Assembly: GCA_030625085.1 (NCBI GenBank)
Contig: DAOURK010000030.1
Span: forward strand, 1 to 38,269
Direction of reading: 5' to 3'
Origin: Pseudomonadota bacterium
GTDB taxonomy: Bacteria > SZUA-182 > DTGQ01
Length of the DNA: 38,269 nucleotides
Shown here: one piece after another, positions 1 through 38,269 of the stretch
Position numbering within the stretch: the stretch's first letter is position 1
Layout: each line of letters opens with the position of its first letter
Made by a program: the position numbers and the translations under genes
Notes under the pieces: model-generated
Seen by the model: the letters and a program-made list of their open reading frames with translations, nothing else
What the model was told of the DNA's origin: nothing
Database searches by the model: none

Positions 1-140
1 TCATCCTTATCATCCTTCCCGCCTCCAGTACTATAGTTTATGGTTCCCCTACTATAATACCGAAAACTTCAGTCAGGGGTGGGGGAATTTTCGGCTGTCA
101 TAACCCCTTAAAGTGGGGGAATTTTAGGCTATCATAATCA
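1..140. mobile_element. Putative terminus of an IS21-type insertion element
   Basis: No gene fits this stretch. It holds two near-identical 25-bp repeats spaced 34 bp apart. Read on the minus strand, the outer copy begins TGATTATGATAGCC and sits exactly where a methyltransferase reading frame breaks off. Multiple internal copies of an end sequence and a terminal TG dinucleotide are typical of IS21-family ends. The body of the element, with istA/istB-type genes, would lie beyond the left edge. I cannot see a transposase, so family assignment is inference; a MITE or other repeat-bearing element is possible. Confidence 0.4.
79..137. repeat. Two direct copies of a 25-bp repeat
   Basis: Copies at 79-103 and 113-137 share the core GTGGGGGAATTTT followed by a GGCT and a TCATAA block, and differ at two positions (C/A and G/A). 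The period is 34 bp. They are probably transposase-binding sites at an element end. Confidence 0.75.
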
Positions 141-362
141 CCTTGTATGGGTAAAGTCAAGAATGCCTTTAATGCCATAGTTAAATTGCCCTAATAAAAG
201 CATAATTCTTATTGCCAAGAAAGCCACATTGGGCGCTGTCAAAATAATTATCGGACAGGACATTTTATGTATGTATTCTTGTGTGGCAAGGTCTAGCCAT
301 AGCCTTATTAAGGTTATGATATCAGCCACTGTAGATTTATCAGAAAGCCTTAAATGGCTAGA
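138..362 (-). pseudogene. Truncated SAM-dependent methyltransferase fragment
   Basis: The minus-strand frame is open from a TAG at 363-365 to the TGA at 138-140. Its last 35 or so residues match a well-known block of class I SAM methyltransferases: a PNVA motif, then an arginine and a hydrophobic stretch with LLLGQFNYG, then GILDFTHTR. Family members usually read PNVAH, LL.GRF.Y and GILDRTHLRFFT. The frame stops right after THTR, at the start of the putative insertion-element end, so the C-terminal part is missing. Upstream residues lack a recognisable SAM-binding motif I, so the 5' part is degraded too. The fragment lies just downstream of an intact methyltransferase gene but is not part of it. 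It is probably a dead remnant of another sugar-cluster methyltransferase. Confidence 0.6.
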
Positions 363-379
363 CTACTATTGTAATTTAA

Positions 380-1207
380 TTATGGCACTTTGGGATAAAT
401 TTTTAGTGTGGCATCTTGTGGCAGATGTGGTTTTTTTTGACTAACAAAGCAAACTTGCCAGGTGCTTTGCGCGGGTTTTACATATTCCATATATTTAAAA
501 AAATCCTTAAGTTTAAACCCTGTTTGGGCCAGAAGTAGATCAACTTCCGGTTTGAATAAATAACGCATGCGGTGGCATTCTCGTAATTCATCCACCTGTT
601 GCGTGATTTTATCACGAATAAAAATATGGTAATTTACATCAACCACATTCTCATTGGGATGTATCACCGGTTTTGCAATGCGGGTCACAGAAATAGCCTC
701 ATCCTCCAATTCCTTTACGCGAAGGGCTGGGGGAGTTGCCATCACTCCCGGGCCATACCAGCAATCAAAAATAAAAAAGCCGCCTGGGTTCAAATGCGCT
801 TTAGCTGTTTCAAAAGCCTGCTTAAGATCGGCGTTGCCTGTCTGATAGCTCATAACATGGAAAAGAGATATAACAACATCAAAGGCCCGGTTCAGGCGCA
901 CAGTGCGAATATCGGCTTGGTGAAAAATAAGAGGATAAGAGTTTGGAGACTTACTGGATCGAATCTGTTTTAGATTAGCACGGGCTTCTGAAAGCATTGC
1001 GTCAGACATATCTACACCAGTAACTGCATACCCTTTATCAACCAACAAAAAATCATGCCTGCCTGTACCACAGCCAAGGTCCAGCACCGATTGTGCTTTA
1101 GGATTATATTTTTTGATCAATTGATCAATATAAACCACTTCCCCCGCATAATCTTTATCCTTATATAAAAGGTTATAATATCTGGCATAGTGTGCAAAAA
1201 TCGGCAC
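380..1207 (-). CDS. Class I SAM-dependent methyltransferase
   Basis: This 275-residue protein is a soluble class I methyltransferase. SAM-binding motif I is VLDLGCGTGRHD near residues 42-53, followed by the acidic GVDMSDAML strand end, and later by FDVVISLFHVMSY and a post-motif block with NPGGFFIFDCW. The C-terminal half is rich in beta strand and probably shapes the acceptor pocket. In this setting the likely acceptor is a sugar, a nucleotide sugar or an amino or N-acyl group on one, but the acceptor cannot be read from the sequence. It starts 3 bp after the stop of the aminotransferase gene, so the two are translationally close. It is the last intact gene before the truncated methyltransferase and the putative element end. 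Confidence 0.85.
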   Translation of the reverse strand: MPIFAHYARYYNLLYKDKDYAGEVVYIDQLIKKYNPKAQSVLDLGCGTGRHDFLLVDKGYAVTGVDMSDAMLSEARANLKQIRSSKSPNSYPLIFHQADIRTVRLNRAFDVVISLFHVMSYQTGNADLKQAFETAKAHLNPGGFFIFDCWYGPGVMATPPALRVKELEDEAISVTRIAKPVIHPNENVVDVNYHIFIRDKITQQVDELRECHRMRYLFKPEVDLLLAQTGFKLKDFFKYMEYVKPAQSTWQVCFVSQKKPHLPQDATLKIYPKVP

Positions 1208-1210
1208 TTG

Positions 1211-2431
1211 TTATTCCTTTTCTAATGCGGCAGCCAAAGCATTACATACCACATCAATTTTTTCTTCCGTCAGGGTCATGCCGGAAGGAAGATATAGGCC
1301 ATATTTATATGCATGATCAGCCATTGGATAATGATTTCCATTTAAAGAAAGGCCCTTTTTTTTAAGCACAGGTTGTGCGTGAAGGCCCATAAAAAAAGGA
1401 CGTGTCCCGATCTTTTTCTCTTTAAGGCGGTTTCTAACAGTTTCAGCATCAATGCCAAGTTTGGGATCAATTTCTATTGCGTACATCCAATAAACTGATT
1501 TTGCCCAAGGTTTTTCTATCTGAAAACGAACCCCGGGAATATTGCCCAAACGCTCCCTATAATAAGTTCCCAGCCGGCGTTTTATGCTGATTAATTCCTC
1601 GACTCTTTCCATTTGCGCCAAACCTATAGCTGCCTGCAGATTTGTCATCCTGAAATTATACCCAAATTCAGTATGATAAAAACGCTTCTCAGGTCTAAAA
1701 CCAAGGTTTCTATATGATCGCGCTAGTTCTGCCACCACCGGGTCATCTGTAACAACCATGCCGCCCTCTCCTGTTGTAATAATCTTATTGGCATAAAAGG
1801 AAAAGGCCGCCACATGCCCCATGCTCCCGCATTTTTTCCATGTTCCATTACCAGTACTCTTATATTTGCCCTTTTTATATTTGCGATCAAATTTAACTTC
1901 AGGCACAACCTTACTAAAATATTCTGCTCCATGCACTTCTGCCGCGTCCTCTATAACGTTCATACCATATCGCTGCGCAATCTTCAGCACCGGGTCCATA
2001 TCAACAGGATGACCATAAATATGCACCGGCATAATGGCCCTCAGTTTTTTGTTTCCCTTCCTAATCTCAGCCTCAACCCTTGATTCTAATTTTTTAACAT
2101 CCATGCACCATGTTTCCGGTTCGATATCTGCTAGTGTTAGCTTGGCCCCTAACCTTATCGCGGCTATGGCACAGGAAATAATGGTGAATGTCGGCATGAT
2201 GACCTCATCCCCTTCTCCAATTCCGGTTGCATATAGGGCTGTCTCAAGCGCCGCTGTTCCATTACAGACGGCTATCCCATATCTTACACCTATGTATGAG
2301 GCAAACCGCTCTTCAAATTGCTTAACAAATGGACCATCTGAAGAAATCCATCCTGTATCAATGCACTTACATACTAATTCCTTCTCACTACCATTTAATA
2401 AAGGTTCGTTTACCGGGATAAAATCATTCAT
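1211..2431 (-). CDS. DegT/DnrJ/EryC1/StrS-family sugar aminotransferase
   Basis: A 406-residue PLP-dependent enzyme that transfers an amino group, usually from glutamate, to a keto-sugar nucleotide. The N-terminal NEPLLNGSEKELV, the NGTAALETAL block and the PLP lysine in NKIITTGEGG (about K216) are all family hallmarks. EDAAEVHG carries the Asp that pairs with the PLP ring. It resembles 4-aminotransferases of the perosamine-synthase type, but regiochemistry is not certain. Between residues 172 and 201 there is a Lys/Gly-rich insertion, just before the GSMGHVAAFSF strand, that is longer than usual in the family. The start overlaps the cupin gene's stop by 8 bp (ATGAATGA), which fits translational coupling. 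The family works on 3-keto, 4-keto or 5-keto sugars, so this locus probably makes an amino sugar. Confidence 0.92.
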   Translation of the reverse strand: MNDFIPVNEPLLNGSEKELVCKCIDTGWISSDGPFVKQFEERFASYIGVRYGIAVCNGTAALETALYATGIGEGDEVIMPTFTIISCAIAAIRLGAKLTLADIEPETWCMDVKKLESRVEAEIRKGNKKLRAIMPVHIYGHPVDMDPVLKIAQRYGMNVIEDAAEVHGAEYFSKVVPEVKFDRKYKKGKYKSTGNGTWKKCGSMGHVAAFSFYANKIITTGEGGMVVTDDPVVAELARSYRNLGFRPEKRFYHTEFGYNFRMTNLQAAIGLAQMERVEELISIKRRLGTYYRERLGNIPGVRFQIEKPWAKSVYWMYAIEIDPKLGIDAETVRNRLKEKKIGTRPFFMGLHAQPVLKKKGLSLNGNHYPMADHAYKYGLYLPSGMTLTEEKIDVVCNALAAALEKE

Positions 2432-2864
2432 GATTGTACGATGAAGGTTCTATCTCGTTAAAATGTGTTTTATCATTTCCACCAGCGTAAGGCCCTTGCT
2501 TTACTTCTATCATAGATGTCGCTTCCAACATTTCAAAAGAATGACCGCCGCCACATAACAAGATCAGGTCTCCGGCCCATAATGCACGAGACCCTATAAA
2601 TTCCTGTTTGGATGAATAAAGGTTTACTCTAACCCGGCCGCTACGAATAAATAGCACCTCTTGAGTGTATAACACTTGCCTGGAGATTACATTATGGACA
2701 TACGGCGCTATCTTTTTACCCTTGGCATGGCTCATGAAGGCGAGTTGTTGGGAAAAATTGGCAGGGGTAAAAAAATGCACTCCCGGTTTGTCAAAGCCGG
2801 CCCTGATAATTAAAGCAATCGGATCAAGGCCGTCAATTATGGTTTCAATCGAATTATTATTCAT
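2424..2864 (-). CDS. Cupin-fold sugar-cluster protein
   Basis: This 146-residue protein has a single cupin-like beta barrel: a strand with HNVISRQVLYTQEVLFIRSG, a turn with GRVRVNLY, and the closing block with GDLILLCGGGHSFEMLE. Small cupins in sugar clusters are ketoisomerases, epimerases or regulators. The usual double-histidine first motif is not obvious here, so catalysis is uncertain. It is preceded by GAGGAAAG about 7 bases before the ATG, a good ribosome-binding site, and overlaps the aminotransferase start. Immediately upstream lies a truncated copy of its own C-terminal half. Together with the aminotransferase and methyltransferase it forms a compact cassette, so it may prepare or bind the keto-sugar. 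Confidence 0.7.
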   Translation of the reverse strand: MNNNSIETIIDGLDPIALIIRAGFDKPGVHFFTPANFSQQLAFMSHAKGKKIAPYVHNVISRQVLYTQEVLFIRSGRVRVNLYSSKQEFIGSRALWAGDLILLCGGGHSFEMLEATSMIEVKQGPYAGGNDKTHFNEIEPSSYNHE

Positions 2865-3062
2865 TCAAAGGCTTTCCTCGGCAAAAAATAACCGCGGTGT
2901 TAAATCGCCGCACTTATTCTTATCACCTGCATAAGGCACCTGCTTGACTTCTATTATTTCGGTCTGCTCAAGCATTTCAAACCAGTGCCCACCTGAGGCC
3001 AATAAAATCACATCAGCAGTTTCAAGGGCTCTGGCGTCTACGTAGTTTCCCCTTTGTTTCAT
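2865..3062 (-). pseudogene. Truncated duplicate of the adjacent cupin
   Basis: This 65-codon frame corresponds only to the C-terminal part of the next gene. Shared blocks are ARALETADVILLASGGHWFEMLE here against SRALWAGDLILLCGGGHSFEMLE there, followed by IIEVKQVPYAG against MIEVKQGPYAG. The N-terminal two thirds of the barrel are missing, and the frame begins only 5 bp after the stop of the glycosyltransferase gene. It ends in a divergent tail (LTPRLFFAEESL). The simplest reading is a tandem duplication whose 5' part was replaced when the glycosyltransferase gene arrived. It could still be translated, but half a barrel is unlikely to fold alone. Confidence 0.7.
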
Positions 3063-3067
3063 TATCT

Positions 3068-4048
3068 TTATTCATTCAGCCAATCATTCTTCAAAACTAG
3101 CTGTCGCCAATGTTTATCTTTTGTTAATCTAAAATCATACTTTATTCTGTTGCTATAATAAGACACATATGCTCTATTTATTCTCCATCTGCCTTTATTT
3201 AATACAAAGCTAAAAAAGACGTGCATTAGATTTTTTATTAAATTTTTAACATGAGATAATATTTTCTTATAAAGCATCCAATTAGTATATATATACTTTT
3301 TATATCCTGTATAGCTATCACAATTTCCTTGGTTAGCTAATCTTTTATTAAGGTATTTTTGTGTCATTCTGGAAGGAGGAATTATATGATAAATCAAAGA
3401 GCTTCTAATGAAAGCAAACTTATACCCCAAATCTTTAATTTTTATATTGAGACCTGTTTCCCCATCACCTATCCATTCCCCAGCAGTATTTTCTGGATTG
3501 AAACCACCAGATTTAAAAAAAACATCCCTTTTTATTGCCTGATGGCAACTGATTACACCGCAGTCAAACGTAGAAATTATTAAATCCTCTTTTCTATCAT
3601 GTAGACTTAACCAAAAATTGTTACAAAGATTTAAAATCCATTTAGGGGGTGGTTGCTCCCATTTAGGAAGCACTCTTCCCGTGGCGGTTGCCACCTTACT
3701 ATCCAACATGAAAGGTTTGACAATTTCTTTTAATAAATTAGGATCAGCAATCATATCGTCATCAGTATAATAAAATATATGTCCCTTAGCTATCTTGGCA
3801 GCGCTGTTTCGTGTATAATGCACCCCTTGGCGTTTTTCAAAAATATATTTAATTGGTAGAGATGATTTAGCCTGCCATTCATTAACTACATCTCTGGTAT
3901 TATCGCTTGAGTTATTATCTGCAATAATAATCTCATATTTATCTTTTGGATAGTTTTGCTCAATAAAACTCTCGATAGTTATTCTCAACGACTTTGCACG
4001 ATTATAGGTAGGAATGATTATTGAAACAGTTTTGACATCACTTTGCAT
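3068..4048 (-). CDS. GT2-family glycosyltransferase
   Basis: A 326-residue GT-A-fold transferase that should add one sugar residue to a growing lipid-linked glycan at the inner face of the membrane. The N-terminus VSIIIPTYNRAKSLRITIES is the standard GT2 entry. ADNNSSDNT follows, and the metal- and nucleotide-binding acidic motif YYTDDDM lies at residues 94-99. A GEWIGDGETGLNIK block holds the probable catalytic-base region of the ED/GDxE type. The basic, aromatic-rich C-terminus suits membrane association without a clear transmembrane helix. This is the only unmistakable glycosyltransferase in the window. It is visibly more AT-rich than the SDR gene upstream, which suggests separate acquisition. 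Donor and acceptor are unknown. Confidence 0.93.
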   Translation of the reverse strand: MQSDVKTVSIIIPTYNRAKSLRITIESFIEQNYPKDKYEIIIADNNSSDNTRDVVNEWQAKSSLPIKYIFEKRQGVHYTRNSAAKIAKGHIFYYTDDDMIADPNLLKEIVKPFMLDSKVATATGRVLPKWEQPPPKWILNLCNNFWLSLHDRKEDLIISTFDCGVISCHQAIKRDVFFKSGGFNPENTAGEWIGDGETGLNIKIKDLGYKFAFIRSSLIYHIIPPSRMTQKYLNKRLANQGNCDSYTGYKKYIYTNWMLYKKILSHVKNLIKNLMHVFFSFVLNKGRWRINRAYVSYYSNRIKYDFRLTKDKHWRQLVLKNDWLNE

Positions 4049-4178
4049 TGTTAACTCTTAAAATTTCTTATATTACTTATCCTCTGGTTTAGAATACGCC
4101 AACAATTTTGAGGCATCGTTGTATCGAATTTAATGTTGCGATATATTTAACATCCCAGCGCACTTTTGGATTATCGCT

Positions 4179-5354
4179 CTATGCGGTAATGGATGGAACA
4201 GGTGGGTTTGAGGGTTTTATGACATCTATCCCGAAAGCGAAGCGAATCCACTCTTTTGTTCTTCGGCACCCTTCAGAGAATGTTACTTGTGGTTCATATC
4301 CAAGCAGCTTCCGTGCCTTATCAATTGGGAGCATATAACGGCAACATTGCAAACTGGATATTTCCGGATCAACAGCAGGAAGATGCTTTATAACATTATT
4401 AGCGCCAGTAATTTGAAGATCCAAGGTATTGGGTTTTCGGATAACTTGTTTGATGCTTTTCATAGCTCTTGTCCGGAGAATTTTTATTGCGATTTTTACA
4501 GCAATAGGCGGCAGGCATAATTTTGCAAACAGTTTGCCTCTTTTTACCAATGGCAAATGTTTTTGTTCATTGCAATTTTTTGATAATGCAGTGCTCTCTA
4601 TGCGGCGTACATTAGCTATATCCTCTCCTACTGCCGCAGCCACCGCACTGTATAGCTCCCACCAAGTAACCTGTTCACCATCAGTAATGATGAAGTCCTG
4701 GTTTGCCGCATGCTTTGAAATGGCAGCCTGCCACATGGCTTGCACCAAATTATCCACATAAACGGTATTACAAACTCCTTTGCCTCCATCAACCAAATAG
4801 GCCTTCCTACTCAACAAGTCTGTTGCAATCTGCGCGGACCACCACATCGAGCGTGGGCCAAAAACGATACAAGGTCGTAAAGTAACTACCTCAACTGCGC
4901 CATCAGCGCGTAACCTGCGCAACAAGCGCTCGGCCATGACCTTGCTGACGTTGTATTCGAACTGCTGTTTGTTCACCAATTTGCTATCATCATCTGTACC
5001 AGGGATAGGATCGTGCCCGTGCACCACTCCGCTACTAAGGTAGACCAACCTATGCACTTTCGCGCCTGCACAGGCCTGATAGGCTGTTTTTGCGCTCTTA
5101 AGGATAGTGACACGCCTACCTACAACACAATGAAATAACACGTCGCACCCTTTTAGTTGCCTTTCCAAAGCTACTTGATCTGTCGCATCTGCCATACGGC
5201 AATCGAGATCAAACCTGGCCAGCCTAGCCATGCCCTTGAATGTGCGTACGATAGGACGGACATTAGCCAAGTCGTGCAAAACAAGCCACTCCACCAGGCG
5301 ACTACCAATAAACCCGTTCGCCCCTATAACCCCAACCAAAAGACTTTTAGACAT
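4179..5354 (-). CDS. NAD(P)-dependent epimerase/dehydratase (extended SDR)
   Basis: From the chosen ATG the protein has 391 residues. It starts with a dinucleotide-binding glycine motif (GANGFIGSRL) and continues with LVYLSSGVVHG and the catalytic YNVSK. LRPCIVFGPRSMWW is the typical extended-SDR substrate-side motif. The start at 5354 is supported by AAGGAG eight bases upstream and by an 8-bp overlap (ATGTCTAA) with the upstream fusion gene; the longer frame from 5408 lacks this. The C-terminal domain is longer than in GalE-type enzymes because of an insertion around residues 255-320. It likely oxidises, reduces or epimerises a nucleotide sugar. The gene belongs to the GC-richer block with the next four genes upstream. 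Confidence 0.88.
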   Translation of the reverse strand: MSKSLLVGVIGANGFIGSRLVEWLVLHDLANVRPIVRTFKGMARLARFDLDCRMADATDQVALERQLKGCDVLFHCVVGRRVTILKSAKTAYQACAGAKVHRLVYLSSGVVHGHDPIPGTDDDSKLVNKQQFEYNVSKVMAERLLRRLRADGAVEVVTLRPCIVFGPRSMWWSAQIATDLLSRKAYLVDGGKGVCNTVYVDNLVQAMWQAAISKHAANQDFIITDGEQVTWWELYSAVAAAVGEDIANVRRIESTALSKNCNEQKHLPLVKRGKLFAKLCLPPIAVKIAIKILRTRAMKSIKQVIRKPNTLDLQITGANNVIKHLPAVDPEISSLQCCRYMLPIDKARKLLGYEPQVTFSEGCRRTKEWIRFAFGIDVIKPSNPPVPSITA

Positions 5355-7320
5355 TAGCCAGCTCCTTAACGCGCTGTAATTCCATCTTGTCGAGCCAGCG
5401 CATATCAAGCAATTTGCGGTTTAAATAACACTTCTCGATTAAGGCGACACTATTTCGCGCATCCTGCCCTGAAACACGTAAAGGCTCTTTTCCATGGATT
5501 GCAGCGATGACATTTCTCAATTGGGACTCAAAACATTCCATAAATCCCGGGACGGCAGCGCCTAATTTTTGGGTTTTTACCCCTGCGGTAGATTCAGCAA
5601 TCATATGCACCTGGGTATTTAATCCATAATTGGAGCCGTATATTCCCCATTCAACAGTGTCCACTATATCACACTCATATTTGATCCACCCTTTCTCACA
5701 TTCAATTATATAATAGTTGGGCAAAGGCCAATCACGGCTAAGTTGAACCATTCCTTCGGCGCCATTAGTCATCTTCAAGCTGATTCGACAATTGGCCTCA
5801 ACCCCACCCATCGCATCATCTTGGTACTCAACTTCAGCTACCTCTCCCATCCACCAAAGAAGCAAATCTATAGTATGGGCACCCGCATCTATAAGCACGC
5901 CTCCTCCGGCTTCGGCTCGTTTAAAGAATGAAATGGATTGCGCGGGCCAACTGTAAGTCTCTCCCTCCAAAAATCGAAATGATCTGACCGGGCCTAGCAA
6001 TCCAGCGGCTAATATGTCTTTGATGACCTGGCAAGAGGGGAAAAATCGGCGGAAGTGGCCGACTGCCAAAAGGCTGCCGGCTTTGTCTGCAGCCGCAATC
6101 ATCCGATCACAATCGGCTGTTGTCACAGCCATTGGTTTTTCACACAGCACATGGATACCTCGCTTAAAACAGGTTACAGCCATGTCAGCATGGCACTGAT
6201 GTGGCGCCGCAATAATGACTAAATCGGGAATGACCTCAGTCAACATTTGATTCAGGCTACGATATTGGCGCGCTGTAGGAAAAGTTTTGCCAATCTTCAC
6301 TGCACGTGCCGGATTTGGATCAGCCAATGCAACCGTCTCGATCACACCTTCGCTTGCCAATTTATCTAGCGCATTTGCATAAAGGATCTCAGAGACAGCT
6401 CCACAGCCTATCAGTGCCACGGATACATGCCTGCTCACATTTCTCATACGTTGGGCCTGGGGTCTGAGGGTGGCATGCATTTCGGCTCCATCGAGGTCGC
6501 GTACCTCATATCCATAATGATTTAAAATTGCCTTGACATCTCCCCATTTCACTGTCGGGCCATGGACTTCAACGATGATTTGGCGAATATACCCTGCTGC
6601 AAGTGACGCCCCCGCCCCCGCCAGTACATCTAATTCGGCTGCCTCCACGTCAATCTTCATCAGGGCAACATTCTGTATCCCCTCTTTACGCAAAAAATGA
6701 TCAACTGTAATTACAGGTACTGACTGGGAAATAGTGTGCGCCGAGGTCATTCCATGATGCAAAACATTGGCCCATGTTACACGGGTGCTGGCCCACATAG
6801 TATCAGTATCGCTAATGTGTAGTTCAATGAACCCGGCTTTTCTCCCCACCGCTGCATGGACGGCTTTAAGCCAATCCATCTGATTGAGTCCGGCATTCTG
6901 TTCCAACAAAATAGCATTACTTGAGACAGGCTCAAATGCGTGCACCCGCCCACTCGGCCCTACTGCGCGGGCAGCAATAAGCGAGAAACCACCTATATGG
7001 GCGCCAATATCCAGGACGACCCCACCTGATGGCAGTGCACACAGAATTTCAGGTATATTTTTTTCTTCCTTTCGGCCAAATGCCGCATACAGGTCTCCAA
7101 GACTGTCAAGTCGCACACTCATGATTTGTCCAAAACGGTTATTGACCAAGGCATTGCGCCCTTTAAGCCAAAGCATGGTCATCCGCTGCCAGGCAAATTC
7201 GTCCTCTTTGCCCCAAAGGCGATTCAAAAAGGAAGGTGCATGTCTCCTTAAGAACTTGAAAGAGCTAAATAGCCTTCGAAGGCTAACCGTTGAGTTTTTG
7301 GTAAGTTGAAAAAAGTTCAT
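5347..7320 (-). CDS. FkbM methyltransferase fused to a Gfo/Idh/MocA oxidoreductase
   Basis: This 657-residue protein joins two enzymes. Residues about 90-285 form an FkbM-type SAM methyltransferase: VVLDIGAHIGGFSL is motif I, AFEPV follows, and MKIDVEAAELDVLAGA is the characteristic FkbM block. Residues about 298-657 form a Gfo/Idh/MocA NAD(P)-dependent sugar oxidoreductase: VALIGCGAVSE is the Rossmann glycine motif, LCEKPMAV carries the conserved Lys near residue 395, and GGGVLIDAGAHTIDLLLWW holds the catalytic Asp/His region. Such domains usually occur as separate genes. The fusion suggests that one sugar intermediate is oxidised or reduced and O-methylated in sequence. The start overlaps the upstream stop by 4 bp (ATGA). 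Substrate is unknown. Confidence 0.92.
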   Translation of the reverse strand: MNFFQLTKNSTVSLRRLFSSFKFLRRHAPSFLNRLWGKEDEFAWQRMTMLWLKGRNALVNNRFGQIMSVRLDSLGDLYAAFGRKEEKNIPEILCALPSGGVVLDIGAHIGGFSLIAARAVGPSGRVHAFEPVSSNAILLEQNAGLNQMDWLKAVHAAVGRKAGFIELHISDTDTMWASTRVTWANVLHHGMTSAHTISQSVPVITVDHFLRKEGIQNVALMKIDVEAAELDVLAGAGASLAAGYIRQIIVEVHGPTVKWGDVKAILNHYGYEVRDLDGAEMHATLRPQAQRMRNVSRHVSVALIGCGAVSEILYANALDKLASEGVIETVALADPNPARAVKIGKTFPTARQYRSLNQMLTEVIPDLVIIAAPHQCHADMAVTCFKRGIHVLCEKPMAVTTADCDRMIAAADKAGSLLAVGHFRRFFPSCQVIKDILAAGLLGPVRSFRFLEGETYSWPAQSISFFKRAEAGGGVLIDAGAHTIDLLLWWMGEVAEVEYQDDAMGGVEANCRISLKMTNGAEGMVQLSRDWPLPNYYIIECEKGWIKYECDIVDTVEWGIYGSNYGLNTQVHMIAESTAGVKTQKLGAAVPGFMECFESQLRNVIAAIHGKEPLRVSGQDARNSVALIEKCYLNRKLLDMRWLDKMELQRVKELANV

Positions 7321-8564
7321 TTAAGATTACCTTGATAATCATTACCAGCGATTTGGTAGGCAGCCCGTTTACTACAATGGCCATCTTGCATACCAAAAAG
7401 GTCTTGAAGCAGCAGACGCTGTCTTCTGATGAGATCATTGGAAAATTTTTCCTCTAAAAAACACTTTACCCTCCAGCCAAGATGTTCGCGGCGTGTCACT
7501 GGCATAACTGCATTTCCTTCAACAAGTACTGATAGAATTGGAGACTCAAAAATATAGTCAAGCGTTAAGATTGACCTACCTATGATCATTGCCTCTATCA
7601 AGCAAGTTGATGAAAAACCTACCAGCTTAGATGCAGCCTGATAAAGTGATAAGTATGAAGCTGTAAACCCTTTCCTTACGCGTATCCTGCATTTGAGATG
7701 TCTACAAGATTCAACAATCTTGACCCAGTCTTCCACATCCTCGTCAGGATGAACCAATACGACGTGATAGAGTTCAGGCTGTAAGCGATGGGCATGAATT
7801 ATAGTGTCAAGGATAGCCTGACGATAATCTGATTTGAGAGTATAGTCTTCCGGCCAAACATCAAAGGGCTGTGATATGTAAAGGATAAAATCCGAGTCTG
7901 TAGGGATTTTGAAAACCTGTTTAACCACGTCAATCTGCATTTTTGGGTGGCCTAGCGTTGCTTCCATGCGCAGAGATCCAGTGACCTTGAATTGCTTGAT
8001 GTGCTCAGGGTATCTATCGGAAAGAATTCTTCGATAGTATTCACCTGTTAAACAATACATCGTATCATTGCGAGAACAAACAGTCGGATGGTCAATATTG
8101 GGAGAAGATGTATTTTTACGAAAAAAAGAGAAAATCCCACTTTTCAGTGAAGGTGGTATAACCTTCTTACTTGCCTTGGGAAATAACACTGTATCATCCA
8201 TTATCGAATCCTGGACTACTACAGACCTGGCGCCGGCATTGCTTGCGCATGAAATCAGATCAGCGTATAGCCACCAATCAAAAGGAACGACGATGCATAC
8301 TGGATCAATCTCCGATATTAGTTGCTTAAAAACACTTATAAGATCCTCCTTCCCACCTATGGGAATCATGTCTATAGCTTTGATCACGCGAACCGGCATA
8401 TTGGCAAATACATCAATTGCCGGTTCTTTAGGAAGGTTGGAAAAGTTTGCCAGGTCGAGATACACCATTAATATATTAGGCTGCAGCTTTTGAAGGATCT
8501 GTGCAATCAGCACGTAATTTTTTGCTGCTCGTGGAGCATGGTTTATGAAAACAATAGAACTCAT
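7317..8564 (-). CDS. Unassigned protein, possibly GT-B-fold glycosyltransferase
   Basis: I do not recognise a precise family. From the ATG at 8564 the protein has 415 residues with alternating alpha/beta blocks. The N-terminal half contains IVFINHAPRAAKNYVLIAQI and VCIVVPFDWWLYADL; the C-terminal half contains VTGSLRME, ILYISQPFDVW, VVLVHPDED and STCLIEAMIIGRSILTLDYI. The last block resembles the nucleotide-binding end of GT-B enzymes and capsule glycosyltransferases, where a small-residue/E/A/G pattern binds the donor. A GAG lies six bases before the chosen ATG; the alternative upstream start is TTG. It sits between the NeuB-like synthase and the FkbM-MocA fusion. It could be the transferase that uses the ulosonate made next door, but this is inference. 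Confidence 0.55.
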   Translation of the reverse strand: MSSIVFINHAPRAAKNYVLIAQILQKLQPNILMVYLDLANFSNLPKEPAIDVFANMPVRVIKAIDMIPIGGKEDLISVFKQLISEIDPVCIVVPFDWWLYADLISCASNAGARSVVVQDSIMDDTVLFPKASKKVIPPSLKSGIFSFFRKNTSSPNIDHPTVCSRNDTMYCLTGEYYRRILSDRYPEHIKQFKVTGSLRMEATLGHPKMQIDVVKQVFKIPTDSDFILYISQPFDVWPEDYTLKSDYRQAILDTIIHAHRLQPELYHVVLVHPDEDVEDWVKIVESCRHLKCRIRVRKGFTASYLSLYQAASKLVGFSSTCLIEAMIIGRSILTLDYIFESPILSVLVEGNAVMPVTRREHLGWRVKCFLEEKFSNDLIRRQRLLLQDLFGMQDGHCSKRAAYQIAGNDYQGNLK

Positions 8565-8583
8565 TCGCTCAGCACCCAAAATG

Positions 8584-9465
8584 TCATCCAGTGTTCTTCA
8601 TCCTTCGCAGCCGGTTTAAAATGATCATTTCGCTCTCATAAACTCTTTTAATCCCATCCCCCAATGCCTGTTCGATTACTTGAATATCTCGCACCAGCCG
8701 CATTAAGCCCCCCGGCTCGACAGAGGCGGCCTGATCACTGCCCCACATAGCCCGGTCAAGTGTGATATGCCGTTCCACAAAACAAACGCCAAGCACTACG
8801 GATGCATACGTCGTCTGTAAGCCCACTTCATGGCCAGAGTAGCCAATGGGGCAATTAAACTCCCGGTACAATGTCCGGATCATATTCAGATTAAGTTCTT
8901 CAGTTTTGCACGGATAGCTGCTGGTGCTGTGGGCAATAAGCAGGCGATCTTGATCCAGAAGAGATACAGCATGACGAATTTCTTCCATGGTGGACATACC
9001 GGTGGAAAGAATAATCGGCCGTCCGGTGCTGTTAATGTGCTGTAGCAACACGTCATCGGTCAGGGAGGCTGAAGCGATTTTATAACATACAGGTGCAAAT
9101 TGCTCGATAAATTCTACCGAAGGCCCGTCCCAGCATGAAGCAAACCAGGCAATGTTCTTCTCCTTACAATAGCGGTCTATCTCTGCATATTCCTCTTGCC
9201 CGAATTCAATCCTATGGCGATACTCTAAGTAGGACATAACTCCCCAGGGCGTTTCCCGCATTAAATTGCGCTGCGCCCGCGGAACACACAGCTTAGGTGT
9301 GCGCTTTTGGAATTTCACCGCATCACAACCAGCCAGCGATGCTGCGTCAATCAGCTTCTTAACGATGTCTAAATCGCCATTATGGTTTATCCCGATTTCA
9401 GCAATGATATACACAGGGCAACCTTCACCAACAGGTCGTCCGCCAATCTCAATAACTCTTGGCAT
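8584..9465 (-). CDS. NeuB-family ulosonate synthase lacking the SAF domain
   Basis: This enzyme should condense phosphoenolpyruvate with an aldose or amino-aldose to give a 2-keto-3-deoxy acid sugar. Family motifs are YIIAEIGINHNGDLDIVKKL, CDAVKFQK, CYKIASASLTDDVLL, PIILSTGMSTMEEI, CPIGYSGHEVG and VERHITLDRAMWGSDQAASV. The chosen ATG (9465) has AAAGGAAG six bases upstream, clearly better than the ATG at 9483. At 293 residues it ends soon after the TIM barrel. Classical NeuB/PseI proteins carry an extra C-terminal antifreeze-like SAF domain of about 60 residues that closes the partner active site. This one lacks it, as do some shorter members. The partner activating enzyme is probably the NeuA-KdsC fusion at 11372-12532. 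Confidence 0.88.
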   Translation of the reverse strand: MPRVIEIGGRPVGEGCPVYIIAEIGINHNGDLDIVKKLIDAASLAGCDAVKFQKRTPKLCVPRAQRNLMRETPWGVMSYLEYRHRIEFGQEEYAEIDRYCKEKNIAWFASCWDGPSVEFIEQFAPVCYKIASASLTDDVLLQHINSTGRPIILSTGMSTMEEIRHAVSLLDQDRLLIAHSTSSYPCKTEELNLNMIRTLYREFNCPIGYSGHEVGLQTTYASVVLGVCFVERHITLDRAMWGSDQAASVEPGGLMRLVRDIQVIEQALGDGIKRVYESEMIILNRLRRMKNTG

Positions 9466-9525
9466 ACAGCTTCCTTTATTCATTTAAGAAAAAATAAGTA
9501 TAGTAAGCCTATTTTAAAATTATGT

Positions 9526-10614
9526 TTATACAAAAAAACAATTTTTTGGCCCATGTGTGTGCGTCATGTCACCAATCAACTCCATATCACACTGCTGAGT
9601 GCATTTAATTCCTTGACTCAATTTGAAATGATCCAAACGCAATTTTTGGTATTTTTCACCATTCCAAATATCATATAGTGATTCTATTTTGGCGTCTCCT
9701 AATACAATCTCATTATTGAAATCTTCAACACACTGGACTGCCGCACCGTTTGATTTAATTGTCATGGAACTCCATGGAAACTGACAAAATTCAATCCAAT
9801 GAATAGATTTTGTTTCCGGTATTTTATCCTGATACCAGTGTTGATCCTGACTTTTTAGATAAACATAAGCATCCACATCCTTAAACAGCTCTTTAAGCCT
9901 GTCAAATTCTTCGCCTTGCCATTGTTTTTTGAGATTCAACATGGTAATCACAATGGTCGTGCTTAAATTGTATTGCTCCTTGAGTTCAAATAGCTTCATA
10001 ATTTTTCGATAACTTTCAGTAAAATTCGAAGCAGTGCCCCTAACCGATTTATGGCGCATGTCATCAACACTTTCAACGGAATATTTAATATAATCCAATC
10101 CGTTTTTAAAAATCTCAAGGTTTTTCTCAATATCAATGTTGGCAGGATTACAACTAAAATAAGAAGGGATCTCCCTTTGGGTTAATTTGGCGATCCTTTG
10201 AGGCAAATGTTTATCAAGAAGAGGATCGCCATAGCCATGAAGTACAATAACTTTCGGAATAACATAAAGAAAAAAATGGTTTTCACTTATATCTTTTTTT
10301 GAAATATGATAGTTTTTTTCTACAAATTTTTCCCATTCCTCCCATTCCTGATCGGGAAAAGGCCGTATTTGATCTAATATCCGATCAAAAATTTTACAAT
10401 TCATCATCTCAATTTTACGAGACATCATGGTGGTCCTGGGACACATCTCACAATTCATATTACAGGCATTAGTTGTTTCAATATTATAAATAACAGGGGC
10501 TTTGCTTCTAATATTTTCAAACATATCAAAAATATATTTTTCGTCGAATTTTTCCCCGTTCATCAATCCATACTTGGTATCATGGAATTTCATATAAAAT
10601 TTTATATCAAACAT
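9526..10614 (-). CDS. Radical SAM protein with SPASM-like C-terminus
   Basis: A 362-residue radical SAM enzyme. The [4Fe-4S]-binding motif CNMNCEMC gives cysteines 51, 55 and 58, preceded by VIYNIETTNA as in many sugar-cluster members. The C-terminal part has FCQFPWSSMTIKSNGAAVQC, then a CTQQCDMELIG pattern and one more cysteine near the end. This resembles a SPASM/Twitch auxiliary-cluster domain. An insertion around residues 85-130 is unusually aromatic and acidic. GGGAAG lies about eight bases before the start. Such enzymes in glycan loci perform dehydrogenation, epimerisation or peptide modification; which applies here is not visible. Its place between NeuB-like and NeuA-like genes suggests a role on the ulosonate or its precursor. 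Confidence 0.85.
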   Translation of the reverse strand: MFDIKFYMKFHDTKYGLMNGEKFDEKYIFDMFENIRSKAPVIYNIETTNACNMNCEMCPRTTMMSRKIEMMNCKIFDRILDQIRPFPDQEWEEWEKFVEKNYHISKKDISENHFFLYVIPKVIVLHGYGDPLLDKHLPQRIAKLTQREIPSYFSCNPANIDIEKNLEIFKNGLDYIKYSVESVDDMRHKSVRGTASNFTESYRKIMKLFELKEQYNLSTTIVITMLNLKKQWQGEEFDRLKELFKDVDAYVYLKSQDQHWYQDKIPETKSIHWIEFCQFPWSSMTIKSNGAAVQCVEDFNNEIVLGDAKIESLYDIWNGEKYQKLRLDHFKLSQGIKCTQQCDMELIGDMTHTHGPKNCFFV

Positions 10615-10645
10615 TCAAGACTTCCCATTTATCTATTTTATTTTT

Positions 10646-11326
10646 TTACCAACTCGTCCAACCACCATCAAGATGTATGGCAGAACCTGTCATATAAGCA
10701 GACTTTTCAGAACATAGATATTCAATCAACCCATTTAATTCATCACTTTTCATCATACGTTTCATAGGAACAAATTGTTTATATTGTTCCTTGAAATCTT
10801 TACTTTGATCATATTCTACCCCTCCTAAAACGACACAGTTCACCTGCACATTTGGCGCTAGATGAGTTGCCAGGTGTTTTGTAAGTTGGACAACTGCCGC
10901 CTTTGATAAAGAATATCCAATGTGCTTTTCCGAATTTTCATAAAGATCCGGATGAGGTGACACCACCCCGTAAATTGAAGAAAGATTTACAATTCCTTTT
11001 GCGGATTTATTTTTAGCAAATTCCCTGCACACAGAAAATAAAGCGACAATATTGACCTGAAAAAATTGCATAAGACTCTCAAGAGAGACATCAAACAGAG
11101 TCTGGGGCGACTTTTGAGCATTGATATGATCATTCATTCCAAAGCAATTTACCAAATATTCAGCAGGATTTTTTAAAAACCATTTTTTCACAAATTCTTC
11201 ATTTGTCAGATCATGGCCAAATCTTCGCGACAATTTATATAACTGATATGATTTTTTCAGATACAATGACAATGCTGAACCAAGCAATCCTTCAGATCCC
11301 GTAATAATTATTTTTTCCTTTTTCAT
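10646..11326 (-). CDS. Classical SDR oxidoreductase
   Basis: A 226-residue classical short-chain dehydrogenase/reductase. The cofactor motif is ITGSEGLLGSAL. Catalytic residues are visible as the serine in VNLSSIYG and the YxxxK in YSLSK, followed by the family C-terminal end YMTGSAIHLDGGWTSW. The usual NNAG is replaced by VNCFGMND. GGGAAAGG lies upstream of the ATG at good spacing. It is placed between the SPASM radical SAM gene and the NeuA-KdsC fusion. In similar ulosonate loci an SDR acts on the free or CMP-activated sugar, but the substrate here is inferred only from location. Confidence 0.87.
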   Translation of the reverse strand: MKKEKIIITGSEGLLGSALSLYLKKSYQLYKLSRRFGHDLTNEEFVKKWFLKNPAEYLVNCFGMNDHINAQKSPQTLFDVSLESLMQFFQVNIVALFSVCREFAKNKSAKGIVNLSSIYGVVSPHPDLYENSEKHIGYSLSKAAVVQLTKHLATHLAPNVQVNCVVLGGVEYDQSKDFKEQYKQFVPMKRMMKSDELNGLIEYLCSEKSAYMTGSAIHLDGGWTSW

Positions 11327-11371
11327 TACCTTTCCCTTAATCTACAGGATATTAATCGGTTTGAATGACTG

Positions 11372-12532
11372 CTATTCCCTTTCCAGGAAGAGGCCTAACA
11401 ATTCCCTGATGACCCCTTCTCCACCTTTTGATTTCGTCACATACTTTGCAATCTTTCTAACTTCTTCGCAAGCATCGGAGGGAGCAATAGGACATGCAAT
11501 AAATTTCATAGCTTCATAATCATTGATATCATTGCCCACGTAAATTACTTCTTCTGCTTTTATCCTCTTAGATTTAAGATAACTCTCAAGAAAATCTTTT
11601 TTATTTTTAATTCCAGAGGAACACTCAATTCCTAATTTTTTAGCCCTTTTTTGGACAATTGGATTTTGTTCTGTTGAGAGTACAATTTGACGAATACCCA
11701 CTTTTTTTATTTTAGAAATCGCCAGCCCATCAGAGCGGTGCACCCAAACACTTTCCTTGCCAAATTGATCCATTAAAACTTTATTATCAGTTAAAACACC
11801 ATCAAAATCATATATAAATAATTTGATATTTTTTATATTCAATTTTTCTTTGTTAAGCAAATACTTCGCAAATAGCACCTCTGCCAAATTAAAGTCAAAT
11901 TCGTCATCAATATCAATGTGTTGCCAATCTTTCATTATATGAAAAGAAATTTTGCCCTCTAAACGGTTGTTGTAACTTGTTAAAATATGTGGTTTAAATA
12001 TGTATATTGAACCATTTTCAAAATAGATTTTTTCTAAATCCTGCCGTCTCTTTCGATTTTTAAAATCATAACTAATTGAAGTCATTCGGTCATTTATATT
12101 TTTCCAAATAAATTTTCTAGTCTCTGATACTGAAAGAAGAGAATCGGCATTCTCTTTTAAGAATTTTTGAATGGCATTATCGATGTCATTAGGCAGCCTT
12201 AATGGTGAAGTGCATTGAAGGAAGACGATAAAATCAGGCACATAATTTTCGGACTGTTGCAAATACTCCAGGGCATGTAATAGGGCCGATTCAGATGAAG
12301 CATTATCACCGCTGAGTTCTGAAGGCCGCCAGATGACTTCTGCGCCATACTGTTTAGAAACAGCAGCTATTTCGGGATCATCGGTTGAAACTATGATGCG
12401 GCCCAGCATGCGTGCATGGCCAGCATGCTCAATGGTGTGTGCGATCAGTGGCTTGCCTGCCAGTTGCCTTATGTTCTTACGCGGAATACCTTTGGAACCG
12501 CCACGGGCAGGGATGATTGCAAGATTTTTCAT
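11372..12532 (-). CDS. NeuA-type CMP-sugar cytidylyltransferase fused to KdsC-like HAD phosphatase
   Basis: A 386-residue two-domain protein. Residues 1-230 are an acylneuraminate cytidylyltransferase: IIPARGGSKGIPRKNI at the N-terminus binds CTP, and FLQCTSPLRLPNDID and HIDIDDEFDFNLAE complete the family pattern. Residues about 235-386 are a KdsC-type HAD phosphatase: YDFDGVLTDN near 241-250 holds the nucleophile and acid aspartates, STEQNP is motif II, the lysine of GIKNKKDFL is motif III, and VGNDINDYEAM is motif IV. Together they would dephosphorylate an ulosonate 9- or 8-phosphate and couple it to CMP. Fusions of this order are known in sialic and legionaminic acid loci. It pairs with the NeuB-like synthase at 8584-9465. 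A purine-rich AAGGGA lies rather far (15 bases) from the start. Confidence 0.93.
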   Translation of the reverse strand: MKNLAIIPARGGSKGIPRKNIRQLAGKPLIAHTIEHAGHARMLGRIIVSTDDPEIAAVSKQYGAEVIWRPSELSGDNASSESALLHALEYLQQSENYVPDFIVFLQCTSPLRLPNDIDNAIQKFLKENADSLLSVSETRKFIWKNINDRMTSISYDFKNRKRRQDLEKIYFENGSIYIFKPHILTSYNNRLEGKISFHIMKDWQHIDIDDEFDFNLAEVLFAKYLLNKEKLNIKNIKLFIYDFDGVLTDNKVLMDQFGKESVWVHRSDGLAISKIKKVGIRQIVLSTEQNPIVQKRAKKLGIECSSGIKNKKDFLESYLKSKRIKAEEVIYVGNDINDYEAMKFIACPIAPSDACEEVRKIAKYVTKSKGGEGVIRELLGLFLERE

Positions 12533-12615
12533 ATACTTATTCGTATCCCTTACTTATTTATATCCTCAACTTTGGGCACCTTATATCGAAGCAACAAAGC
12601 CATTTTTTCAAGAAT

Positions 12616-12641
12616 TCAATACGATTTCTCAATACGATTTC
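12616..12641. repeat. Perfect 13-bp tandem duplication at a gene end
   Basis: Unit TCAATACGATTTC occurs twice without mismatch and encodes the last residues and stop of the B12-type radical SAM gene. The period is not a multiple of three. It is short and may be simple slippage. Confidence 0.8.
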
Positions 12642-14046
12642 TCAGGACAGTTAGCCACCGGCTGGGTTGGCAAAGGAAGCGAAAAAAGCGTTTCATGAAC
12701 CGGTACAGTTCTTGTAGCCAGCCTGGTTTAGAGACCCCTCTTACTGCCCAATCCCGCATATCTATCAGTTGCCTATCGGTATAATCAGTCAGGTTTACAC
12801 AAAGGTCACATACATCACCAAGAGCAGAGAAAAAGGCATCTTTTGTGCCATACCTTTCCTGAATACGTTCTTGGACGAGAGGTTGAAAATATAGTTCGCA
12901 TCCCGGGTAAGGAGTAACAAAGAAAAAGGTGTAATCACGTACCTGCCTTCTCCGGATCCAACGCACCGATTCTTGAACAGTGGCTTTAGTTTCACCTGGC
13001 ATACCAATGATAAATGTACAATTTGGTCTTATGTTAGATTCTTGAGCAATTGCAACCGCTTTGGATGCCAACTCCGGCGTCACATTTTTTTTCATTCCAG
13101 CGAGCATTGCCTTGCTGCCACTTTCGATCCCAAAGTTTAGCCCAATACATCCAGCACGTTTGAACAGCCTTGCAAGATCTTCATCAAAGTTATTCACACG
13201 GGCATGGCTATACCAAGGAGCTGTGTAACCACTTTTAATGAGTTGCGTGGCAAACTCTATTGCCCGTTTTCGATGGGCATTAATACACTCGTCAAAAAAT
13301 AGATACGAGTCCACCCCATACCTTGATCGTAGGAATCCGATTTCCTCCATCACTAAATTTACAGAACGGAAGCGTACTGCCTTGCCCATCATGCGCCAGC
13401 AGAAAGTGCATTTGTTGGGGCATCCGCGACTCCACAGAAGAGTAGCGCATCGCTTGGTGCCGCAGTCAATTCCCACAACGTTCTTAATGACATTGTTACT
13501 GAAGTAAATCTCTGATGGAAACAACTCGTAAGCAGGCATGGGAAATTGGTCTAAATTTCTCTCAATTGGTCTAGGTTTTGTCACTACGCTATTTTTATCA
13601 TGGGCGACATAGCTTATCCCAGCCACACCTGAGACATCGCCTCCTTTCCCCCCTATTACATCACATAGCTCACGGAAAGTGTGCTCGCCTTCTCCGTGAA
13701 CACAAAAATCCACTGGTATATGTTCAAATATCACTTCAGGCTCAATAGTGACTCCACCTCCCAGAACAATCTTCGCAAATGGGAACATCTCCCTCAAACC
13801 CGGAACCAGACACTTGAGATGAGCATAAGTTGTGATTAACCCTCCAATGCCAATGATATCAATGTCTTTGATTTTTCTCAAATTACGACACATATCTTCA
13901 TTTGAAACACGGAGTGCATTTTGATCGAAGACGTGAACTTCATGGCCTTCTTGGACCATAATAGCAGCAATAACACCTAATCCCGCAGGAAAGCAGAAAG
14001 GAAGGTGGTGCTCTCTTATCGTAGGATTTATCAGAAGTATTTTCAT
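12616..14046 (-). CDS. B12-binding-domain radical SAM protein
   Basis: A 476-residue protein with the layout of cobalamin-dependent radical SAM enzymes. Residues 1-165 look like a B12-binding Rossmann domain (MKILLINPTI start; GIGGLITTYAH; IVLGGGVTIEPE; VHGEGEHTFREL). The radical SAM core follows with WSRGCPNKCTFCW, cysteines 209, 213 and 216, then FFDECINAHRKRA, GLNFGIESGSKAML and FIIGMPGETKATVQ. The DxHxxG cobalamin-ligand motif is not evident, as in many members of this class, so base-off B12 binding is expected but unproven. Known relatives methylate unreactive carbons or remodel rings. In a sugar locus it could C-methylate or epimerise a sugar. Its last codons and stop lie in a 13-bp tandem duplication. 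Confidence 0.88.
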   Translation of the reverse strand: MKILLINPTIREHHLPFCFPAGLGVIAAIMVQEGHEVHVFDQNALRVSNEDMCRNLRKIKDIDIIGIGGLITTYAHLKCLVPGLREMFPFAKIVLGGGVTIEPEVIFEHIPVDFCVHGEGEHTFRELCDVIGGKGGDVSGVAGISYVAHDKNSVVTKPRPIERNLDQFPMPAYELFPSEIYFSNNVIKNVVGIDCGTKRCATLLWSRGCPNKCTFCWRMMGKAVRFRSVNLVMEEIGFLRSRYGVDSYLFFDECINAHRKRAIEFATQLIKSGYTAPWYSHARVNNFDEDLARLFKRAGCIGLNFGIESGSKAMLAGMKKNVTPELASKAVAIAQESNIRPNCTFIIGMPGETKATVQESVRWIRRRQVRDYTFFFVTPYPGCELYFQPLVQERIQERYGTKDAFFSALGDVCDLCVNLTDYTDRQLIDMRDWAVRGVSKPGWLQELYRFMKRFFRFLCQPSRWLTVLRNRIEKSY

Positions 14047-14067
14047 TCTATAACCTCCATTTTTACA

Positions 14068-15306
14068 TCAAAACTCCCAACTTGCGGCTGAGTAAAGAGG
14101 GGACTTGTATGCTAATGCTTTATTATGCCAGTTTTGAATATCCAACACACAATAGAGATTAGAAAATTCTTTCAATAATGAATGTGGAGTAATAATAAAA
14201 GAACTATAAAATATTTTTTGATCTTGCGTTGCGAATTCCCAACTAGAATCGGGCTTGAGTCCCATTTGCTCACGCCATTCTAGAGACATACCAAAAATGA
14301 GATAGGGAACATCACTAAAATTCGCAATCGTAGAACCACCAGTATTAACACTCATAAAAAGTAAAGAAGTCCTTATCAATGCAAAATCATCTACCAACGT
14401 TGAACCATAATCTTTGGCAACAATCACATTACTTCGATCTCTAAACTCCTTAAAAATTTCTTCTCTCATTCCAATGATTACAAATACTACCTCGGGAAAT
14501 GTGGATTTACATAAATCAAAAAAACTTAACCATACATCCTTATCAGCATTTCGGTGTGGACTATCAGGACGATTTCTTAGGCATACAACAACCGGAAGTA
14601 AGCCTTTAGCCTGTGTTCTATACAAATTATATGCCCACCCCAGGTGATAATCGTTAATCGCAAGGTAGGGGATAAATCCACGTTCATTATAAAAATCCCG
14701 TATTTCCCTAAGAGTCGCTCCACCATAAAAGTTGAATGACTCTTTAAGCTGCGCGCTAATTGGTGGATAAATTTGATATCTATTAATGTTCTGTTTGAGA
14801 AAGCAATAAAATTCTGAGCGAGAATCAAATTGGAATACAGAGCCAAGATAAGGAGACGTATTTATAATCGGTAAAAGATTAAATAAATAATAGCGAAAGT
14901 TGGTTGGATTAATGTTGGTATACCCTCTATTGCCTGCCGGTTTTTCACAATCGCAAATAACGCAAACATCCACTTTGTCGGCTTCATGCTTTAATTTTAA
15001 TACACTAAGAGTCTCGATAAATACAAGAAAGTCGCCAACAGACCAAGGAATAACTTTATAGTCCCAGACCCCCAAAATGACCTTTTTGGGTTTCCTGACT
15101 GAAAGAAAATTAAATAAATTAATTATGAATAGCTTCTTTTGTTTATAGTGAGTGATAAAATGGCGCCCACGTCTGCACACTTGCTGAGAAAGCATACGTA
15201 AAGCTATCTTAAAGCACCAAACGAAGCCTTTCTCCTGCACCTTGCCGGCAAGGAAAAGTGGGGATAGGTAACGATCCCAAAATCTGCAGTTGTTTCTTGT
15301 GATCAT
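14068..15306 (-). CDS. Unassigned protein in polysaccharide locus, possible glycosyltransferase
   Basis: I do not recognise this family. The chosen ATG (15306) gives 412 residues and avoids an 85-bp overlap with the nucleotidyltransferase gene; the longer frame begins with GTG at 15402. The sequence is alpha/beta with blocks such as VILGVWDYKVIPWSVGDFLV, GLLPVVVCLRNRPDSPHRN, FPEVVFVIIGMREEI and LFMSVNTGGSTIANFSDVPY. The last contains a glycine/serine turn like that in the donor site of GT-B enzymes and heptosyltransferase-like proteins. The N-terminal 100 residues are basic. There is no signal peptide or clear transmembrane helix. Between the HddC-like and radical SAM genes, a glycosyltransferase is the most reasonable guess, at low certainty. 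Confidence 0.55.
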   Translation of the reverse strand: MITRNNCRFWDRYLSPLFLAGKVQEKGFVWCFKIALRMLSQQVCRRGRHFITHYKQKKLFIINLFNFLSVRKPKKVILGVWDYKVIPWSVGDFLVFIETLSVLKLKHEADKVDVCVICDCEKPAGNRGYTNINPTNFRYYLFNLLPIINTSPYLGSVFQFDSRSEFYCFLKQNINRYQIYPPISAQLKESFNFYGGATLREIRDFYNERGFIPYLAINDYHLGWAYNLYRTQAKGLLPVVVCLRNRPDSPHRNADKDVWLSFFDLCKSTFPEVVFVIIGMREEIFKEFRDRSNVIVAKDYGSTLVDDFALIRTSLLFMSVNTGGSTIANFSDVPYLIFGMSLEWREQMGLKPDSSWEFATQDQKIFYSSFIITPHSLLKEFSNLYCVLDIQNWHNKALAYKSPLYSAASWEF

Positions 15307-15317
15307 TATTCGCCGTT

Positions 15318-16097
15318 TCAGTATCCAGATCGGCTGATCGGATTTATTTTTGACTGCTTCCTTGGACTCTGCTGAATAAATTTTTCCTCTTTCCCACAAC
15401 ACAGACGAAATTCCCTATTGGCCGCATCATAGCTCTCCATCGTGCCGATATCTCTATGATATATGTCATTGTGAAATGTATAAATGCGTCCCATATAATG
15501 TGGTAACACCTCTGTACTAAAATCAATTATTTCTTTGCCGAGACTAGCCAAAAAATCAAGAATAGAAGGCTCAAGAATATATACTGCCCCGTTGGCAAGA
15601 TTACACGGTGGATTGGGGGCTTTTTCATGAAATACCCGAACAACGCCCCGATCATCAAGCTCTACGATCCCACAAGAATGTGGTGCGGATGTATTAAATG
15701 TCAGCATGGTGATCTCACAACCCACCGGACGATTATTATGCCGCGCAATAAAGGCTTTTACATTGAGCTTTGAAAGATTGTCAGCGTGGATCAGCATCAA
15801 AGAATCTTCCCCGAAAAAGTTGCGGTTCTTAAGCAGGGTGCCCGCAGTTCCAAGGAGGGCACGTTCATAAACCGTTGTGGTAAAACGGCTGAATTCGCTT
15901 TTGGTAAGATAATCACTTACTTGATCAGCAAAGTGGTGCATATTAATAAGTATTGGATAAACTTGCGCATTAACAAGCATACTGAGCCAATATTCCAAAA
16001 GTGGCCTTCCGTTGATTGGAACCAAGCATTTAGGAATTTTGTTTGTAAGCGGTTGAAGCCTTGTTCCCACACCCGCGGCAAGAAGCAGTGCTTTCAT
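15318..16097 (-). CDS. hddC: Sugar-1-phosphate nucleotidyltransferase, HddC-like
   Basis: A 259-residue NTP-transferase that activates a sugar 1-phosphate. The N-terminus LLLAAGVGTRLQPLTNKIPK is the nucleotide-binding signature with the catalytic lysine in PKCLVPINGRPLLEYW. LIHADNLSKLN carries the metal-binding Asp, and ANGAVYILEPSIL and YHRDIGTMESYDAA complete the family core. It resembles D-glycero-alpha-D-manno-heptose 1-phosphate guanylyltransferase, and its place directly after an HldE-like gene, overlapping its stop by 4 bp (ATGA), supports that. A mannose-1-phosphate or muramate-type role cannot be excluded. If HddC is right, the product is GDP-heptose, a possible substrate for the SDR genes at the right end of the window. 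Confidence 0.8.
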   Translation of the reverse strand: MKALLLAAGVGTRLQPLTNKIPKCLVPINGRPLLEYWLSMLVNAQVYPILINMHHFADQVSDYLTKSEFSRFTTTVYERALLGTAGTLLKNRNFFGEDSLMLIHADNLSKLNVKAFIARHNNRPVGCEITMLTFNTSAPHSCGIVELDDRGVVRVFHEKAPNPPCNLANGAVYILEPSILDFLASLGKEIIDFSTEVLPHYMGRIYTFHNDIYHRDIGTMESYDAANREFRLCCGKEEKFIQQSPRKQSKINPISRSGY

Positions 16098-17584
16098 CGT
16101 TGGATCTCCACCTGCAGTTGGTCAAGGGTTAGTGGTATATTCCCCACCCGCCCTAATTGGCAGGCAGCCGCCAGTGATCCTAAATAGCTGCTTTGCCATA
16201 TATCTGCCCCGGCTGCCAGTGCTATTGAAGCGCAGGCAAGCAAAGAATCACCCGCACCAGATACATCTTTCGGGGCGGTATTCATTGCAGGCAAGCGATC
16301 TGTAAGCCATTCATGTGAAGAAGAGGTAGGTGCATGGATTAAAATGCCCTCCGAATTAAGGGTGAGCAAAATATTTTTCACTTTTGCTTTATTGCGTAAT
16401 GCTTCCGCCAAAACAACCAGGCCGGAGTTAAAATCTTTTACCGCTAGTCTTGCCTCTCTTTCTGTAGGTGTAAGTAAAGCCATACCTTTAAAACGAGAGA
16501 CATCGCCAATCTGAGATGAAGACTGACTGTCCGCAACCATCATTATCCCATTGTCATTACAAATGGTAACAATTTCATCAACCAATGGCTGAGGAAGGCA
16601 TCCATAGTTAAAATCTGAAAATATAACTAGCTGTATGTCATCCAAAATATCAGTCAAATCTTTAAGGATATTTTTCTTAATGCCCCCGTTTACTGCATGC
16701 TGATAGTAATGATTAACCCTTAAAAGTGTCTTGCCGTTAGCACGAAAGCGCTGCTTGCGAATGGTTGATCGACTTTCATCTTCATACAGATATGCTGCGA
16801 CGCCATATTCTTTCAACTTTTCTCTGACATAATTCGCCGTTTCATCTTGCCCTACAATAGAAAAGAAACTAACATTTGCGCCCAACCCCTTCGCATGTGC
16901 GGCAACAATTCCCGCTGCGCCGACAAACTGTTCATTCAGTATCGGTGTTACCACAATTGTAGGATCTTCCTGTGACATCCCGACTGGATCGCAGGTAATG
17001 TATTCGTCTACAATAATATCCCCAATAACCAGTACATTAAGTTTTTTTATCTCCCGGGTGACCAATAATAAGTCAGCTAAAGTGAAACCATGGCGTTTCG
17101 GAAAATCCATTGGTTTAACAATAGTGGAAAAATTTAATCGTTTAAACTCATCACGTAAAAGATCAATTGAGGAAAAAGTAATATCTCCGGAACTGAATAT
17201 TAACTTCCCGCCATAAAACTTTACTGCCTCCAGTTCCGGATTAAATTGGTTTTCATGCTCTTTCCCTTTGATGACAATAGCAGGCTGAAGACGTTCGATG
17301 AATTTTTCCGCTGGCTCCCTCAAGATAAAGGGATAATCCACCCAACTAACCGAACTTACTCCCTCCAGACGCAAGGATTCCGCCAACAACGCGCCCTTTG
17401 ATGTTTCATCATAAACCCCTACGACTAAAAAATCCCCGCGCTCTGCAGCAAAACGTAACAATCGTAAATGCCCGGGATGGACAATATTGAAATTTCCTGA
17501 AACAAACACAATCTTGTTACGTTTGGCTGCTCTTTCCTTGATGGTTAAAAGAGCATTAATTGAATCGGAATGTAATTCACTCAT
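16094..17584 (-). CDS. hldE: Bifunctional heptose nucleotidyltransferase/kinase with reversed domain order
   Basis: A 496-residue protein combining both HldE activities in the opposite order to the E. coli enzyme. Residues about 25-150 are the cytidylyltransferase-like domain (GNFNIVHPGHLRLLRFAAER with the HxGH nucleotide site, and VIKGKEHEN). Residues about 170-496 are the PfkB kinase: VLVIGDIIVDEYI and GAAGIVAAHAKGLGA early, then LLTPTEREARL and the catalytic anion-hole motif DVSGAGDSLLA. E. coli HldE has kinase first. The kinase should phosphorylate heptose 7-phosphate at C1 and the other domain add a nucleotide. The phosphatase GmhB is not recognisable here. The gene is coupled to the HddC-like gene by a 4-bp overlap, so two different heptose-activating transferases may be made. 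Confidence 0.9.
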   Translation of the reverse strand: MSELHSDSINALLTIKERAAKRNKIVFVSGNFNIVHPGHLRLLRFAAERGDFLVVGVYDETSKGALLAESLRLEGVSSVSWVDYPFILREPAEKFIERLQPAIVIKGKEHENQFNPELEAVKFYGGKLIFSSGDITFSSIDLLRDEFKRLNFSTIVKPMDFPKRHGFTLADLLLVTREIKKLNVLVIGDIIVDEYITCDPVGMSQEDPTIVVTPILNEQFVGAAGIVAAHAKGLGANVSFFSIVGQDETANYVREKLKEYGVAAYLYEDESRSTIRKQRFRANGKTLLRVNHYYQHAVNGGIKKNILKDLTDILDDIQLVIFSDFNYGCLPQPLVDEIVTICNDNGIMMVADSQSSSQIGDVSRFKGMALLTPTEREARLAVKDFNSGLVVLAEALRNKAKVKNILLTLNSEGILIHAPTSSSHEWLTDRLPAMNTAPKDVSGAGDSLLACASIALAAGADIWQSSYLGSLAAACQLGRVGNIPLTLDQLQVEIQR

Positions 17585-17651
17585 CGAACAGAGGGTAACC
17601 CCATATGCTTTTAATGGATTATTAATAAATCTCTAAACTTTTCAAAGCAAG

Positions 17652-17964
17652 TCATAAACTTGTATCAATTTCAATTAAAGCCCTGATAATCTTTCGTTGT
17701 TCCAGATCATCCAAGGCCTGATTGATCTGCACCAGTGGGTAACGTTTACTTAATAATTTTTCCAGTGGAAGTTTTCCCTCCCGGTAAAGATCCGCAAAGC
17801 GGGGAATATCTTTATCCGGATCACAGCCTCCACCCCAACTGCCACAAATTTGCTTGCCGCAAATAAGATCGTGAGGATCAAGCTTTATTTTTTCTCCAGC
17901 CTTTCACAAGGATCGCATGGGAAGTTTCATAATCGATCCGCTTTCCTATAACAATCTTAAATTC
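17652..17964 (-). pseudogene. Remnant of a zinc-type alcohol dehydrogenase
   Basis: The 3' portion reads through about 80 codons as a medium-chain dehydrogenase C-terminus: DPHDLICGKQICGSWGGG, then DPDKDIPRFADLYREGKLPL, LLSKRYPLVQINQALDDLE and RALIEID, ending at a TGA at 17652. Upstream, in another frame and separated by stops, KIVIGKRIDYETSHAILVKG continues the same fold. So there is at least one frameshift and an internal deletion, and no N-terminal domain. It follows a methyltransferase gene exactly as the intact dehydrogenase at 28160-29224 follows the paralogous methyltransferase. It is a decayed second copy of a methyltransferase-dehydrogenase pair. Confidence 0.75.
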
Positions 17965-17966
17965 AG

Positions 17967-18689
17967 CTAATGGGCAATGAACCACCAATAATCCCCTTTA
18001 TATCCGACTTCTTTAAAAAGTTTTTTCCAATCATCAACATGCATATAGGTTAAAGCAGTTATGTTCCATTTTAACATACGCTCACGTTCTTCATCATTGC
18101 GCCAGGCATGTACTGAAATAAAAGAATGTTTTTTCTTTACTCGTTCAATTTCACGCAAAGCTTGCTTACATTCTTCCAAAGGAAGATAATCAACAGTATT
18201 AATCGAAATTACCAATTCAAAAAATCTGTCTGGATAAGGTAGAATTTTAGCATTTCCCACTGTGATAAAAGGCTTTATTTCCTCCATCGCTTGCTCATAT
18301 GCATATTGCGAAATATCAATCCCAGCAACGTTGATATTGGGTATTAATTTTTTAAAATCATATAACATAAATCCTTTCGCACAGCCAATATCTAATACTG
18401 CCGTATCTTCTTTAAGTTTATAATAACCTCCAAAACGTCTAACTGTGTCAGTCCAGAAACGTGAATCATAATAATAGCCGCCGTACCCATACAAACGGTC
18501 CCCATCAAAATATTCTTTTCCAAATTGTCGCGCTCTTTCCAATAATTTATATTCTATTAAAATATCAGCATTATCTCTTTGTTCACGATCAAGCGAAATC
18601 CACCCCACCCCCGCTAATTTTCGTTTTCCCCGTTCCTCAAGCGGCCTTTTCGAAGAAGGGTACAAATCAAGTAAATTTATTTCTGCCAT
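17967..18689 (-). CDS. SAM-dependent methyltransferase, paralog of the gene at 29254-29916
   Basis: A 240-residue class I methyltransferase. Motif I is AVLDIGCAKGFMLYDF, followed by VAGIDISQYAYEQAMEEIKP, ILPYPDRFFELVISINTVDY and REIERVKKKHSFISVHAWRN. The same landmarks recur in the same order in the protein at 29254-29916, including the pre-domain GDR-GYGG-YD signature, so the two are clear paralogs. The N-terminus here is about 25 residues longer. Substrate is unknown; a nucleotide sugar or a carboxylate of a sugar acid is plausible. It is the last intact gene of the aldolase operon (spacing 14 bp from the TPP enzyme), followed by the dehydrogenase remnant. Confidence 0.85.
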   Translation of the reverse strand: MAEINLLDLYPSSKRPLEERGKRKLAGVGWISLDREQRDNADILIEYKLLERARQFGKEYFDGDRLYGYGGYYYDSRFWTDTVRRFGGYYKLKEDTAVLDIGCAKGFMLYDFKKLIPNINVAGIDISQYAYEQAMEEIKPFITVGNAKILPYPDRFFELVISINTVDYLPLEECKQALREIERVKKKHSFISVHAWRNDEERERMLKWNITALTYMHVDDWKKLFKEVGYKGDYWWFIAH

Positions 18690-18703
18690 ATAAATTATTC
18701 CTT

Positions 18704-20515
18704 TTATTTAGATTCAGATAATGGCTCCACTACCATATTTTCTATAAACTCTTCGCGGGTTAAATAAGGATATAAATCCTCCAAGGGCCTGGCAGAAGAG
18801 GTCGTCCCATCAGCATTCTCTTTAAATCCCAAACACGGAATAACTTCCTGTTTTCCGGATATCATAATTTCACACAAAACCGGCCCATTTGCTGCCAAAA
18901 CATTAGGGAGCACTTCCATTAATTTATCATGATTTTGAACCCTAAAAGTATCTATACCATATGCTCCCGCTACTTTTAAGAAATCAGGCAAACTTAAACC
19001 GCCAGTCTCATTTGCCCCTGCATAACGACTATTGAGAAAACCATCTTGAGTATGTCGAATGGCGAGGTAACCACCGTTGTTAAAAACAAAAATTTTTATA
19101 GGAGCATGGTGATGAACAATCGTTTGCAACTCTTGAATATTTAATTGCATACTGCCATCGCCACAAAGACAAATAGTGCGTTTCTTCCCACTACCAAAAT
19201 ACACTCCTATGCTCTCCGGTAGCCCCGTTCCCATAGCGCAAATCCCTGTAGAAAGAATTAACCTCTGGCCTAATTTTATTTTGAATGCCTGAAAAGAGAT
19301 GTAGACAACAGTCCCTCCACCATCAACTACAACGTTATCTTCAGTGTTCAAAGAATTGGAAAGTAAATCAAGAAAATAATAAGGATTCACAAATTTTTTT
19401 TGATTTTTGCATTCGCTAGGAAGGCCATTATATATCTTATATTTTTTACATTTTTCTTTCCAAAGACTAATGTCTATTGAAGCATACTCAACTGTATACT
19501 TCAGTAACTTTTTTAAAAAAATCCCAGCATCACACGAAACAGCTAAGTCTACACGTACTGTAGGGTTGTCTAATTCGGCTTTATCTATATCAACCACGAT
19601 CCTTTTTGCATCCCTGGCAAAAGTATCGTATCTGGTCCCCGTGAGTTGGACGCTTAAATGTGAACCAATTGCAAGAATAAGATCCGCATTCTGCATCGCA
19701 AAATTGGCGCCACGCTGACCTGCTAAACCTGGCCTACCAACATAATGGATATTGTCGGCAGCACAGAAATCACTTGCGCCCCAACTAGAAAGAAAAGGAA
19801 TACTAAATTTTTCAATCAGTGCTCTAAAAACATCCTCCGCCTGTGCTAACCTTATTCCAAATCCTGCGAGAATAATAGGCCGTTTAGCCTTCCTTAATAA
19901 TTCATAACTCTGCTTTACCCAGCATTCAATTTGTATCCCTGAAGAAAACTGTTTTACTAATTCAGAGCTATCAAACTCAGGCAAATTATCAGGATTTATC
20001 TGAGCCCACTGAAAATTCAAAGGAATATCTATCCAAACCGGCCCTGGTCTATCGGCCTTTGCAAGATAAGCCGCTTTTTGAAGATGGTACTTAATCATTT
20101 GAGGGTCATCAATCATAACAGCATATTTAGTAATGGGCTTAACCAAAGGAATAATTTCTAAATGCTGAGTTCCTATTTGCCGGATAGGCTTTCCCCGTGC
20201 AGTATGTTCCAACCTAGTTTGGCCAGAAATATAAATACAAGGTACAGAATCTAACCAGGCAGCTGCAACCCCGGTAATAGCATTCGTCACCCCAGGACCA
20301 GTGGTAAAAAAAGCTGCTCCTAAACCCTGGGTAATTTTAGCATAAGCCTCTGCAGCTAATGCTGCCGCTTGTTCATGGTGGTTAAAAATTGGTTTGATGC
20401 CCGGCAGACGATCGACAGAATCAAATAAATGTACCGCTGCTCCTCCAGTTAAGCCAAATACATGCTGGATTCCTTGGCTTAATAAAAACTCCGCCACAAA
20501 ATCAGTTAACTTCAT
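18704..20515 (-). CDS. Acetolactate-synthase-like thiamine pyrophosphate enzyme
   Basis: A 603-residue ThDP-dependent enzyme with the three-domain pyruvate-oxidase/acetolactate-synthase layout. The N-terminal domain has the cofactor-activating glutamate in FNHHEQAAALAAEAYAK (about E48) and GPGVTNAITGVAAAW. The central domain follows. The C-terminal domain has the ThDP/Mg motif GDGSMQLNIQELQTI ending in NNGGY. It probably decarboxylates pyruvate or another 2-oxo acid and transfers the resulting acyl unit. In sugar loci such enzymes (YerE in yersiniose synthesis) attach a two-carbon acetyl branch to a keto-sugar. A separate IlvH regulatory subunit is absent, which argues against ordinary isoleucine/valine synthesis. 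Its neighbours include a C-methyltransferase and two pyruvate-type aldolases. Confidence 0.9.
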   Translation of the reverse strand: MKLTDFVAEFLLSQGIQHVFGLTGGAAVHLFDSVDRLPGIKPIFNHHEQAAALAAEAYAKITQGLGAAFFTTGPGVTNAITGVAAAWLDSVPCIYISGQTRLEHTARGKPIRQIGTQHLEIIPLVKPITKYAVMIDDPQMIKYHLQKAAYLAKADRPGPVWIDIPLNFQWAQINPDNLPEFDSSELVKQFSSGIQIECWVKQSYELLRKAKRPIILAGFGIRLAQAEDVFRALIEKFSIPFLSSWGASDFCAADNIHYVGRPGLAGQRGANFAMQNADLILAIGSHLSVQLTGTRYDTFARDAKRIVVDIDKAELDNPTVRVDLAVSCDAGIFLKKLLKYTVEYASIDISLWKEKCKKYKIYNGLPSECKNQKKFVNPYYFLDLLSNSLNTEDNVVVDGGGTVVYISFQAFKIKLGQRLILSTGICAMGTGLPESIGVYFGSGKKRTICLCGDGSMQLNIQELQTIVHHHAPIKIFVFNNGGYLAIRHTQDGFLNSRYAGANETGGLSLPDFLKVAGAYGIDTFRVQNHDKLMEVLPNVLAANGPVLCEIMISGKQEVIPCLGFKENADGTTSSARPLEDLYPYLTREEFIENMVVEPLSESK

Positions 20516-20565
20516 AAAACCAGCTCCCCCAAATTAACTACAAAACCCCTTTCATGCACCTTGCC

Positions 20566-21795
20566 CTAGATAGTATTTAAAGGAAGTATCACTTGCTTAG
20601 GATTCATTTTAAATAATTTTGGCAACATACGGCGCACATTATTCATAGTTGAAATTGCAGTTATCAAAACTATAGACTTATTAATATCCTTAATTTTTTC
20701 ACAAGTTCTAATATTAACTGGAAGATTAATGTAAAATAACCCTTCCTTATTTTTATCATCATCAATTACACATTCTAAACAAGAGAGTTCATTTCCAAGA
20801 TGGTAACAGAGTACAGGCAACATCAATGCAGCGCCATATCCATAAATTTTCTCTCCCTTTAATAAACGCAAACTCTTATTAGTACACTCAATATTGCTCT
20901 TAAAAACCGCATACTTTTGAAGAATATCTGCCTCAGAAATATTTAGCACTTCTTTTCTGTACCTGGAATTACCTTTTCCTTTTTTAAAGGCAATCAAAAT
21001 AGCACCCCAATGATTCACATTTATACGATAATCAAGTAACTCACAATCGATTTCATCTAATAAATAAATAATCGACTTAAGAGAAAAATAGTTTAAATGT
21101 TGATGATAAATCTGGTCAAAGCGGCAACCTCCCAATAAGGATTCTAAGAAGGGAAATTGAAAAAAATACATTGTGCCTTTATGCCCAAAATTCACTATTT
21201 TTTCCATAAATTTTTTCGGATTACTGACATGTTCTAAAGTGTCCTTGGAAATTACTAAATCCACTTCACCATCTAAAGAAATGTTTTCAAAAAAATCACC
21301 TATAGCAGTAAGATTATCTTCTGAGAACTCTTTTTCTTTACCCTTTAAAATTGGATCTATACCAATAAGTTTGTCTCCCTTGCCTTTTAATTGCTTAAGT
21401 AAATACATGTCGTTACAACCTAATTCTACTATTTGCCCAAAGCTTCTATCCTTAACCACATCATTTAAGAAATCCACAAAGAAATCCGCAGATTCTCTAC
21501 CGGTTGCGCTCTCAGAGGACCTGAAATGATAAAAAATAGAACTTCCATACTGAAGATCTACATCAATTACATTTTGTATCTGTCCATGACCACATTTTTT
21601 GCACAAATGGAACGTTTGATCAACAAAACCGACTTTTTCTTCTACTTTTTTTCCAATATAAATTTCGGTCATTGGAAAATCGGGCAACTCAATCACTGGG
21701 GTGCATAATTTTTTTCCGCAAACCATACACTCGGTGCGTTCTTTAAATAGGATATTCTTAAATTTGTTAATATCTATATGAACCTTCTTATCCAT
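20566..21795 (-). CDS. Sugar C-methyltransferase with zinc-ribbon N-terminus
   Basis: A 409-residue protein with the three-part architecture of C-methyltransferases acting on keto-sugar nucleotides (NovU/TylC3 type). The N-terminal zinc ribbon has CMVC near residue 24 and CKKC about 45 residues later, with PVIELPDFPMTE between. The SAM domain has IVELGCNDMYLLKQL and GIDPI, then LVISKDTLEHVSNPKKF. The C-terminal domain has IYGYGAALMLPVLCYHL and CVIDDDKNKEG, like the family's Methyltransf_14 region. It should add a methyl group to a ring carbon next to a ketone, giving a branched sugar. The start overlaps the upstream HpcH-type gene by 8 bp, so they are co-translated. The exact carbon is unknown. 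Confidence 0.9.
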   Translation of the reverse strand: MDKKVHIDINKFKNILFKERTECMVCGKKLCTPVIELPDFPMTEIYIGKKVEEKVGFVDQTFHLCKKCGHGQIQNVIDVDLQYGSSIFYHFRSSESATGRESADFFVDFLNDVVKDRSFGQIVELGCNDMYLLKQLKGKGDKLIGIDPILKGKEKEFSEDNLTAIGDFFENISLDGEVDLVISKDTLEHVSNPKKFMEKIVNFGHKGTMYFFQFPFLESLLGGCRFDQIYHQHLNYFSLKSIIYLLDEIDCELLDYRINVNHWGAILIAFKKGKGNSRYRKEVLNISEADILQKYAVFKSNIECTNKSLRLLKGEKIYGYGAALMLPVLCYHLGNELSCLECVIDDDKNKEGLFYINLPVNIRTCEKIKDINKSIVLITAISTMNNVRRMLPKLFKMNPKQVILPLNTI

Positions 21796-22564
21796 TTAAG
21801 CTCTTAAAACAAATATCAATCTGTCTATAAGCATCTCTTAATATATGGCAGTCTACAGAATAAGTGATATATCTGATTCCATAATCCACAAATTGCTTCA
21901 TTTTTTCCGGATCATTTACAATCGTCCCAGTATATTTGCCAACATTATTCACTTTCTCCACTACTTTCTTTAATAATTTAATAACCTTAGGATTATTCAC
22001 TTCTCCCGGAAGCCCCAAGGATTTAGAAATATCAAAGAGGCCGACAAAAACAACATCAATTTCTTTGATAACCAAAATTTCTTCGATATTTTCAATTGCC
22101 TCTTTTCCTTCCATATGAATAACTAATAAGGTGGAATCATTGGCTGTTTTTGTTAGGATCTGCGCATTCTCAAGAGAATAACATCCCGCACGATTAAAAG
22201 GAGAAAACCCCCTATTCCCAATTGGTGGATATTTCATAAAACGAATAGACATCTCAATTTGCTGTTTTGATGTAATATTGGGAATATGCAAACCATGGAC
22301 TCCAATATCTAAAGCCTTCAAAATATCAGATTCAACAACCCCTGAAACACGCAGGATAGGTGAAACGCCATGGAGCTCACAAGCTATGGCCATATTCTGT
22401 GCAGTTTCATAATTGATTGGGCCATGTTCAGAATCAATAATAATAAAATCCAGACCACTGCTTGCAATCACTTCTGCAACCACTGGAGAAGGGATAACTG
22501 CCCACGTCCCAAGTACTATTTTTCCAGCTTTTAATTTATTTTGCAGAAAATTTTCTCTTAGCAT
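21788..22564 (-). CDS. HpcH/HpaI-family pyruvate aldolase
   Basis: A 258-residue metal-dependent class II aldolase. Conserved features are LGTWAVIPSPVVAEVIASSG, IDSEHGPINYE with the catalytic histidine, the arginine of PILRVSG, the metal-binding Glu of HMEGKEAIENIEEI and the metal-binding Asp of VVFVGLFDISKSLG. The family reversibly joins pyruvate or a related 2-oxo acid to an aldehyde, giving 4-hydroxy-2-oxo acids; known members act on oxoheptanedioate, rhamnonate and sugar acids. It overlaps both neighbours by 7-8 bp, so it belongs in the same operon as the 4-hydroxy-2-oxovalerate aldolase. Two different pyruvate aldolases side by side in a glycan locus are unusual. Biosynthetic direction is inference. 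Confidence 0.92.
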   Translation of the reverse strand: MLRENFLQNKLKAGKIVLGTWAVIPSPVVAEVIASSGLDFIIIDSEHGPINYETAQNMAIACELHGVSPILRVSGVVESDILKALDIGVHGLHIPNITSKQQIEMSIRFMKYPPIGNRGFSPFNRAGCYSLENAQILTKTANDSTLLVIHMEGKEAIENIEEILVIKEIDVVFVGLFDISKSLGLPGEVNNPKVIKLLKKVVEKVNNVGKYTGTIVNDPEKMKQFVDYGIRYITYSVDCHILRDAYRQIDICFKSLNG

Positions 22565-23583
22565 TTTTTCTCCACTGCTATCCTCTTGTCCGCTAAATTC
22601 ACAGCCACCTCAACAATTAGGTCTTCTTGTCCGGCAACAGCCTTCCTTCGACCCAACTCAAAAAACACATCTCGCGAATCGATCCCATACTGTAGAGAAA
22701 TTCTTTCAACGTGCTTCGCAAAGCCTGAAAACACCCCTGCTAGCCCACTAACAATACTGATTGGCTTAATATTTGGAATAACTTTAATTAATTCCTTTTC
22801 CGCCACATCAGAAGCATCTAACATCTTATACAGATCTATTCCGGTTGTGTAACCCATTTTTTCTAAAACTGCAACAAGCACTTCAATTTGAGCATTTCCT
22901 GCCCCCGCACCAAATCCGCGTGCACAAGCATCTAAAATTGTTGCTCCAGCTTCTACTGCCAGGATAGAATTAGTAATTGCCATTCCTAAATTATTATGGC
23001 CATGAAAGCCAACCGGTATTTTTAACTCAGTAACCAAGAATGTAATCTTTTCTATTACGTCTTTAGGCAAGTATGCTCCGGCGGAATCCATTAATATGAT
23101 GCCGTTAGCTCCAAAAGATTGCATTTTCAAACTTTCTTCTAGGAGAATTTCCTTAGAAACCATATGGGTCATCATGAGATTACCATAAACCTCTTTTTCT
23201 CTTTCACTGACATATTCAATATGCCTTTGGGTTATATCTGCTTCAGTGCAATGAGAAGAAACACATACCACTTCCACCCCAGCATTAATAGCATTTTTTA
23301 AATTTTTCTTGATCGTACCAAAACCAGGCAAAATAAAAACTCCTAGCTTCGATTTTTTTAATTTCGCTCTAGCTGTTTCTATCATTTCCATATCATTGAT
23401 AAGGCTTTCTCCTACTTGTAAGGAAGAGGCCCCTAATCCGTTACCGTGCCCCACCACTACAATGGGTATTTCCGCCGTATCTGCCGCCGCTGCATAAACC
23501 GCTATTTGTTTATTATTCAATTCATGATGCACAGCGTGATTGCCGTCTCTCAAGGTAGAGTCAAAAATCAATATATTAGACAT
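22558..23583 (-). CDS. mhpE: 4-hydroxy-2-oxovalerate aldolase-like enzyme
   Basis: A 341-residue DmpG/MhpE-type aldolase, close to the usual 340-350. The N-terminal DSTLRDGNHAVHHELN carries the metal-binding Asp, active-site Arg12 and His16; GFHGHNNLGMAITNS carries the two metal-binding histidines. GAGAGNAQIEVLVAVL and a C-terminal helical communication domain follow. In aromatic catabolism this enzyme splits 4-hydroxy-2-oxovalerate into pyruvate and acetaldehyde and channels the aldehyde to its partner. The partner gene (acylating acetaldehyde dehydrogenase) is directly upstream with an 8-bp overlap. No other meta-cleavage genes are nearby; everything around is glycan biosynthesis. The pair may therefore run in reverse, or on a different aldehyde. 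Confidence 0.93.
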   Translation of the reverse strand: MSNILIFDSTLRDGNHAVHHELNNKQIAVYAAAADTAEIPIVVVGHGNGLGASSLQVGESLINDMEMIETARAKLKKSKLGVFILPGFGTIKKNLKNAINAGVEVVCVSSHCTEADITQRHIEYVSEREKEVYGNLMMTHMVSKEILLEESLKMQSFGANGIILMDSAGAYLPKDVIEKITFLVTELKIPVGFHGHNNLGMAITNSILAVEAGATILDACARGFGAGAGNAQIEVLVAVLEKMGYTTGIDLYKMLDASDVAEKELIKVIPNIKPISIVSGLAGVFSGFAKHVERISLQYGIDSRDVFFELGRRKAVAGQEDLIVEVAVNLADKRIAVEKKC

Positions 23584-24514
23584 ATTCTATTTCTTTGTTT
23601 GGGTTATCAGAAACGAGCATAAGATTCTTTGCATATTCCTCTGCCGTAACTATTGCCGCGCAATTAATAATATCCAGATTACCAGCATAACTGGGAAGAT
23701 AATCACCTAATCCCTTTACTCTTACCATTATTACAATCCGATTATTCTCATAAACCGGAGGAACAACAATTTCATATCCTGGCACATACAATCGTATCTT
23801 ATTTATTATTTCAGCAATTGCTTCTTTTACTTTCTCCATGTTAGGATTTTTTACCTTTGCTGAAACAGTTGTTTGCATATCAATACAAGGTTGCGCTGGA
23901 TTCAGAATCAAAATAACCTTCACCTTTTTACAACCGGAAAATAATTTGAGGCCTTCTTCGGTATTATCAATATATTCATCAATGTTAATACGTGTGCCAG
24001 GGCCAGCACTACGTGAAGAGATACTAGAAACCACTTCAATATACTCGATTTCTCTTTCTATTTGCGTAAGTGTATGAGCTAAAGGAATTGAAGCTTGCCC
24101 ACCACAACTAATCATATTTAGATTCCTGAATTCCTTAATATTATTGATATTATCTTTAAGGCTAATAGCAGGCACTACCATTTGCCCTATTTTAGAGGGA
24201 GTCATGTCAATAACCATTTTCCCTAACATATCTAATAGAGGCCAATGATAAACATGATCGCTGGCTGAGGTGGCATCAAAAATGAGATCACAATCCTCAG
24301 GGTTATTAAGGATCTCTTGAATACCCTGGGCTGAAACTTCTGCCCCTAGGCTCTTTGCCTTTTCCATACCAGGGGAATTTAACCTGCGACCGATAAAGTG
24401 GGTACAGGATAAAAGGGGAGAACGCTGTATCTTAACTAAAAGATCAGTCCCGATATTTCCGCTGCCTAATATAGCTACCTTTAATCTTTTAAAAATTTGT
24501 TTACTGCCTGTCAT
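23576..24514 (-). CDS. mhpF: Acylating acetaldehyde dehydrogenase
   Basis: A 312-residue NAD- and CoA-dependent dehydrogenase of the DmpF/MhpF family, of usual length. The N-terminal VAILGSGNIGTDLL binds NAD. The catalytic cysteine is C137 in NMISCGGQASIPLAH, and SSRSAGPGTRINIDEYIDNT is the long family signature. It interconverts acetaldehyde plus CoA with acetyl-CoA, working as a channelling complex with the aldolase encoded next. The gene begins the six-gene operon running to 17967, after an AT-rich gap that may hold its promoter. The start has AAGGATAAAGAG upstream. In this context it could supply an aldehyde (acetyl-CoA to acetaldehyde) for carbon-chain building rather than remove it. Confidence 0.93.
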   Translation of the reverse strand: MTGSKQIFKRLKVAILGSGNIGTDLLVKIQRSPLLSCTHFIGRRLNSPGMEKAKSLGAEVSAQGIQEILNNPEDCDLIFDATSASDHVYHWPLLDMLGKMVIDMTPSKIGQMVVPAISLKDNINNIKEFRNLNMISCGGQASIPLAHTLTQIEREIEYIEVVSSISSRSAGPGTRINIDEYIDNTEEGLKLFSGCKKVKVILILNPAQPCIDMQTTVSAKVKNPNMEKVKEAIAEIINKIRLYVPGYEIVVPPVYENNRIVIMVRVKGLGDYLPSYAGNLDIINCAAIVTAEEYAKNLMLVSDNPNKEIEYV

Positions 24515-24835
24515 TTAAATCTCTTTATCCTTATGTATTTTTAAGTCGAGTCCTCACTCCTTTTGTAATTCATTAGATTATCACAACTATATATTAATTT
24601 ATTGATAATTGTTATAATAGAGATTTGTTAACATACATAATTAATTATGCAAATATTGCGTGTAACTCATCTATAAAATTTTTTACCTGGATCAGCTAAT
24701 GCTAAAAAAGGCATAGAAGTATTCAGAAAATAATTACAATTCTGCAGTTACAGCCCAAATTATTCTATATAAAGTTAAAAAAGCAGAAGAATGGATATAT
24801 TTGGTGGGATGTCAATGATTGAGGGGAAAAAATTT
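24515..24835. other. AT-rich intergenic gap, possible promoter region
   Basis: This 321-bp gap separates two runs of tightly packed genes and has no supported gene. Near its left end, on the minus strand, a TTATCA hexamer is followed after about 17-18 bases by TGTGATAAT, a plausible extended -10 box upstream of the acetaldehyde dehydrogenase. This is a weak match in very AT-rich DNA. On the plus strand, 24717-24818 is open for 33 codons with a composition like a gene fragment, but I cannot match it to a family. No convincing terminator hairpin was found. Confidence 0.4.
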
Positions 24836-25633
24836 TTAATTTCCCACCCCATTAACATGTACATAATGTTTAGCCTGTCCGGCATCAACAAGAGCTATAG
24901 TGCCCTGACAAAAACTAGCCAATTGTGAACAAAGCAATAATGCCATTGGACTCATTTCAGATGGCTTCCCAAATCTTGCGGCAGGGCATCTTTCTTTTAA
25001 ATATTTTTCAGCATGTTTAGGGTTTTCTTTTAAAACTGTTTCCCAATGTCCACCTTCAGTTAGTATAACTCCAGGTAATAATGCAGACATAATTACATTT
25101 TTAGTTTCTATAGCTAAAATTCTTCCCATACAACGGGTGTAGGCAGTAAGTGCCGCTTTAATTGAACAATAAGATACAGGCCCACTATTTTCCATTGAAG
25201 CTCCAGCAGAAATATTCAAAATCCGGCCCCAATCCTGTTTTTTCATATGAGGAATAAAAAAATTATTTAACTCTATAGCTACTTCTAAATTAAGCCTAAA
25301 TACTTTTCTCCAATCTGATATTGAACAGTAAGGGTCCATTATTTTAAGAGTACCTCCAATATTATTTACCACAATATCAAGATCCCCAAAAAAAATTTTA
25401 ATCTCTTCTGCTAATGCTTTAGGTGCACTATCATCAGTTAGATTGGCAACTATTGCATAATGACCCGCTTTTTTCCCTCCCATCATTTCCAAAGTCTTAT
25501 TTAATAGATCTTCATTTCTTGAGGTAATAATTACACTAGCACCTTCCTTAGCGAAATCAAGCGCAATAGCGCGGCCTATTCCTACTGCCCCTCCGGTAAT
25601 TAATGCCTTTTTACCTTTTATCCCTAAATCCAT
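24836..25633 (-). CDS. Classical SDR oxidoreductase (FabG-like)
   Basis: A 265-residue classical SDR. Motifs are ALITGGAVGIGRAIALDFAK for cofactor binding, VVNNIGG, the serine in LNISAGAS, the YxxxK in YCSIKAALTAYTRC and a C-terminal substrate loop with LLPGVILTEGGHWE. AGGAGG lies at ideal spacing before the ATG. The fold fits NAD(P)H-dependent interconversion of a hydroxyl and a ketone. The extended substrate loop after PGVI differs from fatty-acid FabG enzymes. The gene sits between a sugar O-methyltransferase and the gap before the aldolase operon. It may reduce a 2-oxo or keto-sugar product of that operon, but the substrate is not visible in the sequence. Confidence 0.88.
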   Translation of the reverse strand: MDLGIKGKKALITGGAVGIGRAIALDFAKEGASVIITSRNEDLLNKTLEMMGGKKAGHYAIVANLTDDSAPKALAEEIKIFFGDLDIVVNNIGGTLKIMDPYCSISDWRKVFRLNLEVAIELNNFFIPHMKKQDWGRILNISAGASMENSGPVSYCSIKAALTAYTRCMGRILAIETKNVIMSALLPGVILTEGGHWETVLKENPKHAEKYLKERCPAARFGKPSEMSPMALLLCSQLASFCQGTIALVDAGQAKHYVHVNGVGN

Positions 25634-25693
25634 AAATATCCTCCTATATTTAATCGTTTATTCGTGTTTAAATACTTCAACGATTAATTATAT

Positions 25694-26662
25694 TCAATAC
25701 AATTCAGATTTACATGCAAATAGATAATATTGCTCTTGTGCAAAAGCATAGAAGGCACTTCCTTGATGCACGATTTTATACTTAGAGGGGATTTTCATTG
25801 AATCAGAACATGGGATTCTTATATTTTGCTCCTCATAATGCCTATATCCGTTTAAGATGTATTTGGAATCAAAATATCCCATGGAAGATATATATTCTTG
25901 AGTATAATTATTTGCTTCACTTAAACTCCATGTAGCAACAAATAAATCAGGCATCCAATTCGAAACTATCCTTAATTTATCGTATTTACTGATTTCGATT
26001 AAATTAATCTTTCCTGTTTTTATATTGTCTGAACCGTTAATAATTAAATTTATCTGGTCATCTCCAAAAATATTTTTAAGGTAATAAGCCTGGATAATAA
26101 TAAATATTGGTAAATCAATAATAATATGAGTACAAAAATTACCACATATCCGTCTAAATAAACGAGCCATGCCGCCATAACCACCACCAAACTCAATAAT
26201 TGTCTTAAACTTATTTATGTCAACTTTTAATTTATCTTGAAACAGCGTCAAATGAGTCAGATGGTTTATCATAGTTTCCGATGAAAAATATTTGGCATCT
26301 GTAATATAAGGATGAAAAAAATGGTCCTCTTTTAATAGACATTCCAACTTTTGAGTATCCCATTTAGATTCCAAATATGGTAATTGAATTTTCTGCCATA
26401 AACCTCCGGCGGATAGAAAAAATGCGTATCTAAGCAAATCATCTTTTAGAAAATCATTCCTATTTTCTAAACACATTTTTTCCGCATGATCATAATGTCC
26501 CTGCCACATTTCAGTAATAAATTTTTTGTAATTACTTTTTTTCTTCATAATCTGGTATTTTTTAATTTCCATTGGGCATTTTATCGGTATTTCTTTTTCA
26601 TGAAAAGCAGATGTTAACTTCTCAACCGTTTCAATCCATTCTGCTTTTTCTGTTTCCGACAT
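25694..26662 (-). CDS. Putative sugar O-methyltransferase
   Basis: From the chosen ATG the protein has 322 residues and matches the pattern of putative sugar O-methyltransferases of LPS and capsule loci. There is an N-terminal helical region, then IIEFGGGYGGMARLFRRICG as the SAM-binding motif, THIIIDLPIF, and a later FVATWSLSEANNYTQEYI block. Near the C-terminus are a YILNGYRHY strand and HQGSAFYAFA. The start at 26662 has AAAAGGAG six bases upstream; an ATG at 26692, adding ten residues, has a GGGGAAAG very close by and remains possible. It probably methylates a hydroxyl of a sugar residue or nucleotide sugar. It lies between the WbuC cupin and the SDR at 24836-25633. Confidence 0.8.
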   Translation of the reverse strand: MSETEKAEWIETVEKLTSAFHEKEIPIKCPMEIKKYQIMKKKSNYKKFITEMWQGHYDHAEKMCLENRNDFLKDDLLRYAFFLSAGGLWQKIQLPYLESKWDTQKLECLLKEDHFFHPYITDAKYFSSETMINHLTHLTLFQDKLKVDINKFKTIIEFGGGYGGMARLFRRICGNFCTHIIIDLPIFIIIQAYYLKNIFGDDQINLIINGSDNIKTGKINLIEISKYDKLRIVSNWMPDLFVATWSLSEANNYTQEYISSMGYFDSKYILNGYRHYEEQNIRIPCSDSMKIPSKYKIVHQGSAFYAFAQEQYYLFACKSELY

Positions 26663-26729
26663 ATTTGCTCCTTTTGGAATATATAATTTCATCTTTCCCC
26701 AATCATAAAATCATAATTAACTCAAATAT

Positions 26730-27245
26730 TTATTTTTTATATATCTCACCCTGTAATGCAGCAAGAAATTGTTTAACGCCAACCTTATCTTCTTCTCTTG
26801 GTGCCCAAACAGAAAATTCAACGTCGTAATCTTTGTTGAAAGGTCCAGAATAAGTTTCATGATACACTAGCCATTCTGAAGTAGCCACCGGCATATGCCA
26901 TTCATTACTTGATAATCTATAAAGAAATGCTTTTTGTCCTCCTGCCTTTTCCATTTCAATTAAACGAATCAATTTTCCATTATTATCAAAAAAATAAACT
27001 GTCATGGTTCCTTCGATAATATGATAGGATTCACTTTTCCCTTGTGGATGGCGGTGAGGGGGCATAAATGTATCTTTATAAAACACATTTACCATTTCAT
27101 GTGTTCTATGCTCATTTTTATGGTGCAGGCAAAGACGAAAACGTTTACGTGGTGAGGCAGAAGCTCTCAGTTTAAGTTCTTTAACACACTCATTTGTTAC
27201 CATAAAAATATTTTGTTTATTATAAATTGCCTCTGGCACTTTCAA
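26730..27245 (-). CDS. wbuC: WbuC-family cupin metalloprotein
   Basis: A 171-residue cupin matching the WbuC family found in many O-antigen clusters. The N-terminal part has RKRFRLCLHHKNEHRTHEM, and the first cupin motif is FMPPHRHPQGKSESYHIIEG, with two metal-binding histidines and the glutamate. EWHMPVATSEW provides the last histidine. Function is not established for the family; a role in nucleotide-sugar modification or regulation is inferred from context. The annotated start is TTG at 27245, but GTG at 27239 has GAGG seven bases upstream and may be the true start. The preceding SDR stop is 4 bp away. Confidence 0.88.
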   Translation of the reverse strand: MKVPEAIYNKQNIFMVTNECVKELKLRASASPRKRFRLCLHHKNEHRTHEMVNVFYKDTFMPPHRHPQGKSESYHIIEGTMTVYFFDNNGKLIRLIEMEKAGGQKAFLYRLSSNEWHMPVATSEWLVYHETYSGPFNKDYDVEFSVWAPREEDKVGVKQFLAALQGEIYKK

Positions 27246-27248
27246 TCC

Positions 27249-28139
27249 TCATTTCAGAAATTCAATCTTATTGTCTAATAATTCAACCTTTTGTTTTACG
27301 ATTTCTTTTACAGGGTTAAAATTCATCTTTAATGCTGATTTGGCAAATGAATTGTCCAAATGATTACGGCGCCCCCGCGGCTCAGAATAGGGCATATCTG
27401 AAAAGGAGCCAACTTGATAAGCCATCAAATCCTTATATTTACTAAATTTCATTATTAATTCCGCAAGCTCAGTTCTAACAACCGGCTGTGTACTGGCAAA
27501 ATGGCAAATCTTTAATGATGGTTTTTTGCCAAGCTTTAGTAAGCCTCTTGCCGTATCTCTGACATCAATTATAGAAAATATATTATCTTTTGCCATCTTG
27601 GCACCATGCCGCAATAATGTCTTATAAGTTAGCTTAATTACACAACGGCCTTCTATGCCCCAACCAATATTCCAGCCTGTCCGCACAATACAACTTATAC
27701 TCTTTTTCTGCGTTAAATATTTTTCAATCTCATATTTCATCCGCCCATATAAATTAAGTGGATTAGGAGTTGATTGTTCATTGTAATTTCCTTGGTTACC
27801 ATCAAAAATTTCAACAGAAGACATAAAAACAAGACGAGCCTTGGTTTCCAAAATTTCATTAATGCTTCGCTTTGTAGCATCAAGATTAAGGCTATATGCA
27901 GCCGCTTGGTTATCATAAATCCATGATGGATTTGTATAAGCAGATAAAAAATAAACTATATCATTGGAGCCAAGATCCGGTACAATAGCCCGCAAGGAGT
28001 CAAATCTTATGTCATATTTAATCAATCCCTCTCTGACTTTATTATTATATGTCCCTATTACATTATAACCTAAAACTTTTGCGCTATTGTATAAAGTAAA
28101 GCCAATTACACCAGACGCACCGACGATAACAAGACGCAT
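27249..28139 (-). CDS. RmlD-like NAD(P)-dependent reductase/epimerase
   Basis: A 296-residue extended SDR of the dTDP-4-dehydrorhamnose reductase type. The cofactor motif is IVGASGVIGFTLYN. It continues with DIVYFLSAYTNPSW, LVFMSSVEIFDGNQ and the catalytic YGRMK, then VRTGWNIGWG. RmlD enzymes reduce a 4-keto-sugar nucleotide to the final deoxysugar. No RmlA, RmlB or RmlC homolog stands beside it, so the substrate is probably not dTDP-rhamnose. The gene is flanked by the zinc-type dehydrogenase and WbuC cupin, at short spacings, in one operon. It could finish the sugar that the transketolase, methyltransferase and C-methyltransferase steps build. Confidence 0.85.
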   Translation of the reverse strand: MRLVIVGASGVIGFTLYNSAKVLGYNVIGTYNNKVREGLIKYDIRFDSLRAIVPDLGSNDIVYFLSAYTNPSWIYDNQAAAYSLNLDATKRSINEILETKARLVFMSSVEIFDGNQGNYNEQSTPNPLNLYGRMKYEIEKYLTQKKSISCIVRTGWNIGWGIEGRCVIKLTYKTLLRHGAKMAKDNIFSIIDVRDTARGLLKLGKKPSLKICHFASTQPVVRTELAELIMKFSKYKDLMAYQVGSFSDMPYSEPRGRRNHLDNSFAKSALKMNFNPVKEIVKQKVELLDNKIEFLK

Positions 28140-28159
28140 GAAATCACACCAGGTTATAT

Positions 28160-29224
28160 TTATTGTTTAAATCTTATAAGACATTTTCCTGCAATTTTAC
28201 CAGAACATATCATTTCAATCGCAGTATTAATTTCATCAAGAGTAAACTCATTCGTAATCAATTTCTGTAATTTCAAAATCCCTGCCTTCAACAGCTTTAA
28301 ATAGCGATGGATATCTTCTTTGGGATTGGTCTCTCCGCCATGTGTGCCGGTAATAATCTTCCCGAAATGTAAAGGTAAAGAATATATTGAAATATTATTC
28401 CCTTTCTTGGGGACACCGACAAGAACAGTTCTGCCCTTATTTTTTGTTATTTCATAGGCTAATTGGATTATTTCAGGTAGCCCTGTATTATCAACCACAA
28501 CATCTGCACCTTGGTTTCCGAATATTTCTATAATCTCTTTTTTAACATTCTTTTGTGAGGAATTAATTAAATGGGTTGCGCCGATTTTTTCTGCGAGCTT
28601 GAGCTTATTATCAAATATATCAACTCCAACTATTGGATATGCTGATATAAGTTTCGCTCCCTGAATTACATTTAATCCCACTCCTCCAACCCCGAATACT
28701 ACAATTGACTCCCCCATTATAAGCTTTGCCTTATTAGTTAAAACACCCAAGCCGGTAGTAACAGCACATCCAAATAATGATGCTATTTTGGCATCAACCC
28801 AATTAGGAATAACGGTCAGACGGTTTTCTGAAACAATTGCATATTCATTAAAAGTGGTAACCCATCCGGAATTTATCCATTTGCCTTTCCATTTATAGAA
28901 TGGCGTGCTTGATTCGATCCCCCCCGCCCTCATCCAATGTAAGACAACATAATCATCCGGCTTCACTTTTTTTACTCCACTACCTACTGCTAATACTTTG
29001 CCTGAACCTTCATGCCCTAAAAGGTGGGGCAAATAACTGTCATGTCCTTTAGCTCCTTTTATCTCGCCAATTTGAGAACCACATATGCCGCTATAATATA
29101 TCTTTACTAAGACTTGGCCGCAATCTAACATTTCCGGAAATTGAACCTCATCAATAACTAAAGGCTTATTTTGTTCAACCAGAATTGCAGCCTTCATCCT
29201 TTTTGGAAACTCAAAATCTCTCAT
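28160..29224 (-). CDS. Zinc-type medium-chain alcohol dehydrogenase
   Basis: A 354-residue MDR enzyme that should oxidise a sugar alcohol or reduce an aldehyde with NAD(P)(H). Catalytic-zinc ligands are the Cys in GICGSQIGE, the His/Glu of LLGHEGSG and the Cys in FGCAVTTGLG; the Rossmann motif is VFGVGGVGLNVIQGAK. The lobe that normally holds the structural zinc (four closely spaced cysteines) has none; it reads VVLHWMRAGGIESSTP then PFYKWKGKWINSGW. So this subfamily probably folds without structural zinc. It starts 29 bp after the stop of a SAM methyltransferase. A decayed counterpart of the same pair lies at 17652-18689. The start at 29224 lacks a strong ribosome-binding site; a second ATG lies at 29197. 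Confidence 0.9.
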   Translation of the reverse strand: MRDFEFPKRMKAAILVEQNKPLVIDEVQFPEMLDCGQVLVKIYYSGICGSQIGEIKGAKGHDSYLPHLLGHEGSGKVLAVGSGVKKVKPDDYVVLHWMRAGGIESSTPFYKWKGKWINSGWVTTFNEYAIVSENRLTVIPNWVDAKIASLFGCAVTTGLGVLTNKAKLIMGESIVVFGVGGVGLNVIQGAKLISAYPIVGVDIFDNKLKLAEKIGATHLINSSQKNVKKEIIEIFGNQGADVVVDNTGLPEIIQLAYEITKNKGRTVLVGVPKKGNNISIYSLPLHFGKIITGTHGGETNPKEDIHRYLKLLKAGILKLQKLITNEFTLDEINTAIEMICSGKIAGKCLIRFKQ

Positions 29225-29253
29225 GATTATAATTGCCCCACTTCATCGTAATT

Positions 29254-29916
29254 TTACTCAAAAAAAATAAATTCGTAATCACCAGAATAACCAGACAATC
29301 GAAACCACCATTCCCATTCCTCTGGTGTATTAAATGCCTCACAAGTAAGCTGCCAGTAAAGAAGATTGGCTTTTTCTTTTTCATTCCGGTATGATTCAAC
29401 ACAAATATACTTATTTTTTTTACCCACCCTTTCAATTTCTCTAATTGCCTTGTCGAGGTCATAACTATATAAATTGTGTAATGTATTTATAGAAACAACT
29501 AAATCAAAAGTTCCATCTTCATAAGGCAAATTATTTGCATGTCCCCCCCGAAGAAAGGGGCGGACTTCTTCTTTAGCATTTGTAATCGCATACTCAGAAA
29601 TATCAAGACCGCTTACTTTAATCCCCGGGACAACTTGGCTAAAATCATACAAAAGAAAAGCTTTACCGCACCCAACATCAAGTACTTTATCACCTGGCTT
29701 TAGCTTATACTGAGCAGCTATTTTTTGAGCTACTGCAAACCAGCGCCCATCATATTTGAAGCCTCCATATCCAATTTTACGATCACCATCCCAATAATCA
29801 TATCCAAACAATTTTGCAATTTTGGCTGCTTCAGCTTTCGGAAATTCATTTACTCTGCCTAAATAATCTCTCTTTGTGCTTTTATGGACGGTACTTAAAA
29901 AATCTTGATAACCCAT
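29254..29916 (-). CDS. SAM-dependent methyltransferase, paralog of the gene at 17967-18689
   Basis: A 220-residue class I methyltransferase. It has the GDR-GYGG-YDGR pre-domain, motif I KVLDVGCGKAFLLYDF, VSGLDISEYAITNAKEEVRP, NLPYEDGTFDLVVSINTLHN and REIERVGKKNKYICVESYRN. These landmarks align one to one with the protein at 17967-18689. Both genes are followed by a medium-chain alcohol dehydrogenase, intact here and ruined there. Its start is 2 bp from the transketolase C-terminal gene stop, so it is tightly coupled to it. The conserved module suggests a methyl transfer linked to an oxidation on the same sugar, but substrate and site are unknown. Confidence 0.87.
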   Translation of the reverse strand: MGYQDFLSTVHKSTKRDYLGRVNEFPKAEAAKIAKLFGYDYWDGDRKIGYGGFKYDGRWFAVAQKIAAQYKLKPGDKVLDVGCGKAFLLYDFSQVVPGIKVSGLDISEYAITNAKEEVRPFLRGGHANNLPYEDGTFDLVVSINTLHNLYSYDLDKAIREIERVGKKNKYICVESYRNEKEKANLLYWQLTCEAFNTPEEWEWWFRLSGYSGDYEFIFFE

Positions 29917-29918
29917 AT

Positions 29919-30845
29919 TTATACTCCAATTAGTGAATTTGCTAAAGAAACAACCTTATCTGTTGTTATTCCATAATATTGCAAATTACTTGCTTGTGAC
30001 CCATATTGTGATGGAAAAACATCTGGCAAGGCAACTCTAGCAAACTTTATAGCAGGTACAAAACAAGCCTCTGCAATAATTTCCGCCACGCAACTCCCCA
30101 GCCCACCGATTAAAGTATGTTCTTCCAAAGTTATCACAGCGTTAACTTTACAAGCTGCCTTTATAATTGCATTTTTATCAATTGGTTTTATAGTATGAAT
30201 ATGAAGCACTCCTGTTTTTATTCCTTTTTTTTCTAATAGGATTGAAGCATCTAGCGCCATTTTAAGAACAATACCTGTGGTGACAATTAAAACGTCATCT
30301 CCTTCGCGCATTAGTATTGCTTTGCCTATTTCAAATGGATTATCTGATGAACTTACAATCGGATCGCCACCTTTACCCAAACGGATATAAATAGGGCCAT
30401 TATAATCAACGGATTGCGGCATAAGCCGCTTCATTTCTTCAGCATCACATGGAGCAACAATTGTCATATTCGGTACCGCTCTCATAATGGCAATATCTTC
30501 AAAAGCAAGGTGCGTTGCTCCAAGTGGGGAATAAACCACCCCCCCACCGCTGCCTACAATACGAATCTTTAAATTATGCATAGCCACATCTAGTAAAAGT
30601 TGCTCATAACATCTTCGTGTTAAAAAAACAGCAATCGTATTTAAATAAGGGATTTTTCCATTCATGGCAAGCCCGGCCATTATTCCGATAATATTTGCCT
30701 CTGAAACCCCTTCCATGAAATAACGGCTTGGCATTTCTTTCTGAAACTCAGATAATGTCCCAACACCAATATCCGACCCCAAAAATAATATTCGCTTATC
30801 TTGCTTCGCGAGGTTGTAAATTTCATTTAAGCAAGTTTTTCTCAT
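29919..30845 (-). CDS. Transketolase C-terminal subunit
   Basis: A 308-residue protein matching the pyrimidine-binding and C-terminal domains of transketolase, encoded as a separate subunit. MEGVSEANIIGIMAGLAMNG carries the ThDP-activating glutamate. THLAFEDIAIMRAVPNMTIV and GPIYIRLGKGGDPIV follow, and the C-terminal Rossmann-like domain has VLIVTTGIVLKMALDAS. With the N-terminal subunit encoded just upstream (sharing one base, TAATG) it forms a full ThDP enzyme that moves a two-carbon ketol unit between sugars or from an alpha-keto acid. Split transketolases are frequent in secondary metabolism and glycan loci. Here it may build a branched or elongated sugar, or supply heptose precursor. Confidence 0.92.
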   Translation of the reverse strand: MRKTCLNEIYNLAKQDKRILFLGSDIGVGTLSEFQKEMPSRYFMEGVSEANIIGIMAGLAMNGKIPYLNTIAVFLTRRCYEQLLLDVAMHNLKIRIVGSGGGVVYSPLGATHLAFEDIAIMRAVPNMTIVAPCDAEEMKRLMPQSVDYNGPIYIRLGKGGDPIVSSSDNPFEIGKAILMREGDDVLIVTTGIVLKMALDASILLEKKGIKTGVLHIHTIKPIDKNAIIKAACKVNAVITLEEHTLIGGLGSCVAEIIAEACFVPAIKFARVALPDVFPSQYGSQASNLQYYGITTDKVVSLANSLIGV

Positions 30846-31648
30846 TATAATGATTCTAATTCTCTAAACAATTTTTGTATTTCTGTATCAGAAATTTTAC
30901 TTTTATGATGCCATAATGCATTTTGCTCAATAGAAGGAATACCCTTGCCTTTAACAGTGTGACAAATAATCAAATTAGGCTTTTCATTTTCGAATGGTAA
31001 CCTATTTAATATCGACCCAAGAGCGGCAACATCATGGCCATCAACTTCTCTAACTGCAAACCCAAAACTAATCCATTTATCGACAAATGGCTCAAGATTT
31101 TGTACATCATATATATTACCGAAACATTGCATTTTATTGTAATCAACGAGTGCCGTTAGATATTCCAATTTATATTTACTTGCGCACATTGCTGCTTCCC
31201 AAATAGAACCTTCATTGCATTCGCCATCGCCAAGAAGGACAAAAGTCCTATAATTTTTTGCATCAAGCTTCGCATTCAATGCAATACCAATCGCTATAGA
31301 TAGGCCATGGCCAAGTGAACCAGTAGAAGCCTCAATCCCAGGCGCTTTGCCATATTGAGGATGCCCCCCCAGCATAGCGCCTAGCTTACAAAAACGGGCT
31401 AATTCATTTTTTTCAAAAAAACCTTTTTTAGCTAAGGCCACATATAAGGCTAAACATCCATGCCCCTTACTTAAAATAAATCGATCCCGGTCTTCCCACA
31501 AAGGTTTTTTTGGATTAATCCGCAATATATCTTCATAAAGCACGCGTATAATTTCAACAATTGACAATGCTGATCCAATATGCCCCCTACGCGCATGATC
31601 TACAATTTTTAAAATTTCTTTACGGTATCCAATAGAACAAATATCCAT
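30845..31648 (-). CDS. Transketolase N-terminal subunit
   Basis: This is the diphosphate-binding half of a split transketolase, 267 residues from the ATG at 31648. Motifs include FILSKGHGCLALYVALAKKG, GGHPQYGKAPGIEASTGSLG and the ThDP/Mg motif GDGECNEGSIWEA ending in DYNKMQ. The ORF can be read from a TTG at 31669, which would overlap the kinase gene; the ATG avoids that and lies about 12 bases after GGAAGGA. The stop and the start of the C-terminal subunit share one base, so the two subunits are translated together. It should transfer a glycolaldehyde unit. Nothing in the cluster looks like pentose phosphate metabolism, so a dedicated sugar-building role is likely. Confidence 0.9.
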   Translation of the reverse strand: MDICSIGYRKEILKIVDHARRGHIGSALSIVEIIRVLYEDILRINPKKPLWEDRDRFILSKGHGCLALYVALAKKGFFEKNELARFCKLGAMLGGHPQYGKAPGIEASTGSLGHGLSIAIGIALNAKLDAKNYRTFVLLGDGECNEGSIWEAAMCASKYKLEYLTALVDYNKMQCFGNIYDVQNLEPFVDKWISFGFAVREVDGHDVAALGSILNRLPFENEKPNLIICHTVKGKGIPSIEQNALWHHKSKISDTEIQKLFRELESL

Positions 31649-31650
31649 TT

Positions 31651-32739
31651 TCAATGAAATTCCTTCCAATTTAAGTAAATAGGAAATGCACCTATTTCAT
31701 ATTCATATTTTGCTTTCTTAAACTTGTTTTTTGCTTTTTCAAGTTGTTTTAAAATCTTTAATCTCTCAATTTCTGTATTGCCACTAAAAGTAATAAATAC
31801 ATTTAACATTATAAGGCACCATTTTAATGATAAAAGTAAATAAATATATGGCAATCTTTTTTTTAATTTAATATCGTTTCCTAAATATCGACATACTCTT
31901 TCTAAAAATATTTTTCGATACTTATATGGCAAGGGTATTGCCGGCTGTAAATAATAATCGCAAATCAGTTTTGCAGGGTCATCCCAGCCATAATACTCGA
32001 AATCAATAAAAAATAATATTCCGTCATTCGTTTTAATTGCATTATGAAATCCGAAATCTGAAGGGCTTAATATTTTCTCGTGTTTACCTAATTCCATATC
32101 AATATCAACACCCTTTTTTTGCGCTTGTCCTTTTACCGAATGTTTTACTTCTCTAAATAGATGTATAAATTCATTGTCAAGAAAATTATGTAGCAGTTCG
32201 AATACGTCATTTTTTTTTGTTATTTTTTTTAGATTTTTCAGCCGACGGTCAATGCAATCAATATACGCCTTGATACTGAAACAAGCTTCTGAGGCAACCG
32301 GTTGTTTATTAGCATCCTCCACATTAATTAAAGCGTGCATGCTACCTAAAAAATTTGCTGCCAAATAAATATCATTAAATTTTATCTCTTCAGGATTAAG
32401 TTTTTTGCCATCGATAAATCGGTATATCCCAATATTGTAATTTTTATTAAGATATATTGGTTCAGGGATAAAACGAACACCATTATTCCATAAAAAAGAG
32501 ATTCCAAAATATTCGGTTGATAAGCGATCCCGATTGTCACCTTCACGAACAAGATATTTTTTTGCGAGGTAACTATAATTATTAGTTGTCATAACCTTAT
32601 AAACGATACTATTTGCACCACCTGGCAACTGTTCTATGGAAGACAATTTTTCTATGAACTCTTCGACGAATAGCTCAAATATTACTTTTTTTGTATCTTT
32701 ATCGGTATAATGATTTAATAAAATATTTTTTGATTTCAT
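31651..32739 (-). CDS. APH-fold small-molecule kinase
   Basis: A 362-residue protein of the aminoglycoside phosphotransferase/choline kinase fold. The N-lobe has LPGGANSIVYKVMTTNNYS and the lysine in YLAKKYL. The catalytic loop is SPSDFGFHNAIK, a DxxxxN variant of the usual HxDxxxxN in which serine-asparagine neighbours replace the histidine, followed by the metal-binding FIDFEYYGWDDPAKL. The acceptor is presumably a sugar or polyol of this locus. It overlaps the HAD gene by 41 bp, and AAGG lies eight bases before the ATG, which supports the overlapping start. A kinase coupled to a HAD phosphatase suggests a phosphorylated intermediate that is made and later cleared, but this is inference. 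Confidence 0.8.
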   Translation of the reverse strand: MKSKNILLNHYTDKDTKKVIFELFVEEFIEKLSSIEQLPGGANSIVYKVMTTNNYSYLAKKYLVREGDNRDRLSTEYFGISFLWNNGVRFIPEPIYLNKNYNIGIYRFIDGKKLNPEEIKFNDIYLAANFLGSMHALINVEDANKQPVASEACFSIKAYIDCIDRRLKNLKKITKKNDVFELLHNFLDNEFIHLFREVKHSVKGQAQKKGVDIDMELGKHEKILSPSDFGFHNAIKTNDGILFFIDFEYYGWDDPAKLICDYYLQPAIPLPYKYRKIFLERVCRYLGNDIKLKKRLPYIYLLLSLKWCLIMLNVFITFSGNTEIERLKILKQLEKAKNKFKKAKYEYEIGAFPIYLNWKEFH

Positions 32740-33331
32740 TCCAATCCTTAAAAAAAAGCACGTTTTGCCTATTTTCTTCCTTATTTAAATATAATATTTT
32801 TCCCACATTTGATGGGAAATTAACATGGAATAGAACTTCAGGCAGATCATCTATAAAATGTGTGCATCCTCTTGTTTTAATTTGATTTAATTTTCCTTCA
32901 AGATTTTCTTCAAAAATAATATCATTTTCAGATAATTCATACTTTGAAAAAAAACTTTTATTTTCTATCCACCTTCTTGCTGCCTCATGAAGATTAACAC
33001 GTGGGCCCATTGCCGGATAAAAAGTTTTATGACTTATGATTGAAATTTTTATTGAATGGGTATAACATTCTTTTAAGAATTTTTCAAATCCTTCTGCTAG
33101 TTTTGCTTCGTCCATATAATAGCCATATACTAATCCTTGAAGTTCTGTCCATTTTTTGTTCCCTTCCGGTAACAATCTAATTGCATCACGAATGACTTGT
33201 TTATTTTTCGCAACATTAGGCAAAATGAGGCTTAGATTAGAAGCATATTTATAAAATACATCATCATAGATGACAATTGTATTGTCAAAATCAATACCTA
33301 TATGAATCTGCCTTTTATCAGGTTTATTCAT
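32699..33331 (-). CDS. HAD-superfamily hydrolase
   Basis: A 210-residue HAD-fold protein, likely a phosphatase. Motif I is IGIDFDNTIV with nucleophile D14 and acid D16. Motif II is the serine of SIISHKT, and motif IV is THFIDDLPEVL. A helical cap follows motif I. No strong ribosome-binding site precedes the ATG. The reading frame stays open for 28 codons upstream to a TAG at 33416, and those codons look like the tail of a sugar SDR rather than part of the HAD fold. It overlaps the APH-fold kinase gene. A heptose-bisphosphate phosphatase (GmhB) is otherwise missing from the window, so this could fill that role, but its sequence is not a clear GmhB. Confidence 0.75.
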   Translation of the reverse strand: MNKPDKRQIHIGIDFDNTIVIYDDVFYKYASNLSLILPNVAKNKQVIRDAIRLLPEGNKKWTELQGLVYGYYMDEAKLAEGFEKFLKECYTHSIKISIISHKTFYPAMGPRVNLHEAARRWIENKSFFSKYELSENDIIFEENLEGKLNQIKTRGCTHFIDDLPEVLFHVNFPSNVGKILYLNKEENRQNVLFFKDWNEIKKYFIKSLYR

Positions 33332-33415
33332 TATGGTTTTGTCTATGTATTCAAAAGGTTGAGTTTTTATTGAATCCCAGGTGGTTTTTATCCATTCGTT
33401 AATTTTTAAAATCCT
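33332..33415 (-). pseudogene. Remnant of an SDR C-terminus, in frame with the HAD gene
   Basis: Twenty-eight codons between a TAG and the HAD ATG read as an SDR tail: INEWIKTTWDSIKTQPFEYI followed by DKTI. The intact SDR at 36836-37825 ends IMWVKDNLEELKKQPLDYIH then KP. The shared pattern is W-[VI]-K, then six residues with D/E and L/I, then K-x-Q-P-[LF]-[DE]-Y-I-x-K. The rest of that gene is absent. It is probably a leftover of a former sugar dehydratase gene at this spot. Confidence 0.55.
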
Positions 33416-33453
33416 CTACCCAAAAAAATTTTAGGCCCCCAACCAGTTGACAA

Positions 33454-33473
33454 GAAAAGGCCCAGGCCTTTTC
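33454..33473. terminator. Candidate hairpin between wzt and the HAD gene
   Basis: A perfect inverted repeat GAAAAGGCC / GGCCTTTTC with a 2-base centre lies in the gap after wzt. Its T-rich flank could act as a weak bidirectional terminator or attenuator. The loop is too small unless the central pairs open, so the assignment is tentative. Confidence 0.3.
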
Positions 33474-33549
33474 ATAGCCCATTGTTCGGCTTCTATGGAT
33501 AATCTCATTTCAAATTACTCAATTTTTTTGTTGATTTTATGTTATAATG

Positions 33550-33618
33550 TCATTTCTTGTTTTTCAGTTTTCTGGGATGACAGGCTTCGATAACATCCTT
33601 AATCCCCTCAAAGGCGCT
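33550..33618 (-). pseudogene. Remnant of another SDR C-terminus overlapping the end of wzt
   Basis: Read in a different frame from wzt, 22 codons end at a TGA at 33550: GIKDVIEACHPRKLKNKK. The intact SDR at 35813-36751 has GIKDVIKAFQSAKLKDEDG at the corresponding place. The DNA also matches: 33582-33608 and 35884-35910 share AGGCTT and ATAACATCCTTAAT with few mismatches. No other part of that SDR is present here. Confidence 0.6.
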
Positions 33619-34891
33619 TTACATCTTGAAAAGGGCGGCAAAAATCTGTCTTCCAGTCCAGGCGTGGGCGAACTACACCAAGCCAGCCCCCCATAAATTC
33701 TTTGCGCATAGCCCCTGTATCATGTACAGTAAAAGTTAGCACTTGTTCTGCAAAAGCTTGTGTATCGGATACGCCGATACCGATAATTGCATTGATTTTA
33801 TATTGTCCCTCGTTTAAAAAATTACCAGGCAACACGCATGTAGATCTAAATAAACCTGGCGGATGAGGTCGCCCATACCAACCATCATCTGCCAAACATA
33901 CTGAACTGACATTTGATGATGCCAACACGCCAACCCCCATTTTGTCAAGGAGAATAATACCTGAATAGATGAAAGCCCCTGCCTTCAAATTCCAAAATTC
34001 CATCTCTATATTTACATCTTTTTGAATATCAACATCTTCAGTTATCTCTCCATCAGATATAATACGAACGGCCTGCAGTCTGACAATATCATTCCCCGGC
34101 GCTGTTTCCTGATTGTGCCACACTTGTTCACCCTTAAATTCATTACCCACAGAAAGGTAAGTTTCTATAACCTTATTTGTTGGCCCATCGTGTTCGTTTT
34201 TTCCATTAACTAATAAAATGGTACGTTTGCACAGGTTTGAGATAGCCGCCATATTATGACTAATAAACAACACTGTCCGCCCTTCCTTCGCTACATCTCC
34301 CATCGTTCCCAGACACTTTTTTTGAAAAGAGATATCCCCCACGGCCAGCACTTCATCCACCAGCAGGATTTCCGGCTCCAGGTGGGCGGCCACGGCAAAG
34401 GCCAGGCGCACATACATGCCGCTGGAGTATCGTTTTACAGGCGTATCAATAAACTTTTCAATCTCGGCAAAGGCTACAATCTCGTCAAACTTGCGGACAA
34501 TCTCTGTTCTTTTCATACCCAAGATGCTGCCATTCAGGTGAATGTTTTCCCGCCCGGTAAGTTCGGGATGAAAGCCGGTGCCTACCTCCAAAAGTGATGC
34601 CACTCTGCCATCAATCCGGGCTTTTCCTTTAGTCGGTCTGGTTATGCGCGACAGTATTTTAAGCAGGGTGCTCTTACCCGCGCCATTGCGGCCGATAATG
34701 CCAACCACTTCACCCTGCTTCACCTCAAATGAAATATCCTTCAAAGCCCAGAGTGTCTCATTTTTCTTTTTTTCTTCTCTATTTTTAAAAAAATTTGTCA
34801 CCTTATCACGGAATGAATTGCTCTGCTTGTGAAGTTCGCCAAGGTGATAGAGTTTGGAAAGGTCTTTGACTTTGATAACTGTTTTGGACAT
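33608..34891 (-). CDS. wzt: Wzt: ATPase of polysaccharide ABC exporter with carbohydrate-binding C-terminus
   Basis: A 427-residue ABC ATPase that powers export of a finished polysaccharide across the inner membrane. Walker A is GRNGAGKST at residues 67-75; the signature block is [20 protein letters not shown], with Walker [12 protein letters not shown] and the H-loop FISHNMAA. Residues 19-45 hold the charged insertion typical of O-antigen exporters. The region after about 245 is a beta-rich domain like the Wzt C-terminal domain that binds the modified non-reducing end of its own glycan, so the O-antigen probably has a specific terminal modification (methyl or phosphate). It ends in [11 protein letters not shown], as usual. 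It lies 65 bp after wzm. Confidence 0.95.
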
Positions 34892-34956
34892 AGTTAAATT
34901 TGCATTATTAGTCTGATTAATTTTATTTTATTCTATTCAATTCTATTATCTTTACG

Positions 34957-35778
34957 TTAAATAATGTCTGCAAACTCACTTTCAAATCTCCTGAAATAGA
35001 AGAGGCCTGCTAAAAGGACAACAAGAGAAAAAAGCCCTGTTATCAAAATCTTAAGCCAATCCATTTCACCTACCCCCAAAAGGGACCAGCGAAAGCCCTG
35101 GATGATCCAGGTCATGGGATTCAGGTAAAATATCCATAACCACTTTTGAGGAATGTTTTCCATGCCATAGGCCACCGGAGTGATCCAAAACCAGATAGAA
35201 ATCATGAAAGACAGGGCATAGGTCAGGTCACGATATTTTACAACGATAGCTGAAAAAATCAGCCCGATGCCAAAAGTAATGCCAAGTCCAAGGAGAAGAA
35301 AAAGTGGGAAAAACAGGATCTGAAGACCGGGTGAAATTCCGTATACCAGCATTAGTATTACCAAAACGGCAAACGAGATAAAAAAATCTATCCCCCCGCG
35401 ACCTAAAGCTGACAAGGGAACCACCAGACGCGGGAAATAAACTTTGGTGATAAGGCCGCTGTTGCCCACAATGCTGCCTGTGGAACTGCTGAGGCTCCTG
35501 GAAAAAAAACCCCAGGCCATGATCCCGCAAAAGGTAAATAAGGGGTAGGGTAGCCCGCTGCTGGAAAGTTTGGCCACATTACCGAATATGAAAGTGTAGA
35601 TAAGTGCCTGCGATATTGGTTTGACTATGGCCCAGGCTATACCAAAGACGGCTTGTTTGTATTGAGCTAAGACATCCCGCCAGGCAAGAAAACCTATAAG
35701 CTCCCTGTATTCATATATCTCCTTAAAATTAATTCCAAGCCAGCCTTTTTGTGCCTCTATGAGGATTTGGTTTGACAT
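34957..35778 (-). CDS. wzm: Wzm: permease of polysaccharide ABC exporter
   Basis: A 273-residue ABC-2-type integral membrane protein. FLAWRDVLAQYKQAVFGIAWAI is split here into FLAWRDVLAQYKQAV and FGIAWAIVKP, the entry to the first helix. At least six hydrophobic segments follow, including ALIYTFIFG, FFISFAVLVILMLVYG, ILFFPLFLLLGLGITFGIGL and ILITGLFSLVVLLAGLFYF. The intervening KVYFPRLVVPLSAL and VVKYRDLTYAL loops are family markers of coupling helices. It forms a dimer that carries the undecaprenol-linked polysaccharide, partnered by Wzt encoded next. The presence of Wzm/Wzt means the glycan is completed in the cytoplasm and Wzx/Wzy are not required, in line with their absence here. Confidence 0.95.
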   Translation of the reverse strand: MSNQILIEAQKGWLGINFKEIYEYRELIGFLAWRDVLAQYKQAVFGIAWAIVKPISQALIYTFIFGNVAKLSSSGLPYPLFTFCGIMAWGFFSRSLSSSTGSIVGNSGLITKVYFPRLVVPLSALGRGGIDFFISFAVLVILMLVYGISPGLQILFFPLFLLLGLGITFGIGLIFSAIVVKYRDLTYALSFMISIWFWITPVAYGMENIPQKWLWIFYLNPMTWIIQGFRWSLLGVGEMDWLKILITGLFSLVVLLAGLFYFRRFESEFADII

Positions 35779-35812
35779 TATTTTATTTTCATTGTCCTTT
35801 GGTTGATGAAAA

Positions 35813-36751
35813 TCATATACGCATTTTTTTCATGGTTTTTATGTTGTAACAGCCGTCTTCGTCTTTTAGTTTTGCGGATTGAAAGGCTTTAATAACATCC
35901 TTAATGCCGTTAACAACACCATGCTTTGGTTGAAACCCCGTGTTCAGCAGCTTATCCGAGTTCAGGCGATAAGAGCGAGGATCATTGGATTCGGCTATGA
36001 CCATTTGGGCTGAAACAAATTCCGTTACCTTTTTGGCAATGTGTTTGATCGACATGTTTTCAAAGCCGGCATTGTAAATACCCGGAGATTTTTCTCCCTG
36101 CTTGAGCAAATGAATAAATACGTCCGTGATATCCTGAATATGAATATTAGGACGAGTTTGCTCTCCGCCAAAAACGGTGATTTTCTTTTTACTCAAGGCT
36201 TGCATGGTTAACATATTGACGGAAAGATCCAGGCGCATCCGGGGAGAGTACCCACAGACCGTTGCCGGCCGGACACACTGCACCAGGATGGAATCTTTAT
36301 AGCTTAAGAGCACGCGCTCACTGATCATTTTGGTTTTATTGTAATCTGAAATCGGCAACAATGGCAGATCTTCGGTAACTTCCTGCTCCTCTTTTATCCC
36401 GTATACACTGCCGGAGCTGGCGTAAATAAATTGTTTTACTTTATGGCGTATGGCCCGCTCAGCCAGTTGCATGGTAGCCAAAACGTTTACTTCCCATGAG
36501 AGTTTCGCATTCAGCTCGCCGCATGGGTCATTGGAGATATTGGCCAAATGAATGACTGCATCAACGCCCCCCATGGGGATGTTATCAGTATGCCGAATAT
36601 CCTGCCGGATTACTCTTAAGGCTTGGTGTCGGGGAAGATAATTCCCGAACCACATAATATCCACTACAGTAACCCGCGCTCCCAGATCAAGCAATTTCGG
36701 GGTTAAAACCGAGCCTACGTAGCCACAACCGCCTGTTAATAAAATGTTCAT
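35813..36751 (-). CDS. NAD-dependent sugar epimerase/dehydratase (extended SDR)
   Basis: From the ATG at 36751 the protein has 312 residues and begins exactly at the cofactor motif, MNILLTGGCGYVGSVLTPKL; an alternative GTG at 36796 adds 15 residues with no homology. VIHLANISNDPCGELN, IYASSGSVYG and the catalytic YNKTK follow, then VRPATVCGYSPRMRLDL. The enzyme probably acts at C4 or C2 of a GDP- or UDP-sugar. It sits between another SDR and wzm, next to the heptose isomerase gene, so GDP-heptose is a reasonable substrate but not shown. A fragment of its 3' end recurs beyond wzt at 33550-33618. Confidence 0.9.
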   Translation of the reverse strand: MNILLTGGCGYVGSVLTPKLLDLGARVTVVDIMWFGNYLPRHQALRVIRQDIRHTDNIPMGGVDAVIHLANISNDPCGELNAKLSWEVNVLATMQLAERAIRHKVKQFIYASSGSVYGIKEEQEVTEDLPLLPISDYNKTKMISERVLLSYKDSILVQCVRPATVCGYSPRMRLDLSVNMLTMQALSKKKITVFGGEQTRPNIHIQDITDVFIHLLKQGEKSPGIYNAGFENMSIKHIAKKVTEFVSAQMVIAESNDPRSYRLNSDKLLNTGFQPKHGVVNGIKDVIKAFQSAKLKDEDGCYNIKTMKKMRI

Positions 36752-36835
36752 AGAAGTTTTGGGTATGAAATTAAATTCACCCCCACCTAACCTCACTCAT
36801 CAAGTGGGAGGGTATAAGGAGTGGGATTTTCTTAT

Positions 36836-37825
36836 TTAAGGCTTGTGTATATAATCAAGGGGCTGTTTTTTAAGTTCTTCCAGATTATCTTTAACCCACA
36901 TGATGGTTTCTTCAATTCCTTGTTCCAAACCGATTTTGTCCTTCCAGTCCAAGGTTTCTCTGGCTTTAGCGCTGTCAAGTAAATAGGCTGCATCCTTTCC
37001 GCGGCGCTCTTCAGTTACCATAACACTATCCTCGAAAGATATCTTCATCTGCTCAGCAATCATTTGGACAATCGCCCTAATAGATATATTTTTTGATGTG
37101 GAAAAATGAAAGATTTCCCCTGCTGATGCTGTGCGGGCAACCATTAAGGTCCCATCCGCCACATCTTTAATATGAATAAAGGAGCGAACAGAATTGCCTC
37201 CGCCATGTAAGTATAACTTTTTTCCAATCAAAAAATAAAGAATTGTTCTGGGAATTATTCGATAAAGCTGCTGGCCGGGTCCATAAACATTGGCCGCCCT
37301 GGTGAAGTCCACCGGAAAGTTATAGGCATGGTAAAAACTCATTAAACTCATATCTGCGGCCGCGCGCGAAACAGCGTATGGCGTGCCGGGATTATAAGAT
37401 GTATTTTCCCGTATTAATCCTTCACAAGATCCATAGACCTCGGGAGTAGAAATATGAACATATTTGTTTAAGAAATCACATTTACGAAGCTGATCGTGAA
37501 GTTTGACTGTAGCCGTTACATTCGTTTGGAACCAATGTTCCGGATATTGCCAGCTTTCGGCCACCATAGCTTGTGCCGCGAAGTTTACTACATAATCCGG
37601 CCGGAAAGCACGGATAATTTCTATGATCTTATCCTGATCGTGATTTAAATCCAATCGGTGAAATGTAAAGGCCGGGCTCTGTTGTTTTTTGTAGGGGAGA
37701 AATACCGGATTCGGCTCACAAGACCGGCTGATGCCAATAACCTCTGCGCCTTCCCTGAGGGCAAAATCAATAAAGCTTGCCCCTGAGAAAGAGTTGCTCC
37801 CAATTACAGCAATCTTTTCACTCAC
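36836..37825 (-). CDS. Sugar-nucleotide dehydratase-like SDR with altered active site
   Basis: A 329-residue extended SDR related to RmlB and GDP-mannose dehydratases. The cofactor loop is GSNSFSGASF, where the middle glycine of GxxGxxG is a serine. YVHISTPEVYGS stands in the place of RmlB's TDE motif: the Asp is Pro (P128), while Glu is kept (E129). The catalytic YxxxK appears as YAVSR, with Arg154 for Lys. RAANVYGPGQQLYRIIPR and LHGGGNSVRSFIHIKDVADG are otherwise standard. It starts with GTG at 37825 inside a tandem-repeat array that provides a GGGG box. It may be an unusual epimerase or reductase, or inactive as a dehydratase. It is next to the GmhA-like gene. Confidence 0.85.
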   Translation of the reverse strand: MSEKIAVIGSNSFSGASFIDFALREGAEVIGISRSCEPNPVFLPYKKQQSPAFTFHRLDLNHDQDKIIEIIRAFRPDYVVNFAAQAMVAESWQYPEHWFQTNVTATVKLHDQLRKCDFLNKYVHISTPEVYGSCEGLIRENTSYNPGTPYAVSRAAADMSLMSFYHAYNFPVDFTRAANVYGPGQQLYRIIPRTILYFLIGKKLYLHGGGNSVRSFIHIKDVADGTLMVARTASAGEIFHFSTSKNISIRAIVQMIAEQMKISFEDSVMVTEERRGKDAAYLLDSAKARETLDWKDKIGLEQGIEETIMWVKDNLEELKKQPLDYIHKP

Positions 37826-37954
37826 TATCTTATTCCCCTACCTTATTCTCTTGCAGTATTCCCTTGCCGTATTCCCTTGCCGTATTCCCTTGCAGTATTC
37901 CATTGCAGTATTCCATTGCAGTATTACCTTACCTTATTCCCTCGCCATATTGAA
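37825..37954. repeat. 13-bp tandem repeat array between two genes
   Basis: About ten imperfect copies of a 13-bp unit (TTGCAGTATTCCC, TTGCCGTATTCCC and variants) run without gaps from 37825 to 37954. On the minus strand each reads like GGGAATACTGCAA. The array covers the last ten codons and stop of the GmhA-like gene and reaches the GTG start of the next SDR. It is likely prone to slippage. Confidence 0.88.
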
Positions 37955-38269
37955 TCCATTGTCAAGCCGGTTGCACAATCGGCCAGCCAACGCATGACCA
38001 TGTGCCCCACCATAAGCTGACAATCCTCGACAATTTGCATATCATCAAAGGGGAAATGTATGGCCACATCCGCCAATTCCAAACATCTTCCTCCCGAATA
38101 TCCGAGAATTGCAAAGCTTTTCATTCCCATTTCTGTGGCTTTTTGAATTGCTTTGATTATATTGGGAGAATTACCACTACCGGAAAGGGCAATTAAAACA
38201 TCCCCGGGTTGGGCCAGAACTGATAGTTGCTGTGAAAATACATCTTCATAGGATATATCATTGGCAAGA
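37924..38269 (-). CDS. gmhA: SIS-domain phosphosugar isomerase, GmhA-like, 3' part
   Basis: The frame is open to the right edge of the window, so the 5' end is missing; 114 codons are visible. The sequence QPGDVLIALSGSGNSPNI is the SIS-domain phosphate-binding signature, and KSFAILGYSGGRCLELADVA and a C-terminal helix with VEDCQLMVGHMVMRWL follow. The latter is typical of sedoheptulose-7-phosphate isomerase, where the conserved Glu/Gln/His line the active site. It would make D-glycero-D-manno-heptose 7-phosphate, the first step of the heptose pathway continued by the HldE- and HddC-like proteins about 20 kb away. Its last codons lie in the 13-bp repeat array, so the C-terminus (DSIWRGNKVR) may vary between strains. 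Confidence 0.85.
   Translation of the reverse strand, partial: LANDISYEDVFSQQLSVLAQPGDVLIALSGSGNSPNIIKAIQKATEMGMKSFAILGYSGGRCLELADVAIHFPFDDMQIVEDCQLMVGHMVMRWLADCATGLTMDSIWRGNKVR

Follow-up and report, generated by a model that had tools for sequence, protein, structure and literature searches.

A six-gene operon carried in a bacterial polysaccharide locus would, as read from its genes, make a short carbon branch and attach it to a nucleotide-activated sugar destined for a surface polysaccharide, a reading to which we assign a probability of about 0.68. Two of its products, an acylating acetaldehyde dehydrogenase (DmpF) and a 4-hydroxy-2-oxovalerate aldolase (DmpG), belong to families best known from aromatic catabolism; a third is a thiamine diphosphate (ThDP)-dependent carboligase related to YerE and JanthE. 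The reading builds on direct observations of gene identity, conserved linkage, clade membership, and a switch of residues in the aldolase pocket.

The operon and its surroundings

The window, meaning the whole stretch of DNA that was analyzed, is one entire contig of 38,269 bases from a 4.9-Mb genome. Its polysaccharide locus includes transporter, glycosyltransferase, sugar epimerase, and methyltransferase genes, and the window also encodes a NeuB-family protein and a CMP-sugar synthetase. All six open reading frames of the operon were confirmed at 17967-24514 on the minus strand. These genes and the others discussed below are as follows, with the evidence in parentheses:

24836-25633, minus strand: SDR reductase, likely reducing the ketone left by the carboligase (PF13561/PF00106)
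23576-24514, minus strand: dmpF-like acylating acetaldehyde dehydrogenase, predicted to convert acetyl-CoA to acetaldehyde (TIGR03215; PDB matches; catalytic Cys)
22558-23583, minus strand: dmpG-like 4-hydroxy-2-oxovalerate aldolase of the biosynthetic branch (TIGR03217; DmpG_comm; 1nvm; trees; residues)
21788-22564, minus strand: HpcH/HpaI-family aldolase (PF03328)
20566-21795, minus strand: sugar C-methyltransferase-like protein with Zn-binding, SAM, and C-terminal domains (PF08421, PF13489, PF08484)
18704-20515, minus strand: YerE/JanthE-like ThDP-dependent carboligase with a GDG motif (8rph match; tree)
17967-18689, minus strand: class I SAM methyltransferase of the module (Pfam methyltransferase domains)
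33608-35778: Wzm/Wzt-type transporter genes of the polysaccharide locus
36836-37825, minus strand: NDP-hexose 4,6-dehydratase-like protein, candidate local source of a 4-keto acceptor sugar (TIGR01181)

A preliminary description of this DNA had reported six overlapping or tightly spaced genes, and both their order and their spacing were borne out. The dmpF and dmpG genes overlap by 8 bases, dmpG and the HpcH gene by 7, and the HpcH and C-methyltransferase genes by 8; gaps of 50 bases and 14 bases then separate the ThDP gene from the C-methyltransferase gene before it and the class I methyltransferase gene after it. That description also placed three pyruvate-using families in a row, which is incorrect, as the C-methyltransferase separates HpcH from the ThDP enzyme. 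Its family assignments agree with the domain scans except for the ThDP enzyme, and its statement that no other catabolic genes are present is matched by the absence from the window of any further meta-cleavage gene (dioxygenase, hydrolase, or hydratase). Scans for promoters and terminators returned matches no more numerous than in shuffles, and an Rfam search returned no match.

The SDR gene lies 321 bases upstream of the operon. It belongs to the module because a homologue sits inside the homologous operons of two other loci, L005 (Omnitrophota) and L010 (Opitutia), between the DmpG/HpcH and ThDP genes. Homologues of the class I methyltransferase lie directly 3' of the ThDP gene in both of these loci. 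The C-methyltransferase has TcaB9 and mycarose 3-C-methyltransferase as structural matches, and its homologue adjoins dmpF in L010.

Identity of the aldolases and the dehydrogenase

The aldolase/dehydrogenase pair passes NCBI curated equivalog profiles, DmpG with 368 bits against a cut-off of 286 (TIGR03217) and DmpF with 362 bits against 282 (TIGR03215). DmpG has an HMGL-like domain followed by the DmpG communication domain and matches solved structure 1nvm. DmpF matches PDB entries 7z3s, 4jn6, and 1nvm chain B, and its catalytic Cys is aligned within a CGGQA motif. The window gene is the sole true DmpG of the host genome, where other matches are weak and partial, at approximately 30% identity. 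The HpcH protein meets the HpcH_HpaI Pfam family and lies under all NCBIfam equivalog cut-offs for HpaI, GarL, and RhmA (TIGR02311, TIGR03239, PRK10128; best score, 153 against 369 bits). The folds of DmpG, DmpF, and the ThDP enzyme of the window can be assigned from their likeness to the solved structures of DmpG, DmpF, and JanthE.

The ThDP enzyme

Described at first as an acetolactate-synthase-like enzyme, the ThDP protein is by sequence a YerE/JanthE-like carboligase instead. Its closest solved structure is 8rph at 430 bits, and the next entry, an acetolactate synthase, reaches 258 bits. We take 8rph to be JanthE from Janthinobacterium sp. HH01, on the basis that it is cited in a JanthE engineering paper. 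JanthE is counted among the YerE-like carboligases (PMC12188165) and adds decarboxylated 2-oxo acids to ketones. In a tree, the window enzyme groups with JanthE and its relatives, away from 13 acetolactate-synthase-like proteins (branch support 98), and forms a sub-clade with the enzymes of L005 and L010 (support 100). Its HHEQ sequence at positions 46-49 aligns with the HHEQ of JanthE, which contains the ThDP catalytic Glu, and its CLCGDGSMQLN motif has GDG where JanthE has an unusual CDG. It passes none of the NCBI curated equivalog cut-offs shown for it. Biosynthetic acetolactate synthase (TIGR00118) was rejected as an identity, the score being 343 against a cut-off of 538 bits and the tree placing the enzyme elsewhere. 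Two other genes of the host genome, both acetolactate-synthase-like, are found on contig C119.

A distinct aldolase clade with an altered pocket

Trees of MhpE and MhpF homologues had been suggested as a way to see whether glycan-locus copies stand apart, and for DmpG they do. Ten catabolic references, namely E. coli mhpE and copies carried on plasmids, most of which lie amid ring-cleavage or related genes, form one group with support of 100 in the full DmpG tree, and the window protein groups with those of L010 and L005 (support 91). In a 36-row tree the catabolic split has support of 100/100 and is present in all bootstrap trees, and two small sets containing the window receive 99/89 and 96/87. 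An AU test holding the window DmpG with the catabolic copies gave a nonsignificant p of 0.147, a weakness of the separation; the constraint can be satisfied at the catabolic stem, outside the group. The DmpF tree again unites the catabolic references (support 100) and places the window DmpF only loosely among the remainder. Taken together, the trees support membership of the window DmpG in a clade distinct from the catabolic aldolases.

The catalytic residues had been called intact, which is true of the DmpG core: Arg17, Asp18, His21, His200, and His202 are all present in the window protein and are kept in every DmpG copy that covers them. At positions 88 and 291, however, the protein differs from every catabolic copy examined. 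All 38 copies of the catabolic or low-identity kind have Leu/Tyr there, most glycan-type copies have His/Phe, and the window DmpG and most actinomycete copies have Phe/Phe.

Positions 88 and 291 probably correspond to Leu87 and Tyr290 of BphI, with the numbering offset by one, the only small shift that gives Leu at 87 and 89 and Tyr at 290. According to PMC3962088, wild-type BphI uses only the 4S form of 4-hydroxy-2-oxopentanoate, stereochemical control is lost with Y290F alone, and cleavage by the double variants L87N/Y290F and L87W/Y290F (Baker and Seah 2012) is confined to the 4R form. The window residues resemble this engineered change, which flips BphI from 4S to 4R, and by analogy the DmpG product is predicted to be 4R. 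The residue switch would be a natural counterpart of a stereochemistry switch made in the laboratory. The branched sugar erwiniose is 3,6,8-trideoxy-4-C-(R-1-hydroxyethyl)-D-gulo-octose; if this structure is right, its C7 is R, a lead that fits a 4R donor.

Conserved partnership across genomes

The window DmpG was searched against 84,980 named genomes, and the 80 closest loci were analyzed. A YerE-like gene lies close to DmpF-DmpG in 59 of the 61 non-actinomycete loci, the exceptions being L016 and L049, of which L049 lies at the edge of its contig; the 19 actinomycete loci have no such ThDP gene nearby. Homologues of rfbF, rfbG, and rfbH, whose products lead to CDP-4-keto-3,6-dideoxyglucose, occur near DmpG in 47, 42, and 48 of the 61 loci, respectively, and in one locus (L015) all three exceed curated cut-offs. 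HpcH recurs near DmpFG in 9 of the 80. The loci come from Omnitrophota, Cyanobacteriota, Bacteroidota, Verrucomicrobiota, Planctomycetota, Bdellovibrionota, Thermodesulfobacteriota, Pseudomonadota, Bacillota, and other phyla.

Because that scan retained nearest matches only, a second survey, independent of neighborhood, covered 146 genomes of one family. Of the DmpG copies in these genomes, two were 76-100% identical to the glycan type, and 43 did not exceed 46% identity. A YerE-like gene lies within 4 kb of both glycan-type copies and of none of the 43 other, catabolic-type copies, a split for which we calculate a chance expectation of approximately 1 in 990. Another six YerE-like genes in these genomes lie apart from any glycan-type DmpG, so YerE-like ThDP enzymes can have other donors. 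In Rugamonas rivuli, DmpF and then DmpG come directly after a homologue that shares 98.5% identity with JanthE. No JanthE-like genes were found on plasmids. Glycan building is not the sole use of copies on the biosynthetic side of the tree, since this side also includes the actinomycete copies, which lack a ThDP partner, and one from a Phaeobacter plasmid that neighbors ATP-grasp and aminotransferase genes.

The window variant and possible sources of an acceptor sugar

The window, L005, and L010 share a variant gene set: all three have DmpF, DmpG, the SDR, the ThDP gene, and a methyltransferase, and two of the three have HpcH (window and L005) or the C-methyltransferase (window and L010). This variant, with its own reductase and methyltransferase, is rarer than the type with rfbFGH beside DmpFG. 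True rfbF, rfbG, and rfbH are absent from the window, which has weak homologues only; they were not seen in L005 or L010 either, both short contigs on which the absence is not firm.

The acceptor sugar could be supplied from outside the window, since other contigs of the host genome carry rfb sets: an rfbF-rfbG pair on C121 and, on C95, an rfbG-rfbH-rfbF set accompanied by another YerE-like gene and by a NeuB-cupin gene. A local candidate is the 4,6-dehydratase-like protein at 36836-37825, which scores 202 bits with TIGR01181, under the cut-off of 365. Its candidacy is strengthened by L113, from a genome of the same family, where orthologues of this gene and of that at 35813-36796 lie close to another YerE-like gene. 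DmpG was present in one of nine genomes examined from the window's phylum, the window's own, so the module was probably acquired by the host.

Proposed pathway and alternatives

In the proposed pathway, DmpF would reduce acetyl-CoA to acetaldehyde, and DmpG, complexed with DmpF, would join acetaldehyde and pyruvate into 4-hydroxy-2-oxovalerate, probably the 4R form. The YerE-like enzyme would then decarboxylate this acid and add the four-carbon unit to the keto group of an NDP-deoxysugar, leaving a tertiary alcohol. Finally, the SDR would reduce the new ketone, and the two methyltransferases would decorate the product. HpcH may provide a longer or alternative 2-oxo acid. A biosynthetic role of this outline, running from acetyl-CoA through acetaldehyde and a pyruvate aldol to transfer of the chain to a keto-sugar, had been suggested from the sequence; comparison now lends it support, through the aldolase clade, the YerE-like and CDP-dideoxysugar neighborhood, and the donors of ErwE and JanthE.

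ErwE, from the erwiniose pathway of Pectobacterium atrosepticum, uses 4-hydroxy-2-oxopentanoate, not pyruvate, and prefers longer hydroxy acids as donors, according to a review (PMC12247030). The same acid is what DmpG produces. The ten carbons of erwiniose (PMC8657720) are the number expected from six plus four. With benzaldehyde as its partner, 4-hydroxy-2-oxovalerate is accepted by JanthE, whose physiological substrates are stated to be unidentified (PMC12188165). Because ErwE and JanthE use the DmpG product, the carbons of erwiniose add up as six plus four, and a near-identical JanthE homologue adjoins dmpF-dmpG, we infer that the DmpFG pair makes the carboligase donor. The DmpFG neighbors offer a specific source of donor to one group of YerE-like enzymes and point to 4-hydroxy-2-oxovalerate for JanthE.

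The ThDP enzyme might instead act as YerE does, furnishing the keto-sugar with two carbons from pyruvate, with DmpFG serving a separate step such as a 3-hydroxybutyryl-type or keto-acid substituent elsewhere on the glycan. YerE prefers pyruvate (PMC12247030), YerE-like genes without DmpFG exist, and the actinomycete DmpFG copies have no ThDP partner; the close three-gene linkage that recurs across phyla and the preference of ErwE for longer hydroxy acids nonetheless make this alternative unlikely. Somewhat less probable again is a donor made by HpcH rather than DmpG. HpcH would combine pyruvate with an aldehyde that originates from the DmpG product, yielding a longer 2-oxo acid. The branch would then exceed four carbons, as in caryophyllose, a known longer branched sugar with twelve carbons by its name, and several loci (L005, L011, L024, L027, L034, L048, L056, and L062) do have HpcH immediately ahead of the ThDP gene or in its vicinity. 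However, L010 lacks HpcH, as do most of the loci of this type among the 80 closest, and the HpcH substrate is not readable from sequence. An ordinary catabolic module placed by chance in a glycan locus, to which the protein families and DmpF-DmpG adjacency of mhp and dmp operons would correspond, is highly improbable and was rejected on the neighborhood devoid of dioxygenase, hydrolase, and hydratase genes, the separate DmpG clade, the fixed pocket differences at 88 and 291, and the recurrent YerE-like partnership.

Evidence against the preferred reading, in which DmpFG feeds the carboligase, consists of the missing rfbFGH in the window, the YerE-like genes without DmpFG, the biosynthetic-type actinomycete DmpFG without a ThDP partner, and the AU p of 0.147. 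A broader and more tentative proposal, which we hold at somewhat short of even odds, is that a widespread biosynthetic DmpFG branch with inverted stereochemistry supplies (4R)-4-hydroxy-2-oxovalerate to YerE-like carboligases, and that the acceptor of the window variant is not CDP-4-keto-3,6-dideoxyglucose but a different sugar, which is subsequently methylated to yield an undescribed one.

Comparison with known systems

The operon had been put forward as the best candidate in the window for an undescribed system. The kind of system is in fact known from erwiniose and yersiniose, and erwiniose is a known case in which the chain of a hydroxylated 2-oxo acid is transferred to a keto-sugar; the novelty lies in the link to DmpFG, the genes of the variant, and the predicted stereochemistry. 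Neither the DmpFG partnership, the variant gene set, nor the residue switch was described in the literature searched, which covered ErwE through a review (PMC12247030) and JanthE through PMC12188165. That search also returned no paper joining branched sugars with 4-hydroxy-2-oxovalerate, and a Mycobacterium marinum LOS paper mentions neither an aldolase nor a dehydrogenase. A textbook catabolic complex apparently serves to build glycans in many phyla, and automatic annotation misleads when it labels such genes as aromatic degradation.

DmpFG, MhpEF, and BphIJ share with the window pair two common families, neighboring genes, and identical core catalytic residues. The window pair differs in its separate clade, its Phe/Phe in place of Leu88/Tyr291, its lack of aromatic-degradation neighbors, and its presumed opposite direction. 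The BphI variants L87N/Y290F and L87W/Y290F, as given in PMC3962088, resemble glycan-type aldolases in combining a polar or bulky residue with Phe at the two pocket positions; the natural enzymes have His/Phe or Phe/Phe rather than Asn/Phe or Trp/Phe, and for them 4R is a prediction only.

YerE, from the yersiniose pathway of Yersinia pseudotuberculosis, represents the same class of ketone-accepting ThDP carboligases that branch O-antigen sugars. Unlike the predicted window enzyme, it moves a two-carbon unit from pyruvate, and the review (PMC12247030) describes no aldolase pair for it. JanthE is the closest solved relative of the window enzyme, and its near-identical homologue precedes dmpF-dmpG; it is, however, approximately 37% identical to the window enzyme, has CDG rather than GDG, and comes from an operon type that carries rfbFGH. 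ErwE and erwiniose offer a parallel in which a YerE-like ThDP enzyme puts a hydroxylated 2-oxo acid chain on a keto-deoxysugar of a surface polysaccharide, as is predicted here from the genes, whereas the window does without rfbFGH and its module adds an SDR, a C-methyltransferase, a methyltransferase, and HpcH.

Predicted natural donor of JanthE

At L031, a locus of Rugamonas rivuli, a near-identical homolog of the thiamine diphosphate (ThDP)-dependent carboligase JanthE is followed by dmpF and dmpG (7226-11005). The natural donor of JanthE is given as unidentified in the published account (PMC12188165); because the JanthE-like gene of L031 is followed by dmpF and dmpG, 4-hydroxy-2-oxovalerate is predicted to be that donor. 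In three Pseudomonas loci (L047, L053 and L055), dmpF-dmpG is preceded by a tandem pair of ThDP genes, the first of which is not of the JanthE type.

YerE-like genes and DmpFG apart from one another

The window's own genome carries a second YerE-like gene on contig C95 (L110, 1717-9763), together with rfbG-rfbH-rfbF and a NeuB-cupin fusion; DmpFG is absent from this set. In another genome (L112), a NeuB-cupin protein of the same type is encoded approximately 6 kb from the YerE-like gene. At these loci, the 2-oxo acid donor may come from a PEP-dependent synthase.

In the tree, the DmpFG copies at actinomycete and Phaeobacter loci (L058, L064-L073, L075, L077, L079-L084, L126 and L136) fall on the biosynthetic side, separate from the catabolic references, and these copies have no YerE-like partner. 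Their neighbors are ATP-grasp and aminotransferase genes at L126, and genes for a ketoacyl synthase and an acyl carrier protein at L136.

Window DmpG and fusion proteins

The window DmpG (22558-23583, minus strand) has Val at the residue aligned with DmpG position 48, which is Glu48 in nearly all DmpG relatives and is also altered in homologs at L061 and L078. At the residue aligned with position 139, Asn replaces Phe139, as in the Omnitrophota (L005) and Opitutia (L010) loci.

Two fusion proteins are encoded in the window, named here in the order of their coordinates (5347-7320 and 11372-12532):
FkbM methyltransferase with GFO/IDH/MocA oxidoreductase
CMP-sugar synthetase with KdsC-type phosphatase

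Other proposed ketone-branching ThDP classes

In a genome of the same family (L113, 2310-10375), orthologs of window genes 35813-37825 adjoin E1-alpha/E1-beta dehydrogenase genes, an SDR gene and a YerE-like gene; two ketone-branching ThDP classes are thus neighbors in this region. The window itself may hold two distinct branching ThDP systems. A transketolase encoded as two genes, one for the N-terminal half and one for the C-terminal half (29919-31669), lies in the same locus as the DmpFG module, and split transketolases are one proposed class of keto-sugar-branching enzymes, listed to date from streptomycetes only (PMC12247030).
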